From NCBI RefSeq assembly GCF_001984155.1, contig NZ_MTQO01000035.1, positions 62,001-126,000 of the forward strand: 64,000 nucleotides of DNA, written 5' to 3'. Within the stretch, counting starts at the first letter, position 1. Every line of letters begins with the position of its first letter. Below, piece by piece: positions 1-64,000 of this stretch. The translations under genes were made by a program, and so were the position numbers. The stretch is from Actinosynnema sp. ALI-1.44. GTDB taxonomy: Bacteria; Actinomycetota; Actinomycetes; Mycobacteriales; Pseudonocardiaceae. The notes under the pieces were generated by a model, which worked only from the letters and a program-made list of their open reading frames with translations, was not told the DNA's origin and ran no database searches.

Positions 1-2374
1 GCTCGATGGCTTGTCGTAGGTGGCGTACTGCGTCGTCCAGCCTGTCGCACACCGCGGCTGCGATGCCCAGCGAGCCCGCCACCGAGCCTTCGATGGTGAC
101 TACTCCCGCGCCTCCGCACTGGATCAGGTGCTCGAACGGCAGCAGCCTCCGGTACGCCACGGCGGCGGTTTCCCTGTCTCCGAACTCCGCCGCGAGCACC
201 ACCAGTCCACAGAGGACGGACAGGCGCCGCATCCCCCCGATGAGTTCGTGGACCTGTCCTGGTACGAAACACCTCCTGGCTGTCTCTGGCCGGCCGCACT
301 GGGCGTGCCATGCCCCCACCATCGCCAAGATCATCTCCGGCGGGTGGCAGAGGTACTCCTCGTACCGCTCCAGGATCGGGCCTTCGTCGCCGGTCATCCC
401 GTGCACCAGTGCCGACGTCGACACCGAGATCGCCATCACCACCGGGCCGCCGGTGTCCTTGACCAGGTCGATCGCCTGGGTGGCCAGTTCCCGTGCCCTG
501 GCGAACCGGCCGCGCACGTGCTCGATCGCGATCTCGCTGCGCAGGGAGTGCCATTTGGCGATCTTGGTCCGCACCCGGATCACGGCGTCGTTGATCGGGA
601 GGAGTTCGTGTTCGGCTTCGTCGAGCCTGCCGAGCTGGCAGAACGCGTCGAACCGCCACAACCGGCCCCACATCACGGCTTCCGGGTCGTTGTCCGCCAC
701 ACCGATCGCCAGCATCCGGTCGCCCAGCGCCAGCCGTTCCCGTACGCCCTCCGGTCCCGCCATCGCGAGCTGACGAGCCCTGAGCGCGGCGCGGACGGCA
801 CGCGGATCCTGGGTGCGGTCGGCGATCGCCAGCGCCTCCGCGGAGACGCCGTCCAGGTCCGGTGAGCCGTGGAAAGCCAGTTCCGCGGCTCGCTGAGCGA
901 GCAAGCGGGCACGCAACGGACCGTCGGGCAGGCCCGCCAGCGCCTCGTCGCACAGCGACTTGCCCAATGTCGCCCAGTCGGAACTGCTCACCGTCTCCAT
1001 CGCCAGCGACACCTCGGCGATCACGTCGCGGTCGCCGGACGCTCTCGCCGCCGCGGCGGCCTGCCGCAACGTCTCCTCACCGCTGACGATGTCCATCTGC
1101 CGCAGCTGTGCGATCCCTTGGCAGGTCAGCAGTCTGGCCCGGTCGACGGCTCCGGGTGGCGCGGCGCGCAACGCGCGGGCGTACAGATCCGCGGCGTTCT
1201 CCCACGCGAGCTGCGCCATGGCGATGTCGGCCGCGCGACGGGCCCACACGGCGGCTTTCACCGCGTTCCCCGCGGGCAACGCCTCCAGCCAGTGGTGCGC
1301 GATCTCCGCGACCCGCTGCGACGCGTCGGCGCGCTGTTCGATCACGGTCGCCGCCCGCGCGTGCAACGCCAGGCGGCGCGCGGTCGGCATCAGCAACCTC
1401 GCCGCCTCCCGGATCAGGTCGTGCGTGAACCGCCACCCCTCCGAACCGGACAGCACACCGGACCGGACCGCCTCGTCCGCCGCGGACAAGACCGCTTCCA
1501 GCGGGCTGTCGAGCACCTCGGCCACGATCGACGCGTCCACCTCGGTGCCCAGGACCGACGCGGCGGCCAGCATCCCACGGCATTCCGGCGACAGGCTGTC
1601 CATGCGCACACGGACCGCGTCGAGGACCGCGTCCGGTAGCCGGGCGCCCTGGTGGTCGAGGATCCGGCCGAGTTCGGCGACGAAGAACGGGTTGCCGCCG
1701 GTCCGCGTGCTGACGGCGGTCACGACATCCGCGTCGACCGGTGTCTCGGTCAGCCCCGCGAGCTGGTCGGCGACCTCGGCCTCGGTCAGGCCGCCCAGCC
1801 GGATCCGGGCGACGGTGTCCTCGCGGACCAGCGACGCCAAGGCGGTCGACAGCGCCGGGCGTACCTCGGTGTCCCGGTAGGTGACCACGATCATCACCGG
1901 CGCCGTGCCGATCGCCATCGCCAGGTGGACGAGCAACTGCATGGTCGGTGGATCGGCCCACTGCAGGTCGTCCAGCACCATCAGCACCTTGCCGAGACCG
2001 GTCAGGTACTCGGTGACCGCCTCGAAAACCCGGAAGCGCTCTTCGGGCGAGGTCGCCGGGCCGTCCCCGAACTCCGGCGCGACCAGCGCGAGTTCGTCCG
2101 CCAGCGCACCGGGCGCATATCGCCTGGCCAGGAGTTTGAGCACCTGCCGGAACGGCCAGTAGGACGGGCTGCCGTCGTCCTGCACCGCGCGGCCCCAGCA
2201 CACGTGCACACCGTCGTCCTCGGCGAGCGCGGTCAGCTTGTGCGCCAGTCTGGTCTTGCCGATCCCCGGCTCACCCGAGAGCAGCACCACCTGGCCGGAG
2301 CCGTGCATCGCGGTGCGCAGCCGGGCGGTGAGCTCGTCGAGCTCACGCCGCCGTCCCACGAATCGCGCCCGCAT
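1..2374 (-). CDS. LAL-type LuxR-family ATPase regulator, copy A (3' end outside window)
   Basis: About 791 codons are visible from the ATG at 2374; the reading frame stays open to the window edge, so the C-terminus is missing. The N-terminus has a Walker A motif (GEPGIGKT) and a Walker B region (VLDDLQWAD), the STAND-type ATPase of LAL (large ATP-binding LuxR) regulators, followed by helical TPR-like repeats. The protein aligns end to end with the neighbouring copy at 2386-5127, sharing long blocks such as RTGGNPFFVAEL and QRVAEIAHHWLEALP. The DNA-binding LuxR helix-turn-helix expected in the last ~60 residues would lie beyond position 1. It sits 11 bp downstream of the copy B stop and is probably co-transcribed with it. 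The ligand and target are unknown. Confidence 0.9.
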   Translation of the reverse strand, partial: MRARFVGRRRELDELTARLRTAMHGSGQVVLLSGEPGIGKTRLAHKLTALAEDDGVHVCWGRAVQDDGSPSYWPFRQVLKLLARRYAPGALADELALVAPEFGDGPATSPEERFRVFEAVTEYLTGLGKVLMVLDDLQWADPPTMQLLVHLAMAIGTAPVMIVVTYRDTEVRPALSTALASLVREDTVARIRLGGLTEAEVADQLAGLTETPVDADVVTAVSTRTGGNPFFVAELGRILDHQGARLPDAVLDAVRVRMDSLSPECRGMLAAASVLGTEVDASIVAEVLDSPLEAVLSAADEAVRSGVLSGSEGWRFTHDLIREAARLLMPTARRLALHARAATVIEQRADASQRVAEIAHHWLEALPAGNAVKAAVWARRAADIAMAQLAWENAADLYARALRAAPPGAVDRARLLTCQGIAQLRQMDIVSGEETLRQAAAAARASGDRDVIAEVSLAMETVSSSDWATLGKSLCDEALAGLPDGPLRARLLAQRAAELAFHGSPDLDGVSAEALAIADRTQDPRAVRAALRARQLAMAGPEGVRERLALGDRMLAIGVADNDPEAVMWGRLWRFDAFCQLGRLDEAEHELLPINDAVIRVRTKIAKWHSLRSEIAIEHVRGRFARARELATQAIDLVKDTGGPVVMAISVSTSALVHGMTGDEGPILERYEEYLCHPPEMILAMVGAWHAQCGRPETARRCFVPGQVHELIGGMRRLSVLCGLVVLAAEFGDRETAAVAYRRLLPFEHLIQCGGAGVVTIEGSVAGSLGIAAAVCDRLDDAVRHLRQAIE

Positions 2375-2385
2375 GACGACAAAGC

Positions 2386-5127
2386 CTATCGGCCGATGCG
2401 GCCGTGGATCTCCGCGCGGCTGGACAGGCCGAGCTTGCCGAGGACCTTCTGGACGTGCGTTTCCACCGTGCGCACAGAGATGTGCACGGCAGCCGCGATC
2501 TGCTTGTTGGTCAGTCCTTGCGCGACCAAACGGGCGATCTCGGTCTCCCGCGGGGACAGCTCACTCGGCCCGGTCAGGGATTCGGCTTCGGACGCCAGCT
2601 GCCGCATGCCCAGTTTCCGGGCCGTCGACCGTGCCGACACGGCCAGCGCCGCCGATTCGTCCGCGTCGCCCGGACGCCCCCGTCGGGCGAGTACCCGGGC
2701 CAGGTCGAGCGTGGCCTTGGCGACGTACGGCGGTGTTCCGGCGCGCTCGTTGTTCTCGATGGCACGCCGCAAGTGCCGCACGGCGTCGTCCAGCCGGTCG
2801 CACGCGGCGGCCGCGACACCGAGGAAACCGGCGACCGAGCCGGAGATGGTGACCACGCCCGCACCGCCGCACATCATCAGGTCCTCGAACGGCAGCAGCC
2901 TGCGGTACAGCTCGGCGGAGGTCTTCTTGTCGCCGAACTCGGCCGCGAGCACCACCAGACCACCCATCACCTGCGGCCACTGCACCCGGCCGATCGGTTC
3001 GTCGATGTCCTCGGGCCGGTAGAACCGCCTCGCGTCCTCGCGCCGTCCACAGTAGACATGCCAGGCGCCGGTCATCGCGGCGAGCCGTTCGCCGCCGTGG
3101 CCGAGGTGCCCGGGGTACCGGTCGAGGATCGGGCCCTCGTGACCCGTCATCCCGGTGACGAGGGCAGCGGTGGCCACCGAGATCGCCATCACCACCGGCC
3201 CGCCGGTGTCCTCCACCAGGTCGATCGCGGACCACGCCAGCTCACGCGCCTTGTCGAAGCGGCCACGGGCGTGCTCGATCACGATCTCGGCGCGCAGGTG
3301 GTGCCATCGGGCGATCTTGGTCCGCATCCGCAGCACCGCGGCGTGGATCATCGGCAGTTCCCGCTCAGCGTCGTCGAGCCTGCCGAGCTGGCAGAACGCG
3401 TCGAACCGCCACAACCGGCCCCACGCGACGGCTTCCGGGTCGTTGTCGGTCTCGCCGATGGCGAGCATCCGTTCGCTGAGGGCCAGCCGTTCCAGCACAC
3501 CCTCCGGCCCGGCCATCGCGAGCTGACGGGCCCGCAGCGCGGCCCGCAACGCGCGCGGATCCCCTGTCTGCTCGGCGATCGCCAACGCCTCGGCGGAAAT
3601 CGCCTCCAGGCCGGGCGACCCGAGGAAGGCAAGCTCCGACGCCTGCTGGGCGAGCAGCCGGGCCCGCAGCGGGCCGCCGGGCAGCCCGGCCAACGCCTCG
3701 TCGCACAAGGATTTGCCCATGGTCGCCCAGTCGGAGCTGCTGACGGTTCCCAGCGCCAGCGCCACTTCGGCGATCGCGGTGGCGTCCCCGGACGCTCTCG
3801 CCGCGGTCGCGGCCCGTCGCAACGTCGCCTCGCCGCTGATGATATCCATCTGCCGCAGCTGCGCGACTCCTTGACGGGTCAACAGGGTCGCACGTTCGGC
3901 GTCGCCAAGCGGCCCGGCGTTGAGCGCACGCGTGTAGAGATCGCCTGCGGTCTCCCACGCGAGTTGTGCCATGGCGATGTCGCCCGCGCGCCGGGCCCAT
4001 TCGGTCGCTTTCGCCGGGTCGCCCGTAGGCAACGCCTCCAGCCAGTGGTGCGCGATCTCCGCGACCCGCTGCGAGGCGTCAGGGCGGTCCTCGATCACGG
4101 CCGCGGCCCGCGCGTGCAGCGCCAACCGGCGCACGGTCGGTATCAACAGCCGGGCCGCCTCACGGACCAGGTCGTGCGTGAACCGCCAACCGTCCGAAGC
4201 GGACAGCACACCGGAACGCACGGCCTCGTCCACCCCGGCGAGGACGTCCGCCAACGGGCTGCCCAGCACCGCGGCCACGACCGCCGGATCCACCTGGGTA
4301 CCGAGAACCGAGGCGGCGACCAGCATCTCCCGGCAGTCCGGCGACAGTCCGTCCATTCGCACCCGTACGGCGTCGAGGACAGCGTCCGGCAGGTGCGCGG
4401 CTCGCTGGTCGATGATCCGGCTGAGCTCGGCGACGAAGAACGGGTTGCCGCCCGTCCGGTGGCTGACGACGGCGGCGGTCGCCGTGTCGACGGCCGCGCC
4501 GGTCAGACCCGCCAGGTGATCCGCCACCTCGGTCTCGGACAAACCCGTGAGCCGGATCCGGGTCACCGAGTCCTCACGGGCCAACGCCACCAGCGTGGCC
4601 GACAGCGCCGCGTCCACATCGGTGTCCCGGTAGGTCACCAGGATCGTCACGGGCATGCTGTGCGCCGCCATCGCCAGGTGGACGAGCAGCCGCATGGTCG
4701 GCGGGTCGGCCCACTGCAGGTCGTCCAGGACGATCAGCAGCTTGCCGACACCGGTCAGGTACTCGGTGACAGCGTCGAAAACTCGGAACCGCTCCCCCGG
4801 CGAGGTGGCCGGGCCGTCGCCGAACTCCGGCACCACCAACGCGAGCTCGTCCGCCAAGGCACCCGGGGCGTACCTGCGCGCCAGGCTCCGGATGACCTGC
4901 CGGAACGGCCAGTACGGCGGGCTGCCGTCGTCCTGCACCGCGCGACCCCAGCAGACGTGCACGCCGTCGGCCTCGGCCAGCGCCGCGAGCTCGTGCGCCA
5001 ACCTGGTCTTGCCGATCCCCGGCTCACCCGAGACCAGCACCACCTGGCCCGAACCGGCCATGGCCGCCCGCAGGCAGCCGGTGAGCTCGTCGAGCTCGCG
5101 GTGTCTGCCGACGAAGTGCGCCCTCAC
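2386..5127 (-). CDS. LAL-type LuxR-family ATPase regulator, copy B (complete)
   Basis: A 913-residue transcriptional regulator of the LAL class. Residues 34-41 form Walker A (GEPGIGKT) and residues 131-140 Walker B (LIVLDDLQWA). A long helical TPR-like sensor region follows, and residues 857-913 form the LuxR/GerE helix-turn-helix (LSPRETEIARLVAQG...SVRTVETH). Family members are ATP-dependent activators in the cytoplasm, often of sugar or secondary-metabolite genes. The gene starts 18 bp after the stop of the molybdopterin oxidoreductase upstream and is followed after 11 bp by a near-duplicate. The three genes could be one transcript. The pair looks like a recent tandem duplication. Confidence 0.93.
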   Translation of the reverse strand: MRAHFVGRHRELDELTGCLRAAMAGSGQVVLVSGEPGIGKTRLAHELAALAEADGVHVCWGRAVQDDGSPPYWPFRQVIRSLARRYAPGALADELALVVPEFGDGPATSPGERFRVFDAVTEYLTGVGKLLIVLDDLQWADPPTMRLLVHLAMAAHSMPVTILVTYRDTDVDAALSATLVALAREDSVTRIRLTGLSETEVADHLAGLTGAAVDTATAAVVSHRTGGNPFFVAELSRIIDQRAAHLPDAVLDAVRVRMDGLSPDCREMLVAASVLGTQVDPAVVAAVLGSPLADVLAGVDEAVRSGVLSASDGWRFTHDLVREAARLLIPTVRRLALHARAAAVIEDRPDASQRVAEIAHHWLEALPTGDPAKATEWARRAGDIAMAQLAWETAGDLYTRALNAGPLGDAERATLLTRQGVAQLRQMDIISGEATLRRAATAARASGDATAIAEVALALGTVSSSDWATMGKSLCDEALAGLPGGPLRARLLAQQASELAFLGSPGLEAISAEALAIAEQTGDPRALRAALRARQLAMAGPEGVLERLALSERMLAIGETDNDPEAVAWGRLWRFDAFCQLGRLDDAERELPMIHAAVLRMRTKIARWHHLRAEIVIEHARGRFDKARELAWSAIDLVEDTGGPVVMAISVATAALVTGMTGHEGPILDRYPGHLGHGGERLAAMTGAWHVYCGRREDARRFYRPEDIDEPIGRVQWPQVMGGLVVLAAEFGDKKTSAELYRRLLPFEDLMMCGGAGVVTISGSVAGFLGVAAAACDRLDDAVRHLRRAIENNERAGTPPYVAKATLDLARVLARRGRPGDADESAALAVSARSTARKLGMRQLASEAESLTGPSELSPRETEIARLVAQGLTNKQIAAAVHISVRTVETHVQKVLGKLGLSSRAEIHGRIGR

Positions 5128-5145
5128 GACATCCCAGCGTAAAGG

Positions 5146-7359
5146 TCAGACCGCCTTCAGTTCGACCGGGACGCCGTTGAACACGGCCGTGCCCGACAGG
5201 ACGTCGAGCACGGATTCGTCGGTGACGGTGTTGACGTTGACGCCGTTGGTGTTGCCCGCCACCGACATGCGCACACCGGGCTGGTCGTGCCCCCAGCCGT
5301 GCGGCAGGCTCACCACCCCCGGCATGATCTTGTCGGTCGGTTCGACCGCGACTTCGACCGACCCGGTCCGCGACATCACCAGCACCCGCTGGCCCGTGCC
5401 GACCGCGAGCCTCTCGGCGTCCTGCGGGTTGATGTGCAGCGTGCAGGTGTTGGAGCCGGTGACAAGCGCGGGCACGTTGTGCATCCAGCTGTTGTTGGAC
5501 CGCAGGTGCCTGCGTCCGATCAGGACCATCCCCTGCGGACGGTCGGCCAGCCACGCCAGCAACCTGGGCACGTCGGCCGCGAACTCCGGCGGGCACAGCC
5601 GGACCTTCCCGTCCTCGGTGGACAGTACTTCGGCCAGTCGTGGCCGCAACGCGCCGAGGTCGACGCCGTGCGGGTTGGCCAGCAGGGTCGTCAGGCGCAG
5701 GCCGGACTCGTCGGCGCCGAATCCTTCGCCGTACGGGCCGAGCCGCAGTGACAGGTCGAGGAAACGCTCCAGCGGGCCGTCACCGTCGATCATCGGCCGC
5801 AGTTGCGCCGGATCACGCCCGTACACCGGGGATCCCTCGACCCGGACGGCTTTGTCGAGCAGACCGCCGAGCATCATCTCCTCCAGGCCACGCGGGTCGG
5901 CCGACGCGCCCTGGCCCGCGGCGATGAGCGCGAGCCTGGCGAGGATCTCCGCCTCGCTCGGGCGGCCGTCCGGCAGCGGCAGCCCGGGCGGCGAGTAGTT
6001 GGCGAAGTCGCGCACGCCGAACTGGGTGAAGCCGAAGTCGAAGTGCGGCGACTGGGTCACCCGCGGCGGCGGCAGGATCACGGTGGCGTGCCGTGTGGTC
6101 TCGTTGAGGTACGGGTCGACGCAGACCATGAACTCCAAGTCCGCCAACGCGGCCGAGAACCGGGCCGCGTTCGGCGCGGAGGACGCGGGGTTGCCCGCGA
6201 CGGTGACCAACGCGCGGACCTGGCCGTCTCCCGGGGTCTCGATCTCGTCGGGCAGGGTCGCGGTGGGCAGTTCGCCCAGTGCCTCGGGCAGGCCGCGGAC
6301 ACGGCTGGCCCACCGGCCGGTGCGGAACGGCCTGCGCCTGACGTACGTCGCCCGTGCCGCGGACATCGGGAACATCGCGCCACCGGGCCGGTCGAGGTTG
6401 CCGGTCAGCACGTTGAGCACGTCGACCAACCAACTCGACAGCGTGCCGAATTCGGCGGTGGTGGTGCCGATGCGGGCGTAGACCACGGCCGTCGGCGCGG
6501 CGGCGAGATCCCTGGCGATGCGCCGGATGGTGTCCGCGTCGATGCCACAGACGGCCGCGACCGCCTCGGGCGGGAACTTCGACGCCAGCACCCGCACCTC
6601 CTGCACACCAGCCACCAGGTCGGGCACCTCGGCGACGAGGTCCTCCTCGAAGAGCGTGTGCACCAAGGCGAACAGGAACACCGCGTCCGCGCCGGGCCTG
6701 ATGAACAGGTGCTCGTCGGCCAGGTCCGCGGTCCGCGTCCGGCGCGGGTCGACCACGACGAACCTGCCGCCGCGGGCCCGCAGCTTCCGGAGCCTGCCGG
6801 GGAAGTCCGGCGCGGTGCACAGGCTCCCGTTGGACTCCAACGGGTTCGCGCCGAGCATCAGCAGGTAGTCGGTTCGGTCGACGTCCGGCACCGGGATCGA
6901 GTACGGGTCGCCGAACAAGTAGCCGCAGGCCACGTGCTTCGGCATCTGGTCGCTGGTGCTCGCGGTGTAGACGTTGCGTGTGCCAAGCGCCTTGGCCAGC
7001 ACACTGTTGAACACCGGTCCAGCCATCGTGTGCACGCTCGGATTGCCCATGTACAGCGCGACGGACTCGTTGCCGTGGGCCGCGCGGACCGCCGTGAGGC
7101 CGCGTTCGACCTCTTCGAACGCCTCGGTCCACGACACCTCGACGAACTGCCCGTCCCGCTTGACCAGTGGCGCGCCCAGCCGGTCCGGGTCCTGGTCGAG
7201 GTCACCGAGCTTCGCGCCCTTCGGGCAGATGAAGCCGAGGCTGAACACGTCGTCCTTGTCGCCGCGGACGTCGGTGATCCGGTCACCGTCGAAGGTGATC
7301 TTCAGGCCGCAGGTGGCCTCGCACAGCGGGCATGTGCGGAAGTGCGTGGTGGTGGACAT
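5146..7359 (-). CDS. Molybdopterin-dependent oxidoreductase (FdhA/BisC-like)
   Basis: A 737-residue protein of the DMSO-reductase superfamily, which uses a bis-MGD molybdenum or tungsten cofactor. Cys10, Cys13, Cys17 and Cys45 give the CxxCxxxC...C pattern of an N-terminal [4Fe-4S] cluster. The central molybdopterin domain follows. The C-terminal dinucleotide-binding domain begins near residue 615 (LIGRRHLRSNNSWMHN) and contains the VSLPHGWGHD stretch. No Tat signal is visible, so it is probably cytoplasmic. No dedicated electron-transfer subunit or cofactor genes are adjacent. Substrate cannot be read from sequence; formate dehydrogenase-like and biotin-sulfoxide reductase-like names are both used for this group. 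The start is supported by AAGGAG six bases before the ATG. Confidence 0.9.
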   Translation of the reverse strand: MSTTTHFRTCPLCEATCGLKITFDGDRITDVRGDKDDVFSLGFICPKGAKLGDLDQDPDRLGAPLVKRDGQFVEVSWTEAFEEVERGLTAVRAAHGNESVALYMGNPSVHTMAGPVFNSVLAKALGTRNVYTASTSDQMPKHVACGYLFGDPYSIPVPDVDRTDYLLMLGANPLESNGSLCTAPDFPGRLRKLRARGGRFVVVDPRRTRTADLADEHLFIRPGADAVFLFALVHTLFEEDLVAEVPDLVAGVQEVRVLASKFPPEAVAAVCGIDADTIRRIARDLAAAPTAVVYARIGTTTAEFGTLSSWLVDVLNVLTGNLDRPGGAMFPMSAARATYVRRRPFRTGRWASRVRGLPEALGELPTATLPDEIETPGDGQVRALVTVAGNPASSAPNAARFSAALADLEFMVCVDPYLNETTRHATVILPPPRVTQSPHFDFGFTQFGVRDFANYSPPGLPLPDGRPSEAEILARLALIAAGQGASADPRGLEEMMLGGLLDKAVRVEGSPVYGRDPAQLRPMIDGDGPLERFLDLSLRLGPYGEGFGADESGLRLTTLLANPHGVDLGALRPRLAEVLSTEDGKVRLCPPEFAADVPRLLAWLADRPQGMVLIGRRHLRSNNSWMHNVPALVTGSNTCTLHINPQDAERLAVGTGQRVLVMSRTGSVEVAVEPTDKIMPGVVSLPHGWGHDQPGVRMSVAGNTNGVNVNTVTDESVLDVLSGTAVFNGVPVELKAV

Positions 7360-7370
7360 GCGCAGCTCCT

Positions 7371-7411
7371 TGTCACACGGGCTGCCAGCAACCTACCCCG
7401 CCCGTGTGACA
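7371..7411. terminator. Long-loop hairpin upstream of the molybdopterin oxidoreductase
   Basis: Perfect 12-bp arms TGTCACACGGGC (7371-7382) and GCCCGTGTGACA (7400-7411) enclose a 17-base loop. It lies between the DUF1707 stop (7435) and the oxidoreductase start (7359), and abuts its ribosome-binding site. It could terminate the upstream transcript, act as an operator, or hide the ribosome-binding site. The sequence alone does not decide. Confidence 0.55.
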
Positions 7412-7434
7412 GAAAGCCATTATGTCTCAGGTAA

Positions 7435-7971
7435 TCACCAGTAGCGGGTCTCGCCGGCGAAGACCTTGATGTTGCCCATGGTCACGCGGCCGCCGATGCG
7501 CACGACCGGGCCGCCGGCGGCGGCGTCCGAGGCGCAGAAGACGCTGCGCTTGCCCATCACGGCGGTGCCCTCGTCGATCACCGTGGCGTTGTCCGGGACG
7601 AACACCATGACCTTGCCGCAGAACGCGTCCGCGGTGATCCGGATCTGCTCGCCCGGCCGCATGCCCGCCAGGTTGAGCACGACCGCGCCGAAGGTCGCCT
7701 TGGCGCGGACTTCCCGCGTCGCCTCCGGCGCCCTGACGACCTTGCTGATCGTGGCGACCACGCGCTGCGGAGGCGCGGTCTGCGCCGCGACCGGGCCGAG
7801 GTCGGCCAGCTGGGGCCGGACGTCTCCCCTCGTCTTGGCCGCCCAGACCAGCTCGGTCCGCTCGGTGTGCTCGTCCCAGGTGATCCGGCCGTCGCCGACG
7901 GCGGCGTCCAGTACGCGGATGGCGTCCATCCGTTCCTCATCCGACAGGCGAATCGCCAGGTCCCCGGCCAT
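7435..7971 (-). CDS. DUF1707 domain protein with LiaF-like C-terminus
   Basis: A 178-residue soluble protein. The N-terminus (LAIRLSDEERMDAIRVLDAAVGDGRI, shown in part: SDEERMDAIRVLD) is the DUF1707/SHOCT-like module common in actinomycetes. The C-terminal half (GRVTMGNIKVFAGE and the preceding beta-rich repeats) resembles the cell-wall-active-antibiotics-response (LiaF-type) beta fold. No membrane segment is present. The ATG at 7971 is chosen because GAGGGG lies six bases upstream; an in-frame GTG at 7989 has no such site. No function is established, though related proteins are usually annotated as envelope-stress associated. Confidence 0.8.
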   Translation of the reverse strand: MAGDLAIRLSDEERMDAIRVLDAAVGDGRITWDEHTERTELVWAAKTRGDVRPQLADLGPVAAQTAPPQRVVATISKVVRAPEATREVRAKATFGAVVLNLAGMRPGEQIRITADAFCGKVMVFVPDNATVIDEGTAVMGKRSVFCASDAAAGGPVVRIGGRVTMGNIKVFAGETRYW

Positions 7972-8042
7972 ACCAAACCCCTCACGCACTGATTATCTTA
8001 GTTGGAGAGATTCTCGCACACCTGCCGCGCCCCGTCCAGACA

Positions 8043-8528
8043 TCACCACACCGGGCGCAGCTTCATCCGTTCGTCGCCGTACCGCGAGTCCAGATAGGCC
8101 TTCAGGTCGTCACGCACAGCGGCAAGCCTGTCGTCACCGACCAGCCCGGCCCAGTGATCCTCCACCTGCCCCCACAAGCGGTCCGCGAGCCGCATGTACT
8201 CCTTGCCGCGCTTGGTCAACGCGAGGATCTGGGCGCGACCGTCGGTCGGGTGCGGACACCGCTCGATGTAGCCCCACTCCACCAACTCGGCCACTGTCTT
8301 CGACGCCGCCTGTTTGGTGACGTCCAACTGGGCGGCCAGTTCGACGATCGTCACCGGTCCCGTGCGGTGCAGGTAGCGGAAAACATAGCCGTGCGCGGGC
8401 CTCAGCGGTTCACGGCCGTGCTCGGCCAGCAGGTCGTGCATATGGTCGGTCATCGCTCGGTAGACCATCGCGAACAACAGGGCGACTTCGCCGGGTTTGC
8501 GCACTTCTCCTTGATCGGCCACCAGCAC
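8043..8528 (-). CDS. MarR-family transcriptional regulator
   Basis: A 161-residue winged-helix regulator. The central segment (IVELAAQLDVTKQAASKTVAELVEWGYIER...DGRAQILALTKRG) contains the recognition helix and wing typical of MarR repressors, and the flanking helices would form the dimer interface. The start is GTG at 8528; an overlapping ATG at 8530 is out of frame. It is divergent from the cupin gene at 8766. The shared intergenic space carries a highly ordered repeat array (see 8531-8587) that would cover its own promoter, so autoregulation and control of the cupin gene are likely. Confidence 0.9.
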   Translation of the reverse strand: MLVADQGEVRKPGEVALLFAMVYRAMTDHMHDLLAEHGREPLRPAHGYVFRYLHRTGPVTIVELAAQLDVTKQAASKTVAELVEWGYIERCPHPTDGRAQILALTKRGKEYMRLADRLWGQVEDHWAGLVGDDRLAAVRDDLKAYLDSRYGDERMKLRPVW

Positions 8529-8530
8529 AT

Positions 8531-8587
8531 AGTCAACCTGGTTGCCTAGTGAGTCAACCAGGCCTAGAATTCAGTCAACCACGTTGA
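8531..8587. promoter_or_regulatory. Putative MarR operator array with 21-bp period
   Basis: AGTCAACC occurs three times at exact 21-bp steps (8531, 8552, 8573). CCTGGTTG (8537-8544) and CAACCAGG (8555-8562) form an inverted repeat, and GTCAAC-cac-GTTGAC is a second inverted repeat at 8574-8588. The array begins directly upstream of the marR start codon. Two helical turns between units would place bound dimers on one DNA face. Assignment to the neighbouring MarR protein is inference. Confidence 0.7.
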
Positions 8588-8765
8588 CCACATCGACGAG
8601 GAGCCATGACACCCTTTGGGTCAACCCCAAGGCCCAACGCAGGCCACGTGGCACCCAACCGCACCTCAGGGGAACGTGGCGCAAATCAGCCGTCGGTACG
8701 CACCGAACTGAACGGTGCCAGCCCAAGGTGACCAAGCGTCGAAATCTCGGAGAGGCGGAACTGCC

Positions 8766-9143
8766 GTGACACCCCTCACCACCCGTGCCACAGCCCAACG
8801 GTTCGACATCGACGGCTACGAAGTCCACCCCGTGGCGGCGCCGTCCCGCGGCAGCAGCGAACTCGCCGTCTGGAGCATTCGGGCCACCCCCGGCGCCGCC
8901 AGCGTCACGCACCAACACGACCGCGAAGTGGTCTTCGTCGTCAGCACCGGCCGCATGGTCGCCGTGATCGGCGACGAGCGGTTCGAGGCCGGTCCCGGTG
9001 ACGCGTTCATCGTCCCGCCGAAGACCGATTTCACCCTGAGCAACGCCTCGGCCGACGACCCGGCGTCACTCACCGTGGCGACTACGGTCGGTATGCACGC
9101 CTTCGTCGACGGCGAGGCCTTCCCTCCCCCGTGGACCCTGTAG
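8766..9143 (+). CDS. Small cupin-domain protein
   Basis: A 125-residue single-domain cupin. The conserved beta-barrel signature is seen in VTHQHDREVVFVVSTGRMVAVIGDERFEAGPGDAFIVPP (in part: HQHDREVVFVVSTG, GPGDAFIVPP). It has the metal-ligand histidines HxH and the downstream PGD turn. Such proteins are quercetinase-like dioxygenases, isomerases or simply ligand binders, and the reaction cannot be named. The GTG at 8766 is preceded by GGAGAGG about ten bases upstream, making it a better start than the in-frame candidate 51 bases earlier. It is divergent from marR and probably under its control. Confidence 0.8.
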   Translation: MTPLTTRATAQRFDIDGYEVHPVAAPSRGSSELAVWSIRATPGAASVTHQHDREVVFVVSTGRMVAVIGDERFEAGPGDAFIVPPKTDFTLSNASADDPASLTVATTVGMHAFVDGEAFPPPWTL

Positions 9144-9174
9144 CGCACGCCGCCCCGGCTGCACAGATGCCCAA

Positions 9175-9189
9175 CCAGTGGTCCACTGG
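9175..9189. promoter_or_regulatory. Palindrome just before the 9195 start codon
   Basis: CCAGTGG-t-CCACTGG is a perfect 7+1+7 palindrome ending five bases before the ATG at 9195. There is no good ribosome-binding site there. It may be an operator overlapping the translation start region of the DinB-like gene. This is inference. Confidence 0.4.
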
Positions 9190-9194
9190 ATCAC

Positions 9195-9758
9195 ATGGAA
9201 CTGCTGGACGCTCACGGGAGTGCGTTGAGCGGGTTCGACTGGCTGGTCAAGGCGATCGGCCCGGACGACTGGGCCCGCGCGACGCCGTGCCCGGGCTGGA
9301 CCGTGCGTGACCTGCTCGGACACCTGGTCGCCGAGCAGCTGTGGGTACCGCCGCTGCTCGACGGCGCGGGCATCGACGAGGTCGGCGAACGGTTCGACGG
9401 CGACGTGCTCGGCGACGACCCGGTCGGTGCGTGGACGCGGGCGTCGGCCGACGCCCGCGAAGCCTGGCTGCGCCCCGGCGCGCTGGACCGTGAGGTGCAC
9501 CTCAGCTACGGCCTCGTGCCCGCCGCGGAGTTCGGCTGGCAGATGACCCTCGACCTGGCCGTGCACGGCTGGGACCTGGCCGAGGGCATCGGTGAGACCT
9601 CGCCACTGCACGACGAACTGGCCGAGGCCCTGCTCGCGGTGTTCTCCCCGCAGGTGTGGCGCTGGCAGGGCACCGGGATCTTCGCGCCGCCGGTACCGGT
9701 CTCGGTCGACGCGGGCGCGCCCGCCCGGCTGCTCGGCTTGGTCGGACGACACCCCTGA
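9195..9758 (+). CDS. TIGR03086-type metal-binding protein (mycothiol maleylpyruvate isomerase-like, DinB fold)
   Basis: A 187-residue protein with the actinobacterial DinB/MDMPI N-terminal pattern: ATPCPGWTVRDLLGHLVAEQ near residues 35-55 and the later DLAVHGWDLAEG segment. These supply the histidines that bind a divalent metal in this fold. Family members are four-helix bundles thought to use mycothiol as cofactor for isomerisation, detoxification or transfer. The substrate of this member is unknown. It stands between the cupin gene and the CorC-like operon in the same direction but is separated from both. The end lies about 60 bases before the structured leader of the next gene. Confidence 0.8.
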   Translation: MELLDAHGSALSGFDWLVKAIGPDDWARATPCPGWTVRDLLGHLVAEQLWVPPLLDGAGIDEVGERFDGDVLGDDPVGAWTRASADAREAWLRPGALDREVHLSYGLVPAAEFGWQMTLDLAVHGWDLAEGIGETSPLHDELAEALLAVFSPQVWRWQGTGIFAPPVPVSVDAGAPARLLGLVGRHP

Positions 9759-9813
9759 CGCTCGCTACACTTGGTGGGTCTTCTGTGGACCCCGCGAGGA
9801 GTGAGTAAGCAAG

Positions 9814-9903
9814 GTGCGCGACGCCAAGTCGCCCGGTGGCAGTAGCCAGCCGGGCGATTCACCCGGCTGCCCTATTCGCCCGGACACCGGAGTTGCACGG
9901 TGA
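9814..9903 (+). CDS. Possible leader peptide overlapping the CorC-like gene
   Basis: A 29-codon GTG-initiated frame ends in TGA at 9901-9903, overlapping the GTG start of the downstream gene (GTGA). GAGGAG lies 12 bases before its start, somewhat far. The peptide is rich in Pro, Gly, Ser and Asp and contains SPGGSSQPGDSPG. The overlap suggests translational coupling. It spans the alternative hairpins at 9830-9883. An alternative 14-codon frame (GTG 9801 to TAG 9843) also exists. No homologue is recognised. Confidence 0.35.
   Translation: MRDAKSPGGSSQPGDSPGCPIRPDTGVAR
9830..9883 (+). promoter_or_regulatory. Mutually exclusive hairpins in the leader of the CorC-like operon
   Basis: CCGGGCG at 9850-9856 can pair with CGCCCGG at 9830-9836, continued by TGGC/GCCA around an AGTA loop. 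It can instead pair with the identical CGCCCGG at 9877-9883. A third option pairs CAGCCGGG (9847-9854) with CCCGGCTG (9862-9869). Only one can form at a time, the usual architecture of an attenuator or riboswitch expression platform. No known M-box or NiCo consensus was recognised. Confidence 0.5.
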
Positions 9904-11243
9904 CCGGACCGCTGTTCGATGTTCTCGGCATTCTCGCCGTCGTTCTCCTCACGCTCGGAACGGCCGTCTTCGTCGCGGCCGAGTTCTCGCTGACCGCGCT
10001 CGAGCGCAGCCAGGTCGAGAACCACGCCCGGCGTGCGGAGGACCGCAAGTCCCGCAACGTCCAGAAAGCCCACCGCACGCTGTCGTTCCAGCTGTCCGGT
10101 GCGCAGGTCGGCATCACGATCACCACGCTGACCACCGGTTATCTCGCCGAGCCGATCATCGCCGACGGCCTCGTGCCGCTGATGCGCGCGATCGGCCTGC
10201 CCGACGGCGCGGCGCACGGTTTCGCGCTGGCGATCGCGCTGCTGCTGGCCAACTTCATCTCGATGCTGTTCGGCGAGCTGGTGCCCAAGAACGTGGCGAT
10301 CTCCAAGCCGCTGGCCACCGCGCGGACCGTCGCGGGCTTCCAGATGGGCTTCGCCAGGTCGCTGAGCTGGTTCATCAACGGCCTCAACACCACGGCCAAC
10401 TGGCTGGTGCGCAGGCTGGGCGTGGAACCGGCCGACGAGCTGGCCTCGGCGCGGTCCCCGCAGGAGCTGGGGTCGCTCGTGCGCTCCAGTGCCGAACACG
10501 GCACGCTCGACCAGGGCACGGCCAAGCTGCTGGACCGTTCGCTGCGTTTCGGCGACCGCACGGCCGGTGAGCTGATGACGCCACGCGTGCGCGTGCACGC
10601 CCTCAAAGCGGACGCGACGGTGCCCGATCTGATCGAGATCGCGCGGGCCACCGGGTTCTCGCGGTTTCCCGTGCACAAGGGTGACCTCGATGAGGTGATC
10701 GGTGTCGTGCACGTCAAACAGGTCTTCGGCGTGCCGCACGAGCTGCGGGCGGCGACCGAGATGGCCAAGCTCGCCCGGCTGGTGCCCACGGTGCCCGAGA
10801 GCCTCGACGGTGACACGCTGCTCGACCGCCTGCGCGGCTCCGGCCTTCAGGTGGCGCTGGTCGTCGACGAGTACGGCGGCACGGCGGGCATCGTGACGCT
10901 GGAGGACCTGATCGAGGAGATCGTCGGCGACGTCCGCGACGAGCACGACCGCGGCGAGGTCAGCCCGGTGCGCCCGCTCGGCCGGGGCAGCTGGATGGTC
11001 TCCGGCCTGCTGCGGGACGACGAACTGGCCGAGGCGACCGGGTTCCGGATGCCGGAGGGCGAGTACGAGACGCTCGCCGGGCTCGTGCTGTCCCAGCTGG
11101 GCCGGATCCCCGAGGTCAACGACGAGGTCGTGGTGGACGGCTGGCGGATCACGGTGATGCGGATGGACCGCCACCGGGTCGCCGAACTGCGCGTGACCCG
11201 GCTGGCCAGCCAGGACGCCCCGGCCGAGGCGGGTGCGCGATGA
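9900..11243 (+). CDS. CNNM/CorC-HlyC family membrane protein, first of pair
   Basis: A 447-residue protein with three modules. Residues 1-~200 form a DUF21/CNNM membrane domain with several hydrophobic segments (VLGILAVVLLTLGTAVFVAAEF at the start, in part: VLLTLGTAVFVAAEFS). The middle holds a CBS-pair region (ELMTPRVRVHALKADATV; VALVVDEYGGTAGIVTLEDL). The C-terminus is the CorC_HlyC domain. Homologues are implicated in Mg2+/Co2+ efflux or homeostasis and are often misnamed hemolysins. It is in an operon with a paralogue that overlaps by four bases (ATGA). The start codon is GTG inside the overlap with a short upstream frame. Confidence 0.92.
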   Translation: MTGPLFDVLGILAVVLLTLGTAVFVAAEFSLTALERSQVENHARRAEDRKSRNVQKAHRTLSFQLSGAQVGITITTLTTGYLAEPIIADGLVPLMRAIGLPDGAAHGFALAIALLLANFISMLFGELVPKNVAISKPLATARTVAGFQMGFARSLSWFINGLNTTANWLVRRLGVEPADELASARSPQELGSLVRSSAEHGTLDQGTAKLLDRSLRFGDRTAGELMTPRVRVHALKADATVPDLIEIARATGFSRFPVHKGDLDEVIGVVHVKQVFGVPHELRAATEMAKLARLVPTVPESLDGDTLLDRLRGSGLQVALVVDEYGGTAGIVTLEDLIEEIVGDVRDEHDRGEVSPVRPLGRGSWMVSGLLRDDELAEATGFRMPEGEYETLAGLVLSQLGRIPEVNDEVVVDGWRITVMRMDRHRVAELRVTRLASQDAPAEAGAR

Positions 11244-12280
11244 CCGGTATCTCCGCGATCCTGATCTCGATCCTGCTGCTGGGTCTGAACGCGTTCTTCG
11301 TCGGTGCGGAGTTCGCGCTGGTCAGCGCCCGGCGTGACCGGCTGGAAGCGATGGCCGACCGTGGCGTGGACCGCGCGCGGACCGTCATGCGGGCGGCCGA
11401 GAAGACGTCACTGATGATGGCGGGCGCGCAGTTCGGCATCACGCTGTGCACGATCGCCCTCGGTGCGCTGGGCGAACCGGCCGTGGCGCACTACCTGGAG
11501 ATGGTGCTCGAGCCGCTCGGCGTGCCCGCGCCGGTGGTGCACGGCGTCTCGTTCGCCATCGCGTTGCTGATCGTGTCGATCCTGCACGTGCTGCTCGGCG
11601 AGATGGTCACCAAGAACATCGCGATCGCGGCGCCCGAGCGGACCGCGGTGTGGCTGACGCCGTTCCTGGTCGCCTGGGTGCGGCTGGTGCGTCCGGTGAT
11701 CAGCCTGCTGAACTGGATGGCCAACGGCATCCTGCGGCTGCTGAAGGTGGAGCCGAAGGACGAGCTGGAGACCTCGTACACGCCGGAGGAACTGGCCAGC
11801 CTGATCGCCGACTCGCGGCGGGAGGGCCTGCTGGACGACCTGGAGCACCGCAGGCTGACCCAGACCCTGTCGTCGGCCGAGCGGACCGTGGCCGACGTGC
11901 TCGTGCCCCTCGACGACGTCACGACCGTGCCGTACCCGCCGAAGATCGGCGACATCGAGGCGGCGGTGGCCGCCACCGGCTTCTCCCGGTTCCCCGTCCG
12001 GCTGGCCGACGGCAGGCTGAACGGGTTCGTGCACGTCAAGGACGTGCTCGACCTGGCAGGCGACTCGGACACGCCGTTGCCGTGGGCGCGGGTGCGTGGC
12101 CTGCCGCAGCTCCCGGCGGACGCCAGGCTGGACGAGGCGCTGGCCGCGTTGCGGCGTGTGCAGAGCCACCTGGCCAAGGCCGTCGCGCCCGACGGGACCG
12201 TGCTGGGTGTGGTCGCGCTGGAAGACCTGGTCGAGGAGTACGTCGGCACTGTCCGGGACAGTACGCACATCGGCGAATAA
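11240..12280 (+). CDS. CNNM/CorC-HlyC family membrane protein, second of pair
   Basis: A 346-residue paralogue of the preceding gene. The N-terminal DUF21 domain (ISAILISILLLGLNAFFVGAEFALV, in part: LLLGLNAFFVGAEFALVSA) is followed by CBS repeats (DVLVPLDDVTTVP; VLGVVALEDLVEEYVG). The C-terminal CorC_HlyC domain of its partner is absent, so the protein ends right after the second CBS motif. It starts inside the stop of the upstream gene (ATGA). Two different CNNM proteins in one operon is a common actinobacterial arrangement and may reflect a hetero-oligomer. A role in divalent-cation transport is inferred from the family. Confidence 0.92.
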   Translation: MTGISAILISILLLGLNAFFVGAEFALVSARRDRLEAMADRGVDRARTVMRAAEKTSLMMAGAQFGITLCTIALGALGEPAVAHYLEMVLEPLGVPAPVVHGVSFAIALLIVSILHVLLGEMVTKNIAIAAPERTAVWLTPFLVAWVRLVRPVISLLNWMANGILRLLKVEPKDELETSYTPEELASLIADSRREGLLDDLEHRRLTQTLSSAERTVADVLVPLDDVTTVPYPPKIGDIEAAVAATGFSRFPVRLADGRLNGFVHVKDVLDLAGDSDTPLPWARVRGLPQLPADARLDEALAALRRVQSHLAKAVAPDGTVLGVVALEDLVEEYVGTVRDSTHIGE

Positions 12281-13149
12281 TGACTGCTGTGAAGGTGTTG
12301 GCTGAGCAGGAGTGGCAGGACCGGCGGGACGCGTACGCCGTGCGCATGCGCAAGTGGGTCGAGCCGCACCAGGACCGCAAGGCGCGTGGAGAGGCACACC
12401 CGGTCTTGGACTTTCTTTTCAGCTACTACTCCTACCGTCCGACCAGGCTGTTGCGGTGGCATCCCGGCCCAGGCGTGGCACTGGCCGGGGACGCCAGCGA
12501 GCACCTGTCGTGGACCGGGTACGTCGCCACGCCGTCGGGCGTCACGCTCTCGCGTGACGTGCTGACCGAGCAACGCCGTACGTCGGTGGCGTTCATCCGT
12601 GACCTGCTCACGGCCACGCAGTCCCGTGCGCCCCGGCTCGGCTGCTTCGGCCTGCACGAGTGGGCGATGGTCTACCGGTCCGACGACGTCCGGCACGAGT
12701 CGTGGCCGCTGCGGCTGGGCCCGGCGGGGACGGACGCGGTGGTGGAATCGCTGCCGATCAAGTGCGGGCACTTCGACGCGTTCCGGTTCTTCACTCCCCC
12801 GGCTCGCCCGTTGAACACTCTCCAGCCCACCCGGGCGCTGCAGATCGCCATGGAACAGCCCGGCTGTCTCCACGCGAACATGGATTTGTTCAAGTGGTCG
12901 TACAAGTTGGCGCCGTTCACCCCGAGCGAACTGGTCGCCGACTGCTTCGAACTGGCGTCCGACGTGCGTGAACTCGACATGCGCGCCAGCCCGTACGACC
13001 TGCGTGAACTCGGCTACGCCCCCGTGCCGATCGAGACGCCTGCCGGTCGGGCGACGTACGCGCGGATGCAGGCGGAGTTCGCCGAGCGGGCCGCGCCACT
13101 CCGTGCCAGGCTGATCGACCTGTGCTCCCAGCTGCTGGATGGGGACTAG
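12280..13149 (+). CDS. Conserved actinobacterial protein usually annotated as 3-methyladenine DNA glycosylase
   Basis: A 289-residue protein beginning MTAVKVLAEQEWQDRRDAY at the ATG at 12280, which shares its A with the TAA of the preceding gene. Conserved stretches include HPVLDFLFSYYSYRPTRLLRWHPG (in part: LDFLFSYYSYRP), FGLHEWAMVY and LPIKCGHFDAFRFF. Database entries with this pattern carry the name 3-methyladenine DNA glycosylase, but no helix-hairpin-helix or AlkC/AlkD HEAT pattern is evident here, so the enzymatic label should be treated with caution. Translational overlap puts it in the CorC-like operon, which is not explained by a repair role. Confidence 0.6.
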   Translation: MTAVKVLAEQEWQDRRDAYAVRMRKWVEPHQDRKARGEAHPVLDFLFSYYSYRPTRLLRWHPGPGVALAGDASEHLSWTGYVATPSGVTLSRDVLTEQRRTSVAFIRDLLTATQSRAPRLGCFGLHEWAMVYRSDDVRHESWPLRLGPAGTDAVVESLPIKCGHFDAFRFFTPPARPLNTLQPTRALQIAMEQPGCLHANMDLFKWSYKLAPFTPSELVADCFELASDVRELDMRASPYDLRELGYAPVPIETPAGRATYARMQAEFAERAAPLRARLIDLCSQLLDGD

Positions 13150-13704
13150 GACGTTCGCGGGACGGGCAAGTTGTTTTCGAGCCACAGGGTGACAATTTTT
13201 TCGCGCCCCATGTACATTATCTGACGTCGCCCGGTGCCGACAAGTTTCTCGTTGAGCCAGTTTTGCGCCGATTTGGTGATCTCCCCGCCGGAGACGATGA
13301 GCACGTGGTCGACGAACACCTTGCTGTTCAAACCTTGATCCAGCACACCGTTGTCAAGCATCATCAGTATCTGATTGAAAACAATACCGACATTGACATC
13401 ACTCCCGCGCGACTCCGCCGAGGCGTCGATTTTGTTGCGCTTGACCTGAATGCCGATGTACAGCACGTCCCGACGGGTCAGGCGGGGATTCGGCCACCAG
13501 GATGTCCAGAACCATCGTGACCCACTTGGGGCGCGTCGTCTTGTCATGCCGGTGACGCGTGCCGAGGTCATGGAAGAACTCGGTGAGTTCGTGGCCTGTT
13601 CGATAACGGAAGTAACCGGGTTCCGGTGACACACCCTGACCCGCACGACGTGGCCGATCTCCGCTGACCAGAAAACCCAGCGCTTCGAGCGTTGTCCGCC
13701 GCAA
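13146..13704 (-). pseudogene. Frameshifted nuclease-like (AbiJ/Mrr-type) defence gene remnant
   Basis: Two overlapping minus-strand frames join into one plausible protein of about 185 residues. The first frame starts at TTG 13704 (AGGGGG seven bases upstream) and reads RRTTLEALGFLVSGDRP...YFRYRTGHELTEFFHDLG...RPKWVTMVLDIL. Near 13481-13490 it shifts in a C-rich run to the second frame: LTRRDVLYIGIQVKRNKIDA...FVDHVLIVSGGEITKSAQNWL. The second half resembles a restriction-endonuclease-like fold with a QVKRxKID core; the first half resembles AbiJ N-terminal modules. Base composition is visibly richer in A/T than its neighbours, which suggests transfer. A single-base loss near 13485 would explain the break. 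A sequencing error cannot be excluded. Confidence 0.55.
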
Positions 13705-13862
13705 CCGTATGCCCCCTTTTCGACTGACCGACCCGCACGCCACGAACATAAGTGGCCGCAGCCGCCTGTACACCAACACGAAACTGTACAACTGGTTCAC
13801 GACTCGATCATTCGGCCGCGTCCGGCGTCAGCAGGGCGGTACGCACTCGCCATCATGGCTTC

Positions 13863-14099
13863 GTGCGCGAACTCGTCTACGTGTCCGAGGCGAAACTCAG
13901 GCAGATCATGCCGTCCCTGCCGGGCGGCCGTGGTCGGCTCAGAGACGCCGACGCCGAGGTCAAGACACCGCTGGGTGTCGGTTCTCTCTGGAAGGACGCC
14001 GTCTTCCCCAGCGGCCACAGCTATTACCGCCTGTGGTCGCCGCCACACCGCTCTACGTCGAGCACATCCATCCGCCGGTCGATCCCGCATAACGATTGA
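13863..14099 (+). pseudogene. Truncated DUF7019-like protein remnant
   Basis: A 78-codon frame from GTG 13863. Its first ~40 residues, VRELVYVSEAKLRQIMPSLPG...DADAEVKTPLG, match the start of the actinobacterial DUF7019 family, which normally runs to about 200 residues. After that the sequence loses resemblance and becomes Ser/Arg-rich (HRSTSSTSIRRSIPHND). A neighbouring frame ends in LYVEHIHPPVDPA, so a frameshift plus truncation is likely. It lies beside another broken gene, in a small decaying island between 13150 and 14220. Confidence 0.45.
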
Positions 14100-14140
14100 A
14101 TCAATTTCAGTTACATAACGCGTACCTAGAGTGACACAAC

Positions 14141-14168
14141 TTGACCCTTAGCCTCCGCCTGTTAGCGT
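14141..14168 (+). promoter_or_regulatory. Candidate sigma-A promoter for the VWA protein gene
   Basis: TTGACC (14141-14146) and TAGCGT (14163-14168) are separated by 16 bases and lie about 55 bases upstream of the ATG at 14224. Match to actinobacterial housekeeping promoters is reasonable but unproven. Confidence 0.4.
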
Positions 14169-14223
14169 TAATTTCGCTTGACCAAGGCCTGCCGGTTACG
14201 GACAGACACGAAGGCGGAGTGTG

Positions 14224-15999
14224 ATGGGTCGACACCGCGCGCTGGAGAGCGTCCGGCGCGGCGTCGCGAAATGGCCACTCGCCGTACTCGGTGTCGTCAT
14301 CCTGTTCGCGCTCGCGTGGCTCGGCTGGACGTGGGTCGAGCAGCAGGTCGAGAACCGCGCCACCCCGCAGTCCAAGGCGTGCCCCGCCGGTGACGCCGTG
14401 CTCAGGGTCGCTGTCACGCCCAGCGCCGCCGGTGCTGTCGAAGAGGCTGCGAAACGCTGGAACTCCCAGAAGACCGTGGTCAACGACCACTGCGTGCTGG
14501 TCGAGGTCGCGGTGCGCGAGCCGAGCCAGGTGTTCGCCGGTCTGTCCGGCGAGTGGATCGAGCAGAGCATGGGCGGCAAGCCGCACGCGTGGCTGCCGGA
14601 ATCGACCTACTGGGTCAACCGGCTGGCCGCCGCCGAAAGCACGCTGGTCACCTCGTCACCGGAGTCCGTCGCGACGAGCCCGGTCGTGCTCGCCGTGCCC
14701 TACGAAGCGGTGAAGCCGTTGGAGACCAACGACTCCTTCACGTTCGGTGACCTGGCCGCGTTGACCACCGCGCCGGACGGGTGGACCCGGTACGGCAAGC
14801 CGGACTGGGGCAGGTTCAGCCTCGCCATGCCCGATCCGACGTCGAACACCGCCAGCGTGCTCGCCCTGCAGTGCGCGATCGCCGGGGTCAGCCCGCAGCG
14901 AGCCGGACCGGTGACCGTCGACACCCTGACGTTGCCCGCGGTCCAGCAGAACCTGGCGCTACTGGCCGCCGCCCGACCGGCGAACGTGCCGATCACGACC
15001 GTCGACACGTTGATCGAACTGGGCAAGGCGGGCAAGGTCAAAGGCGCGCCGTTCAGCGCGGTGCCGGTCACCGAGGTGGACCTCTACCGGCGCAACCTCG
15101 GCCTCGACGGCAAACCCGTCGTGGGCAAGCCGCTCTACGAGGTCGCCGCGCGCGGTCCCAGTCCCGCGGCGGACTTCCCGTTCGTGGCGCTGTCCGGCGA
15201 CCACGACCAGGTGCGGGCGGCGTTGAAGTTCAGCGACTTCCTGCGGGAAACGCCGCAGCAGCAACTGTTCAACCGGATCGGCCTGCGGGCCGCCGGTGGC
15301 GCGGAGTACCCGCACGACGCGCCCGGGATCCGTTGGGACAGCGCGACGACGAGCCTCGTGCCCGCCGACGCCACGACCACGCAACAGATCTCGGCGACGT
15401 GGGCGAACGCGGCCGACGGTGGCCAGGTGATCACGGTACTGGTGGACGTCTCCCGGTCGATGCTCGCGGACGGCGGCGACGGCAAGTCCCGCATCACCTG
15501 GATCAAACAGGCCCTGCACGGCATGACCGACCGGATGGCCAGCGGCTCGCTGGGCGTCTGGGAGTTCTCCCGCAGGCTCGACGCCGAGCGGCCGTACCGG
15601 CAACTCGTGCCGACCAGCCCGGTCGCGGCCAACCGACCGGCACTGCACACCGGGATCGACGCACTCACCCCGGCGACCGGAACGCACCTCTACTCGAGTC
15701 TCGACGCGGCCCACAGCGCGGCCGTGAACTCGTACGCCGAAGGCAAACGCAACCGGATCGTCGTCATCACCGACGGCCCCAACGACGGGGGCACGACGTA
15801 CTCGCAGCTGCGGGAACGCCTGCGGGACAGGAACATCGCCCGCGGCAGGCTGCCGATCAGCTTCCTGTCCATCGGATCGGACCTCAACCGGCCCGAACTG
15901 ACCGAACTGGCCCGTTCGACGGGCGGCTCGGTGTCCGTGCTCTCCGACGCCCGCGGTGTCGACGGCGCGCTGGGGCAACTGCTGTCCACCGAGGGCTGA
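14224..15999 (+). CDS. Membrane-anchored substrate-binding/VWA domain protein
   Basis: A 591-residue protein with an N-terminal anchor (WPLAVLGVVILFALAWLGWTW, in part: LAVLGVVILFALAWLGW, residues ~17-38) and a long extracellular part. Residues ~55-370 resemble a periplasmic substrate-binding protein fold (WLPESTYWVNRL; LAMPDPTSNTASVLALQCAI). Residues ~395-590 form a von Willebrand factor A domain: VDVSRSM supplies the DxSxS MIDAS metal site, with ITDGPNDGG further on. The function is unknown; such fusions are thought to mediate ligand-dependent protein contacts at the cell surface. ATG 14224 is preferred over GTG 14221 because GGAG lies four to eight bases upstream. It ends one base from a convergent gene. 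Confidence 0.85.
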   Translation: MGRHRALESVRRGVAKWPLAVLGVVILFALAWLGWTWVEQQVENRATPQSKACPAGDAVLRVAVTPSAAGAVEEAAKRWNSQKTVVNDHCVLVEVAVREPSQVFAGLSGEWIEQSMGGKPHAWLPESTYWVNRLAAAESTLVTSSPESVATSPVVLAVPYEAVKPLETNDSFTFGDLAALTTAPDGWTRYGKPDWGRFSLAMPDPTSNTASVLALQCAIAGVSPQRAGPVTVDTLTLPAVQQNLALLAAARPANVPITTVDTLIELGKAGKVKGAPFSAVPVTEVDLYRRNLGLDGKPVVGKPLYEVAARGPSPAADFPFVALSGDHDQVRAALKFSDFLRETPQQQLFNRIGLRAAGGAEYPHDAPGIRWDSATTSLVPADATTTQQISATWANAADGGQVITVLVDVSRSMLADGGDGKSRITWIKQALHGMTDRMASGSLGVWEFSRRLDAERPYRQLVPTSPVAANRPALHTGIDALTPATGTHLYSSLDAAHSAAVNSYAEGKRNRIVVITDGPNDGGTTYSQLRERLRDRNIARGRLPISFLSIGSDLNRPELTELARSTGGSVSVLSDARGVDGALGQLLSTEG

Positions 16000-16000
16000 A

Positions 16001-16765
16001 TCACCCGCCGAGTCTCAGGTAGGCGGTGACCTTGGCGACCGCGCCGCGTGACTCGCCGCGCATCCGGCGTTTCACCCACGGCACGAGGAACTGCCGCGCC
16101 CACCGGTACTGGTCGGTCAGGCTCGGGTCGGCGGGGTAGTCCGGTGCGATCTCGGCCACCGACAGCTTGCGCGGCGGTCGGCCGTCGAGCAGCTCGAGGC
16201 ACGCCTGAGCCGCCGCGCGGTGCCCGTCCGGGCCGGGGTGCAGGCGGTCCTCGCTCCACCCGCCGATTCCCGGCGGCATCATCATCGCGAGGTCCAGGCA
16301 CAACGCGCCGTGCCGCGCCGCGATCCGGCGGACGAACGCGTTCGACAGGTTGAGGCGCTTGATCAGCGTGCGGCGCAACGGTGTCGGCAGCGGCACGCCT
16401 TGTGCGGGCGTCGGCAGCGTGGCGGTGATCACCTTCGCGCCGGTGGCGACCAGGGTGCCGATCAGCTTGTCCTGGTCGTCGACGAACACGCGGAAGTCGA
16501 GTTTCGGCCGGATCAGGTCGTTCATCCCGGCCACCGCCGTGACGAGTTCCGGTTCCAGCGCCACCGCGGGCTCCAGTTGGGACTCGACGACCTGGCGCGT
16601 GGTCAGGCCGCCGACAGCCAGGTTCGCGTAGCTCACCGGCCCGCGCCGGGCGACCAGCAGCTCGGCGAGGCGGTCGGCCCAGCCGCGCGGGTTCCCGTCT
16701 GGACCTGGGTCACCGACGCCCTCGGTGAAGCTGTCCCCCACGGCGACGAACCTGTACTCGTTCAC
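16001..16765 (-). CDS. SGNH/GDSL-family hydrolase
   Basis: A 254-residue esterase/lipase-like enzyme. Block I is GDSFTEG (catalytic Ser, residues ~10-16), block II includes NLAVGGLTT, block III AGMNDLIRP, and block V DRLHPGPDGH with the catalytic Asp and His. No signal peptide is visible, so it is probably cytoplasmic. The natural substrate is unknown. It is convergent with the VWA gene and divergent from the MerR gene across a 58-bp promoter region. Confidence 0.9.
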   Translation of the reverse strand: MNEYRFVAVGDSFTEGVGDPGPDGNPRGWADRLAELLVARRGPVSYANLAVGGLTTRQVVESQLEPAVALEPELVTAVAGMNDLIRPKLDFRVFVDDQDKLIGTLVATGAKVITATLPTPAQGVPLPTPLRRTLIKRLNLSNAFVRRIAARHGALCLDLAMMMPPGIGGWSEDRLHPGPDGHRAAAQACLELLDGRPPRKLSVAEIAPDYPADPSLTDQYRWARQFLVPWVKRRMRGESRGAVAKVTAYLRLGG

Positions 16766-16786
16766 CCGTCCAGATTAACCGCCGAT

Positions 16787-16817
16787 TTGACCTTCCCACT
16801 GTGGCAAGGATCAGGAT
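16787..16817 (+). promoter_or_regulatory. MerR-type promoter and operator
   Basis: TTGACC (16787-16792) and CAGGAT (16812-16817) are 19 bases apart, the long spacer typical of MerR-controlled promoters. The spacer holds the near-perfect palindrome CCTTCCCACTGTGGCAAGG (16791-16809). It lies immediately upstream of the MerR start at 16824, implying autoregulation by DNA untwisting. Confidence 0.75.
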
Positions 16818-16823
16818 GCGTGT

Positions 16824-17582
16824 GTGACCGAACACCTGCTGCCGATCGGCGAGTTCGCCAGGATGTGCCGGCTGAGCACCAAACAGCTGCGGCACTACGA
16901 CCAACTCGGGCTGCTCGTGCCCGCCGAGGTCGACGCCACCACCGGCTACCGCTACTACTCCCCCGCGCAGGCGCGCCGGGCGCTGGCGATCGCGTTGCTG
17001 CGCAAACTGGACGTGCCGCTGGCGGAGATCGCGGTGGCGCTGGAGGACGAGCGGGTGCTCGGCACGCACCTGAGCCGCGTCGAGGCCGAGATCGAGCACC
17101 GCAGGCGCACCGCGCGCGCACTGTCCCGGCTGCTGCAGGACGGTTTGCTGCGCCAGGAGGTCACGCTCGCCCGTGAACCGGCGCGACGACTGGTCGTCGC
17201 CAGAACCACTTGCGCGCCAGACGAAATCGGACCGGCGATCGGCCAGTGCGTCCAGTCCGTCGCGCCCGTGTCCGGGCCGTTGTGGGGATTGTTCCCGCTC
17301 GACCTGGACGCGACGCGGATCGCGGTGGCGGCGGGCGTGGAAACCGACGCACCCGGCACCGATGTCGAGACCCTGCCCGCGGGACTGGTCGCGATGACCA
17401 CGCACGTCGGGCCGTACGAGGATCTCACGCTGGCGTACCAGGGCTTGTTCGCGTGGATCTACGAACGCGGCCACCGGCCGACCGGGCTCGGCCGTGAGGC
17501 GTACCTCGCCGGGCCCGCCACTTCGGCGCCCGAACAACTCGTCACCCGAATCGTCATCCCTTTGGAGCAGTCCCGTGAATGA
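16824..17582 (+). CDS. MerR-family regulator with GyrI-like effector domain
   Basis: A 252-residue regulator. The N-terminal MerR helix-turn-helix is clear: LPIGEFARMCRLSTKQLRHYDQLGLL (in part: LSTKQLRHYDQLGLL), followed by GYRYYSPAQARR. A coiled-coil linker with HLSRVEAEIEHRRR connects to a C-terminal GyrI/AraC-type effector-binding domain (residues ~115-250), as in BmrR and TipA-like multidrug sensors. The start is GTG. It overlaps by eight bases a second gene that carries only the GyrI-like domain, suggesting the two proteins sense the same class of small molecules. Confidence 0.9.
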   Translation: MTEHLLPIGEFARMCRLSTKQLRHYDQLGLLVPAEVDATTGYRYYSPAQARRALAIALLRKLDVPLAEIAVALEDERVLGTHLSRVEAEIEHRRRTARALSRLLQDGLLRQEVTLAREPARRLVVARTTCAPDEIGPAIGQCVQSVAPVSGPLWGLFPLDLDATRIAVAAGVETDAPGTDVETLPAGLVAMTTHVGPYEDLTLAYQGLFAWIYERGHRPTGLGREAYLAGPATSAPEQLVTRIVIPLEQSRE

Positions 17583-18141
17583 GTACAAGCACCTGTTCGC
17601 CGGCACGACCGAGCCCGCGCTGATCGACATGCCCCCTCTGCCATATCTCATGGTGGACGGCAAGGGCGCACCGGATTCACCCGAATACAGCAACGCGGTG
17701 TCCGGGCTCTACGCGGTCGCGTACGCGGTGCGGGCCGCGTTGAAACCTTCCATGACGTACTCCGTGCTGCCCCTGCAAGGTCAATGGTGGTCACCCGATC
17801 CGGCAGTCTTCGCCACCGGCGACCGGGCCGCGTGGTGCTGGACGATGATGATCCTGCAACCGGCCGAGGCGACCCCGGACCTGGTCGCCGAGGCAACCGC
17901 GAAAGCCGCCCGCCGCAAGCCTGTCGGCGGCGTGCGGTACGAGCGGCTCACGGAGGGCACATGTGCCCAGGTCCTGCACAAAGGCCCGTACAGCGAGGAA
18001 CCGGCGACGATAGCCAGGCTGATGGACTTCGTGCGGCGGGAGGGGCGGGAACTCACGGGCAGGCACCACGAGATCTACCTGACCAGGCCCCGGACCGACC
18101 ACCCCGAGCGGATGCGGACGTTGATCCGCTATCCGGTCTGA
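17575..18141 (+). CDS. Stand-alone GyrI-like small-molecule-binding protein
   Basis: A 188-residue protein matching the GyrI-like small-molecule-binding domain (SMBD) family. Features include the N-terminal YLMVDGKGAPDSPEYSNAVS and the closing HHEIYLTRPRTDHPERMRTLIRYPV (in part: HHEIYLTRPRTDHP). Stand-alone members have been shown in other bacteria to bind or hydrolyse xenobiotics such as cyclopropyl compounds, but the activity here is not demonstrated. The start is GTG 17575, overlapping the merR-like gene by eight bases, so translation is probably coupled. A strong hairpin follows at 18162. Confidence 0.85.
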   Translation: MNEYKHLFAGTTEPALIDMPPLPYLMVDGKGAPDSPEYSNAVSGLYAVAYAVRAALKPSMTYSVLPLQGQWWSPDPAVFATGDRAAWCWTMMILQPAEATPDLVAEATAKAARRKPVGGVRYERLTEGTCAQVLHKGPYSEEPATIARLMDFVRREGRELTGRHHEIYLTRPRTDHPERMRTLIRYPV

Positions 18142-18161
18142 ACCATTCGAGGGTGTGGACA

Positions 18162-18208
18162 CCGTCCCGGTGACCAGCACGGGGGCTGTCGGCTGGTCAC
18201 CGGGACGG
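18162..18208. terminator. Strong terminator hairpin
   Basis: CCGTCCCGGTGACCAGC (18162-18178) and its exact 17-bp complement (18192-18208) enclose a 13-base loop, 20 bases after the stop of the GyrI-like gene. No U-tract follows, as is common in actinomycetes. It probably serves both this gene and the converging small gene at 18303. Confidence 0.8.
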
Positions 18209-18302
18209 CACGCCTACCGGGCGGCGCGTCGGGAGGGGTGCGGCATCAGCTTCTTGGACACAGGCGTCCAGCCGCGATACGCCGTCCGGTCGACGGGTCT
18301 GT

Positions 18303-18539
18303 TCACTTGTGGTTGTTGTTCGTCGTGCCTCGATCCCACAACAGGGTCGCCACGTCCAGTTCAGGCACTTCCCCGGCTGCCTGAACCGCGAACGTGAACA
18401 TCTGGGCCGCGTCCGGTCCGTTGGTCCACACCACCCGGTACCGGCGGATCTGCCGGTCGTAGTACACCCGGACGTAGGTACCGGACTTCGTGGTCAACAG
18501 GCTGGCTAGGCGCCGAGCGCTGCGGGCGCGCTTGCTCAT
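18303..18539 (-). CDS. Small conserved-type protein divergent from the XRE-deformylase gene
   Basis: A 78-residue protein starting MSKRARSARRLASLLTTK at ATG 18539, chosen because AGGGG lies seven bases upstream. Upstream in-frame starts exist but lack such a site. The core (TYVRVYYDRQIRRYRVVWTNG...MFTFAVQAAGEV) looks like a small basic beta-strand-containing fold, with no membrane segment. The family is not recognised. It is divergent from, and shares a ~200-bp promoter region with, the XRE-peptide deformylase gene, so it may be a regulatory target or partner. Confidence 0.6.
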   Translation of the reverse strand: MSKRARSARRLASLLTTKSGTYVRVYYDRQIRRYRVVWTNGPDAAQMFTFAVQAAGEVPELDVATLLWDRGTTNNNHK

Positions 18540-18686
18540 GACAAGTCCCCTGCCGGGCGACTTGGCGGGACTGGTGGTCCCCGTTGTCACCGTTGTCGAC
18601 GTGTTCTGCACGGTTTCAGCCCCTTCTGTGCTACATCTGAAACACGAGGACACCAGCGACGGGGTATGTCATGGAAGACTGAGGGC

Positions 18687-18716
18687 TACTCACGGCGCGC
18701 TCACGCGTACTCACGG
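18687..18716. promoter_or_regulatory. Phased CTCACG repeats before the XRE-deformylase gene
   Basis: CTCACG occurs at 18689, 18700 and 18710, spaced 11 and 10 bp, one helical turn each. The outer two belong to a 9-bp direct repeat TACTCACGG (18687 and 18708) 21 bp apart. The array ends 21 bases before the start codon at 18738. It is probably the autoregulatory operator of the XRE protein; this is inference. Confidence 0.6.
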
Positions 18717-18737
18717 TCAGCCGGTGCGGGAGGCAAC

Positions 18738-20240
18738 ATGGCGACCCAGGACGAGGACTCGCCTGCGCACCAAGACGTCTTCGTCGGTGAACTGCGCCGA
18801 TGGCGTGAGGTGCGCGGGATGTCCCGTACCGCTGTGGCTGTGGCCATGGGCTACAGCCGTTCGTACGTCTCGAAAGTCGAAAGCGGCCACGAACGCCCCT
18901 CACGGGAGTTCGCCAAGGCGGCCGACGACGCGCTCAACGCCGGTGGTGCGTTACGGCGTGCGTGGCGTGAGTACGAGGCGCTTCGCCCGGTCGTGGTGCG
19001 GTCTACGCCAATCGAGCGGACTCCGGAACCGTCGACGCGCAGCATTTTCGTAGAACATGACGACGCGGAACTCCGTTACGACGGACGGACTTACCGCGCG
19101 ATCATGCGCAGGCGGCTGGTCAACCACGGCAGTGATCCGATCACCCGATACATGATCCGGATCTCGGTCGACCGGTTTCCCGGCGATCCGGACCTGTCCA
19201 ACCAGCTCTACCGCGACCGGCCGTTGACGTGGGAGGAACTGGACCTGCAGGCGTGGTGCGGTGCGGACCGCTCCGAACCGATGCGGTGGGTGGCCCAGCA
19301 CGACAGGGACGCGTTCAAGGAGGTCTGGCTGCAGTTCGCCAACGACAGCGGCCACTTCCCGCTCTACCCGGGGCAGAGCACGTGGATCGAGTACACCTAC
19401 ACCGTCCGCGATGACAAGTGGGGCAACTGGTTCCAGCGCGCGGTACGGCTGCCCACATCGTTGTTGTCGGTCCGGCTCGACTTCCCCGAACACCTCGATC
19501 CGGCTGTGTGGGGCCTGCACACGTCGATGACGGCCGAGTCCATGCCGTTCCGCACGGCGATCGACGAGCAGCGATCGGGCAACCGGCGCGTTTTCGCGTG
19601 GACGACGGAGGAACCACCGTTGCACGCCCGCTACCGCCTCGAGTGGCACTTCCGCCGCAAACCGTCGACCCAACCGGCGGAACCGGCCGAGAAACCGAGC
19701 CAGGTCATGCGTTCGCTCGGCGTGGTGCAGTCCGACGACCCGATCCTGCACCGGGCGGCGAAGCCGTTCCAGTTGCCGGACGAGGCCGAGGACGCCAGGC
19801 GGGTGATCGCGGAACTCGTGTCAGCCGCCAAACGGGTGTCGGCGGCGCACACGTTCGGCAAGGGAATCGGCTTGGCCGCCAACCAGATCGGCATCGACCG
19901 GGCGGCCGCGATCGTCTTCCCGCCCGGCACCGACGACGTGATCATGTTGCTGAACGCGAGGATCATCGAGAACGGCGGGCGCCACGACGAACAGTACGAG
20001 GGATGCCTGTCCTTCTTCGACGTGCGCGGCCTCGTGCCGCGGCCGATGGTGCTGCACGTCGAACACCAGGACCTCAACGGGGCCCGCAAGATCACGATCT
20101 TCGAACGCGGGGTGGCCAGGCTCGTCGCGCACGAGATCGACCACCTGCACGGCACGCTCTACACCGACCGGCTGCCGCCCGGCACGGAGGCGATCCCGAT
20201 CGAGCAGTACGGCGGCAGCGGCCTGAACTGGCAGTACTGA
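18738..20240 (+). CDS. XRE helix-turn-helix protein fused to a peptide deformylase domain
   Basis: A 500-residue, unusual fusion. Residues ~14-75 form an XRE/Cro helix-turn-helix (ELRRWREVRGMSRTAVAVAMGYSRSYVSKVESG, in part: GYSRSYVSKVESGHERPS). Residues ~95-325 form a beta-rich middle region without recognised family. Residues ~345-495 form a peptide deformylase with all three motifs intact: GIGLAANQ (376-383), EGCLS (421-425, metal ligand Cys423) and HEIDH (465-469, metal ligands His465/His469, catalytic Glu466). The enzyme class removes N-formyl groups from nascent peptides. As a regulator fusion it may sense formylated peptides or deformylase inhibitors. ATG 18738 has GGGAGG five bases upstream. 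It converges with the next gene. Confidence 0.88.
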   Translation: MATQDEDSPAHQDVFVGELRRWREVRGMSRTAVAVAMGYSRSYVSKVESGHERPSREFAKAADDALNAGGALRRAWREYEALRPVVVRSTPIERTPEPSTRSIFVEHDDAELRYDGRTYRAIMRRRLVNHGSDPITRYMIRISVDRFPGDPDLSNQLYRDRPLTWEELDLQAWCGADRSEPMRWVAQHDRDAFKEVWLQFANDSGHFPLYPGQSTWIEYTYTVRDDKWGNWFQRAVRLPTSLLSVRLDFPEHLDPAVWGLHTSMTAESMPFRTAIDEQRSGNRRVFAWTTEEPPLHARYRLEWHFRRKPSTQPAEPAEKPSQVMRSLGVVQSDDPILHRAAKPFQLPDEAEDARRVIAELVSAAKRVSAAHTFGKGIGLAANQIGIDRAAAIVFPPGTDDVIMLLNARIIENGGRHDEQYEGCLSFFDVRGLVPRPMVLHVEHQDLNGARKITIFERGVARLVAHEIDHLHGTLYTDRLPPGTEAIPIEQYGGSGLNWQY

Positions 20241-20245
20241 GCCGA

Positions 20246-21217
20246 TTACCCGGTCAGCATCATCGTGCGCACGTCGAGGTGCTTGTCCATCTCGCCCTGG
20301 TCGAACATCAGGTCGGCGACCCGTTGCAGCCGAACGGGATCGACGGTGGTCGGGAAGACCGGCATGGTCATCAGCTGGTAGGTGGCGGCGTCGATCCTCA
20401 GGTGTTTGGTCAGCACCTCGCCGACCTTGTCGCGGTTGGCGGTGTCCGCGACGCCCTTGCTGAGCGCGCGCTTGAACGCGGCGACGACGTTCGGGTTGCC
20501 GTCGGTGAAGTCCTTGCGGGCGATCCAGCCGGACCACGGGAAGTTGGCGGTGGGACCGGAGAACGGGTCCATCAGCTTGACCATCCCGGCCTTGGTCGCC
20601 GCGGTCAGGTGCGGCTCGGCGATCACGGCGGCCGCGACGTCACCGCGTTCCATCGCCGACGGCATGGCGGCGATCTCCATCGAGACGTACTGGATCTTGA
20701 GGGGGTCCACCGACATCATCGTGAACTGGGAGTTGAGCGTCAGCTCGGAGATGCCGCGTTTGGACGACACCGCGATCTTCTTCCCGGCGAGGTCGGCGGG
20801 TTTGCGGACGGTGCTGTTCTTGGGCACCACGCACAGGATGAGGTCCTCGGTCGTCTGCACCGCGTCGGCGACGATCCTGATCTCCGCGACGCCCTTGGCC
20901 TGCGGCATGAACGCGGGCGGGTAGCTGGTCAGTCCGAAGTCGAGTGTCCCGCCGACGACGTTGTCGACGTTGGCCGAGCCCTTCGCGCCCGTCGTCAGCC
21001 GCACCTCGAGCCCTTCGGCCTGGAAGTAGCCGTTGTCGACGGCCAGGTGCAGTGGCGCGGAATCGACCAGGCCGAGGGTGCCGACGTTGATCACCGCGCG
21101 TTCGAGCGGTCCGCCTGCCGGTCCCCGCCGCTCCGAGTCCCCGAGCAGCCCGCACCCGGTGGTCCCGGCCAGCACCACGGCGCCCAGAACCGCTGCTACA
21201 CACCGCCTTGATGGCAT
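20246..21217 (-). CDS. ABC transporter substrate-binding lipoprotein (NMT1/SsuA type)
   Basis: A 323-residue secreted lipoprotein. The signal peptide MPSRRCVAAVLGAVVLAGTTGCG ends in the lipobox LAGTTGC (in part: VVLAGTTGCG). The mature part starts as a type-II substrate-binding protein of the NMT1/SsuA/ThiY group (INVGTLGLVDSAPLHLAVDNGYF, in part: SAPLHLAVDNGYF; AVSSKRGISELTLN). Family ligands include sulfonates, nitrate, riboflavin and thiamine precursors; no choice is possible here. No permease or ATPase gene is adjacent, so it is an orphan or works with components elsewhere. ATG 21217 has GGAGG eight bases upstream. A longer upstream reading is rejected. Confidence 0.85.
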   Translation of the reverse strand: MPSRRCVAAVLGAVVLAGTTGCGLLGDSERRGPAGGPLERAVINVGTLGLVDSAPLHLAVDNGYFQAEGLEVRLTTGAKGSANVDNVVGGTLDFGLTSYPPAFMPQAKGVAEIRIVADAVQTTEDLILCVVPKNSTVRKPADLAGKKIAVSSKRGISELTLNSQFTMMSVDPLKIQYVSMEIAAMPSAMERGDVAAAVIAEPHLTAATKAGMVKLMDPFSGPTANFPWSGWIARKDFTDGNPNVVAAFKRALSKGVADTANRDKVGEVLTKHLRIDAATYQLMTMPVFPTTVDPVRLQRVADLMFDQGEMDKHLDVRTMMLTG

Positions 21218-21355
21218 GAAATTTTCCTCCAGTGGAATGACGGAGGCTGCCGACAGTAGCGAGGGCGTTTCCGGCGTGCGGCCGTTCGGCCGAGTATCAC
21301 ACTTTCGCTTAATTGTGTAGCGGAAGCAATTTTCCAACTGGATCGCTCGGACCAC

Positions 21356-21654
21356 TCAGGGACCGTCGAGCCGCTCGATGGCCATGACCTCGCCGACCAT
21401 CGCCGCCACCACGCCGGCGCACGCCACCAGCGATAACAGCCCGCGGTGTCCGGTGACACGCAGAACTCGGCCAGCTCGGCCAACTCGGGCTCACGGTCGC
21501 GCAGCACGTCAGGAGCGATCCGGCTGACCTGGTGGCGGTACCTCGTGCGGACCGGCACGCCGGTCCGGAGGTTCACGTCGCCGATGTGTACGCCGGTGTT
21601 GGCGTAGCCGTCGCGCGCTGTGGCGTCTCCTGTGTCCGACACGCGTGGCTTCAC
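21356..21654 (-). pseudogene. Truncated remnant of a large actinobacterial NTPase (NACHT/WD40 type)
   Basis: The minus strand reads DGYANTGVHIGDVNLRTG...VRTRYRHQVSRIAPDVLRDREPELAELAEFC...CYRWWRAPAW (each quoted part under 20 residues: GYANTGVHIGDVN, HQVSRIAPDVLRDREPEL). This is the standard N-terminus of large actinomycete NTPases in which the next residues are AGKSAL, the Walker A loop. Here the frame breaks at 21408 exactly before that motif. A different frame then gives a short tail ending AIERLDGP-stop (21356). The body of the gene has been deleted. Confidence 0.6.
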
Positions 21655-21728
21655 AGGGACATCATCGTCCGGAGACGGCCGTTTGTGATGCGCGGATTAC
21701 CCCAGGCTGCCCGATGGCCCGAATGGCG

Positions 21729-22556
21729 TCACGAGAAGTGGTCGGGGTGCGGGCCGACCCTGGTGTCGTTGTGCATCTCCGACAGCGTGAGCACGTCGTC
21801 CTCGGCCAGTTCGAAGTCGAAGATGTCGATGTTCTCGCGGATCCGCGCCGGGGTGACCGACTTGGGGATCACCACGTTGCCCAGTTCCAGGTGCCAGCGC
21901 AGGATCACCTGTGCCGGGGTCTTGCCGTACTTCTCGGCCATCAGGCCGATGCCCTCGTCGCGCACCAGCCTGCCGCTGGCCAGCGGGCTCCACGCCTGGG
22001 TCACGATGCCGTGCTCGCTGTGGTAAGCGCGCAGGTTGTCCTGCACCAGGTTCGGGTGCAGCTCGATCTGGTTGAGCGCGGGCACCGTGCTGGTCAGCTC
22101 GCTGAGCCTGCGCAGGTGCGAGATCTGGAAGTTCGACACGCCGATCGCCCTGACCCGGCCGTCGGTCGCGAGCTTCTCGAACGCCTTCCACGTCTGCACG
22201 AAGTCGCCGCGGGCGGGCGCGGGCCAGTGGATGAGGAACAGGTCGATGTAGTCGAGGCCCAGGCGCGCGAGGCTCACGTCGAACGCGCGCAGCGCGGCGT
22301 CATAGCCCTGAGCGTCCTTCCACAGCTTGGTGGCCACGAACAGCTCGTCACGCGGCACACCGCAGCGGGCGACGGCCTTGCCGACGCCTTCCTCGTTGCC
22401 GTAGATCGAGGCAGTGTCGAAGCTGCGGTAACCCGCGTCGATGGCTGCCTGGATCACTTCGGCCACGTCACTGTCGTGCACCAGACCGACCCCGAACCCC
22501 ACCTGCGGGATGGACACGCCGTTGTTCAGCTCAACGACAGGTACCTCGTGTATCAA
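21729..22556 (-). CDS. Aldo/keto reductase
   Basis: A 275-residue NADPH-dependent carbonyl reductase of the AKR superfamily (AKR5-like). The catalytic tetrad is recognisable: Asp and Tyr in DTASIYGNEEGVG, Lys in FVATKLWKD and His in LFLIHWPAP. The C-terminal NADPH-binding part includes IPKSVTPARIRENIDIFDF (in part: IPKSVTPARIREN). The likely start is TTG 22556. It is the last gene of a leftward run with the HAD and hydrolase genes but separated by ~50 bp. The natural substrate is unknown; relatives reduce 2,5-diketogluconate and various aldehydes. Confidence 0.9.
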   Translation of the reverse strand: MIHEVPVVELNNGVSIPQVGFGVGLVHDSDVAEVIQAAIDAGYRSFDTASIYGNEEGVGKAVARCGVPRDELFVATKLWKDAQGYDAALRAFDVSLARLGLDYIDLFLIHWPAPARGDFVQTWKAFEKLATDGRVRAIGVSNFQISHLRRLSELTSTVPALNQIELHPNLVQDNLRAYHSEHGIVTQAWSPLASGRLVRDEGIGLMAEKYGKTPAQVILRWHLELGNVVIPKSVTPARIRENIDIFDFELAEDDVLTLSEMHNDTRVGPHPDHFS

Positions 22557-22605
22557 CGCACAGCCTTCCCGACATCGCCGCCACGACGAGGGCGATGGTA
22601 ATGGC

Positions 22606-23097
22606 TCAGCTCAGGCGCTCCCGCACCGCCGCCAGTTCCGCCTGCGTGACGCCCGTACGCGGGTCCACCCTGATCAGTTCGGTCACCAGCCCGGCACGCG
22701 TGCGCAGGAACTCGTCGCGGGCACCGGTGTACATGTCGAAGTCGTCGTCCAGCCAGATGAGCGGGCGGTCCCCGGCGTAGCGGGCCACTGCCGGGAATTT
22801 CCATTCCATCCCGGTTTGCCCGAACTCGATCACCGGCAGCACGGGCAGGCCGATCGCCGGGCCGATCATTGTGTTCGCCTTGTGCTCCCAGGTGGTCGCC
22901 CAGACCAGCTCGGCCTCCCCCGCCGCGGCCAGCAGGGCGGGGCCGTGTGCCGGGTTGAGCCACATCCGCAGCGGCCTTCGCCTGCTCCACCCGGACAGCC
23001 GGAACTTGTGCTCGACGAAACCCGCTGGTTTCCCTTCCGCCTTGGCGGCGAACGGGTTCAGCGGGCCGTCGACGTCGAGCAGCAGCAGCGGGCGCAC
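22606..23097 (-). CDS. HAD-domain protein (Swiss-army-knife RNA repair-like)
   Basis: A 163-residue HAD-fold protein. Motif I is LLLDVDGPLNPF with the two aspartates, and a late acidic motif is LIWLDDDFD. The segment VWATTWEHKANTMIGP matches the HAD_SAK_2 family common in actinomycetes. Phosphatase or nucleotidase activity is inferred only. The GTG start lies five bases after the stop of the alpha/beta hydrolase gene, so the two are co-transcribed. Confidence 0.85.
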   Translation of the reverse strand: MRPLLLLDVDGPLNPFAAKAEGKPAGFVEHKFRLSGWSRRRPLRMWLNPAHGPALLAAAGEAELVWATTWEHKANTMIGPAIGLPVLPVIEFGQTGMEWKFPAVARYAGDRPLIWLDDDFDMYTGARDEFLRTRAGLVTELIRVDPRTGVTQAELAAVRERLS

Positions 23098-23102
23098 GGG
23101 CC

Positions 23103-24071
23103 TCAGCGTAGGAAGTCGGTCAACGCCCTGAGCACCGCCTCCGGCTGTTCCTCGGGCAGGAAGTGCCCGGTGTTCTGGATCCGGCCGAGCCGGACGTCGG
23201 TTCCCTTACCGGGCAACGACTGATCCAGGGTGTCGTTGTAGCCCGCGGCCAGCCCGAGCATCGGCGCGGTGATCTTGCCGTACGCTTTCTGGTCCTCGAT
23301 GTCCTGGTAGAACGCCTGGTACCAGGCGTTGCCCGCGCGGACGGCGTCCGGCTTGTCCCACGCCGCCGCGTAGACCGCGCGGTCCCGTCCGCTGACTGAG
23401 GCCTTGTCGAACAGCAGGTTGTCGAACAACCAGTCCACCATGTACCGGAAGCGGCCGGTGAGCAACTGCTCCGGCAGGCTGCGCACCTGGTTGAACGCGA
23501 ACCACCACACGTGCACGGGCACGCCGGGCGGCGCCAGCAGCGGGATGTGGAACAGGCTCTCGTCCGGGTGACCGACGTCGAGCAGGCTCACCGACCGGGT
23601 CGCCGCCGCGTGGTTGGCGGCGAAGCTGAACGCGACCATCGCGCCGATGTCGTGGCCGACGATGTCCACCTGCTCGTACCCCAGGTGCCGGACCAGTTCG
23701 TGGATGTCGCGGGCCATCGTCTTCTTGTCGTAGCCGCCCGCCGGTTTGTCCGTGCCGCCCTGGCCGCGCATGTCCACCGCGATCACACGGTAGCGGGTCG
23801 CGAGCGCGGGCATGATCTTGTGGAACTCCCACCAGGTCTGCGGCCAGCCCGGCACGAGCACCAGCGGCCTTCCCCGGCCGCCGGTCACGTAGTGCATCCG
23901 GATGCCGTTGAGTCTCGCGTAACCGTGGCTGAAGCCGGGTAACGACCTCGTCAGCGCTTCGTCGGACGGAGCGTCCTGCCCGGCCAGGGCGGGCTGGCCC
24001 GTCGCGGCGAGCACCGCGCCCGCCGCGCCGATGGAGAAGAGGTTGCGTCGGTTGAGAGACAAGGAGATCAC
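23103..24071 (-). CDS. Tat-exported alpha/beta hydrolase (epoxide/haloalkane-hydrolase-like)
   Basis: A 322-residue hydrolase. The N-terminus has NRRNLFSIGAAGAVLAATG, a twin-arginine-like signal. The fold shows the oxyanion HG-like strand (LVLVPGWPQTWWEF) and the nucleophile elbow VGHDIGAMVA, where Asp replaces Ser as in epoxide hydrolases and dehalogenases. The catalytic His is probably in NTGHFLPEEQP. The start overlaps the upstream epoxide hydrolase stop by four bases. Two Asp-nucleophile hydrolases in one operon suggest a catabolic or detoxification pathway for epoxides, one outside and one inside the cell. Confidence 0.88.
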   Translation of the reverse strand: MISLSLNRRNLFSIGAAGAVLAATGQPALAGQDAPSDEALTRSLPGFSHGYARLNGIRMHYVTGGRGRPLVLVPGWPQTWWEFHKIMPALATRYRVIAVDMRGQGGTDKPAGGYDKKTMARDIHELVRHLGYEQVDIVGHDIGAMVAFSFAANHAAATRSVSLLDVGHPDESLFHIPLLAPPGVPVHVWWFAFNQVRSLPEQLLTGRFRYMVDWLFDNLLFDKASVSGRDRAVYAAAWDKPDAVRAGNAWYQAFYQDIEDQKAYGKITAPMLGLAAGYNDTLDQSLPGKGTDVRLGRIQNTGHFLPEEQPEAVLRALTDFLR

Positions 24072-25219
24072 CTGTAGTCGCGGAAGAAGGTACGGAGGTC
24101 GGCGGCGAGCAGGTCGGGGGCGTCGGTGCCGGAGTAGTGGCCGCCGCGGTCGAACTCGCTCCAGTGCACGATGTTGTGGTCCCGTTCGGCCAGCGGGCGG
24201 ATCGCCTGGAAGTCGTGGGCGAACACGGCCACACCGGTCGGCACGGTGCCGCGCTCGGCGGGCTCCTGCGGCAGGTGGGCGTTCTCGTAGTACTGCTGCG
24301 CGGAGGAACCGCCGGTGTTGGTCAGCCAGTACAGCGACGCGATGGTGAGCACGAAGTCCGCGTCCAGCGCCTTGTCCATTTCGGACGGGTGCTCGCCGAA
24401 ACCGCGCAGCAGGTCGAGCACCCAGGCCAGCTGGCCGACGGGCGAGTCGGCGAGCGAGTGCGCGAGGGTCTCCGGGCGAGTGGACTGGAGCTTGTTGAAC
24501 CCGGAGTGCTCGTCCATGAACCGCTGCAGGAACCCGAGCCTGCCGTACTCCTGCTCGCCGAAGCCGTCGAACTCGGTGGGGTCGCCGCTGGGGAACGAGA
24601 ACACCTGGGTCACGTGCACCGCGGAAACCCGGTCCGGCGCGATCGCACCGAGAACCGGCGAGATCATCGAGCCCGCGTCATTGCCCGCGGCGCCGTAGCG
24701 CTCGTAGCCAAGCCTGTCCATCAGCTGCACCCACGCCCTGGCGATGCGGGGGATGCCCCAGCCCTCGTCCTTGGCGGGGCCGGAGAACGCGAATCCCGGC
24801 ATGGACGGGATGACCAGGTGGAACGCGTCCTTCGGGTCGCCGCCGTACGCCCTGGGGTCGGTCAGCGGGCCGATGACGTCGAGGTACTCCACGAACGTGC
24901 CCGGCCAGCCGTGCGTCAGGATCAGCGGGAACGCGTCCGGCTCCGGCGAGCGGACGTGCAGGAAGTGCACGTCCGTGCCGTCGATCTCGGTGACGAACTG
25001 GGGGAACTCGTTCATCCGCGCCTCGTTGGCGCGCCAGTCGTACCCGTCCGCCCAGTAACCGGCCAGGTCCTTGAGCACGTCCGTCGGGACGCCGCGCTCC
25101 CAGCCGCCGACCTGCGGGCCGGTCCAGCGGGTGCGGGCCAGCCGGTCGCGCAGGTAGTCCAGTTCGGACTGCGGGATGTCGATCGTGAAGGGCCTGATCT
25201 CGGTGTTTTCGCTGCTCAT
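24068..25219 (-). CDS. Epoxide hydrolase (EHN-domain type)
   Basis: A 383-residue enzyme with the N-terminal epoxide hydrolase (EHN) domain, seen in FTIDIPQSELDYLRDRLARTRW (in part: IPQSELDYLRDRLART), then the alpha/beta core. Motifs are LTHGWPGTFVEYLDVI (HGWP oxyanion motif) and AAGNDAGSMIS (nucleophilic Asp). The conserved closing part reads GGHYSGTDAPDLLAADLRTFF (in part: GGHYSGTDAPDLLAADL). It is cytoplasmic by lack of a signal. It leads an operon with a second Asp-nucleophile hydrolase and a HAD protein, and lies downstream of a GlxA-type regulator in the same direction. Confidence 0.92.
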   Translation of the reverse strand: MSSENTEIRPFTIDIPQSELDYLRDRLARTRWTGPQVGGWERGVPTDVLKDLAGYWADGYDWRANEARMNEFPQFVTEIDGTDVHFLHVRSPEPDAFPLILTHGWPGTFVEYLDVIGPLTDPRAYGGDPKDAFHLVIPSMPGFAFSGPAKDEGWGIPRIARAWVQLMDRLGYERYGAAGNDAGSMISPVLGAIAPDRVSAVHVTQVFSFPSGDPTEFDGFGEQEYGRLGFLQRFMDEHSGFNKLQSTRPETLAHSLADSPVGQLAWVLDLLRGFGEHPSEMDKALDADFVLTIASLYWLTNTGGSSAQQYYENAHLPQEPAERGTVPTGVAVFAHDFQAIRPLAERDHNIVHWSEFDRGGHYSGTDAPDLLAADLRTFFRDYR

Positions 25220-25283
25220 GGCAATAGCTTGACCCAGTGGCCGCCGTCGGCGTGATACGCGATCACGCCAACGGGCGTCGGTT

Positions 25284-26303
25284 TCAGGACACGCTCTCGG
25301 CCATCCCGAACGTCTCCCGGTACGCCTGCGGCGTCACCCCGACCAGCCGCCGGAAATGCGGCCGCAGCGCGGCAGCGGACGAGAACCCGCAGTACTTGGC
25401 GATCTGGTCGACCGGCAGGGACGTGGACTCCAGCAGTTGCTGCGACCGGATCACGCGCTGGTGCGTCAGCCAGGTCGCCGGTGCGCTGCCGGTGATGTCG
25501 CGGAACCTGCGGTCGTAGTTGCGCCTGCTCATGTGCGCGCGCTTGGCCAGCGCGTCGACGGGCAGGTTGGTGTCCAGTTTGGTCAGTGCCCACGCCATCG
25601 ACTCGGTGACCGGGTCCTCGTCGTGCAGGTCGGGCATGGGCGACTCGATGAACTGCGCCTGCCCACCGGGCCGGTGCGGCGGCAGCACCATGCTCTTGGC
25701 CAGCCGGTTGGCCACGTCCGCGCCGCACAGCGTGCGGATCAGGTGCAGGCCGAGGTCCATTCCGGACGCGCCGCCGCCCGCGGTGAGCACGTCGCCGTCG
25801 TCGATGTAGAGCGCACCGGAGTCGACCCGGATCGTCGGGTACATGTCGGACATCAGATCTGCCATGCCCCAGTGCGTCGTGGCCGGACGGCCGTCCAGAA
25901 GTCCCGTCGCGGCAACGACGAACGCACCGCTGCACAGCCCCGCGAGCCGCGCGCCCCTGCTGTGCGCGGCTCGCATCGCGTCGAGCAACGGCTCTGGTGG
26001 ACGTTCCATGGGCGACCGCCAGTTCGGCACGATCACCAGGTCCGCCTCCCGGATGGCGGCGAGGTCGTAGGGCACCGGGCAGTCCAGCCCACCGCCGCGC
26101 AGTGTGGAGCCCGGTTCGCCGCCGACCATCCGGATGTCGACGTCCCGCAGTTCACCGAAGTTGGCCGCCATGTCGAAAACGCCGAACGCGAACGACATGA
26201 TGCCCAACGAGACACCGTTGAACACCACCACGACCAGGCTGCGCACCGGGCGTGACTCGGCGGTCGCCGGCTGGCTCCCAGCCGATTCCAGCATCAGGGT
26301 CAT
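25284..26303 (-). CDS. GlxA-family transcriptional regulator (DJ-1/PfpI plus AraC HTH)
   Basis: A 339-residue regulator. Residues ~22-190 form a DJ-1/PfpI amidase-like domain with the nucleophile-elbow segment LAGLCSGAFVVAATG. Residues ~235-335 form an AraC-type DNA-binding domain with two helix-turn-helix units (VDALAKRAHMSRRNYDRRF; VDQIAKYCGFSSAAALRPHF). Family members activate catabolic operons such as those for carnitine, choline or arginine derivatives. It is encoded 64 bp upstream of the epoxide hydrolase operon on the same strand and may control it. Confidence 0.9.
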   Translation of the reverse strand: MTLMLESAGSQPATAESRPVRSLVVVVFNGVSLGIMSFAFGVFDMAANFGELRDVDIRMVGGEPGSTLRGGGLDCPVPYDLAAIREADLVIVPNWRSPMERPPEPLLDAMRAAHSRGARLAGLCSGAFVVAATGLLDGRPATTHWGMADLMSDMYPTIRVDSGALYIDDGDVLTAGGGASGMDLGLHLIRTLCGADVANRLAKSMVLPPHRPGGQAQFIESPMPDLHDEDPVTESMAWALTKLDTNLPVDALAKRAHMSRRNYDRRFRDITGSAPATWLTHQRVIRSQQLLESTSLPVDQIAKYCGFSSAAALRPHFRRLVGVTPQAYRETFGMAESVS

Positions 26304-26359
26304 TGGCGGATCCTAGATCCCCGTCGACCCCTTGCACCCGCCTTGACCAGCTATTTCAG

Positions 26360-27292
26360 TCAGGACTGAAGGCCGTGGAACGCCTCGATGGCGTGCTGGA
26401 CGCGGTACCCGGCGGCGAAATCGGCCAGATCAGCGGGTTTCCCACCACGGATGGCCTCGGCGAACAGCGTGAGCCTGCTGTGTTCCGTGCCGTGCTTGCC
26501 CGACAGTTCGACCGGCTGCCACGGGCCGCCTTCGGAGACGTACAACTGCGCCCAGTCACGCAGCATGTACGACCTGCGAGTGCCCCAGATGGTCCACTCG
26601 TAGCGCTCGGGCCCGGCCAGGTCGGACATCCCGGACACGTGCACCGGCACGTCACCGGCGCGCAGCAGACCGCGCGCGGCGACCTCGCTGCCGGTGCCGT
26701 CCGGGCCGTCGGAGTAGTCCACACTGGTCTCGACCGCGGCCAGCGGACCGACGATCCGGTCGGTCAGGTATACGAAGTGGGACAGCACTTCCCGGACGAA
26801 CCCGCCCTGCTCGCGGCGGGCCAGCCAGGTCGCGGTCGCCTGGAAGTCCCTTGGCCAGCGCAGGAACTGCACCCGGATGTCCACGCCACGGACCGTGCCG
26901 AGGTCGGCACCGGCCACGTGCACCACGGCGTCGCGGTCGGACAGTGCGAAGTTGACGGCGTTCGCGAGCCCGGTTTCCGTTGCGGCGTCGAGCATCCGCT
27001 GGGCGTCGGCCAGGCTGACCGCCAGCGGCTTCTCACAGAAGACGGCCTTGCCCGCGCGCAGCGCGGTCACCGCGAGGTCGGAGTGGGAGGCGGGCGGGGT
27101 GGCGATGTAGACCGCGTCCACGTCGTCGGCGGTGACCACCTCCTGGGGGTCGGTGGTGAACGGAACCCCGGGGTCGGCGGGGGTGACGTCACTGGCCCTG
27201 ACCACGGTGAAGTCGGGGTGGTCGACGGCGACGCCGAGAGTTCGCCTGCCCATCACGCCGAGTCCGACAATGCCCAGCCTTATCTCACTCAT
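26360..27292 (-). CDS. Gfo/Idh/MocA-family NAD(P)-dependent oxidoreductase
   Basis: A 310-residue dehydrogenase. The Rossmann fingerprint is LGIVGLGVMGRR at the N-terminus, and the conserved catalytic region is CEKPLAVSLADAQRM with the invariant EKP motif. The C-terminal beta-sheet domain binds the sugar or cyclitol substrate. ATG 27292 is preferred to one eight codons upstream because AGGA lies seven bases before it. It is divergent from a LysR gene with a compact shared promoter, suggesting LysR-controlled sugar oxidation. Confidence 0.9.
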   Translation of the reverse strand: MSEIRLGIVGLGVMGRRTLGVAVDHPDFTVVRASDVTPADPGVPFTTDPQEVVTADDVDAVYIATPPASHSDLAVTALRAGKAVFCEKPLAVSLADAQRMLDAATETGLANAVNFALSDRDAVVHVAGADLGTVRGVDIRVQFLRWPRDFQATATWLARREQGGFVREVLSHFVYLTDRIVGPLAAVETSVDYSDGPDGTGSEVAARGLLRAGDVPVHVSGMSDLAGPERYEWTIWGTRRSYMLRDWAQLYVSEGGPWQPVELSGKHGTEHSRLTLFAEAIRGGKPADLADFAAGYRVQHAIEAFHGLQS

Positions 27293-27326
27293 GCGCACAT
27301 CCTGGCGCATCCCCACGCATTAGTTC

Positions 27327-27337
27327 TATCTACGATA
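27327..27337. promoter_or_regulatory. Possible LysR-type operator
   Basis: TATC-tac-GATA is an 11-bp inverted repeat in the 50-bp gap between the divergent Gfo/Idh and LysR genes. Its centre fits the T-N11-A type of LysR site in a wider sense. It lies close to the LysR start, so repression of its own gene is plausible. Confidence 0.4.
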
Positions 27338-27342
27338 AGTGA

Positions 27343-28254
27343 ATGAAACCGTTAAGCCTGGACTTCATGGATGATCTGCGGCGCCTGCGTGTGCTGCGGG
27401 AGTTCCGGGAGCGCGGCAGCGTCACGGCCACCGCGGAGGCGTTGCACCTGACGCCGTCGGCGGTGTCCCAGCAGCTCGCGGGCTTGTCGAAGCATCTCGG
27501 TTTCCCCGTCACCCGGCCCGAGGGTCGCGGTGTCGTGCTGACGCCCCGGGCCCGGACGTTGCTGGCACACGCCGACGCGGTCTTCGCACACATCGAACGC
27601 GCCCGGCACGACCTCGACTCGTGGGATGAGATCACCCACGGCACCGTCACGGTCGGCGCGTTCCCCACGGCGATCACCGGACTGATCCCGCACCTGCTCG
27701 ACCGGGCCAGGGACACCGCGCCGACATTGACCATCCGAGTCGTCGAGGCCGAGCCACCGGACCTGTTCGACCTGCTGGACGCGGGCAAACTGACCATCGG
27801 CCTCGCGGTGAGCTTCGTCGGATCACCCGCCGTGAACGACCCGCGCTACCACCAGGTCGACCTCGGCGCGGACGAGTTGGACGTGGCACTGCCCCGCGAG
27901 CACCCGTTGGCCGCCGCGCAGCAGGTCGAGCTGACCGCGTTGGCCGAGGAGCCCTGGATCGCGGGCGACGGCACGGGATGCTGCGGCGCGATCACGGCAA
28001 CCGCTTGCGCCGCAGCGGGTTTCGCGCCCGATGTCGTGCACAGGACCAACGACTGGCAGGCCGTGGCGCAACTGGTGGCCCATGGACACGGCGTCGCGCT
28101 GATCCCTCGTCTGGCCCAGCGGTCGCTGCCGGGCGGCGTGGCGATCCGGCCGGTGGCCGCCCCGGCTCCGAGACGGCGGATCTTCGCGGCCGTCCCGCAA
28201 GGCGCACAAGCGTCGCCGGTCATCGAACTGGTACTGGGCTTGCTGTCGGAGTGA
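27343..28254 (+). CDS. LysR-family transcriptional regulator
   Basis: A 303-residue regulator. The N-terminal winged helix is clear: LRRLRVLREFRERGSVTATAEALHLTPSAVSQQLAGL (in part: ALHLTPSAVSQQLAGLSK). The C-terminal substrate-binding fold starts near residue 95 (GTVTVGAFPTAITGLIPHLL, in part: VTVGAFPTAITGLIP). It is divergent from the Gfo/Idh gene, the classic arrangement for a LysR regulator and its target. The co-inducer is unknown. Confidence 0.92.
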   Translation: MKPLSLDFMDDLRRLRVLREFRERGSVTATAEALHLTPSAVSQQLAGLSKHLGFPVTRPEGRGVVLTPRARTLLAHADAVFAHIERARHDLDSWDEITHGTVTVGAFPTAITGLIPHLLDRARDTAPTLTIRVVEAEPPDLFDLLDAGKLTIGLAVSFVGSPAVNDPRYHQVDLGADELDVALPREHPLAAAQQVELTALAEEPWIAGDGTGCCGAITATACAAAGFAPDVVHRTNDWQAVAQLVAHGHGVALIPRLAQRSLPGGVAIRPVAAPAPRRRIFAAVPQGAQASPVIELVLGLLSE

Positions 28255-28345
28255 CAGCGCGCGGACCAGTCCGCGCGGACGGTCGAGGGCACGGCGACAC
28301 CGACGGCCCAGCACGTCCGGCCTGGTGTGGGGCGTTCATTAGCTC

Positions 28346-28628
28346 GCAGAGTTCGTCGAGCGCCTCGGCTGGCTGTGCAAGGGAAGCGGGCGCACCGACC
28401 ACACTCGCCTTCCTGCCGCAGGTGCTGCGGACCATTCGCACGGGCAGCGCACGCGACCTGTCATGGGCCTGGATCCTGATGATGTGCGCGGGCGTCGGCG
28501 CGGGGCTGGTCTACGGCCTGCTCGGCACTGACCTGCCGGTGATCGTCGCCAACGGCGTCACGCTCGTGCTGATCGCCGCGCTGGGCGTGGTCGAGGCTCT
28601 ACAGGAACGCGTCGTCGTCACGGACTGA
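28346..28628 (+). pseudogene. Frameshifted SemiSWEET-type sugar transporter
   Basis: The readable part, PTTLAFLPQVLRTIRTGSARDLSWAW (in part: TTLAFLPQVLRTIRTGSARD), then two hydrophobic helices ending in VTLVLIAALGVVEAL, is the PQ-loop/SemiSWEET family, which has three helices in ~90 residues. The first helix is found in another frame as EFVERLGWL at about 28349-28376, preceded by a stop and without a start codon. A single-base change near 28377-28395 would join them. Either the gene is dead or the sequence has an error. Its end overlaps the convergent TetR gene by 30 bases. Confidence 0.6.
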
Positions 28629-29228
28629 CAGCAACTGCCCGGCCAGCACTTCGTTCCACCAACGCTCGATCCGGTCCGGCGACCAGCCGCGCTCGTCGAC
28701 CAGCGTCAGGTACACGTCGATGTTGCAGAGCGCCGCGTACACGTCGACCGCCTCCGGCACCTCCAGCCGCAGATCCGGCCACGACGAGAACACCTGGATC
28801 CGCGTCTCGTCACCTCGGCGACGCCCCTCGCGGTACACGTTCGCCAGCTCAGGCTCCACGCGACCGGCCTCTCGCATCAACACGATCACGTCCCCGGAGC
28901 GCTCGTAGAGCCGCCTGTCGTAGCCGATCATCGCCGCGAGCTGCTGTACAGGATCAGCCCCGGCCTCCAGCTCCTCGACCATCCGCATCCCGTCCGCGGT
29001 CAGGTCCGCCGCGTCCGCGACAGCCAGCGCGAGCCCGGCCTTGTTGCCGTAGACCGAATACACGGTCGGCACGGACACACCCGCCGCCTGCGCGACATCC
29101 CGCACTGTCGTGGCCACCCAGCCCTGCTCCACGAACAACCGCCTCGCCGCCTGCGCGATCTCCGCACGCGTCTGCAGAGCCTGGGCCGACCGCTTGAGGG
29201 AGTCGTACTTCCGCCGTGAGGTCTCCAT
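28599..29228 (-). CDS. TetR-family transcriptional regulator
   Basis: A 209-residue repressor. The N-terminal helix-turn-helix reads AEIAQAARRLFVEQGWVATTVRDVAQAAGVSVPTVYSVYGNKAGL (in part: VAQAAGVSVPTVYSVYGNK). The C-terminal helical domain would bind the ligand and form the dimer. ATG 29228 has GGAAGG six bases upstream. It is divergent from the membrane protein gene at 29259, with only 30 bp between start codons, so one operator must control both. Confidence 0.92.
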   Translation of the reverse strand: METSRRKYDSLKRSAQALQTRAEIAQAARRLFVEQGWVATTVRDVAQAAGVSVPTVYSVYGNKAGLALAVADAADLTADGMRMVEELEAGADPVQQLAAMIGYDRRLYERSGDVIVLMREAGRVEPELANVYREGRRRGDETRIQVFSSWPDLRLEVPEAVDVYAALCNIDVYLTLVDERGWSPDRIERWWNEVLAGQLLSVRDDDAFL

Positions 29229-29246
29229 CAATCACCTTCCACTCGC

Positions 29247-29260
29247 TATATTGATTATAT
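29247..29260 (+). promoter_or_regulatory. Probable -10 element and TetR operator at a leaderless start
   Basis: TATATT (29247-29252) lies seven bases before ATG 29259, and there is no ribosome-binding site, which fits a leaderless transcript. The same stretch contains the inverted repeat ATAT-tgatt-ATAT (29248-29260), a good position for TetR binding that blocks transcription. Confidence 0.5.
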
Positions 29261-29879
29261 GATGGTTAAACTCAAATCGTTCACCCCGATCAGCGGCGCC
29301 GCCGGGTTGGGGTTCGCGATCCTGATAGCGCTGGCCAACGCGATCGCGGTACCAGCGGGATTACCGACGCCGGGCACAGCTTTCCGCGACGCCGCCGCGT
29401 TCTTCGCAGGCGGCAGCACGGCACTCGACATCGCGACCGCTCTCGGCCCGCTCACGTGGACGCTGGCCACAATCTTCGCCGCGGGCGCGGTCGTCACCCT
29501 CTGGCGGTCGGAACTGGCCCGAGGATGGGCACTGGTCGGCCTCAGCGGCCTGCTGCTGCAGAACGGTGCCTTCACCGTCGTCATCGCGCTGCGGCTCGCG
29601 CTGGCGTCCGCACCGCCCACCGAGGGCCTCTGGGCGCTGCACGAGACCGTGTTCACCCTCAACGGCACATTCCTGGCCATCGCGATGCTCGGGTTGTCCC
29701 TCGGCGGCCTGCGCGCGGGCCTGATCCGGCCGTGGCACGCCGGACTGGGCCTGGTCTCGGCGGCGTTGATGTTCACGTCCGCAACCCTGTCACTGGCCCT
29801 GCCCGGACTGTTCGGCTGGCTGCTGTGGGTCGTCTGGATCGGCGCGTACGGCGTCGTCCTGATCCGTGCCGATCGTTGA
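29259..29879 (+). CDS. Integral membrane protein controlled by adjacent TetR
   Basis: A 206-residue protein with about six hydrophobic segments, among them AAGLGFAILIALANAIAV, WTLATIFAAGAVVTLW, GLSGLLLQNGAFTVVIAL and GLFGWLLWVVWIGAYGVVLI. No family signature is recognised beyond general resemblance to small actinobacterial membrane proteins of the DUF4386 kind. The divergent TetR neighbour suggests an inducible role such as export or envelope adaptation, but no substrate can be named. Two adjacent ATG codons (29259, 29262) are possible starts. Confidence 0.7.
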   Translation: MMVKLKSFTPISGAAGLGFAILIALANAIAVPAGLPTPGTAFRDAAAFFAGGSTALDIATALGPLTWTLATIFAAGAVVTLWRSELARGWALVGLSGLLLQNGAFTVVIALRLALASAPPTEGLWALHETVFTLNGTFLAIAMLGLSLGGLRAGLIRPWHAGLGLVSAALMFTSATLSLALPGLFGWLLWVVWIGAYGVVLIRADR

Positions 29880-29903
29880 CAGCCGATCGTTGACATGCGA
29901 AGC

Positions 29904-30178
29904 ATGCGCGCCGTGTTCCCCGGCTCCTTCGACCCGGCCACACAGGGACACCTCGACGTGGCGCGCCGGGTCGCGGACATATTCGACGAAGTCGTCATGT
30001 GCGTCATGACCAACCCGGCGAAGACCGGCAGGCTCCCTCTCGCCGAACGACTGACCCTGCTGTCCGACATGACCCGCGACCTGGCCAACGTCACGGTGGG
30101 TTCCAGCGCAGGCCGGTTACTGGTGCGGGTCAGGCGCACATCTCCTCGACCCTCATCGCGGCGACGACCCAGCCCTGA
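29904..30178 (+). pseudogene. coaD: Internally deleted second copy of coaD
   Basis: MRAVFPGSFDPATQGHLDVARR (in part: AVFPGSFDPATQGHLD) is the unmistakable N-terminus of phosphopantetheine adenylyltransferase, including the TxGH nucleotidyl-transfer motif. About 70 residues are intact, to NVTVGSSAG. The rest of the ~160-residue enzyme is missing. Another frame gives AHISSTLIAATTQP-stop ending at 30178, which resembles the family's SSTLV-type C-terminal helix. The fragment must be non-functional. Because coaD is essential, an intact copy should exist elsewhere. Confidence 0.7.
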
Positions 30179-30188
30179 CGGCCTGAAA

Positions 30189-30216
30189 GAAAGCCCCGGC
30201 CGTGGCCGGGGCTTTC
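30189..30216. terminator. Bidirectional terminator between coaD remnant and gcvP
   Basis: GAAAGCCCCGGCC (30189-30201) and GGCCGGGGCTTTC (30204-30216) are exact complements. The stem begins with A and ends with T residues on both strands, the layout of a bidirectional intrinsic terminator. It lies six bases after the gcvP stop. Confidence 0.85.
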
Positions 30217-30221
30217 GTCGC

Positions 30222-33095
<2,874 letters not shown>

Positions 33096-33140
33096 CGTGG
33101 TGCCTCCGGCATGGGGAGTCGGGCGTGCTCCGGCAAGCCC

Positions 33141-33332
33141 TCCCCCTCTGTCCATACCCGGATGGGCGCCTGAGAGCTTCACCCGCGGCTAGTGCGGGCT
33201 TTCACCGTCGGCGGGGCCGTGCGGCCCACTTTCCAGAGGCGTCTTCTTCGTGCGGTCCTGGGTACCTGAGAGGTTCCGGGGAGGAATTGCTCCTTCGGTG
33301 CCGGGCCCCTAGCGCAACCCGGTCTCTCCCGC
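33141..33332 (-). ncRNA. Tandem glycine riboswitch (gcvT motif) controlling gcvP
   Basis: On the minus strand two successive aptamers are readable. Aptamer 1 (33332 to 33252) starts GCGGGAGAGACC, contains GCACCGAAGGAGCAA and closes with CCTCTCAGG...AGGACCGC. Aptamer 2 (33238 to 33146) starts CTCTGGAAAG, contains GACGGTGAAAGCC and closes with GCTCTCAGGCGCC and CAGAG, which pairs with its 5' CTCTG. The GGAGAGAC, CCGAAGGAGCAA and CUCUCAGG elements are the hallmark of the class. The segment after aptamer 2 leads into the gcvP ribosome-binding site (33102-33110), so glycine should switch on gcvP expression. Confidence 0.95.
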
Positions 33333-33405
33333 ACGACGTCGGCGACTGCTTGCCAAGGATACCTTGTGGCAGATCATCGCCCGATCCACTCTTACTTGAA
33401 TCTTG

Positions 33406-33978
33406 TCACCCGACGTTGCGTGCGCGTCGCCTTGCGGACAACTCGTCGTCATGCTGGATCAACTCGGCTCCGTCGGCCCGCTCGGCCGGGAACTCGTGGA
33501 TGGTTCCGCTGATCTCCCGCATGGCGCCGCTGACCGCGATGCCGAACACGCCCTGGCCGCCCTGCAGCAGGTCGACGACTTCCTCCGGCGACGAGCACTC
33601 GTAGACCGTCGTACCGTCGCTGAACAGGGTGATTTTCGCCAGGTCGCGCACGCCCCTGCGGCGCAGGTGGTCGACGGCCACCCGGATGTTCTGCAGCGAG
33701 ACTCCGGTGTCCAGCAGCCGCTTGACCACCTTCAACACCAGGATGTCCTTGAACGAGTACAGCCGCTGGCTGCCCGATCCGTGCGCTGTCCGGATGGACG
33801 GGGCGACCAACCCGGTGCGCGCCCAGTAGTCCAGTTGCCGGTACGTTATCCCCGCGATCTCACAGGCGGCCGGACCGCGGTAGCCGACCAGCTCGTCGGG
33901 CAGTGAAGCGTCCGGGAACAGTTCGCCCTGTTCACCGGCGTCCACGCCGACGAGCGGACTGTCAGGCCGTTGCTCCAT
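33406..33978 (-). CDS. MerR-family regulator, ResR/McdR-like (Rv1830-like)
   Basis: A 190-residue protein with a MerR-type winged helix: GYRGPAACEIAGITYRQLDYWARTGLVAPSIR (in part: ITYRQLDYWARTGLV), then RLYSFKDILVLKVVKRLLDTG. Downstream are the conserved GVSLQNIRVAVDHLRRRG and ECSSPEEVVDLLQGGQGVFGIAV segments. Sequence and position match Rv1830 of M. tuberculosis, reported as ResR/McdR, a regulator linked to growth and drug recovery. ATG 33978 has GGGAGG about seven bases upstream and is chosen over the GTG-type start 19 codons earlier. It is followed by the gcvP promoter region. Confidence 0.88.
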   Translation of the reverse strand: MEQRPDSPLVGVDAGEQGELFPDASLPDELVGYRGPAACEIAGITYRQLDYWARTGLVAPSIRTAHGSGSQRLYSFKDILVLKVVKRLLDTGVSLQNIRVAVDHLRRRGVRDLAKITLFSDGTTVYECSSPEEVVDLLQGGQGVFGIAVSGAMREISGTIHEFPAERADGAELIQHDDELSARRRARNVG

Positions 33979-34210
33979 CACACTGCCTCCCATCGTCCCC
34001 GGCGCCCGCCCCCAGGAACAGGAAACGCCGGTCATGAGCGTTCGACGGCGGCGCCTGTGGTGGTCACGCCGTCGTCATGGGCTCGCATCCGACGGTAGGA
34101 CGGCTGAGCATCCCGGTCAACGCGACGCGCGGTGCGGCGACAATCGAGAGAAGTGGTTCACACCACTCGAAGGTTTGATCCGGCTGGTGAATGGGCAGCG
34201 CAGCGGGTAC

Positions 34211-34257
34211 GCGGACACCCGAATGGCCGCTTGCGCGGCCTCGGCTCAGGTGTCCGC
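34211..34257. terminator. Compound hairpin over the stop of the bifunctional nuclease gene
   Basis: GCGGACACC (34211-34219) pairs with GGTGTCCGC (34249-34257), and inside it GGCCGC-ttgc-GCGGCC (34225-34240) forms a second stem. The structure covers the nuclease stop codon (34246-34248). It is probably its terminator, separating it from the ResR-like gene ~230 bases further on. Confidence 0.6.
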
Positions 34258-34719
34258 ACCCCTAAAATCCTCCGGCGAGACCGAATCCAGGAACTCGCGG
34301 AACTTCTCCACTTCGTCTTCCTGCTCGTCCGGGATGATCAGGCCTGCCTCGGCGAGCACCGAGTCCTCCGCGTGGATCGGGACACCGATCCGCAGGGCCA
34401 GCGCGACCGAGTCGCTCGGCCTGGCCGACACCCTGATGTCGCCGTCGAAGACGAGCTCGGCGAAGAACGTGCCTTCCCGCAGGTCGGTGATCCGCACCTG
34501 CTCCAGCTCACGGCCGAGCGCCGCGATCACGTCCTTGAGCAGGTCGTGGGTCAGCGGCCGCGCGGGCCGCACGCCCTGTTGCTCGAGTGCTATCGCAGTG
34601 GCCTCGACCGAGCCGATCCAGATCGGCAGGTAGCGTTCGCCCTCGGTTTCGCGGAGCAACAAGATCGGCTGGTTGGCGGGCAATTCGACCCGCACGCCAA
34701 CGACGCGCATCTCGCTCAT
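34246..34719 (-). CDS. Bifunctional nuclease family protein (DUF151, Rv1829-like)
   Basis: A 157-residue protein of the bifunctional nuclease (BFN) family. Conserved parts include MRVVGVRVELPANQPILLLRE (in part: VGVRVELPANQPILLL), YLPIWIGSVEATAIAL and SARPSDSVALALRIGVPI. Plant members have DNase and RNase activity; bacterial members are poorly characterised. It sits between ftsR and the ResR-like gene exactly as Rv1829 does. A compound hairpin overlaps its stop codon. Confidence 0.9.
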   Translation of the reverse strand: MSEMRVVGVRVELPANQPILLLRETEGERYLPIWIGSVEATAIALEQQGVRPARPLTHDLLKDVIAALGRELEQVRITDLREGTFFAELVFDGDIRVSARPSDSVALALRIGVPIHAEDSVLAEAGLIIPDEQEDEVEKFREFLDSVSPEDFRGADT

Positions 34720-34886
34720 CGGCCATCGCCTCCCTCAGCAACGCTCAACCGCGACGACCCCCTGCTGCCAAGAGGATCGCGCATCGTCAACAATGACGCT
34801 ACCCGCCATCCGGGCCCCACGCTCGACTTCCCAGGCTTGCATATCGATCACGATGTGACCGCGTCCACCTCGTATGATGGCCTGTT

Positions 34887-35585
34887 CTAGCCGCCTGTCA
34901 CCCGCCGCAACCCCATCTTCACCAAAAGTGTGTGCAGCGCAACAGAAAGCGACGCCAGCTCGCGCAACGCCTGGTCAGCCCGGTCCCGGGCGCGCGTGTC
35001 GCGTTGCCGGTACAACGGTGTCACGATCTGCTCAAGAAGGCCGACTTCCCGGTCGGCCGCCGCGCGGTACGCCCGCAGGTGCCGCGGCTCGATGCCGAAC
35101 CTCGCCATCGCCCTGACCACCATGCCCAGTTCGGCGTCCACCGGGTCGTACGTCCCGTCGTCACCCGGTTTGACCAGCCCGAACTCTTCCAGCTCGGTGA
35201 GCGTCGCCGGAGTGAGACCGGTCGCCGCCAGCAACTCGTCCCTGGTCAGCGAGCGCGGCCCGTCGTCGGCGGGCTGGGGCCGGTGACCGGACACACCACG
35301 CGGACCGGGGCTTTCACCCCGGTCCGCGGCGGCGAGCTGTTGCTTGATGACCTTCAGCGGCAGGTACTGGTCGCGTTGCGCGCGCAGCACGTACCTCAGT
35401 CGTTCCACGTCCGCCGCGGTGAACTGCCGGTAGCCGGACGGTGTCCGGCCCGGCAGCACCAGACCTTCCGACTCCAGGAACCGGATCTTGGAAACCGTCA
35501 CGTCCGGGAACTCGGCACGCAGCTGACCCAGCACCGTGCCGATGCTCATCCCGTCAGGCAGCGGCCGTCCGGCCGACGCCGTCAC
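34887..35585 (-). CDS. ftsR: MerR-family cell-division regulator FtsR-like (Rv1828-like)
   Basis: A 232-residue regulator. The MerR-like helix-turn-helix is MSIGTVLGQLRAEFPDVTVSKIRFLESEGLV (in part: VTVSKIRFLESEGLVLPGR), followed by SGYRQFTAADVERLRYVLRAQRDQ (in part: SGYRQFTAADVERLRYVL). Sequence and order match Rv1828 and Corynebacterium FtsR, which activates ftsZ. The GTG start overlaps the FHA gene stop by four bases (GTGA), showing translational coupling. The C-terminal half is helical and probably dimerises. Confidence 0.92.
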   Translation of the reverse strand: MTASAGRPLPDGMSIGTVLGQLRAEFPDVTVSKIRFLESEGLVLPGRTPSGYRQFTAADVERLRYVLRAQRDQYLPLKVIKQQLAAADRGESPGPRGVSGHRPQPADDGPRSLTRDELLAATGLTPATLTELEEFGLVKPGDDGTYDPVDAELGMVVRAMARFGIEPRHLRAYRAAADREVGLLEQIVTPLYRQRDTRARDRADQALRELASLSVALHTLLVKMGLRRVTGG

Positions 35586-36031
35586 TGGCCCCCTGGACCG
35601 GTGAGGAACACCAGGCGGAACTTGCCGATCTGCACCTCGTCGCCGCCGGCGAGGACGGCCTGGTCCACCGGTTCGCGGTTGACGTACGTGCCGTTCAGGC
35701 TGCCGACGTCGATCACCACGAAGTCCCCGCCCTCCCGCCGGAACTCCGCGTGCCGCCGGGAAACCGTGACATCGTCGAGGAAGATGTCGCTGTCCGGGTG
35801 CCTGCCCGCGCTCGTGGTGTCGCGGTCAAGCAGGAACCGCGATCCCGCGTTCGGACCGCGCTTGACGACGAGCAGAGCCGAACCCGCGGGCAGCGCGTCG
35901 ATGCCGGCCACCTGGGGGTCGGGCTGCGGCGCGTGCTGCGCCTCGGCGTCGGCGAGGAAGTCGGCCCGGAAGACGGAGGTCCGCTCCGGAGACTGCTCCG
36001 GCGGAACGCCGGGTCCGTCGTTCGTGCTCAC
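35582..36031 (-). CDS. garA: GarA/OdhI-like FHA-domain protein
   Basis: A 149-residue protein with a short N-terminal tail and an FHA phosphothreonine-binding domain (residues ~65-140), seen in GRHPDSDIFLDDVTVSRRHAEF (in part: GRHPDSDIFLDDVTVSRRH). Known homologues inhibit 2-oxoglutarate dehydrogenase and glutamate dehydrogenase unless phosphorylated by PknB or PknG on the tail. Here the tail motif reads ERTSVFRADFL where Mycobacterium has ETTSVFRADFL, so the first of the two threonines is replaced by Arg17. GTG 36031 has AGGAGGAG seven bases upstream. A longer start at 36157 (ATGA overlap with gcvH) is possible but less convincing. Confidence 0.92.
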   Translation of the reverse strand: MSTNDGPGVPPEQSPERTSVFRADFLADAEAQHAPQPDPQVAGIDALPAGSALLVVKRGPNAGSRFLLDRDTTSAGRHPDSDIFLDDVTVSRRHAEFRREGGDFVVIDVGSLNGTYVNREPVDQAVLAGGDEVQIGKFRLVFLTGPGGQ

Positions 36032-36153
36032 CTGAGCTCTCCTCCTGCTACTGGATTCGCTTGTTCCGCCAAACGTACCGTGCGGGTCGGATGGCGAATC
36101 GGCTGGTCCCCCTGACGCACCACGGCGCCTGCGGAACCAGCCCAAGATCCTTC

Positions 36154-36537
36154 TCATGCCTGACCGGTGAGTGCGCGGTAGGCGTCCGCGTCGAGCAACT
36201 CGCCGAGCTCGGCCTCGTTGGTGATCTTCAGCTCGAACATCCAGCCCTCGCCGAACGCGTCCGAGTTGATCAGCTCGGGGGTGTCGTTGAGCTCCTCGTT
36301 GACGGCGATCACCTCGCCGCCGAGCGGCGCGTAGATCTCCGACACGCTCTTGGTCGACTCCACCTCGCCGATCGAGTCCTTGGCCGACACCGTGCCGCCG
36401 ACCTCCGGCAGCTGCACGAAGACCACGTCTCCCAACTGCTCCTGGGCGAAGTCGGTGATGCCGACCCGCGCGGTGTCGCCGTTCACCGCGATCCACTCGT
36501 GGTCAGGCGTGTACTTCAAGTTTTCCGGCGTGCTCAC
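36154..36537 (-). CDS. gcvH: Glycine cleavage system H protein
   Basis: A 127-residue lipoyl carrier protein. The lipoylated lysine is Lys63 in GEVESTKSVSEIYAPLGG, and the fold-typical N-terminus is LKYTPDHEWIAV. It shuttles the aminomethyl group from GcvP to GcvT. It starts ATG 36537 and is flanked by pgsA-like and garA genes as in Mycobacterium. The gcvP partner is 3 kb downstream on the same strand with its own riboswitch, so the two are probably separate transcripts. Confidence 0.97.
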   Translation of the reverse strand: MSTPENLKYTPDHEWIAVNGDTARVGITDFAQEQLGDVVFVQLPEVGGTVSAKDSIGEVESTKSVSEIYAPLGGEVIAVNEELNDTPELINSDAFGEGWMFELKITNEAELGELLDADAYRALTGQA

Positions 36538-36603
36538 GTCCCCGTCTCCTCTTTCCGATCACCGACTGCGCTGGTTCGCGCAGAGCTTAGTGGTCACGAC
36601 CAC

Positions 36604-37179
36604 TCAGAGTGGCCGCGGTCGCCGGATCGCGGTGACCGCCTGCAAGATGTAGATCAGCCCCGACCAGACATACAGCACGACACCCCACGCGGTGAACGCG
36701 TAGGCGATCGGCCTGGCCACGTCGGCGAGTGGTGTGTCGATCTGGGCGAAGAGCAGGAACGGGAAGGCGTACAGCAGCACGAACGTGGCGCCCTTGCCGA
36801 GGTAGAGCACCTCAGGCGGGCCGTAACCGGCGCGGCGCAGCAGCGGCAGGCAGACCAGTACGGCCAGGTCACGGGCGACGAGAACGATCACGACCCACAG
36901 CGGCACGATGTCGCGCACGACGAACGCGATCATCGCGGCGAGCGTGTACAGCCGGTCGGCGAGCGGGTCGAGCATGGCGCCGAACTTGCTCATCTGGTCG
37001 AGCCAGCGGGCCACCTTGCCGTCCAGCCAGTCGGTGATCCCGCTGACGACGAACACGACGATCGCCCAGCCGTCCTCCTGCGGCCCGAGCAGCAGCCAGA
37101 GGAAAAGGGGCACCCCGGCCAGCCGCAGCACGCTCAGCGCGTTCGGCACCGTCCACACCTGATTGCCGCCCTCAGCCAC
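36604..37179 (-). CDS. CDP-alcohol phosphatidyltransferase (PgsA-like)
   Basis: A 191-residue membrane enzyme. The signature is the DG-x2-AR-x8-G-x3-D-x3-D type motif, here GITDWLDGKVARWLDQMSKFGAMLDPLADRL (in part: LDGKVARW, FGAMLDPLAD), near residues 55-80. Several hydrophobic helices follow (LWVVIVLVARDLAVLVCL; AWGVVLYVWSGLIYIL). The family transfers a phospho-alcohol head group to CDP-diacylglycerol. Position corresponds to Rv1822, annotated pgsA2; glycerol phosphate versus other acceptor is not resolved. GTG 37179 has GGAGG eight bases upstream. A large nested hairpin lies just upstream (37205-37274). Confidence 0.9.
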   Translation of the reverse strand: MAEGGNQVWTVPNALSVLRLAGVPLFLWLLLGPQEDGWAIVVFVVSGITDWLDGKVARWLDQMSKFGAMLDPLADRLYTLAAMIAFVVRDIVPLWVVIVLVARDLAVLVCLPLLRRAGYGPPEVLYLGKGATFVLLYAFPFLLFAQIDTPLADVARPIAYAFTAWGVVLYVWSGLIYILQAVTAIRRPRPL

Positions 37180-37204
37180 CCTGCCACCCTCCGAACACGA
37201 AAAA

Positions 37205-37274
37205 CCCCTGGTCAGCCCTCGTGAGTGGTTACGCCGGTGCTCACCGGCTTTCACTCACGAGGATTGACCAGGGG
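37205..37274. repeat. Three-tier nested palindrome
   Basis: Three exact stems nest: CCCCTGGTCA/TGACCAGGGG (37205-37214, 37265-37274), CTCGTGAGTG/CACTCACGAG (37218-37227, 37252-37261) and GCCGGTG/CACCGGC (37233-37239, 37242-37248), 27 pairs in all with short internal loops. It lies downstream of the small gene at 37292 and upstream of pgsA. A-rich and T-rich flanks make a bidirectional terminator plausible, but its length suggests a mobile extragenic palindrome. Confidence 0.75.
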
Positions 37275-37291
37275 AAACTCTAGTGTGCGGC

Positions 37292-37525
37292 TCAGCTGGC
37301 GCGGGTCAGGGTCCAGCCCCTGCGCTCGATCTCGGCGTTGGTGAGCTCCATCGGGCGGCCGCGGTCGTCGCAGCCGACCCAGCGAGCCCGGGAAAGGCCG
37401 GTCTCGAGGACGTACGCGTGGCCCCGGCTCCATACGACGCTGCACGGCACCGTCGGCAACCTGTGCTTGGCCTTGGCCTTGGGCTTGGATTCGATTTCGG
37501 GTTCCGCCACACCAGTGTCAGTCAT
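37292..37525 (-). CDS. Small basic hypothetical protein
   Basis: A 77-residue protein starting MTDTGVAEPEIESKPKAKAKHRLP (in part: MTDTGVAEPEIESKPKAKAK) at ATG 37525, preceded by GGAGGTGGGGG. An acidic then Lys-rich head is followed by a compact core (VPCSVVWSRGHAYVLETGLSRARWVGCDD, in part: AYVLETGLSRARWVGC) with two cysteines. No domain is recognised. It is a single-gene unit ended by the nested hairpin at 37205-37274, and the 12-bp direct repeats at 37630-37662 lie upstream. Confidence 0.65.
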   Translation of the reverse strand: MTDTGVAEPEIESKPKAKAKHRLPTVPCSVVWSRGHAYVLETGLSRARWVGCDDRGRPMELTNAEIERRGWTLTRAS

Positions 37526-37629
37526 GTCCCCCACCTCCATATGGGGTGTCGGCTGACGGAGCCGCTCCGTTAGCCACATAACGATGATGCGTCACGGATT
37601 ACGTTGCCCTTGACATTTCACGCGTGTAT

Positions 37630-37662
37630 GGCGCCGATCGGCGCGTCCAGGGCGCCGATCGG
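37630..37662. promoter_or_regulatory. 12-bp direct repeat with 21-bp spacing
   Basis: GGCGCCGATCGG occurs at 37630-37641 and again at 37651-37662, exactly 21 bp apart. Each copy contains the self-complementary units GGCGCC and CCGATCGG. It lies between the MFS stop (37700) and the promoter side of the small gene at 37525. A dimeric regulator binding site is plausible. Confidence 0.5.
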
Positions 37663-37699
37663 TCGAAGATCGTTATCCGGCACGATCGGACGGGAGTCG

Positions 37700-39511
37700 T
37701 CAGCCGCCGGTCACCGAGCGCCCAGCGGTCGCCCCGTCATCAGCCCGGCTGACATCCACCAGGTCAGCGGGGATCGTTCCGGCTTCCGACGCGGTGGCCG
37801 CGAGCTCCTCGCCGACGCTCTCCGGTGCGTGCCCGGTGCCGCTGCCCGCGAGCCACGACGCGACGGCGGCGACCAGGCAGGCGACGATGGCGAACCAGAA
37901 GGCGACGTGCAGGCCGTCGGCGAACGGATCGGTGATCAGGCTCGGGAAGAAGCTCCGGCCGGTCAGGAACCCCGCCTGGTCGGCGGGTAGCTGGCCGAGC
38001 GTGGGCCCGAGCAGCTGCTGGACGGGGTTGTAGCCGAGGAACGCGGCGAACAGCACGGCGACGGCGGGCAACTGCGCGATCTGGCCCGCTTCGGACGCGG
38101 GCACGCCGTGCGCGGTCAGGCCCGTGGTCAGCGCGCCGGGCAGGCTCGTGGACAGACCGGCGATGATCAGGCTGAAGAAGATGCCGATCGACAGGACCAT
38201 GGCGGCGTTCTGGAACGTGGCGGTCATCCCGGCGCCGACGCCACGCGCGTTGCCCGGCAGGCTGCTCATCACGGCGGCCCGGTTGGGTGACGAGAACATG
38301 CCCATTCCGATGCCGTTGACGACCAGGATCGCGGCGAAGACGGTGTAGTCGAAGTCGACCGGCAGGACGGTGAGCGCGAAGAACGTGGCCGCTGTGATGA
38401 TCATCCCACCCGTGGCGAGGCCGCGAGCGCCGATCCGGTCGGACAGAACGCCCGAAAGCGGCGCGGCGACGAGGAAGCCGATGGTCATCGGCACCATGTA
38501 GATGCCTGCCCAGAGCGGGGTCTGCTCGAACGAGTAGCCGTGCTGCGGCAGCCAGATCCCCTGCAGCCAGATGATCAGGATGAACTGCAGGCCGCCGCGG
38601 CCGAGCGAGGCCATCAGGTTGGCGATGTTGCCCCACGTGAAGGTCTTGATCCGGAAGAGCCCGAGGTTGAACAGCGGATTCGCCGACCTGCGCTCGATGG
38701 CGACGAACCACGCCAACACGAGCACACCGCCGATGAGCGCGCCGAGCACCCACGGGTTCGTCCACCCCATGGAGTGACCGCCGTAGGGCTGGATGCCGTA
38801 CGTGATCGCGACGAGGACGGCGATGAGGCCGACGGCGAAGGTGATGTTGCCGCCCCAGTCCATCTTGGCCGCCTGGCGCACGCCGGTGTCGTGCAGCTTG
38901 AGGTACGCCCACACCGTGCCGACCAGGCCGAACGGGACGGAGACGAGGAAGACCCAGTGCCAGTGGATCGGCGCGAGGACACCGCCGATGATCAGGCCGA
39001 GGAAGCTGCCCGCGATGGCCGCGATGCCGTTGATGCCGAGCGCGAGACCGCGCTGGTTGGCCGGGAAGGCGTCGGTGAGGATGGCGCTGGAGTTGGCCAT
39101 CAGGAACGCGCCGCCGATGCCCTGCACGATCCGCCACGCGATGAGCCACAGCGCGGCGGCGTCACCGCTCATCCACGTGACGGCGAGCATGATCGACGAG
39201 ATCGTGAAGATGAGGAAGCCGAGGTTGTACATCCTGGCCCGGCCGTACATGTCCCCCAGGCGCCCGAAGGTGACCACGAGGACAGCCGTCACCACCAGGA
39301 AGCCCATCATCAACCAGAGCAGATAACTGGTGTTGCCCGCGTCCAACGGGTTGATCCCGATGCCCTTGAAGATGTCCGGCAACGCGATCAGCACGATCGA
39401 CGAGTTGATCGTCGCGATGAGCAGGCCGAGAGTGGTGTTGGACAGCGCGATCCACTTGTAGCGCGGCCCCAGCTCACTCAACGACATCTGCCCGGCACCC
39501 CGCCTGGCCAC
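37700..39511 (-). CDS. MFS drug/proton antiporter, DHA2 (14-helix) type
   Basis: A 603-residue transporter with about 14 hydrophobic helices. Motif A is FGRLGDMYGRARMYN after helix 2 and the DHA2 opening is WIALSNTTLGLLIATINSSIVLIALPDIF (in part: TLGLLIATINSSIVLIALP). Relatives export antibiotics and other amphipathic compounds. GTG 39511 is preferred because GGGAGG lies five bases upstream; a start five codons earlier lacks this. The promoter region (39542-39577) contains three adjacent inverted repeats, but no local regulator gene is next to it. Confidence 0.9.
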   Translation of the reverse strand: MARRGAGQMSLSELGPRYKWIALSNTTLGLLIATINSSIVLIALPDIFKGIGINPLDAGNTSYLLWLMMGFLVVTAVLVVTFGRLGDMYGRARMYNLGFLIFTISSIMLAVTWMSGDAAALWLIAWRIVQGIGGAFLMANSSAILTDAFPANQRGLALGINGIAAIAGSFLGLIIGGVLAPIHWHWVFLVSVPFGLVGTVWAYLKLHDTGVRQAAKMDWGGNITFAVGLIAVLVAITYGIQPYGGHSMGWTNPWVLGALIGGVLVLAWFVAIERRSANPLFNLGLFRIKTFTWGNIANLMASLGRGGLQFILIIWLQGIWLPQHGYSFEQTPLWAGIYMVPMTIGFLVAAPLSGVLSDRIGARGLATGGMIITAATFFALTVLPVDFDYTVFAAILVVNGIGMGMFSSPNRAAVMSSLPGNARGVGAGMTATFQNAAMVLSIGIFFSLIIAGLSTSLPGALTTGLTAHGVPASEAGQIAQLPAVAVLFAAFLGYNPVQQLLGPTLGQLPADQAGFLTGRSFFPSLITDPFADGLHVAFWFAIVACLVAAVASWLAGSGTGHAPESVGEELAATASEAGTIPADLVDVSRADDGATAGRSVTGG

Positions 39512-39541
39512 AGCTTCCTCCCTCACCGCACGTTCGCTTAC

Positions 39542-39577
39542 TTAGTAACGCTAACCAATATGGTTGCATTCAGCAAC
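39542..39577. promoter_or_regulatory. Cluster of three short palindromes upstream of the MFS gene
   Basis: TTAG-taacg-CTAA (39542-39554), AACCA-ata-TGGTT (39553-39565) and GTTGC-attca-GCAAC (39563-39577) overlap in series. They lie 31 bases upstream of the MFS start in an A/T-rich island. Typical of repressor sites for efflux genes; the repressor is not in the window. Confidence 0.5.
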
Positions 39578-39691
39578 TATGTAGCGGTGTGAGGTAGGAG
39601 TCAGTGATCGCCGGGTTCGGCGCGTGCTCGGGATCCTGGGTCTCGGTGGGCTTGTTGACCTCAGGTCTGGTTGAGGTTGCAGGCTTTCGCC

Positions 39692-40282
39692 ATGCGGGTC
39701 GAGATCTTCGCGGACGTTATCTGTCCTTGGTGCTACATCGGCAAACGTCGTCTCAGTGCGGCCATCGGCGACCACGCCGAGGTGGTGTGGCGCAGCTTCC
39801 AGCTCGATCCCGGGGCGTCGACGGTCCCCGGTGACACGGCGGACGTGCTGATGGCCCAGTGGTGGGCTGACCGGGCGGCGCAACGGGTCGCGCAGATCAA
39901 GGCGGTCGGGGCGGGCGACGGCCTCGAACTCAACCTGCACACCGCGCGTCCGGTCAACACCTTCGACGCACACCGCGTGCTGCACCTTGCCGCAGAGCAC
40001 GGCCTCCAGGACCAGACGTGGGAACGGCTGCTGCGTGGTTTCCACACCGACGGCGAGAACATCGCCGACCGGGACACGCTTGTGCGGCTCGCGGGTCTGC
40101 CCGAAGACGAAGTGCACGACGTGCTCAACGGGGATGCTTACGCCCGCGCGGTTGAAGCCGATCAGCAGCGGGCCGTCGAACTGGGGGTGAACGGCGTGCC
40201 GTCGCTGGTTGTCGGCGACGGCACGCCGTTCTCCGGGGTTCTGCCCGTCGATGAGCTGCGGCGGCTGCTGCTCAGCCTTTGA
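39692..40282 (+). CDS. DsbA-family oxidoreductase (FrnE-like)
   Basis: A 196-residue thioredoxin-fold protein. The active site is the CPWC motif in FADVICPWCYIGKRR near residues 10-15, and the C-terminal cis-Pro loop is GVNGVPSLVVGDG. It lacks a signal peptide, as FrnE-type members do, so it is a cytoplasmic thiol oxidoreductase or isomerase, in some species tied to polyketide synthesis. ATG 39692 is chosen; an in-frame TTG seven codons upstream is possible. Its end overlaps the convergent acyl-CoA synthetase gene by 11 bases. Confidence 0.9.
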   Translation: MRVEIFADVICPWCYIGKRRLSAAIGDHAEVVWRSFQLDPGASTVPGDTADVLMAQWWADRAAQRVAQIKAVGAGDGLELNLHTARPVNTFDAHRVLHLAAEHGLQDQTWERLLRGFHTDGENIADRDTLVRLAGLPEDEVHDVLNGDAYARAVEADQQRAVELGVNGVPSLVVGDGTPFSGVLPVDELRRLLLSL

Positions 40283-41951
40283 GGTCCTCGTCGGTGAACT
40301 CGCCGGGGACCTCCGCCACGGGGTCCCCGGAGTTGTCACCGTGCAGGTCGTTCTCCCTGCCGCGCAGTTCCACCCGGCGGATCTTGCCGGAGATCGTCTT
40401 GGGCAGGTCGGCGAACTCCAGGCGACGGATCCGCTTGTACGGCGCCAGGTGTTCGCGGGCGAACGCCAGGATGTCGCGGGCGGTCTCCGCTGACGGCGAG
40501 AACCCCGCCGCCAGCACCACGTACGCCTTCGGTACCGCCAGCCGCAACGGATCCGGTGACGGCACCACCGCCGCCTCGGCGACCGCTGGGTGCTCGATCA
40601 GGACGCTCTCCAGCTCGAACGGGGAGATCTTGTAGTCCGACGCTTTGAACACGTCGTCCGCACGGCCGACGTAGGTGATGTAGCCGTCCGCGTCGCGGGC
40701 TCCTACGTCTCCTGTGTGGTAGTAGCCGTCACGCATGACTTCCGCCGTGCGTTCCTCGTCGTCGGCGTAGCCCGTCATCAGGCCCACCGGGCGGGGGTCG
40801 AGCTTCAGGCAGATCTCGCCCTCGTCGGCTTCCTCTCCCGACACCGGGTCGACGAGGGCGACCTCGAACCCGGGCAGTGCCCGGCCCATCGCGCCCGGTT
40901 TGACCTCCTGCCCCGGGGTGTTGGCCACCTGGACGCTGGTCTCGGTCTGGCCGAAGCCGTCCCGGATCGTCACCCCCCACGCCCGCCTGACCTGCTCGAT
41001 CACCTCCGGGTTGAGCGGCTCGCCCGCGCCGACCACCTTCGTCGGCGGGGTGCGCAGTTGCGTCAGGTCGGCCTGGATCAGCATTCGCCAGACCGTCGGC
41101 GGCGCGCAGAAGGACGTCACGCCACAGCGGTCCATCTGTGCCATCAAGGCGGTCGCGTCGAAGCGCGTGTAGTTGTAGATGAACACGCACGCACCCGCGT
41201 TCCACGGTGCGAACACGTTGCTCCACGCGTGTTTCGCCCATCCCGGCGACGAGATGTTCATGTGCACGTCGCCGGGTTCGAGGCCGATCCAGTACATCGT
41301 GGACAGGTGACCGATCGGGTAGCTGGCGTGCGTGTGCCGCACCAGCTTCGGTTTCGCGGTCGTGCCGGAGGTGAAGTACAGCAACAACGTGTCCGACGCC
41401 GCCGTCGGGCTGTCGGGTTCGAACGTGTCCGCGCCTTGTGCCGAGGCGTACGGCAGCCAGCCGTCGACCGGCTCGCCTACCGCGATGCGCGTGTAGTCAC
41501 CAGGCACCTTGTCGAACTTGTCCGCGTCGTCCGAGCGGGCCACCACGTGCTTGACCTGGCCGCGTTCCACCCTGTCGCGCAGGTCCTCCGCGCCGAGCAG
41601 AGTGGACGCCGGGATGATCACCGCGCCCAGCTTCATCGCAGCGAGGATCGTCTCCCACAGCTCACCCTGGTTGCCCAGCATCAGGATCAGCCGGTCGCCG
41701 CGCCGCACGCCGACCGACCGCAGCCAGTTGGCGATCAGGGTGGACCGGGCCGACAGCTCGCCGAACGTCCACTTCCGCTCCGAGCCGTCCTCCTCGACGA
41801 TCCACAGGCCCAGCTGGTCGGCGGGCAGCGCGTCGAACCAGTCCAGTGCCCAGTTGAACCACTCGGGCTCGGGCCATCGGAACTCCCGGTACGCGGTGCC
41901 GTAGTCGTCCCGGTGGGCCAGCAGGAAGTCACGCGCAGTCGAGAAGGTCAC
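40272..41951 (-). CDS. AMP-forming acyl-CoA synthetase
   Basis: A 559-residue adenylate-forming enzyme. The P-loop-like motif is LLYFTSGTTAKPKLVRHTHAS (in part: YFTSGTTAKPKLV), the ATP motif is DGFGQTETS, the hinge is YVGRADDVFKASDYKISPFELE (in part: GRADDVFKASDYKISPFE), and the catalytic lysine is in LPKTISGKIRR. It activates a carboxylic acid to the acyl-AMP and CoA thioester; medium-chain or aryl acids are typical of this subgroup, but the substrate is not resolved. The crotonase gene upstream ends nine bases before its start, forming a two-gene fatty-acid or aromatic-acid unit. Confidence 0.92.
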   Translation of the reverse strand: MTFSTARDFLLAHRDDYGTAYREFRWPEPEWFNWALDWFDALPADQLGLWIVEEDGSERKWTFGELSARSTLIANWLRSVGVRRGDRLILMLGNQGELWETILAAMKLGAVIIPASTLLGAEDLRDRVERGQVKHVVARSDDADKFDKVPGDYTRIAVGEPVDGWLPYASAQGADTFEPDSPTAASDTLLLYFTSGTTAKPKLVRHTHASYPIGHLSTMYWIGLEPGDVHMNISSPGWAKHAWSNVFAPWNAGACVFIYNYTRFDATALMAQMDRCGVTSFCAPPTVWRMLIQADLTQLRTPPTKVVGAGEPLNPEVIEQVRRAWGVTIRDGFGQTETSVQVANTPGQEVKPGAMGRALPGFEVALVDPVSGEEADEGEICLKLDPRPVGLMTGYADDEERTAEVMRDGYYHTGDVGARDADGYITYVGRADDVFKASDYKISPFELESVLIEHPAVAEAAVVPSPDPLRLAVPKAYVVLAAGFSPSAETARDILAFAREHLAPYKRIRRLEFADLPKTISGKIRRVELRGRENDLHGDNSGDPVAEVPGEFTDEDLKG

Positions 41952-41959
41952 GGCGGCGA

Positions 41960-42784
41960 TTATTCACCGGAGAACTCCGGATCGCGACGTTCGACGAACG
42001 CCTGCACGGCCTCACCCAGGTCCTTGCTCGGCAGGAACGCCGCGTTCCACGTCGAGACGTACCGCAGCCCGTCGGCGACGCGGGGCGCCCTGTGGTGGTC
42101 GAGCACGTCCTTGGTGCCCTGCACGACCAGAGGCGGGTTCTTCGCGATCCCGGCGGCCAGCTCGCGCGCGGCGGCCAGCAGCGCGTCCTGGTCGGCGTAC
42201 ACGTCGTTGACCAGGCCGATCTTCTCGGCACGGGCCGCGTCGACGTCCTTGCCGGTGTACGCCAGCTCGCGCAGGTGGCCCTCGCCGATGATGCCGCTGA
42301 GCCGCTGCAGGCTGCCGATGTCCGCCACGATGGCGACCTTCACCTCGCGCACGCTGAACTTCGCGTCCGCCGAGGCCAGCCGGATGTCGGCGGCCGAGAT
42401 CAGGTCGACGCCGCCGCCGATGCACCAGCCGGACACCGCGGCGATCACCGGCTTGCGGCAGTCCGCGACCGCCGTGACCGAGTCCTGCATGGTCCGGACC
42501 TTGTCGAGGAACGCCGTGCGCGGTCCGGCGAGTGCGGTGCCGCCGAGCATCTCGCCCCAGTCGCCCATCATCGCGGGCAGGTCGAGGCCGTAGGAGAAGT
42601 GCTTGCCGCTGCCGGTGAGCACGACCGCGCGAACCTCGGGGTCCGCGTCCAGCTCGCGGAACACGATCGGCAGCTCACGCCAGAAGTCCGGGCCCATCGC
42701 GTTGCCCTTGCCCGGTCCGAGCATCGTCACCTCGGTGACGTGTCCGGACTGCTTCACCTGGAGCGATACGAGGTTGTCAGCCAT
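41960..42784 (-). CDS. Crotonase/enoyl-CoA hydratase-isomerase family protein
   Basis: A 274-residue crotonase. The oxyanion-hole motifs are GSGKHFSYGLDLPAMM and AVSGWCIGGGVDLISAADIRL (in part: GWCIGGGVDLISAAD). The later FSVREVKVAIVADIGSLQRL carries acidic residues in the position used by delta(3,5)-delta(2,4)-dienoyl-CoA isomerases. Hydratase versus isomerase is therefore open, with isomerase favoured. ATG 42784. It is transcribed with the acyl-CoA synthetase that follows after eight bases. Confidence 0.88.
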   Translation of the reverse strand: MADNLVSLQVKQSGHVTEVTMLGPGKGNAMGPDFWRELPIVFRELDADPEVRAVVLTGSGKHFSYGLDLPAMMGDWGEMLGGTALAGPRTAFLDKVRTMQDSVTAVADCRKPVIAAVSGWCIGGGVDLISAADIRLASADAKFSVREVKVAIVADIGSLQRLSGIIGEGHLRELAYTGKDVDAARAEKIGLVNDVYADQDALLAAARELAAGIAKNPPLVVQGTKDVLDHHRAPRVADGLRYVSTWNAAFLPSKDLGEAVQAFVERRDPEFSGE

Positions 42785-42833
42785 GCCCCCATCATTGCCT
42801 ACCGACCGGTAACACCGCGAATACCCCATTCGG

Positions 42834-42873
42834 AGTGGTGATTCCCCACGCACCGGATCCGGAAATCACCACT
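42834..42873. repeat. Extragenic hairpin with inner palindrome
   Basis: AGTGGTGATT (42834-42843) and AATCACCACT (42864-42873) are exact complements. The loop holds the perfect palindrome CCGGATCCGG (42853-42862). It lies upstream of the crotonase gene in the ~200-bp gap before the small gene at 42984. Operator, terminator or repetitive extragenic palindrome are all possible. Confidence 0.5.
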
Positions 42874-42983
42874 TTGGGTACATGTCACCGACATGCCCGG
42901 ATCGCCCAGTCGTGTCCGATCACTGCGTGAGACCGTGAGTTCACCACTACCCGCGTACGTCCAGACGAGAGGAGCGGCACGAC

Positions 42984-43151
42984 ATGACCCCACCGCGTCC
43001 GATGTCCACGCCGATCTTCGACGAGCTATTGCGCGAGTTCACCAGCCGGATGGACGAGCTGCGGGCCACCCAGCCCGAGGAGACCGAACCCGCGGCAGCG
43101 GCCCAGGGCGCGCCAGCCGCGCAGGCCCCGCACCGCCACAGAGCCGAGTGA
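42984..43151 (+). CDS. 55-residue small protein
   Basis: ATG 42984 is preceded by GAGAGGAG with nine bases spacing, and a 56-codon frame runs to TGA 43151. The head PMSTPIFDELLREFTSRMDEL would be an amphipathic helix (in part: TPIFDELLREFTSRMDEL), followed by a disordered tail rich in Ala, Pro, Gln and His (GAPAAQAPHRHRAE). Codon use favours G/C at third positions, as in its neighbours. The function is unknown. It ends five bases from the convergent proline iminopeptidase gene. Confidence 0.6.
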   Translation: MTPPRPMSTPIFDELLREFTSRMDELRATQPEETEPAAAAQGAPAAQAPHRHRAE

Positions 43152-43155
43152 CCGG

Positions 43156-44154
43156 TCACTCGCGGGCGAAGCGGTCGGTGGCGGCCACGATCGCCGAGCT
43201 CATGCTGCCGCCCCTGTGACCGGTGTCCTCGAGCACCACGAGCTCGCTCCCCGGCCAGGCCCGGTGCAACGCCCAGGCTGTGCCGAGTGGACCGCTGACG
43301 TCGTAGCGCCCGTGGATCAACACGGCGGGAATCCCGTGCAGCCGCTCGACGTCACGCAGCAGCTGTCCGTCTTCCAGGAAGCAGCCGTTGGACCAATAGT
43401 GGGTCACGAGGCGGGCGAAAGCCAGCTGGAACGCCGGGTCGGCGACCGACAGGGAAGGTTCGGCGTCGGGGGCCAGCGACATGTGCGTGTCCTCCCACTC
43501 GCACCACATGTGCGCGGCCTTCGCACGGACCTCGGGGTCGGGATCGTGGAGCAGGCGGCTGTAGGCGGCCGACAGGTCGCCGTCGCGTTCGGCGGCGGGG
43601 ACGCCGTCGCGGAACTTTTCCCATTCGCGCGGGAAAACACGGCCCATGTCCCGGGTGATCCAGTCGGTCTCGCTACGGTCGCCGCTGGTCACGGCCGCGA
43701 GTACCAGTTCGGTCACCCGCTGCGGGTATGCCTGCGCGTAGGCGAGAGCGAGAGTGACGCCCCACGAGCCACCCCACACCAACCAACGCTCGATTCCCAG
43801 GTGGACCCGCAACGCCTCGATGTCCGCGATGAGGTGCTGGGTGGTGTTCGCCGACAGGTCGACGACCGGGTCGGTCGCGGAAGGTGTGCTCCGCCCGGCG
43901 TTGCGCTGGTCGAACTGGACCACGCGGTAGCGGTCGGGGTCGAACAGGCCGCGTGTTCTCGGCGAGCTCCCCGACCCGGGACCGCCGTGCAGCGCGACAG
44001 CCGGCTTGCCGTCGGGGTTGCCCGACACCTCCCAGTACAGCGAATGACCGTCGCCGACCTCCACCATGCCCGACTCGTGTGGCTCACTCGATGCGCTCGT
44101 CATACCGGGCATGATCGCGTAGTCGGGCAGTTCGATAGGGTCGTTTCCCGCCAC
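43156..44154 (-). CDS. pip: Prolyl aminopeptidase (proline iminopeptidase)
   Basis: A 332-residue alpha/beta hydrolase of peptidase family S33. Motifs are ALHGGPGSGSSP (oxyanion HGGPG), VVQFDQRNAGRS, and the nucleophile elbow VWGGSWGVTLALAYAQ with catalytic Ser. The acid and base are probably in HGRYDVSGPL and EDTGHRGG. It removes N-terminal proline from peptides in the cytoplasm. The start is uncertain: GTG 44154, ATG 44112 or ATG 44103 are all in frame and none has a clear ribosome-binding site. Confidence 0.9.
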   Translation of the reverse strand: MAGNDPIELPDYAIMPGMTSASSEPHESGMVEVGDGHSLYWEVSGNPDGKPAVALHGGPGSGSSPRTRGLFDPDRYRVVQFDQRNAGRSTPSATDPVVDLSANTTQHLIADIEALRVHLGIERWLVWGGSWGVTLALAYAQAYPQRVTELVLAAVTSGDRSETDWITRDMGRVFPREWEKFRDGVPAAERDGDLSAAYSRLLHDPDPEVRAKAAHMWCEWEDTHMSLAPDAEPSLSVADPAFQLAFARLVTHYWSNGCFLEDGQLLRDVERLHGIPAVLIHGRYDVSGPLGTAWALHRAWPGSELVVLEDTGHRGGSMSSAIVAATDRFARE

Positions 44155-44237
44155 GGCGCATCACGAATGGGTGACAAGGCGTAACCGCCTGCGCCGACTG
44201 GCCGATGGTCGGATGTCGCCGATGGGGAGTCGCCGCC

Positions 44238-47200
44238 ATGACCGAAGATCAGGACCCGACGTGGGAGGAAGTCCGGTTCGCCGTCGTGCTCAACGGCGGT
44301 GTCAGCCTCGCGGTCTGGATGGGCGGCGTGGTGCTGGAACTGGACCGGCTCACGCGCACCGCGGGCGGCTACGCGGACCTGCTGAGACTGGTCGGCGCCA
44401 CCGCGCGGGCCGACGTGATCAGCGGGACGTCCGCGGGCGGCATCAACGGTGCCGCCCTGGCGCTCGCGCAGGTCAACCCGGGCGCGGACCTCAACAGCCT
44501 GCGGGAGCTGTGGGCTGAGCAGGGGCGGATGGACCTGTTGCTGCGCACGCCGTTCAAGGGTTCACCGGTGTCGCTGCTCAAGGGCGACGAGTTCTTCCTG
44601 CCCCGCCTCGATGACGCGATGCGCAGGCTGACCACGCGCTACGAGCCGCGTGACGTCCAGGCCCGGCCGATGGACCTGCGGATCACCACGACCCTGTTGC
44701 AGGGCGTCACGAAGACCACGACGGACGCGCTCGGCCAACGCCTCACCCAGACCATCCACCAGGGCAGCTTCCGGTTCCGGCGCGACGACGAACTGGACCA
44801 CTTCTCCGACGACGGCCGCCTGCCCGGCGACCTGACGCACCAGCTCGCGCTGGCGGCGCGCTCGTCGGCGTCGTTCCCGGTCGCGTTCGAGCCGTCCTAC
44901 ATCCCGCTGGACGAGGGCTCACCGATGCGCGACGTCGCGTCGTGGGACCGTTCGCAGTACGTGGTCGACGGCGGCGCGTTGGTGAACACGCCGACCCGTG
45001 AGGCGCTGGAGGCCATCGACCAGATGCCCGCGGAGGGACCGACCCGGCGGGTGATGCTGCTGGTGTTCCCGCACGCGGCCGCGGCCGGGCCGGAGAAGCC
45101 GCCGCAGGCCCGGTCCGAGCAGCCCAGCGTGGTCGGCGCGGTCCGGTCGATCATGCGGGCGCAGTCCAGCCAGAGCAACCGGACGTTCGTCGACGAGATC
45201 GAGAAGTACAACCGCGGCGCGGGCGCCAGGCGCGGCGGCCGGAACGCACTGCTGACCCGTCTGTCCACATCAGATGGACCGGTCGCCGGGCAGCTGTACT
45301 CGCTCGTCAGCACGCTGCACCCGCACTACCGCGACATCCGGCTGCGGCGGGCGGCGTGGAAGCTGGCCGAGCGCCAGATGGTCGCCCGTGCCAGTACTGG
45401 TGACCCGAGCGGCGAGGCGTGGTCGTTCGAGCGGATCAAGGACGCGGTCGAGGTCGCGCACCGCAAGTGGTTGAAGGACAACGGCTCGCTGCCGTACGTG
45501 CCGTCGGCCGAGCCGCCGGTGAGCATCAGGGAGCTCGGCGAATCGGGGTGGCCGTGGGACATCACGACCGGCGAGCGGATCGCGGCGTCCGCTTTGGACA
45601 TGCTCAAGCGCCTGGTCTGGGTGATGCCGAAGGACTCCGCGATCGGCGAGATCCACGCGGCACGGGCCACCGTGCACGCCACCCGCGCGAAGCTGCGGCG
45701 GATGCGCGTGGCGATGCACAAGGCGTGGGAGGACGAGCCGGTCGAGTCACCGGACGGCGAGTGCTGGGCGAACCGGCTCGTCGCGTACAACACGCGGATG
45801 ACCGGCGAGGAAGGCACGGCGGTCCGGCAGTTGGTGCTGCGCGTCGCGGAGGCGTTCGGCACCGGTGTCCAGATCCTCGCCTCGGACGACACGCTGGTCG
45901 TGCGTGACCCCGATCTGGTGGCGTGGCGGGACTTCGCGCGGTTGTCGGACGACGACCAGGACGCGTCACTGCCGCCGGGCTACCGGTGGTTGTCGCGGTT
46001 GCTCGCCTTGGAGATCGCGACCACCTGCCTGGCCGACGACTCCGACGCGCCGGAGGAGCAGCAGGTCGAACTGGCGCAGATCAGCCTGCAGACGGCGAAC
46101 TCGTTCGCCCGGCTGAGCCTGACGCCCGACGACAAGGCCGGTGGCTACTCGTTGTCGCGGTTCTCCGGGTTCCTGAAACGGTCGTGGCGCGCGAACGACT
46201 GGATCTGGGGCCGGATGGACGCGGCGAGCATGCTCTGCCGGGTGATGCTGGACCCCGCGCGGATCCGGCGGGCGGCGGACCTGTCCGGCCAACTGGGCTC
46301 GGCGGACGCGGCCACGATCGTCGACGACCTGGTCAAGCGCCTGTTCGGGGGAACACCGACGGACCAACGGATCCAGCAGTGCCGTGACGAAGCTGTCGCC
46401 GAGCTCGCGCACGCGCTGAACGCCGAAGCGGGGTCCGCCCTGCCCGCCACGTGTACGTCGCTCGCCGACCTCGTGGCGTGGGCGTTGCACATCCAGATCA
46501 TCATCGAGGAACTGCCGGAGCTGCGGCGGGCGATCGCCGCGGACGGCGTCGACGGCGCGAACGTCCGCTCGCACGGCGAGCGGTTCGTCAAGCAGTACGC
46601 GGGTTTGCTCGACGAGCTCGAACGGCGGCCGGCGGGACAGCCGTTGACCCCGGACGCGGTCGACATGGGGATCCGGGCGCTTGACGCGTTCGACCGCGCC
46701 GGAATCGGCCGTGAGCCACTGGGCGACGAGGCCGCCAGCGACCAGATGATCCGTACGGTGGCCACCGCGGCGGCGACCGCCGTGACGCTCGCCGACAGCC
46801 CGCAGCTCGGGGTGAAGGCCGCCCGTCCGGTGACGCGCTCGCTGCGCGGGCTGGTGCTGTTGCCGTACTGGGCGATCTTCGGGCTGACCAAGGGCGGCAA
46901 GCTGGCCAGGTTCCTCGGCCAGTTCGGCCTTGCCGCGGGTGGCCTGCTGCTGGTGCTGGCGATGTTCGGCGCGCTGCCGGAATGGGCGGAGGCACCGGCG
47001 GCGTCCTTCGGCGGCGGGGCGATCCTGGCGGCGTTCGGGTACAGCGCTGTGCGCACCAGCAGTCTGTTGCACGGTCTTGTCCTGCTCTCCCCCGTCGTTC
47101 CCCTGGTGGCGTACGGCCTGTCGGAAACGCAGTCGGCGCAGACACGCCACGGGCTCACGGGGTTGATCGGTTTCGTCGCTGTCGTCGCGGCGTTGTTGTT

Positions 47201-47954
47201 GCTCGGCAGCCTGCCGGGCACGAGCCTGACGCCGATGGGCAGCGCGGGCAAGCTGATCACGGGCTTCCCGGTGTGGCTGAAGTCCGGCGGCTGGGTGGGG
47301 CCGCTGGTGGCACTGGGTGTGGTCGGCGTCGGCGCGTTGATCTGGCTCAGCGGGATCTTCGGTGTCCTGGACGAGAACGCGGCGCTCGTGCTGATCGTGA
47401 CGGCAGCGATGGTGGCGGTGGCGGCGGTGTTGAGCTACTTCGGCGGGCGTGGTCTGCGGTTGTGGCACCGGCACCCGGAGAAGGGCTGGACGGACCCCGC
47501 CACCCGTGACCCGTCGGCAGCGGCGGCGGGGTGGGCCGTGGTGTACGGGGCCATGTACGTGCTGTTCGCCATCGCCTTGTCCTTCACCGCGCCGGGAACT
47601 CCGTTCGCCGCGCCCTGGTGGTCGGCGGCGCCGTGGTGGGCGAGAGCGGGAATGGCCACGGCGATCACGTTCGCCACGCTGCTGTTGCTCGTCGTGCCGT
47701 GGTACGTGCCGTGGCGGGCCCGCGCGGCCTTGTACAAGAAGCTCTACGACGAGGCACTGCCCACGCTCTACACCGAGACGTCGATCCGGGAGATCACCGA
47801 TCGCCTCTGCTCCCGCATCGAGGCGCACGGCGTGATCTGCCGTGGCCTGGCCCGCAAACCGGACACCGACGACACGTTCCTGCTGACCCCGGCTGGCAAC
47901 CGCCTCGCCACCCGGATCCAGCGGAAGCTGAGGACGGCGGAAAGCAAGAACTGA
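44238..47954 (+). CDS. Giant patatin-like phospholipase with C-terminal membrane region
   Basis: A 1238-residue protein. Residues 10-~280 form a patatin domain: oxyanion segment LNGGVSLAVWMGG (19-30), GTSAG elbow with catalytic Ser65, and the dyad Asp244 in VVDGG. Residues ~280-880 are a large helical region that in related proteins carries the TIGR03607 (patatin-related) signature. Residues ~885-1170 contain about seven hydrophobic helices (LAAGGLLLVLAMFGALPEW; LVALGVVGVGALIWLSGIF; LVLIVTAAMVAVAAVLSYF). A cytoplasmic winged-helix-like tail follows (SIREITDRLCSRIEAHGVICRGLA, in part: ITDRLCSRIEAHGVI). Likely a lipid hydrolase at the inner membrane face. Substrate and role are unknown. ATG 44238 has GGGGAG upstream. 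Confidence 0.85.
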   Translation: MTEDQDPTWEEVRFAVVLNGGVSLAVWMGGVVLELDRLTRTAGGYADLLRLVGATARADVISGTSAGGINGAALALAQVNPGADLNSLRELWAEQGRMDLLLRTPFKGSPVSLLKGDEFFLPRLDDAMRRLTTRYEPRDVQARPMDLRITTTLLQGVTKTTTDALGQRLTQTIHQGSFRFRRDDELDHFSDDGRLPGDLTHQLALAARSSASFPVAFEPSYIPLDEGSPMRDVASWDRSQYVVDGGALVNTPTREALEAIDQMPAEGPTRRVMLLVFPHAAAAGPEKPPQARSEQPSVVGAVRSIMRAQSSQSNRTFVDEIEKYNRGAGARRGGRNALLTRLSTSDGPVAGQLYSLVSTLHPHYRDIRLRRAAWKLAERQMVARASTGDPSGEAWSFERIKDAVEVAHRKWLKDNGSLPYVPSAEPPVSIRELGESGWPWDITTGERIAASALDMLKRLVWVMPKDSAIGEIHAARATVHATRAKLRRMRVAMHKAWEDEPVESPDGECWANRLVAYNTRMTGEEGTAVRQLVLRVAEAFGTGVQILASDDTLVVRDPDLVAWRDFARLSDDDQDASLPPGYRWLSRLLALEIATTCLADDSDAPEEQQVELAQISLQTANSFARLSLTPDDKAGGYSLSRFSGFLKRSWRANDWIWGRMDAASMLCRVMLDPARIRRAADLSGQLGSADAATIVDDLVKRLFGGTPTDQRIQQCRDEAVAELAHALNAEAGSALPATCTSLADLVAWALHIQIIIEELPELRRAIAADGVDGANVRSHGERFVKQYAGLLDELERRPAGQPLTPDAVDMGIRALDAFDRAGIGREPLGDEAASDQMIRTVATAAATAVTLADSPQLGVKAARPVTRSLRGLVLLPYWAIFGLTKGGKLARFLGQFGLAAGGLLLVLAMFGALPEWAEAPAASFGGGAILAAFGYSAVRTSSLLHGLVLLSPVVPLVAYGLSETQSAQTRHGLTGLIGFVAVVAALLLLGSLPGTSLTPMGSAGKLITGFPVWLKSGGWVGPLVALGVVGVGALIWLSGIFGVLDENAALVLIVTAAMVAVAAVLSYFGGRGLRLWHRHPEKGWTDPATRDPSAAAAGWAVVYGAMYVLFAIALSFTAPGTPFAAPWWSAAPWWARAGMATAITFATLLLLVVPWYVPWRARAALYKKLYDEALPTLYTETSIREITDRLCSRIEAHGVICRGLARKPDTDDTFLLTPAGNRLATRIQRKLRTAESKN

Positions 47955-48010
47955 TCGATCCCCGGCAATCCCGCGCATGTCGCTGTGGCCGTGACCGCCC
48001 GTAGTTTCGG

Positions 48011-48460
48011 ATGGTGCAGAACTACGATGTGACCGCGACCTCGACGGCGTCCCCGGCGGTGGTCTGGCGCCTGCTCCTCGACGCGCGGACGTGGCCCGTC
48101 TGGTCCGCCGTGGACGAACTCGTCGTCGAACGCTCCAGCGGGCTCGACCCGAACGGCCGGGACCCCGTCGGCGCGGTCCGTGCGTTCCGCACCGGGAAAA
48201 CCGTGACCGGCGAGCGGTTGACCGGGCTCGTCGAGGAGAAGCGGATGACGTACGAGGACGCGTTCAACAAGGCCATCCGCGACTACGACGCGACCATCGA
48301 GCTCACCCCGACCGCCGACGGCGGCACGATCATCCGCTGGCACGGCACCTACGGGACCCGCTGGGGAATGGGCTTGGTGATGCGCGGCGTCATGGGCCGC
48401 GTCATGCAGCAGATGGTGGACGGCCTCGCTTCGCACGCCGCTACCTGGTCCAAGGCCTGA
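48011..48460 (+). CDS. SRPBCC-family (polyketide cyclase/START-like) protein
   Basis: A 149-residue helix-grip protein. It opens with TATSTASPAVVWRLLLDARTWPVWSAVDEL (in part: SPAVVWRLLLDARTWPVW), the usual SRPBCC pattern with a W-x-x-W start, and closes with a long C-terminal helix. Such proteins bind hydrophobic ligands; a ligand cannot be deduced. It lies after the patatin gene in the same direction and overlaps the convergent sigma factor gene at its 3' end (48441-48460). Confidence 0.85.
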   Translation: MVQNYDVTATSTASPAVVWRLLLDARTWPVWSAVDELVVERSSGLDPNGRDPVGAVRAFRTGKTVTGERLTGLVEEKRMTYEDAFNKAIRDYDATIELTPTADGGTIIRWHGTYGTRWGMGLVMRGVMGRVMQQMVDGLASHAATWSKA

Positions 48461-49292
48461 GTTTCTCGGGGTTGCGCACGCCCCAGATGTGCCGGATGCG
48501 GCCGTCGACGATGTCGAACGCCGCCACCAAGACGGTCTCGCCGTTCCACTGGCCGATCAGGCCCGGCTGACCGTTGACCAGGCGTTCCAGCACCTTCAGG
48601 TCCGGCACGCCGTTGGCGATGTCGATGAGGCCCTGCGCGATCCGCTCGCTGCCCTCGATCGGGTGCGGCGCGGCCGAGACCAGGCCGCCGCCGTCGCCGA
48701 TCGCCGTGGCGTTCGGGTCGAGCAGGCCGACGAGGGCCTCGATGTCCTTGGCTTCCCATGCCAGCTTGAAGGCGCGCACGACCTCCGCGTGCTCGGCTGA
48801 GGGAGTCGGGGCGCTCTGGGCGGCACGGACACGGCGACGGGCCGAGGAGGCCAGCTGCCGGCAGGCTGTCGGTGCGCGGCCCACGATCTCGGCCACTTCG
48901 GCGAACGGGTACCGGAAGACGTCGTGCAGGACGAACGCGACGCGCTCGGCCGGCGTCATCGAGTCGAGCACCACCAGGAACGCCATGGTGATGGACTCGT
49001 CGAGTGTGACGCGGTCGGCTGGGTCGTCGGGCGTGTCCGTGTGCTCCGGCAGCGGTTCCGGCAGCCACTCGCCCACGTAACGCTCCCGCCGGGCGCGGGC
49101 CGAGCGGAGCTGGTCGAGGCAGATGCGGCTGGCGACCGTGGTCAGCCAGGCACCGGGCGTGTCGATCGTTCGCTGCTCGTCCGGCGGCATGGCGTACCAG
49201 CGGGCGTAGGTCTCCTGCACGACGTCCTCCGCGTCGGTGAGGGAACCGAGGAGCCGGTAGGAGAGGTTGATCAGCTGTCGCCGCTCGCTCAT
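48441..49292 (-). CDS. ECF41-type RNA polymerase sigma factor (SigJ-like)
   Basis: A 283-residue extracytoplasmic-function sigma factor of the ECF41 group. Region 2 is LINLSYRLLGSLTDAEDVVQETYARW (in part: LLGSLTDAEDVVQETYARW) and region 4 is TPAERVAFVLHDVFRYPFAEVAEIVGR (in part: PFAEVAEIVGRAPTACRQL). The linker holds WLPEP, and the SnoaL-like C-terminal extension holds DGGG and NPEKL (consensus NPDKL). These three motifs define ECF41, whose extension controls activity in place of a classical anti-sigma factor. ATG 49292 has GGAAG five bases upstream. It is divergent from its expected target at 49415. Confidence 0.95.
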   Translation of the reverse strand: MSERRQLINLSYRLLGSLTDAEDVVQETYARWYAMPPDEQRTIDTPGAWLTTVASRICLDQLRSARARRERYVGEWLPEPLPEHTDTPDDPADRVTLDESITMAFLVVLDSMTPAERVAFVLHDVFRYPFAEVAEIVGRAPTACRQLASSARRRVRAAQSAPTPSAEHAEVVRAFKLAWEAKDIEALVGLLDPNATAIGDGGGLVSAAPHPIEGSERIAQGLIDIANGVPDLKVLERLVNGQPGLIGQWNGETVLVAAFDIVDGRIRHIWGVRNPEKLRPWTR

Positions 49293-49321
49293 GATCTCTT
49301 CCAAGCCAGTCACCTCCCTAT

Positions 49322-49374
49322 GACGAGACAGCGCCCCGAAATGTGAGCCTCACATTTCACGGGGCCGCGTCGTC
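49322..49374. promoter_or_regulatory. Mirror-image divergent ECF41 promoters
   Basis: On the plus strand CCTCACA (49348-49354) is followed after exactly 16 bases by CGTC (49371-49374). On the minus strand GCTCACA (49348-49342) is also followed after exactly 16 bases by CGTC (49325-49322). ECF41 promoters are known as TGTCACA-N16-CGTC. The two -35 elements overlap in a palindrome with arms GAAATGTGAG and CTCACATTTC (49338-49358). Confidence 0.85.
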
Positions 49375-49414
49375 GGACTACCGCAAGCACATCCGACATG
49401 GAGGAGACAATCAC

Positions 49415-49915
49415 ATGACCGCGACAACCGAGCAGGACACCGTCCAGTCGAGGCTGCCCGACCCCGCCCAGTTCTACCCGGACTTGACCGCGACGGCGGC
49501 GGCGATCAACAAGACCGTCCGCAACGGAGTGATCCCGGCGAGCACCATCACGCTCGTGCAGTTGCGGGCCGGGCAGATCGTCGGCAGCACGTACCACGTC
49601 ATGTTCCAGACCAAGCTCATGCGCACCGCTGGGGAGTCGGAGGAACGCATCGCCACGGTGGTGTCATGGCGGGACTCGCCCTACTTCACCGAGCCGGAGC
49701 GGGCCGCGCTGGAGCTCGTCGAGGCCGTCCTCGTCGGGAACCCCCTCGGCGAGCGGGTACCCGACGAGGTGTACGCCAAGGCTTCGGCGCACTACGACGA
49801 CAAGGAGCTCTGGGCGCTGACCATGGCGATCTCGCAGATCTGCTTCTTCATCCCGATCGGCCTGATCGCCCGGCCCATCCCCGGCAAGCCGCTGGGGCAG
49901 AACTACAGCTCCTGA
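49415..49915 (+). CDS. Carboxymuconolactone decarboxylase-family protein (ECF41 target)
   Basis: A 166-residue AhpD/CMD-like protein. The conserved region is LVQLRAGQIVGSTYHVMFQTKLMRTAGESEERIATVVSWRDSPYFTEPERAALELVEAV, quoted in short parts: MRTAGESEERIATVVSWRDS and FTEPERAALELVEAV. The CxxC of peroxidase members is missing (the QIVGSTYH stretch stands there), so a redox role is doubtful. ECF41 sigma factors are characteristically linked to such carboxymuconolactone decarboxylase, oxidoreductase or epimerase (COE) genes. ATG 49415 has GGAGGAG upstream, and the promoter is described at 49322-49374. Confidence 0.88.
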   Translation: MTATTEQDTVQSRLPDPAQFYPDLTATAAAINKTVRNGVIPASTITLVQLRAGQIVGSTYHVMFQTKLMRTAGESEERIATVVSWRDSPYFTEPERAALELVEAVLVGNPLGERVPDEVYAKASAHYDDKELWALTMAISQICFFIPIGLIARPIPGKPLGQNYSS

Positions 49916-49921
49916 CAAGCG

Positions 49922-49961
49922 GGAAGCCGCCTTGGGTGCGGGGATGCCCAAGGCGGCTTCC
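49922..49961. terminator. Bidirectional terminator hairpin
   Basis: GAAGCCGCCTTGGG (49923-49936) and CCCAAGGCGGCTTC (49947-49960) form a 14-bp stem, extended by one more pair on each side. It lies between the convergent CMD and sugar epimerase genes and would serve both. Confidence 0.85.
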
Positions 49962-49975
49962 TCTCGTCGAACGCG

Positions 49976-50824
49976 TCAGAACCTGAGGTTGGCCAGGTAG
50001 TCGAAGCCGGTCTTGGCCGTCACGAGCGCGTCGGTCGGCTCGTCGTGCTCGACGATGAACTGGTCGATGCCCTCGTGCCAGGTGCGGCGGAAGATGGTCC
50101 CGAAGTCGATCACGCCCTTGCCGGGGTCGACCATCTTGCCGTCCTTGGTGCGGTCCTTCACGTGGTAGTGCAGGACCCGGCCGTAGTTCTCGTAGACGAG
50201 CCAGACCGGGTCGGCACCGGCGTGCACGGCCCAGAACAGGTCGATCTGCAGGTGCACGTTGCGGTGGGTCGTGCCCTTGGTGATCAGGTCCCAGGGGCGC
50301 TGGCCCTCCACCTTGCGGAACTCGTGGTCGTGGTTGTGGTAGCCGAGGGTGAACCCGGCTTCCCGGATGGTCTTGCCCGCCGCTTCCAGGCGCGTGGCGA
50401 AGGATTTCCACTCGGCCGCGGTCCCGTGGTTCTCGTACGGGTGCACCAGTTTCTGGTTGCCCAACGTCTTCGCGTCGGCGATCAGCTTGTTGAGGTCGTC
50501 ACCGATGTTGATGTGCGACGACGGCGCCTGGATGTGGTATTTGTCCAACAGCTTGCGGAACTCCGCCGCGCTGCGGCCGTACGTTCCCGCCAGTTCCACG
50601 CGCTGGTAGCCGATGTCGGCCAGCGCGGAGAGCGTGCCCTCCAGGTCCTTCTGCATGTTCGAGCGCAGGGTGTAGAGCTGGATGCTGATCTTGTCGCGGG
50701 GAATCCGCAGTTTGGGACGTGACGACGCCGCTGCCGCCGTCCCCGGCAACGCCACGGCTGCGACACCCGCCGCGACACCTGCTGCGGCGGCGCCGCGCAG
50801 CATGGACCTACGGGACAGTTCCAT
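49976..50824 (-). CDS. Tat-exported sugar isomerase/epimerase (xylose isomerase-like TIM barrel)
   Basis: A 282-residue protein with a Tat signal (MELSRRSMLRGAAAAGVAAG, in part: SRRSMLRGAAAAG) and an AP-endonuclease-2/xylose-isomerase-like TIM barrel. Metal-site segments are LGYHNHDHEFRK (His ligands), LQIDLFWAVHAGADP (Asp) and HYHVKDRTKDGK (His). The family includes sugar epimerases and inosose dehydratase-like enzymes; export suggests it acts on extracellular or periplasm-like space sugars. It is the last gene of the leftward cluster, 10 bp after the upstream gene. Confidence 0.88.
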   Translation of the reverse strand: MELSRRSMLRGAAAAGVAAGVAAVALPGTAAAASSRPKLRIPRDKISIQLYTLRSNMQKDLEGTLSALADIGYQRVELAGTYGRSAAEFRKLLDKYHIQAPSSHINIGDDLNKLIADAKTLGNQKLVHPYENHGTAAEWKSFATRLEAAGKTIREAGFTLGYHNHDHEFRKVEGQRPWDLITKGTTHRNVHLQIDLFWAVHAGADPVWLVYENYGRVLHYHVKDRTKDGKMVDPGKGVIDFGTIFRRTWHEGIDQFIVEHDEPTDALVTAKTGFDYLANLRF

Positions 50825-50834
50825 GGTGATCCCT

Positions 50835-51842
50835 TCAGGACTTCTTCGAGCTGAACGCCGCGTCGAAGGCCGCCGCGGGCGGGTCGAAAACCAGGTTCCG
50901 GACGAACTTCACCGCTTCCTCCGCGCCACGCAGCCGGTCCATGCCCGCGTCCTCCCACTCCACGGAGATCGGACCGGAGTAGGAGATCGCGTTCAGCGCG
51001 CGGAAGCACTCCTCCCACGGCACGTCGCCGTGCCCGGTCGACACGAAGTCCCAGCCGCGCCGGGGATCTGCCCACGCCAGGTGCGAGCCCATCCGGCCGT
51101 TGCGGCCGTCGAAGCGCTTCTTGGTGTCCTTGCAGTCCACGTGGTAGATCCGGTCGGCGAAGTCGAGGATGAAGCCGACCGGGTCGAGGTCCTGCCAGAC
51201 GAAGTGCGACGGGTCCCAGTTCAGCCCGAACGCGGGCCGGTTGTCCACCGCGTCCAGGGTTCTGCGCGTCGTCCAGTAGTCGTAGGCGATCTCCGACGGG
51301 TGCACCTCGTGCGCGAACCGCACGCCTTCTTCGTCGAACACGTCCAGGATCGGGTTCCAGCGGTCGGCGAAGTCCTGGTAGCCGTCGTCGATGACGTCCT
51401 GGCCGACCGGCGGGAACATCGCCACGTACTTCCAGATCTTCGACCCGGTGAACCCGACCACCGTGTCCACACCGAGTTTGCGGGCCGCGCGGGCGGTGTC
51501 GGCCAACTCCTTGGCGGCGCGCTGGCGCACGCCTTCGGCGTCGCCGTCGCCCCAGATCCGGGCTGGCACGATGTTCTGGTGCCGGAAGTCGATCGGGTCG
51601 TCGCAGATCGCCTGGCCGACCAGGTGGTGGGAGATCGCCCAGACCTTGAGCCCGTACTGGGACAGGATCTTGTGCCGACCGGCCACGTAGTCCGGTTCGG
51701 ACAGTGCGCGGTCCACTTCGAAGTGGTCGCCGGAGCAGGCGATTTCGAGGCCGTCGTATCCCCAGCTCGACGCGAGCCGGCACACCTCATCGAACGGCAG
51801 GTCCGCCCACTGCCCGGTGAACAGCGTGATCGGTCGGCTCAT
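50835..51842 (-). CDS. Cytoplasmic sugar phosphate isomerase/epimerase (TIM barrel)
   Basis: A 335-residue TIM-barrel enzyme. Metal ligands are likely in VRFAHEVHPSEIAYD (Glu), FGLNWDPSHFVWQ (Asp/His), YHVDCKDTKKRF (Asp/His) and PISVEWEDAG (Glu). Members of this subgroup commonly lie beside Gfo/Idh and ThuA genes and act on keto-sugars. ATG 51842 follows the EboF-like stop by two bases; an overlapping GTG at 51845 is an alternative. It shows no signal peptide. Confidence 0.88.
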   Translation of the reverse strand: MSRPITLFTGQWADLPFDEVCRLASSWGYDGLEIACSGDHFEVDRALSEPDYVAGRHKILSQYGLKVWAISHHLVGQAICDDPIDFRHQNIVPARIWGDGDAEGVRQRAAKELADTARAARKLGVDTVVGFTGSKIWKYVAMFPPVGQDVIDDGYQDFADRWNPILDVFDEEGVRFAHEVHPSEIAYDYWTTRRTLDAVDNRPAFGLNWDPSHFVWQDLDPVGFILDFADRIYHVDCKDTKKRFDGRNGRMGSHLAWADPRRGWDFVSTGHGDVPWEECFRALNAISYSGPISVEWEDAGMDRLRGAEEAVKFVRNLVFDPPAAAFDAAFSSKKS

Positions 51843-51844
51843 CA

Positions 51845-53242
51845 CTATCCTTTCAGAACTTCGGCCATCGGCTTGATGTCTTGCAGGCCGAGCAACAACG
51901 AGTGCACGTCGACGGCGGACAGCTTGTCCCTGCCGGGATCACGGCTGTCCGAGCACAGCAGCACCGGCCCGTCCTGCGGCGAGTCGGGCAGCCTACCGTG
52001 CGATCCGCGCACGAGTTTCCCGTCCAGCGGCACGACGTTCATCGCGTACCGCAGGCCCGCTTTCTTCTTCAGCAGGTTCAGCCCGGCCTTGGCCTTCACC
52101 AGCGGGTCGGCCGGGTTGAAGAACAGCTCGGCCGGGTCGTAGCCGGGCTTGCGGTGGATCTCCACTCCCCTGGCGAAGTCCGGCGCGCGGTCGTCGTCGA
52201 GCCAGTAGTAGTAAGTGAACCACGCGTCCGGCTCGGCCACCACCACAAGATCACCGGCGCGCGGGTGGTCGAGTCGGTACCGGGCCTGTTCGACGCGGTC
52301 GAGGACCATGTCCACGCCGGGCTGCCGCTCCAGCACGTCCTTGACCCGCGCCAGATCGTCGGTGTCCTGCACGTACACGTGCGCGACCTGGTGGTCGGCC
52401 ACGGCGAAGGCCCTGGACACCCACGGGTCCAGGTATTCCATACCGTCCTGTGTGTACACCTCGAGCAGGCCTTCGGCGCGCAGGGTGCGGTTGACGTCGA
52501 TCGGCCTGCTGGCGTTGGTGATCCCGTACTCGCTCAACGCCACCACGGTCGCCCCGGCGGCTTTCGCGTCCTGCACCAGCGGCGCCAGCGCGGCGTCGAC
52601 GTCGCGGGCCGCCTCGACCGCCTGCGGCGCGTCCGGTCCGAACCGCTGCAGGTCGTAGTCCAGGTGCGGGACGTACACCAGCAGCAGGTCCGGCTTGTGC
52701 CCGGACAGGATCCGGCGGGACGCGTCGACGATCCACTTGCTCGACGCGATCGACGCGGTCGGGCCCCAGTACTGGAACAGCGGGAAGTCGCCGAGCGCCT
52801 CGGTGAGTTCCTCGTGCAGCCGGACCGGCCGCGTGTAGCAGTCCGGCTCCTTCTTGCCGTCCGCGTAGTAGATCGGCCGGGGTGTGACGGTCAGGTCCGT
52901 CGTGGCGCCCATGGCGTACCACCAGCACACGTTCGCCGAGGTGTAGCCGGGGTTCGCCGCTCGGGCGACCTCCCACAGCTTGTCCCCGCCGACCAGTTTG
53001 TTGTGCTGGCGCCAGAGGAACACCTCGCCGAGTTCCCTGAAGTACCAGCCGTTGCCGACGATGCCGTGCTCGGCGGGCATCTTGCCGGTGAGGAACGTCG
53101 ACTGCGCGCTGCACGTGACCGCGGGCAGCACCGTGCCCAGTTCCGCCTGCCAGCCGTTGTCGGCGATCCGGGAGACGTTCGGCATGTGCTTGAGCAGTCG
53201 CGGTGTCATCCCGACGATGTCGATGACGACAAGGGGCTTCAT
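51845..53242 (-). CDS. eboF: EboF-like nucleotide pyrophosphatase/phosphodiesterase
   Basis: A 465-residue alkaline phosphatase-superfamily enzyme. Metal-site segments are LVVIDIVGMTPRLL (Asp), PAVTCSAQSTFLTGKMP (Thr/Ser nucleophile region), HLDYDLQRFGPDAP (Asp/His) and VALSEYG. No signal peptide is visible. In ebo clusters the phosphodiesterase EboF is encoded with EboE and is required for export of the pathway product in cyanobacteria (known for scytonemin). Its start overlaps the eboE stop by four bases. Confidence 0.8.
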   Translation of the reverse strand: MKPLVVIDIVGMTPRLLKHMPNVSRIADNGWQAELGTVLPAVTCSAQSTFLTGKMPAEHGIVGNGWYFRELGEVFLWRQHNKLVGGDKLWEVARAANPGYTSANVCWWYAMGATTDLTVTPRPIYYADGKKEPDCYTRPVRLHEELTEALGDFPLFQYWGPTASIASSKWIVDASRRILSGHKPDLLLVYVPHLDYDLQRFGPDAPQAVEAARDVDAALAPLVQDAKAAGATVVALSEYGITNASRPIDVNRTLRAEGLLEVYTQDGMEYLDPWVSRAFAVADHQVAHVYVQDTDDLARVKDVLERQPGVDMVLDRVEQARYRLDHPRAGDLVVVAEPDAWFTYYYWLDDDRAPDFARGVEIHRKPGYDPAELFFNPADPLVKAKAGLNLLKKKAGLRYAMNVVPLDGKLVRGSHGRLPDSPQDGPVLLCSDSRDPGRDKLSAVDVHSLLLGLQDIKPMAEVLKG

Positions 53243-54324
53243 GAGACCTCCAGTGTCAGGTGGCCTTCTGCCCAGGCCAGCTCCGCTGCTATCCCGTCTA
53301 CCAGGTCCTGCCGGTGCCGGTCAGGCAGAACGTTCCACGTGTAGGTCTCCACTTCCACGATCCGGTCACCGGACACGGTGTTGAGCACCTCGGTCAGCAC
53401 GTCCGTCGTGGATCCCAGTGGCTCGTCGGGCTCGGCGTGCAGCGGCACGTGGAAGTGCACCCGCCACGGCCCGACCGCGGGCAGCGTCTCCAGCGCCTCG
53501 GGCAGGTCGTCGGCGGTCAGGATGGTCCCGCACGGCGCCAGCTCCCGGACCTGGTGCAGGTAGCGCGGTTCCGCGAACTCCGCCAGCTGCTCGTAGGCGG
53601 CTTTCGGGTCCTCGACGTGCAACGCCGCCGATGCCTGCACCTTGACGATCTCCAGCCCCGCGGCCTCGATCGAGCGGACGGTCTCGACCGGGTCGGCGAA
53701 GGACACCGCCAAGTGACAGGTGTCCAGGCACAGTCCGATGTACTCCGGGTCCACGCGCGGCGCCAGCCATTCGACCGTGTCCGCCACTGTGTCCAGGACG
53801 CACCCCGGCTCGGGTTCGACGGCGAGCTTGATCAAGCGCTCGGTCGACCGCAGGGTCCGGGTCAGCTCGGCGAGCGCGTCCAGCGCCGCCGTGTCGTCGG
53901 CCTCGGTCCACGGTTCGCGCCAGCCGAGCGGGAGCGTGGAGATCCCGCCGTACGCGGCGTCGCCGGGCAGCAGGCCGTTCAACACCGTGACGCAGTCCAC
54001 TGTGTACTGGAGTCGCCGCCGGTCGGTCCACCGCGGCTCGTACACAGCCAGTTTCACGACATCGGCGTGGAACCCGCCGTAGGGGAACGCGTTCATGGTG
54101 ATCACGTCGAGACCACGCGCGTCCAGTTCCGCACGGAACCTCCGCAGATCGGCCGGGGACGAGGCCAGTCCTGCCGCCACGTCGGCAGCCAGCCACAGAC
54201 CCAGCCCGAGCCGGTCCGCGCCCAGCTTCTGCCTGACCGGGACGGCGTACGCGTCCAGTTGGCCGAGAATCCCCGGCAGGTCCTCGGCCGGGTGCACGTT
54301 CGTGCAGTAGCACAACCTGGTCAC
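53239..54324 (-). CDS. eboE: EboE-like metabolite traffic protein
   Basis: A 361-residue TIM-barrel protein of the EboE group. It starts TRLCYCTNVHPAEDLPGILGQLDAY (in part: LCYCTNVHPAEDLPGIL), a signature of EboE. It continues with VITMNAFPYGGFHA and LCLDTCHLAVSFADP, which provide sugar-isomerase-type metal ligands. The cognate function is in trafficking or processing of a metabolite, shown genetically in cyanobacteria. GTG 54324 overlaps the EboB stop (GTGA). An upstream longer frame is rejected. Confidence 0.85.
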   Translation of the reverse strand: MTRLCYCTNVHPAEDLPGILGQLDAYAVPVRQKLGADRLGLGLWLAADVAAGLASSPADLRRFRAELDARGLDVITMNAFPYGGFHADVVKLAVYEPRWTDRRRLQYTVDCVTVLNGLLPGDAAYGGISTLPLGWREPWTEADDTAALDALAELTRTLRSTERLIKLAVEPEPGCVLDTVADTVEWLAPRVDPEYIGLCLDTCHLAVSFADPVETVRSIEAAGLEIVKVQASAALHVEDPKAAYEQLAEFAEPRYLHQVRELAPCGTILTADDLPEALETLPAVGPWRVHFHVPLHAEPDEPLGSTTDVLTEVLNTVSGDRIVEVETYTWNVLPDRHRQDLVDGIAAELAWAEGHLTLEVS

Positions 54325-55184
54325 TGGCGTCCGCCTCGCAGCACCGAGTTGCCCGCGAACGTTTCCGTCGACGGGGCGAAGCCGGGCAGTTCGTCGAGCA
54401 CCAGCCGTCCGCTCTGGCCGTAGAAGTCGACCGGGTTCTGCCACAGCACCTTGTCCACGTCCGCCTCGGTGAACCCCGCTTCGAGCATCTGGCGCGCGGT
54501 CTTGTACGTCTTCAACGGATCCGAGCGGCCCCAGTCGGCGGCCGAGTTCACCAGGACCTTGTCGGTGCCGTACTCCTTGAGGATCACGACCATCCGGTCC
54601 TCGTCCATCTTGGTGTCCGGGTAGATGGAGAACCCCATCCAGCAGCCGGATTCCTTGACGGTCCTGACCGTGACCTCGTTGAGGTGGTCGACCGCGACGA
54701 ACTCCGGTGCGATCCCGGACTCCCTGACCACGTCCAGCGTCCGGTGTGTGCCGGCGAGCTTGTCGCGGTGCGGCGTGTGCACGAGCGCGGGCAGTTCGTG
54801 CTCAACGGCCATCGCGAGCTGCCGGGCGAAGGCGTCGTCCTCTTCCGGCGTCATCGAATCGTAGCCGACCTCGCCGACCGCGACCACGCCGTCCTTGGCG
54901 AGGTAACGCGGCAGGATGTCCAGGACCGGTGTGCAGCGCGGGTCGTTGGCTTCCTTCGGGTTCAGCGCGATGGTGCAGTGGTGGCGGATGCCGAACTGGG
55001 CCGCGCGGAACCGTTCCCAGCCGATCAGCGCGTCGAAGTAGTCCTTGAAGGACTCCACGCCGGTGCGGGGCTGGCCCAGCCAGAAAGCCGGTTCGACGAT
55101 GGCGCGGACACCGGCGGCGAACATCGCCTCGTAGTCGTCGGTGGTGCGTGAGGTCATGTGGATGTGCGGGTCGAAGATGCGCAT
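54321..55184 (-). CDS. eboB: EboB-like TatD-family metal-dependent hydrolase
   Basis: A 287-residue amidohydrolase. The metal site begins with DPHIHM (His7/His9) and continues with VAVGEVGYD (Glu), LPALVHTPHRDK (His) and FVAVDHLNE (His), with Asp in VNSAADWGRSDP. It is cytoplasmic. In ebo clusters EboB is the TatD-like hydrolase; its substrate is unknown. It is translationally coupled to both neighbours by one- to four-base overlaps. Confidence 0.88.
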   Translation of the reverse strand: MRIFDPHIHMTSRTTDDYEAMFAAGVRAIVEPAFWLGQPRTGVESFKDYFDALIGWERFRAAQFGIRHHCTIALNPKEANDPRCTPVLDILPRYLAKDGVVAVGEVGYDSMTPEEDDAFARQLAMAVEHELPALVHTPHRDKLAGTHRTLDVVRESGIAPEFVAVDHLNEVTVRTVKESGCWMGFSIYPDTKMDEDRMVVILKEYGTDKVLVNSAADWGRSDPLKTYKTARQMLEAGFTEADVDKVLWQNPVDFYGQSGRLVLDELPGFAPSTETFAGNSVLRGGRQ

Positions 55185-56626
55185 CAGCTGTTCTCCAAGA
55201 GACGTACGGCGTCGGCAGGGACTTCACGGCCGGCCGCTCTGCGCTCGTCGGCGTAGTCGGCGATCATGCGGAGCAGTTCCGCGTCGGTCCGGCGTTCCAC
55301 GGCCGCGACCGCGGCCAGCGGGACGCCGACGAACAGGCACTTGAGCACGCCGTGCCGCCATGAGTGCTGGTCGAGGTGCTCACCGGCGAACGGCCCGAGC
55401 GCGGCCGCGACCAGCCGGATGTCGTTGGTTCGCAACGCGTCCTGGACGAGCTCCAGCCCGGCCTTGACCGCAGGCGCGGGCAGCGATGTCAGTCCACGCA
55501 GGACGCCACGGCGTTCCGCGTCGTCGCCGTAGCGGTAGAGCTCGGTGACTTCCCCGACGAGCTCGTCCGGCGGCAGCACGTCCGCGAGTGCGGCGAGCAA
55601 ACGTATGCGCGCCAGATCGTCCACGGTTCCGTGGATCAGGCCCTGCGGGTCGTTTTCCGGCCGCATGGCCGAACGACCGACCTTCCGGCCGACCGCCGGG
55701 AAAAGCGACCGGATGGCGGCCGGTTCGGACCGGACCCGCCGTTCGGCGTCGACCAACCAGGGATGATCCACTTCATCCACCCACTCCGAGTCCGTGACCG
55801 GCATGGCGGCCTCCAGCGCGGCGATCGCCCGGCGCGCGACGTCGGGCGCGGCGTGGCTGTGCCGCGGCAGTTCCACGGCCGCCACGCCGGTGTAGCCGAC
55901 TTCGGCGAGCGCGGCCAGGGTGCCGGGCAGATCGAGCTCGCCCTCGCCGAACTCGAGGTGTTCGTGCACACCCGGCCGCATGTCGTCGAGCTGCACGTTC
56001 ACCAGCAGCCCGGCGGCTCGCCGCACGCAGTCGGCCGCGTTCTCCGGTTCGACCGCGACGCAGTGCCCGACATCGAGGGTGATGCCCAACAGCTCCGGGT
56101 TGCCCAGCTCGTCCCGCAGCGCCAACGCCTGCGTCAGGTGCTGGACGTACATCCCCGGTTCGGGTTCCAGCCCGATCCGCACCCCCCTGCGGTCGGCTTC
56201 CTCGAGCACTCTCGCGACGCCGCCGAGCATCCGCTGGTGCGCCGTCGCGTCATCCACATCGGACGGCTTGATGCCAGACCAGAACGACACGCAGTCCGCG
56301 CCGAGGCCGTCGGCGATCCGGATCGCCCGGTGCAGGAAGTCGATCCGCACGTCGATGTGGTCGGACACCAGCGTCGGGTGGTGTTTGCGGGCCGGGTCGA
56401 GCAGGTAGCGGGCACCGGTCTCGACCACGCACCGCAGGCCGAGCACCGACAGCAGCGCGGCCACCCGGTCGGTCTCCTTGGCCACGTCCGCGGCGAACGG
56501 GTCAAGGTGGTGGTGGTCCAGCGTCAGCGCCACCGAGGTGTACCCGAGCTCCGCGATCATCCGCAGCGCGTCGTCCAGGCGGTGGTTGGCGAACCCGTTG
56601 GTGCCGTAGCCGAGGTGGAAGCTCAT
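55184..56626 (-). CDS. eboA: TIM-barrel sugar isomerase fused to EboA domain
   Basis: A 480-residue fusion. Residues 1-~275 form a xylose-isomerase-like TIM barrel (MSFHLGYGTNGFANHRLDD; metal segments LGLEPEPGMYVQHLT, in part: VRIGLEPEPGMYVQHL, and LGITLDVGHCVAVEP). Residues ~300-480 form the EboA domain: arrays of helices with LARIRLLAALADVLPPDE and the hallmark HSWRHGVLKCLFVGVPLAAV. Known EboA proteins are separate from such barrels. ATG 56626 overlaps the EboC stop by four bases. The fusion suggests that EboA escorts or modifies the sugar handled by the barrel. Confidence 0.85.
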   Translation of the reverse strand: MSFHLGYGTNGFANHRLDDALRMIAELGYTSVALTLDHHHLDPFAADVAKETDRVAALLSVLGLRCVVETGARYLLDPARKHHPTLVSDHIDVRIDFLHRAIRIADGLGADCVSFWSGIKPSDVDDATAHQRMLGGVARVLEEADRRGVRIGLEPEPGMYVQHLTQALALRDELGNPELLGITLDVGHCVAVEPENAADCVRRAAGLLVNVQLDDMRPGVHEHLEFGEGELDLPGTLAALAEVGYTGVAAVELPRHSHAAPDVARRAIAALEAAMPVTDSEWVDEVDHPWLVDAERRVRSEPAAIRSLFPAVGRKVGRSAMRPENDPQGLIHGTVDDLARIRLLAALADVLPPDELVGEVTELYRYGDDAERRGVLRGLTSLPAPAVKAGLELVQDALRTNDIRLVAAALGPFAGEHLDQHSWRHGVLKCLFVGVPLAAVAAVERRTDAELLRMIADYADERRAAGREVPADAVRLLENS

Positions 56627-57465
56627 GTCGGGCTCACCTTCCCGGCCAGCTTGCGCGCCAACGGCAACGCGGCCGACAGCACACCGGCTCCGAGCAGCGA
56701 CCCGCGCCGGGCGGCCAGCGCCGCCTGCAACGGGACCATGCCGTGGATACCGGCCATGGTGGCTTTCCGCACGGTCGGCCCGGACGGGTCCCTGGTCGCC
56801 GCGAGCTGGGCGGACCCGACGTTGGCCGCGTACATCCCGCCGAAGGCCAGTGCCCCCAGCCGGTGCCGCCACGACGTGGACTTGCCCACCACAGCGGCGG
56901 TCGTGGCCACGGCTGTTCCGGTCAACGCCGCCTTGGCAACGATGTCAGAAGCGCCGTGGACTTCCCCGCGCGACAACGCGGTGAGCCCCAGCGTATGCCC
57001 CGCCACGACCGTGGCCGCGGGCAGCGCCGAGCGGGAACCACCGGCACCGAGCATCACGTCCAGCCCCCGGCACAACGCCATCCCGGCCGGACCAGCCACA
57101 GTGGACTTCAGAACCAGGTCGTACGCCCACACGGCCGCGGCGAGGGGCACTGCGGCCTTCAGCGAGCGGCCGTACGCCGCCAGCGCGAGACCGGCGGCGG
57201 TCAACCCACCGGCCACAGCCAGCGCTTGGTTGGGTGTGATCCGGCCGGACGGGATCGGCCGCTCGGGCCGCTCGACCGCGTCAAGCGACCGATCGGACCA
57301 ATCGTTGAGCGCCATTCCGGACCAGTAGAACGCGACCGACGCCAACGGCAACGCCAGACGCCTGCCGCGCAACGGGTTCCCCGCCGCGGCCGCCCCCGCG
57401 AGCGTGTCCCCCAGCACCGATAACGCCGCCGGTGCCCGCACCAGCTCCACGTACGCGTTCGTCAC
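56623..57465 (-). CDS. eboC: EboC-like UbiA prenyltransferase (SCO3242 family)
   Basis: A 280-residue membrane enzyme with about eight hydrophobic helices. The first Asp-rich motif of UbiA enzymes is NDWSDRSLDAVERPERPIPSG (in part: NDWSDRSLDAVERPERP), which binds the Mg-prenyl diphosphate. The second motif is degenerate around AYDLVLKST. It would attach a prenyl chain to a soluble acceptor. It lies between the inositol-phosphate synthase-like gene and the TIM-EboA fusion with four-base overlaps on both sides, implying a shared pathway. Confidence 0.88.
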   Translation of the reverse strand: MTNAYVELVRAPAALSVLGDTLAGAAAAGNPLRGRRLALPLASVAFYWSGMALNDWSDRSLDAVERPERPIPSGRITPNQALAVAGGLTAAGLALAAYGRSLKAAVPLAAAVWAYDLVLKSTVAGPAGMALCRGLDVMLGAGGSRSALPAATVVAGHTLGLTALSRGEVHGASDIVAKAALTGTAVATTAAVVGKSTSWRHRLGALAFGGMYAANVGSAQLAATRDPSGPTVRKATMAGIHGMVPLQAALAARRGSLLGAGVLSAALPLARKLAGKVSPT

Positions 57466-58610
57466 AGGTCAGCCGCCCATTCGTTGAGCATCCGGGTCTG
57501 TTCGGCGAACCGGTGCTCGTCGGTGCCCAGGGGGTCCTTGAAGAAGAACGCGAGCGCGGCCAGTGCGCCGCTCTGACCGTCCGCGTGGGCGGCGGCCACG
57601 AGCCGGGCCAGGTCGAGCACGAGCGGGGCCGCCAGCGCCGAGTCGTAGCCGTCCCAGGTGAACTGGAGGCTCATCTTGGCGCCGAGGAAGCCTTCGAAGG
57701 ACACGTAGTCCCACGCGATCTTGCGTTCGGCCAGGTCCGGCACGTTGTCGATGTGCAGCGGCGCGGTGACGTCGCCGATCAGCCGGGCCAGGCCGCGCGC
57801 CTTGGACTCCAGTTTGCCCCTGGCCTGCTCGGGATCGGCCAGGTTGGCGCCGTCACCGCCGCCGAGCAGGTTCGTGCCCGCCCATGACCGGACGTCCAGC
57901 GCACGCGCGACGAACATCGGCGCGAGCACTGTGCGCAACAGGGTCTCCCCCGTCTTGCCGTCCGCGCCCGCGTACGGCAGGCCCTGGCGGCGGGCCAGTT
58001 CCACCAACGCGGGCATCTTGATTCCCGGGGACGGGGTAAAGTCGACGTACGGGCTGCTGGACGTCAGCGCCGCGTACGCGCCGAGCGAGCTCGGCGGCAG
58101 AACCGTCCGTTGTGGATCGTTCAGTGCCTGGACGAGCAGGTCCAGGTCGTCGTGCTCCGGCAACGCGGGCACGGGCGGCTCGGTCGAGGTCACGTTGACC
58201 ACGACCACCCGGTCCAGCGAGTGCCGGGCACGGAAGTCCGCGATGTCCGCGACCAGCCGGGCGGCCGCCTCCGCCTGCGAGCCGGTGTGCGACACCGGGT
58301 GGTACCCGCTCCGCAGTTCGGTGTCCACCGCACGCAGCCCGTCGGCCACGGCGGTGAACACCGAATGGGGGATGAGGCCGGACTCGGCGAGCTGTTCGGC
58401 CCGTTTGTCCAGCGGTATCGAAACGATGTCGTGACCGCCGACGATGATCTCGTCCCAGGTCGGTAACACCGTGTGATCCATGTCGAGCCGCTCGGTGACA
58501 CACCCGACCGGCCTGACCAGCCCGGCCCGCAAAGCGAGCAGACCGGTGATCGCGGTGGTCGCGACGGAGCCGCGTGCCCCCATCAGCCATAGTCCGCATC
58601 GTTGCCGCAT
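57462..58610 (-). CDS. Inositol-3-phosphate synthase-family cyclase
   Basis: A 382-residue NAD-dependent enzyme of the myo-inositol-phosphate synthase family. The Rossmann start is LWLMGARGSVATTAITGLLAL (in part: LMGARGSVATTAITGL). Other conserved parts are WDEIIVGGHDI, VVVVNVTSTEPPVP, GADGKTGETLLRTVLAP and FLGAKMSLQFTWDGYDSALAAPLV (in part: GAKMSLQFTWDGYDSALAA). The family cyclises a hexose phosphate to inositol phosphate. In classical ebo operons a 3-dehydroquinate-synthase-like cyclase (EboD) is found, and none is present here. This enzyme may take its place. ATG 58610 is chosen; ATG 58625 is an alternative. Confidence 0.88.
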   Translation of the reverse strand: MRQRCGLWLMGARGSVATTAITGLLALRAGLVRPVGCVTERLDMDHTVLPTWDEIIVGGHDIVSIPLDKRAEQLAESGLIPHSVFTAVADGLRAVDTELRSGYHPVSHTGSQAEAAARLVADIADFRARHSLDRVVVVNVTSTEPPVPALPEHDDLDLLVQALNDPQRTVLPPSSLGAYAALTSSSPYVDFTPSPGIKMPALVELARRQGLPYAGADGKTGETLLRTVLAPMFVARALDVRSWAGTNLLGGGDGANLADPEQARGKLESKARGLARLIGDVTAPLHIDNVPDLAERKIAWDYVSFEGFLGAKMSLQFTWDGYDSALAAPLVLDLARLVAAAHADGQSGALAALAFFFKDPLGTDEHRFAEQTRMLNEWAADL

Positions 58611-58633
58611 TGGCCTCAACCTCATTCCCGCGA

Positions 58634-58675
58634 ACGGCCGAGGTGCTCCCGCGTCGTGTAGAACACCTCGGCCGT
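58634..58675. terminator. Terminator between the ThuA gene and the ebo-type operon
   Basis: ACGGCCGAGGTG (58634-58645) and CACCTCGGCCGT (58664-58675) form a 12-bp stem with an 18-base loop, three bases after the stop of the large ThuA gene. It separates that transcript from the downstream operon starting at 58610. Confidence 0.7.
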
Positions 58676-58678
58676 GGT

Positions 58679-61600
58679 TCAGCTTCCGGAACTCGCCCTC
58701 GGCAGTGCCGGACCGCCTTCGAGCGAGCCGATCACCGCACCGGCATCCCTGACCAGGGTGGACCGGACGTCGGAGTCGGCGACCTTAGCCGGATCATTCG
58801 CGAGTTCCCCGAACTTTCGCAACTGCTTGACCGCCTTTGCGTCATCCCCGGCCGCCTCGGCCTTGCGTGCCTTGGACAGCTGACCGGACAAGCTGACAAA
58901 AGCGGACAAGGACAGCCGGTTGGTCGCGCGGAACCGCGTGATCAGCTGATCGATGTCGCGCATCGACGTCGTCGTGGCGAACGTCAGCTTCTGCTCGGTC
59001 CGGTTGCCCGCCTTGTCAAGAGCTGTCACCGAGAGGTTCTGCACACCCAGTGGCAGCTGGTACAACGACGTGACCTGACCGGACTGGATGGGGGTGGTGT
59101 TCAGCAACCCCGTGACCGAGGCGATGCCGGACGTCGCGTCTTCGGCGTGCCACTTGACAACCACGTCCGTAGCGTCTCCGTAGACGCGGCCGTCGGCCAG
59201 GCCCGACACCAGCAACGTCGGCTTGGCCGCGTCGATCAGGATCGTCGCGGCCTTGTCCGGCTCCACGTTGCCGTCCTTGTCGTGCGAGCGGTACAGCAGC
59301 GTGTGCTGCCCGTCCCCGGTGACCACGACCGGCTGGGTGTACGGCGTCCAGGCGCCGTTGTCGAGCTTGTACTCGGTGCGCGCCACACCGGAGCCCTCGT
59401 CGGTCGCGGCCAGTTCGACCGGGACCTGACCGGGGTGCCAGCCGCCCGGGTTGGCGAAGTTGGCGACGGTCACCGGCGGTGTCGTCTCCAACTCCTTGAT
59501 CCGGACGTCGCGGAACCACACGTCGTCGCCGTTGCCGTGGTTCTGCAGGCCGATGAAGCCCTGCGTGAGGTCGCGGTTCGGGTCCGTGGACACGAAGTCG
59601 TTGATCAGCACGCCGTTGAGCCACACCTGGATGGTCTGGCCGCGGACGATGATCTCGTAGGCGTTCCACTGGCCCGGCGGCTTGAGCGCCGCGTCCCGCT
59701 TGGCGATGTCGGCCGACTGGAACGAGTAGACCGACCCGGTCGTGCGGTCCGGTGCGTCGGTCGCGTCGATCTGGATCTCGTAGCCCTGGTTGACCGCGAC
59801 CCACGGGTCATTGCCGGGCTCCGGGTAGCCGACGAACACACCGGAGTTGTCGTCGCCCGCGACCTTCCAGTCCAGCTTGAGGCTGTAGGCGTTGAACTCC
59901 TCCTTGTGCGACAACAGACCCATCCCGCCTTCGGACAGGATCGTGCAGTCCGCCTGCTGGGCGAACCGGCCGGGGCCGGACTGCTTCCAGTTGCCGAGAC
60001 TGGCCTGCGTGCCATCGTAGAGGCTGCGGTACCCGGTTTCCGGCTGCGTCGGCTGGCACGCGGGCGGCTGCGCCACACCGGCGCCGTCGAACCGCAGGGC
60101 GTCCACATCGAACAGTCCGCCCGCGCCGGTTCCCTGGAAGACCAGGTACAGCGGTTTGGTGCCCCCCGGATCGGCCAACGGCTTGACCGGCAGGTCGACG
60201 TAGTTGTCCCAGCCACCGGTGTTGGCCACGTCGAACGTCTGCAGCAGTGGGCCGTCGACCGCGCCGGAGCGCACCTCGACCTTGCCGCCCGCGCCGCCCG
60301 AGGACACCCGCAGCCCGAGCCCGGTGATCCCGGACAGGTTGGTCGGTGTGAACGCCAGCCAGTCGCCCGGTTCGATGTAGCCGACCCGCTTGCCGCCGCT
60401 GGCGCCCGCCTGCGGGACGACCTGGACGCCGCTCATGCTGGAGAAGTACTCCGCCTGCTTGAGCTTGGTCTGCATGATGTTCTCGCCCTCACCGAGCAGC
60501 GGCGGGACAGTGCCCTTGCCCTTGTCGGTGTAACGCGCGTTGATCACGCCGAAGATGTTGACGTCCTCGCCGTGCCCGCCCTCGCCCGGCGTCTCGATCA
60601 CGCCTTCACAGCCGAACGCCTCGCTCAGCGGGTGGCCGTGGTTGTCGTGGCCGAGGATGTAGCGGACGTGCACCTTCGAGCAGTCGATCTCGCCGTCTTC
60701 CGGGTCGGTGACCTTGACCTTGAACGGGACCTTGTCGCCGAACTTGAAGAACCCGCCGTTGACCGGGGCCTCGACCACGACCGTCGGCGCGGTGTTGCCG
60801 ACCGTGATGGTCACGTTGGCCACGCCGACGAGCCCGACCGAGTCCGTCACCGAGAGCTTCGCGGTGAACTGGCCTTCCTGGGTGTAGGTGTGGGTCACCG
60901 GACCAGCGGAGGTCGAATCGACCGTGCCGTCGTTCTCGAAGTCCCACGCGTAGGTGACCGGCTGGCCGTCGGGGTCGTTCGTCCCGGCCGGGTTGAAGTT
61001 CACCGTCAGCGGGGCGTGCCCGGATGTCTTGTCGGCGGCCAGTTTCACCACCGGCGTGCGGGTGCCCTTGGTGTAGTCGATCCGGTACACCGCCGACTCC
61101 GGTGAACCGCCGAAGTAGCCGGTGCCGTAGTCCAGCACGTACAACGCGCCGTCCGGGCCGAACTCGATGTTCATCGGCCGGACGAGGTCCATCGAGTTGA
61201 AGAACGGCTTGATGTCACCGCGTTCGCCGTTCGCCCCTACCGTGATCTCCTTGATCCAGCCACGGTCCCACTCGTAGGCGAAGTTCTTCTTGTCGAAGTA
61301 CGCCGGGAACTTCGTCTTCGACGGGTTGTCGGCGTCGAAGTGGTACGTCGGGCCGCCCATCGGCGACTCGCCGCCCGAACCGAACTCCGGCACCGAACCA
61401 CCGTCATAGGGAATCCACGCGGCCTGTGCCGGTGGCAGGTCGACCAGGCCCGTGTTGTGCGGGCTTTCGTTCTTCGGTGCGGCGCAGTTGAAGGCCGCCC
61501 CGGACTGGCCGGTCGCGAAGTCGTAGTCGACGAACGGCTGGTTGTCCCCGACGCAGTACGGCCACCCGTAGTTGCCCGGCGCCTTGATCAGGTTGAACTC

Positions 61601-63211
61601 GACCGTGCCGCCAGGGCCACGGGCCGGGTTGGCCGCGCCCGCGTCCGGACCGTAGTCACCGAGGTGGATCCAGCCGGTCCGCTTGTCCACCGCGAACCGG
61701 AACGGGTTGCGGAAACCCATCGCGTAGATCTCCGGCTTGGTCTTCTCGGTGCCCGGCGCGAACAGGTTGCCCGCCGGGATCGAGTACGAGCCGTCGGCGT
61801 TGACCTTGATCCGCAGGATCTTGCCGCGCAGGTCGTTGGTGTTGGCCGAGGTGCGCTGCGCGTCGTAGCCGGGGTTGCGGGTCGGCCGCTCGTCGATCGG
61901 CGTGAACCCGTCGCTGGCGAACGGGTTCGAGTCGTCGCCCGTGCTCATCAGCAGGTTGCCCTGCGCGTCGAAGTCGATCTCGCCGCCGACGTGGCAGCAC
62001 AGGCCGCGGGTCGCCGGGGTGGCCAGGATCTTCTGCTCCGAGGCCAGGTCCAGCATCCCGTCGTCGCCGAGTTTGAAGCGCGACAACTGGTTGTGCCCGT
62101 TGAACGGCTCGAAGTCCGCTGCGGTGCCGTCGTTCGGCGCGTCACCGGCCGGGGTGTTCAACGGCGGCGCGTAGTAGATGTAGATCCACTTGTTGGTCGC
62201 GAAGTCCGGGTCGATCGCGACGCCCTGCAGGCCGTCCTCGTCGTGGTTGTAGACGGGGATCTTGCCGATCTGCTTGGTGGTCGCGTCCGGAGTGGTCAGG
62301 TAGACCGCGCCGTCACGGGACGTGTGCAGCACACGCCGGTCGGGCAGGACCGCGAGGGCGATCGGCTCCCCGGTCTTCTCCTCGCCCTTGGCGAGCGTGA
62401 TCTGGTCGAAGTCGGAGTCGACCGGCTGCTCGTCCGGGCCCGGCGAGCAGTTGCCCGGCAACACACCGGCGGCGTACTTGATCCCGCCGACCAGGTGCTT
62501 GCGGAACGCGTCCTCGCTGTAGGACTCCTTGGTGTGCCCGCCGCCGGTGTACCACGAACGGCCGCGATTGGCGTTGTGGCACCAGGCGATCGGGTGGTCG
62601 CCCATCGCGCCGTCGCCGGGCTGGTAGCTCTTCTCGTCCAAAGTAGCCAGTACTTTGACGTTCGCCCGCGGGTTGGTGCGGTAGTTGTACCACTCGTCGG
62701 TGCGCACCCACTTGTTCGGCACACCGGCCGTCGACGGGTGCGAGTGGTCCGCCACGTCGACCGTCGCCTGCTGGATGTGCGGGTGTGACTTGAAGTAGGC
62801 GCCGACGAGCTCGCCGTACCACGGCCAGTCGTACTCGGTGTCCGACGCGGCGTGCACCCCCACGTAACCGCCGCCGTCGTTGATGTAACGCTCGAAAGCC
62901 GCCTGCTGGTCGGCGTTGAGCACGTCACCCGTGGTCGAGAGCCACACCACGGCGGCGTACTGGTCCAGGTTCGCGTCGGTGAACGCCCCCGCGTCCTCGG
63001 TCGTGAACACCTCGAAGTTGTTCTGCTGCCCCAGTTGCTGGATCGCGGCGATCCCGTCGGGGATCGAGTCGTGCCGGAAGCCGGTCGTCTTGGAAAAGAC
63101 CAGGATGTGCGGCTGGTCGGGGTGCGCGGCCGCAGGCAGGGCGCTCGCCACCCCCAGTCCTGTGGTCAGTGCCACAGCGGCTGCGCACACGCGCAGGGTT
63201 AACCGTCCCAC
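58679..63211 (-). CDS. Giant secreted ThuA/PQQ sugar dehydrogenase/PKD/CBM6/DUF1080 protein
   Basis: A 1510-residue secreted protein with signal peptide (1-29). Domains in order: ThuA glutamine-amidotransferase-like (34-250; GGGYVGVHAASDTEYDWP); glucose/sorbosone dehydrogenase-type six-blade propeller (266-715; EDGLQGVAIDPDF, IYAMGFRNPFRFAVD) that would use PQQ; PKD (720-805; VTYAWDFENDGTVD); Ig-like (808-880); CBM6-like (910-1042; GYIEPGDWLAFTPTNLSG); DUF1080 3-keto-disaccharide hydrolase (1060-1241; LKLDWKVAGDDNSGVFVGYP); OmpL47-type beta repeats (1244-1412); helical tail. No sortase motif. Likely oxidises and cleaves sugars outside the cell. Confidence 0.9.
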   Translation of the reverse strand: MGRLTLRVCAAAVALTTGLGVASALPAAAHPDQPHILVFSKTTGFRHDSIPDGIAAIQQLGQQNNFEVFTTEDAGAFTDANLDQYAAVVWLSTTGDVLNADQQAAFERYINDGGGYVGVHAASDTEYDWPWYGELVGAYFKSHPHIQQATVDVADHSHPSTAGVPNKWVRTDEWYNYRTNPRANVKVLATLDEKSYQPGDGAMGDHPIAWCHNANRGRSWYTGGGHTKESYSEDAFRKHLVGGIKYAAGVLPGNCSPGPDEQPVDSDFDQITLAKGEEKTGEPIALAVLPDRRVLHTSRDGAVYLTTPDATTKQIGKIPVYNHDEDGLQGVAIDPDFATNKWIYIYYAPPLNTPAGDAPNDGTAADFEPFNGHNQLSRFKLGDDGMLDLASEQKILATPATRGLCCHVGGEIDFDAQGNLLMSTGDDSNPFASDGFTPIDERPTRNPGYDAQRTSANTNDLRGKILRIKVNADGSYSIPAGNLFAPGTEKTKPEIYAMGFRNPFRFAVDKRTGWIHLGDYGPDAGAANPARGPGGTVEFNLIKAPGNYGWPYCVGDNQPFVDYDFATGQSGAAFNCAAPKNESPHNTGLVDLPPAQAAWIPYDGGSVPEFGSGGESPMGGPTYHFDADNPSKTKFPAYFDKKNFAYEWDRGWIKEITVGANGERGDIKPFFNSMDLVRPMNIEFGPDGALYVLDYGTGYFGGSPESAVYRIDYTKGTRTPVVKLAADKTSGHAPLTVNFNPAGTNDPDGQPVTYAWDFENDGTVDSTSAGPVTHTYTQEGQFTAKLSVTDSVGLVGVANVTITVGNTAPTVVVEAPVNGGFFKFGDKVPFKVKVTDPEDGEIDCSKVHVRYILGHDNHGHPLSEAFGCEGVIETPGEGGHGEDVNIFGVINARYTDKGKGTVPPLLGEGENIMQTKLKQAEYFSSMSGVQVVPQAGASGGKRVGYIEPGDWLAFTPTNLSGITGLGLRVSSGGAGGKVEVRSGAVDGPLLQTFDVANTGGWDNYVDLPVKPLADPGGTKPLYLVFQGTGAGGLFDVDALRFDGAGVAQPPACQPTQPETGYRSLYDGTQASLGNWKQSGPGRFAQQADCTILSEGGMGLLSHKEEFNAYSLKLDWKVAGDDNSGVFVGYPEPGNDPWVAVNQGYEIQIDATDAPDRTTGSVYSFQSADIAKRDAALKPPGQWNAYEIIVRGQTIQVWLNGVLINDFVSTDPNRDLTQGFIGLQNHGNGDDVWFRDVRIKELETTPPVTVANFANPGGWHPGQVPVELAATDEGSGVARTEYKLDNGAWTPYTQPVVVTGDGQHTLLYRSHDKDGNVEPDKAATILIDAAKPTLLVSGLADGRVYGDATDVVVKWHAEDATSGIASVTGLLNTTPIQSGQVTSLYQLPLGVQNLSVTALDKAGNRTEQKLTFATTTSMRDIDQLITRFRATNRLSLSAFVSLSGQLSKARKAEAAGDDAKAVKQLRKFGELANDPAKVADSDVRSTLVRDAGAVIGSLEGGPALPRASSGS

Positions 63212-63367
63212 TGGTAAGTTCTCCTTGCTCGCAGCGGTTGCGTGACCGTGAGAGGGGAAGTTCCAACTCCTTTCGAACTGGTCGGTCTGTGGGCGACGAC
63301 GCTGCCCGGCCGGGCTGCACCCCGACGCGGGCAGCGTCCCACTCGTGCTTTTTCAGGACACCGTCGC

Positions 63368-64000
63368 TCAGGACACGGGAGTCCACTGGGACTCGTTGCC
63401 CGCACTGGCCTCCACCGCACCGAGGACCTGCTGAACCTGCAGGCCGTCGGCGAAGCTCGGCGCCGGATCGGTGCCGTCACCTATATGGGTGAGAAAATCG
63501 AACACCTCGTGGGTGAAGGTGTGTTCATAACCGATGATGTGGCCGGGTGGCCACCAGGCACCGACGTACGGGTGCGTCGCCTCGGTGATCAGGACCCGCC
63601 GGAACCCGGCGGTCTCGTCGGCGATCTCACCGTCGTAGTACGACAGCTCGTTCATCGACTCGAAGTCGAACGCCAGGCTGCCCTTCTCACCGTTGACCTC
63701 GAGGCGCATCGAGTTCTTGCGGCCGAGCGCGAACCGGGTCGCCTCGTAGGACGCCATCACGCCGGACGGGAACTTCCCGATGAACAACGCGGCGTCGTCC
63801 ACCGTGACGTCGTCGAGCCTGCCGTCCGGGTCACCCGCGATCGGTCGCTTGTGGACGAACGTCTCGGTCAGCGCGGACACGCCGGTGAGCTGCTCGCCGA
63901 GGACGAACTGCGACGCGTCGATGATGTGCGCGCCGATGTCGCCGAGCGCACCCGATCCCGCCTCTTCCTTGCGCAGCCGCCACGCCATCGGCGCGTTCGA
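63368..64000 (-). CDS. Gfo/Idh/MocA-family oxidoreductase (C-terminal part, start outside window)
   Basis: The visible 210 codons are the C-terminal domain of a Gfo/Idh/MocA dehydrogenase: GSGALGDIGAHIIDASQFV (the GDIGxHxxD signature), DVTVDDAALFIGKFPSGVMAS (in part: DDAALFIGKFPSGVMA) and a closing FADGLQVQQVLGAVEASA. The NAD-binding N-terminus lies beyond 64000. It is the first visible gene of the leftward cluster and ends 157 bp before the giant ThuA gene. A C3-oxidising sugar dehydrogenase would fit the neighbouring DUF1080 domain. The gap 63212-63367 holds no gene. Confidence 0.88.
   Translation of the reverse strand, partial: SNAPMAWRLRKEEAGSGALGDIGAHIIDASQFVLGEQLTGVSALTETFVHKRPIAGDPDGRLDDVTVDDAALFIGKFPSGVMASYEATRFALGRKNSMRLEVNGEKGSLAFDFESMNELSYYDGEIADETAGFRRVLITEATHPYVGAWWPPGHIIGYEHTFTHEVFDFLTHIGDGTDPAPSFADGLQVQQVLGAVEASAGNESQWTPVS

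What the first reader, a model, noticed from the sequence alone, without database searches (positions are those of the whole stretch)
49976..64000. Ebo-type metabolite cluster embedded between keto-sugar genes: candidate undescribed system
Six genes with one- to four-base overlaps encode an inositol-phosphate-synthase-family cyclase, EboC prenyltransferase, a TIM-EboA fusion, EboB, EboE and EboF. Around them, on the same strand, are a Gfo/Idh dehydrogenase, a secreted ThuA/PQQ dehydrogenase/DUF1080 protein and two TIM-barrel epimerases. The ebo genes are known for export of scytonemin precursor in cyanobacteria and for a bioactive factor in Pseudomonas; Gfo/Idh-ThuA-DUF1080-TIM sets belong to 3-keto-sugar metabolism. 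Their union suggests a pathway for making or exporting a prenylated cyclitol or sugar, or importing one after oxidation.
Basis: partly seen in the sequence, partly recalled or inferred. Interest (0 to 1): 0.9.

Follow-up and report, generated by a model that had tools for sequence, protein, structure and literature searches.

The report
Cyclitol-lipid genes tied to sugar oxidation
A block of bacterial genes that probably builds a lipid-tailed cyclic sugar alcohol sits, in many actinobacteria and in some salt-loving archaea and one further phylum, beside genes that seem to oxidise and take up sugars outside the cell, which hints at what this long-puzzling gene cluster works with.

Summary
Six packed minus-strand genes (an inositol-phosphate-synthase relative "MIPS", EboC, a TIM-EboA fusion, EboB, EboE, EboF) lie inside a 14-gene same-strand run with a ROK regulator and sugar ABC importer (beyond the window edge), Gfo/Idh, a secreted ThuA-GSDH-CBM6-DUF1080 protein, and two TIM barrels resembling a 2-hydroxy-3-keto-glucal hydratase and a 3-keto-glycoside beta-eliminase. 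The linkage is not chance: of 111 distinct actinobacterial loci 58 carry at least 3 of 9 keto-sugar parts within about 10 kb and 31 carry none, against 0 of 20 control loci with any. The hydratase relative co-occurs with EboC genome-wide (16 of 18 against 37 of 378). MIPS-type ebo genes lie beside such genes in 2 of 3 haloarchaeal plasmids and one Gemmatimonadota plasmid. MIPS and unrelated EboD changed places at least twice, so the slot's job is probably making a cyclitol. The commonest partner is a GSDH-type beta-propeller dehydrogenase (67 of 111). Best reading: the cassette makes a prenylated cyclitol serving the extracytoplasmic oxidative step. Product unknown; export of a metabolite remains a strong rival.

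The parts
63368..64000 (-). Gfo/Idh/MocA dehydrogenase (complete gene 63368-64525 in the own contig). Upstream, outside the window and on the same strand: binding protein 64577-65710, permease 65717-66730, ATPase 66727-68244, ROK regulator 68241-69485
58679..63211 (-). predicted secreted ThuA - GSDH (beta-propeller sugar dehydrogenase) - PKD - CBM6 - DUF1080 (3-keto-disaccharide hydrolase) - OmpL47-type/FIMAH protein, 1510 aa
57462..58625 (-). MIPS-family cyclase in the place of EboD; closest solved relative 1u1i (a MIPS); K224, K271, K275, K302, K363 kept in at least 97% of the 108 ebo-linked copies aligned (window included, duplicates not removed)
56623..57465 (-). EboC-like UbiA prenyltransferase of the SCO3242 family; its DxxDxxxD motif (D55, D58, D62) is invariant in 8 aligned sequences
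55184..56626 (-). xylose-isomerase-like TIM barrel fused to an EboA domain (480 aa)
54321..55184 (-). EboB, TatD-like metal-dependent hydrolase
53239..54324 (-). EboE TIM-barrel protein
51845..53242 (-). EboF, phosphodiesterase/nucleotide-pyrophosphatase family
50835..51842 (-). T1, TIM barrel related to 2-hydroxy-3-keto-glucal hydratase (8ro4) and to 2zds
49976..50824 (-). T2, TIM barrel with Tat-like N-terminus (SRRSMLR), related to the 3-keto-O-glycoside beta-eliminase AtOGE (8bvk) and to 8tcd

Best explanation
The locus is a conserved operon-like block that couples two modules. Module K takes glycosides apart outside and inside the cell: the secreted GSDH beta-propeller oxidises a glycoside, DUF1080 and the exported beta-eliminase-like T2 cleave the 3-keto product, the ABC importer takes up the keto-sugar or glucal, T1 hydrates it and Gfo/Idh reduces it (all inferred from families). 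Module E is a MIPS-type variant of the ebo cassette: the MIPS relative makes a cyclitol phosphate from a sugar phosphate, EboC attaches a prenyl chain in the membrane, and TIM-EboA, EboB, EboE and EboF trim it (inferred). I think the resulting prenylated cyclitol is a membrane-held helper (electron acceptor, cofactor or docking lipid) for extracytoplasmic oxidation by beta-propeller enzymes: GSDH here, ScyE-like proteins in some Streptomyces and in cyanobacterial scytonemin synthesis. Shown here: gene content, order, conserved linkage, co-occurrence and the repeated exchange of MIPS for EboD. Inferred: every reaction, the product and the helper role.
For: Core order I-C-tA-B-E-F in 98 of the 98 loci (of 111) that hold all six on one strand. 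Keto-sugar parts: 58 of 111 with 3 or more, 0 of 20 controls with any above the identity floors, in differing gene orders. Genome-wide co-occurrence of T1 with EboC: 23 of 23 against 10 of 37 relatives, 16 of 18 against 37 of 378 in the phylum. In 9 stretches around T1 from 8 EboC-bearing genomes where it is not beside ebo, Gfo is near T1 in 9, ABC genes in 6 and a propeller in 5. The GSDH-type propeller is the commonest part: 67 of 111, same strand as EboC in 64 of 67, and the only part in 11 of 17 one-part loci, against 79 GSDH matches in about 83 Mb of 11 genomes. ScyD/ScyE-family proteins lie directly upstream of MIPS-ebo in 2 of 4 Streptomyces plasmids read (not in 91, 92), with partial, below-cut-off ScyE-family matches in L093 and L117. 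Linkage also in Natronococcus and Halocatena and Gemmatirosa. MIPS/EboD changed at least twice on both EboB and EboF trees. In Nostoc the scyE and ebo deletions were biochemically identical (PMC6282210, results part 1).
Against: In Nostoc the scytonemin monomer stays in the cytoplasm in ebo mutants but reaches the periplasm in the scyE mutant (PMC6282210 discussion), which fits export better than a helper of ScyE. 31 of 111 loci have no keto-sugar part, 9 of 17 in the evenly drawn sample. 7 loci with 3 or more parts have no propeller within reach. Some ebo cassettes lie by NRPS or polyketide genes with no propeller annotated in the stretch. Only 2 of 9 EboD-type loci read have propeller or keto-sugar neighbours. 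T1 often occurs without EboC. PqqC is present in the own genome, so GSDH need not lack its usual cofactor. EboC is below the EboC equivalog cut-off.
Confidence: 0.36

Rival explanations
1. Export helper (the published reading): the ebo product is a lipid carrier that moves a small molecule across the membrane; here it would move a sugar- or cyclitol-derived compound out, and the keto-sugar genes finish or recycle it.
For: Monomer localisation in Nostoc ebo mutants (PMC6282210); ebo cassettes beside NRPS and polyketide genes; no exporter gene of its own among the 14 genes of the run.
Against: The linked transporter is of the RbsABC import type with a binding protein. No exported compound is known here.
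Confidence: 0.27
2. Biosynthesis of a secreted or envelope prenylated cyclitol (secondary metabolite or glycolipid); Gfo/Idh and the TIM barrels tailor the inositol ring, and the importer salvages it.
For: MIPS keeps its conserved lysines; EboC keeps the DxxDxxxD motif; T1, T2 and Gfo give weak matches to IolE and IolG models; a polyprenyl synthetase beside ebo in L067; an isoprenoid-cyclitol product was proposed in PMC5133447.
Against: T1 and T2 match solved 3-keto-glycoside enzymes with higher scores than the IolE model; T1 with Gfo and ABC genes occurs in genomes without EboC (4 of 11 stretches with the ABC set).
Confidence: 0.2
3. Neighbourhood by shared regulation or co-transfer only: ebo and module K serve separate purposes in the same sugar-rich habitat.
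For: 31 of 111 loci unlinked; T1 is found without EboC in 37 of 378 phylum genomes and 10 of 37 relatives.
Against: Linkage in differing gene orders and in three phyla of two domains; genome-wide co-occurrence even when unlinked.
Confidence: 0.13

Closest known systems
ebo cluster, EboD type (eustigmatophyte plastids, Nostoc scytonemin system, Pseudomonas EDB cluster)
   Same: EboA domain, EboB, UbiA-family EboC, EboE and EboF present and tightly clustered; cyclitol plus prenyl logic
   Different: EboD (sugar phosphate cyclase) replaced by an unrelated MIPS-family cyclase; EboA fused to a TIM barrel; EboC in the SCO3242 branch; linked to keto-glycoside and ABC genes
Actinobacterial SCO3242-type genes (SCO3242 and SCO3243 listed under the CDA cluster of S. 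coelicolor, PMC3610822, two passages seen)
   Same: MIPS gene next to SCO3242-family prenyltransferase; the TIM-EboA fusion in Actinobacteria is noted in one passage of PMC5133447
   Different: I found no description of the MIPS/EboD exchange, the keto-sugar linkage or the archaeal copies
Oxidation-elimination-hydration-reduction glycoside pathways (levoglucosan Lgd system, PMC7676230; AtOGE, PMC10628242; passages of both seen)
   Same: Gfo/Idh dehydrogenase, beta-eliminase-like and hydratase-like TIM barrels, sugar ABC importer
   Different: A secreted multidomain ThuA-GSDH-DUF1080 protein, an eliminase-like protein with Tat-like signal, and the ebo cassette in the same run

Membership tests
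ebo cluster (six genes eboA-F, PMC5133447) | EboE orthologue | tested here: met
   NF035939 421 bits, cut-off 250
ebo cluster (six genes eboA-F, PMC5133447) | EboA domain | tested here: met
   NF035938 161 bits, cut-off 50, as C-terminal half of a fusion; the EboA family model (cut-off 320) gives only 62 bits
ebo cluster (six genes eboA-F, PMC5133447) | EboC equivalog | tested here: not met
   NF035940 145 bits against 250; instead NF045897 SCO3242 family 364 against 260
ebo cluster (six genes eboA-F, PMC5133447) | EboD sugar phosphate cyclase | tested here: not met
   None in the run; MIPS family in its place; one DHQ-synthase-family match in the genome, on another contig
ebo cluster (six genes eboA-F, PMC5133447) | EboB and EboF | tested here: met
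   PF01026 46 against 27 and PF01663 224 against 23; EboB 52-60% identical to that of the EboD-type plasmid clusters read, 39-41% for the two Deinococcus; both genes can be placed in trees with EboD-type rows
myo-inositol-1-phosphate synthase | fold and conserved active-site residues | tested here: met
   Closest solved chain 1u1i, E 1.4e-62; K224, K271, K275, K302, K363 in at least 97% of 108 ebo-linked copies. Which residues are essential in MIPS is recalled, from no call
myo-inositol-1-phosphate synthase | converts glucose 6-phosphate to inositol phosphate | not testable with these tools
   A weaker relative (6k96) is a five-membered-cyclitol-phosphate synthase, so the ring made is uncertain
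3-keto-glycoside elimination/hydration pathway | beta-eliminase and hydratase relatives, Gfo/Idh and importer present together | tested here: met
   T2 vs 8bvk E 1.1e-26 with H134 and H189 kept; T1 vs 8ro4 E 9.4e-40; importer genes. Gfo vs levoglucosan dehydrogenase model 353 bits, below its cut-off 650
3-keto-glycoside elimination/hydration pathway | enzyme activities on 3-keto-glycosides | not testable with these tools
   Family resemblance only
PQQ-dependent glucose/sorbosone dehydrogenase | active-site His and Arg-Asn of the propeller | tested here: met
   HVGG and GFRNP in the window; 66 of 71 GSDH stretches over 300 aa keep H.GG and RNP. That these residues bind PQQ is recalled

The most novel reading that the evidence does not exclude
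The ebo cassette, in both its EboD and MIPS forms, makes a so far unknown prenylated cyclitol that serves as the membrane electron acceptor or cofactor of secreted beta-propeller oxidoreductases (GSDH-type and ScyE-type). In some lineages it may even stand in for PQQ: of 39 EboC-bearing genomes tested, 21 lack a PqqC match, and 12 of these carry a GSDH stretch at the ebo locus (one of the 12, L047, just under my 37% floor); 11 of the 12 keep the H.GG and RNP motifs.
Probability: 0.16. Interest if true: 0.88.

Novelty: new variant of a known kind. Interest (0 to 1): 0.63.

Why it matters
The ebo genes are widespread, are needed for the cyanobacterial sunscreen scytonemin (PMC6282210), and in the papers I saw have no agreed biochemical function. 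A recurring partner set in actinobacteria, haloarchaea and a Gemmatimonadota plasmid, plus repeated exchange of two unrelated cyclases in one slot, turns the open question into concrete tests: which cyclitol is made, what prenyl lipid results, and whether extracellular sugar oxidation depends on it. It also ties a young class of non-hydrolytic glycoside breakdown to a probable membrane-lipid pathway.

Tried and rejected
PQQ replacement as a general rule: rejected, because PqqC is in the own genome and the 7 other own-genus genomes and in 10 of 31 further EboC-bearing genomes, and because PqqC also occurs in EboC-less relatives (G008, G009, G013, G017, G047). It stays possible only for genomes without PqqC.

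Inositol catabolism (IolE/IolG) as the main reading of T1, T2 and Gfo: set aside, because solved 3-keto-glycoside enzymes score higher for T1 and T2.

EboD elsewhere in the own genome: not found. A replacement cyclase in loci without MIPS (12 of the 119 fetched loci): not seen. Ten genes from six of these loci were scanned: binding proteins, flavoproteins, a sigma factor, a GH3 enzyme, an inositol monophosphatase and others, no cyclase; the remaining loci were not scanned.

Counter-examples kept: Halomarina BND7 has a MIPS 65% identical to the Natronococcus copy among glycosyltransferases without ebo genes, so this MIPS branch is not exclusive to ebo. Haladaptatus has ebo-like and keto-sugar genes but no MIPS in the 27 kb read. 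Halobaculum has the MIPS-type core without keto-sugar genes. Azospirillum and one Deinococcus have sugar ABC genes a few kb from EboD-type ebo but no propeller or keto-sugar gene. Of the 54 plasmid records with an EboB match I read 18; the three weakest haloarchaeal hits (23-25%) were not read.

Control detail: above the identity floors 0 of 20 control loci hold a part; below them 4 of 20 have an ATPase and 1 of 20 a Gfo match at 28-31%.

Structure of TIM-EboA: never run, the machine was busy at every try. The own housekeeping Ino1 was taken in a wrong frame and redone (28% over 193 aa); the Gemmatirosa MIPS frame was wrong and right. An earlier count said Haladaptatus has MIPS; that is wrong.

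Detection is tblastn with identity floors of 45% (37% for T2, GSDH, DUF1080) within about 10 kb; 97 of 111 loci have about 20 kb held. Fisher values do not correct for relatedness.
Full report
1. WHAT IS THERE. The window is bases 62001-126000 of contig C30 of an 11.7-Mb genome. Same-genus genomes G001 and G005 have contigs of the same length as named records of Kibdelosporangium persicum and Actinocrispum wychmicini, so the host is Kibdelosporangium-like (Pseudonocardiaceae; the family name is recalled). On the minus strand, in transcription order: ROK regulator, ABC ATPase, permease, binding protein (all beyond 64000, read from the same contig), Gfo/Idh, the 1510-aa ThuA-GSDH-PKD-CBM6-DUF1080-FIMAH protein, MIPS, EboC, TIM-EboA, EboB, EboE, EboF, T1 and T2. 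Gaps run from -4 to +10 bases except 51 before Gfo/Idh, 156 before ThuA and 53 before MIPS. In 49000-64000 no sigma-70-like promoter match was found and terminator-like matches were near chance (8 found, 5.3 expected); the region upstream of the ROK gene was not scanned. T2 ends 662 bases before the next minus-strand gene I identified, a SigJ-type sigma factor.

2. THE SIX-GENE CORE IS A CONSERVED UNIT. NF045897 (EboC of the SCO3242 family) passes its cut-off in 23 of 60 relatives (32 have some match at E 0.001) and 17 of 396 phylum genomes. I read about 20 kb (less at contig ends) around the 22 relatives' loci other than the window's own, 17 phylum loci and 80 named loci. After dropping 8 that duplicate relatives' contigs, 111 distinct loci remain. 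All six core genes lie on one strand in 98 of 111, in the same order in 98 of those 98; MIPS lies within 700 bases of EboC on the same strand in 100 of 111. TIM and EboA read as one frame in 46 of the 119 loci before removal of duplicates and appear as two matches with stops between in 62.

3. THE LINKAGE TO KETO-SUGAR GENES. Nine parts were sought by tblastn with the window's proteins: ATPase, permease, binding protein, Gfo/Idh, ThuA, GSDH, DUF1080, T1 and T2. Relatives: 21 of 22 have 3 or more. Evenly drawn phylum sample: 6 of 17 have seven parts (all in one genus, g55), 2 have one, 9 have none. Named loci: 38 of 80 have 3 or more, 22 have none. Control stretches from 20 of the 22 relatives' genomes, far from ebo: 0 of 20 have any above the floors; below them 4 have an ATPase and 1 a Gfo match at 28-31%. 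All distinct loci: 58 of 111 have 3 or more, 31 have none. Gene order differs between linked loci (ThuA-GSDH behind EboF in Amycolatopsis L080, T1-T2 before MIPS in Haloechinothrix L116, an inverted Gfo-ABC set in Actinomadura L145), so the neighbours have been kept, or regained, through rearrangement. The 80 named loci lean towards linkage because of how they were found; the phylum sample does not.

4. CO-OCCURRENCE WITHOUT ADJACENCY. A T1 match at E 1e-80 or better is found in 23 of 23 EboC-bearing and 10 of 37 other relatives, and in 16 of 18 EboC-bearing (own genome included, one with a broken EboC match) and 37 of 378 other phylum genomes; Fisher p 4e-9 and 1.5e-13, not corrected for relatedness. 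EboC without T1: G207 and G408. In 9 stretches around T1 from 8 EboC-bearing genomes where T1 is not in the ebo stretch, Gfo is there in 9, ABC genes in 6 and a propeller in 5 (L174-L181 and L192; for G218 and G374 contig ends may have split a linked locus). T1 with Gfo and the ABC set also occurs in genomes without EboC (4 of 11 such stretches). The dependence looks one-sided: ebo of this type goes with T1 more than T1 with ebo.

5. OTHER PHYLA. On plasmids, EboB relatives led to haloarchaeal clusters EboB-TIM-UbiA-TIM with MIPS and EboF. Natronococcus and Halocatena have them beside a PQQ-type sugar dehydrogenase, TIM proteins and a BMP-type ABC importer, in Halocatena also ThuA. Haladaptatus has Gfo, DUF1080 and ABC genes but no MIPS in the stretch. 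Halobaculum has the MIPS-type core without keto-sugar genes. The three archaeal MIPS copies are 42-44% identical to the window's. Gemmatirosa (Gemmatimonadota, unannotated record) has matches to T2, a dehydrogenase, EboE, EboB, EboF, EboC, MIPS, TIM, T1 (57%) and two Gfo within about 16 kb. PMC5133447 speaks of bacteria of seven phyla; its text holds 'Actinobacteria' once and 'inositol' not at all.

6. MIPS AND EBOD SWAP. On trees of EboB (52 rows, 47 labelled) and EboF (53 rows, 46 labelled) the cyclase type changes at least twice, and holding EboD-type rows together is rejected (p-AU 9e-36 and 0.02; the EboB bootstrap had not settled, and the EboF value is modest). Gemmatirosa's EboB groups with the EboD-type Deinococcus pair, and the other 7 EboD-type rows join the actinobacterial MIPS-type rows apart from the archaeal ones. 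Two unrelated enzyme families exchanged in one slot argue that the slot's task is to make a cyclitol. The MIPS lysines are kept in window, three archaeal and Gemmatirosa copies.

7. WHICH PARTNER IS CENTRAL. The GSDH-type propeller is the commonest part: 67 of 111, against T1 56, Gfo 51 and ThuA, permease and binding protein 50 each. It is the sole part in 11 of 17 one-part loci and on EboC's strand in 64 of 67; 7 loci with 3 or more parts lack it within reach. Background: 79 matches in 11 genomes of about 83 Mb together (2 to 15 a genome), about one per million bases. In 2 of 4 Streptomyces plasmids read, a ScyD/ScyE-family protein takes the place in front of MIPS (the other two, lie by NRPS and polyketide genes); L093 and L117 have below-cut-off partial matches to that family at the same place. 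Among 9 EboD-type loci read, Salipiger has a PQQ-dependent dehydrogenase and Ketogulonicigenium two Gfo, a TIM protein and a dehydrogenase nearby; the other 7 show neither. This is the basis for reading ebo as a helper of extracytoplasmic propeller oxidoreductases. It is an inference. The published localisation of the scytonemin monomer speaks for export (PMC6282210), while the identical chemistry of scyE and ebo mutants fits either.

8. WHAT IS KNOWN AND WHAT IS NEW. Papers seen: PMC5133447 (outline, 3.2 part 1, 3.4, 3.7, passages), PMC6282210 (outline, results part 1, discussion part 1 and its last sub-section), PMC9235831 (outline and one section), PMC3610822, PMC9007349, PMC7676230, PMC10628242 and PMC8879130 (passages); others only as search listings. 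Searches listed no paper that I recognised as describing a MIPS-type ebo cluster with keto-sugar genes or in archaea; the listings of 67 and 129 were capped (15 of 27 and 15 of 59), and the library covers open PMC papers only. I file this as a MIPS-type variant of the ebo cluster, not a plain member: EboD is absent and the EboC equivalog cut-off is not reached.

9. VERDICT. The chemistry is unproven.

Noticed in passing
   Followed up: no
L202, L204, L212: EboD-type ebo genes in Aureibacter and Mycetohabitans, and an EboB-EboD pair in Gloeothece, lie close to a 'ferritin-like protein' and a long hypothetical protein: another recurring partner set.
   Followed up: no
L067:11796-13067: A polyprenyl synthetase gene lies beside the MIPS-type ebo genes, a possible source of the prenyl donor.
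   Followed up: no
L210: Streptomyces camelliae plasmid: MIPS-type ebo with ScyD/ScyE-family protein, aromatic prenyltransferase, methyltransferase, multicopper oxidase and cytochrome bd genes; looks like an oxidative biosynthetic cluster.
   Followed up: no
L055:10825-13950 (own contig beyond the window): A 1041-aa TPR-CHAT domain protein upstream of the run on the other strand.
   Followed up: no
L133:5879-6778: An inositol-monophosphatase-family gene near an ebo cluster in which no MIPS was found, in Streptomyces tailanensis.
   Followed up: no
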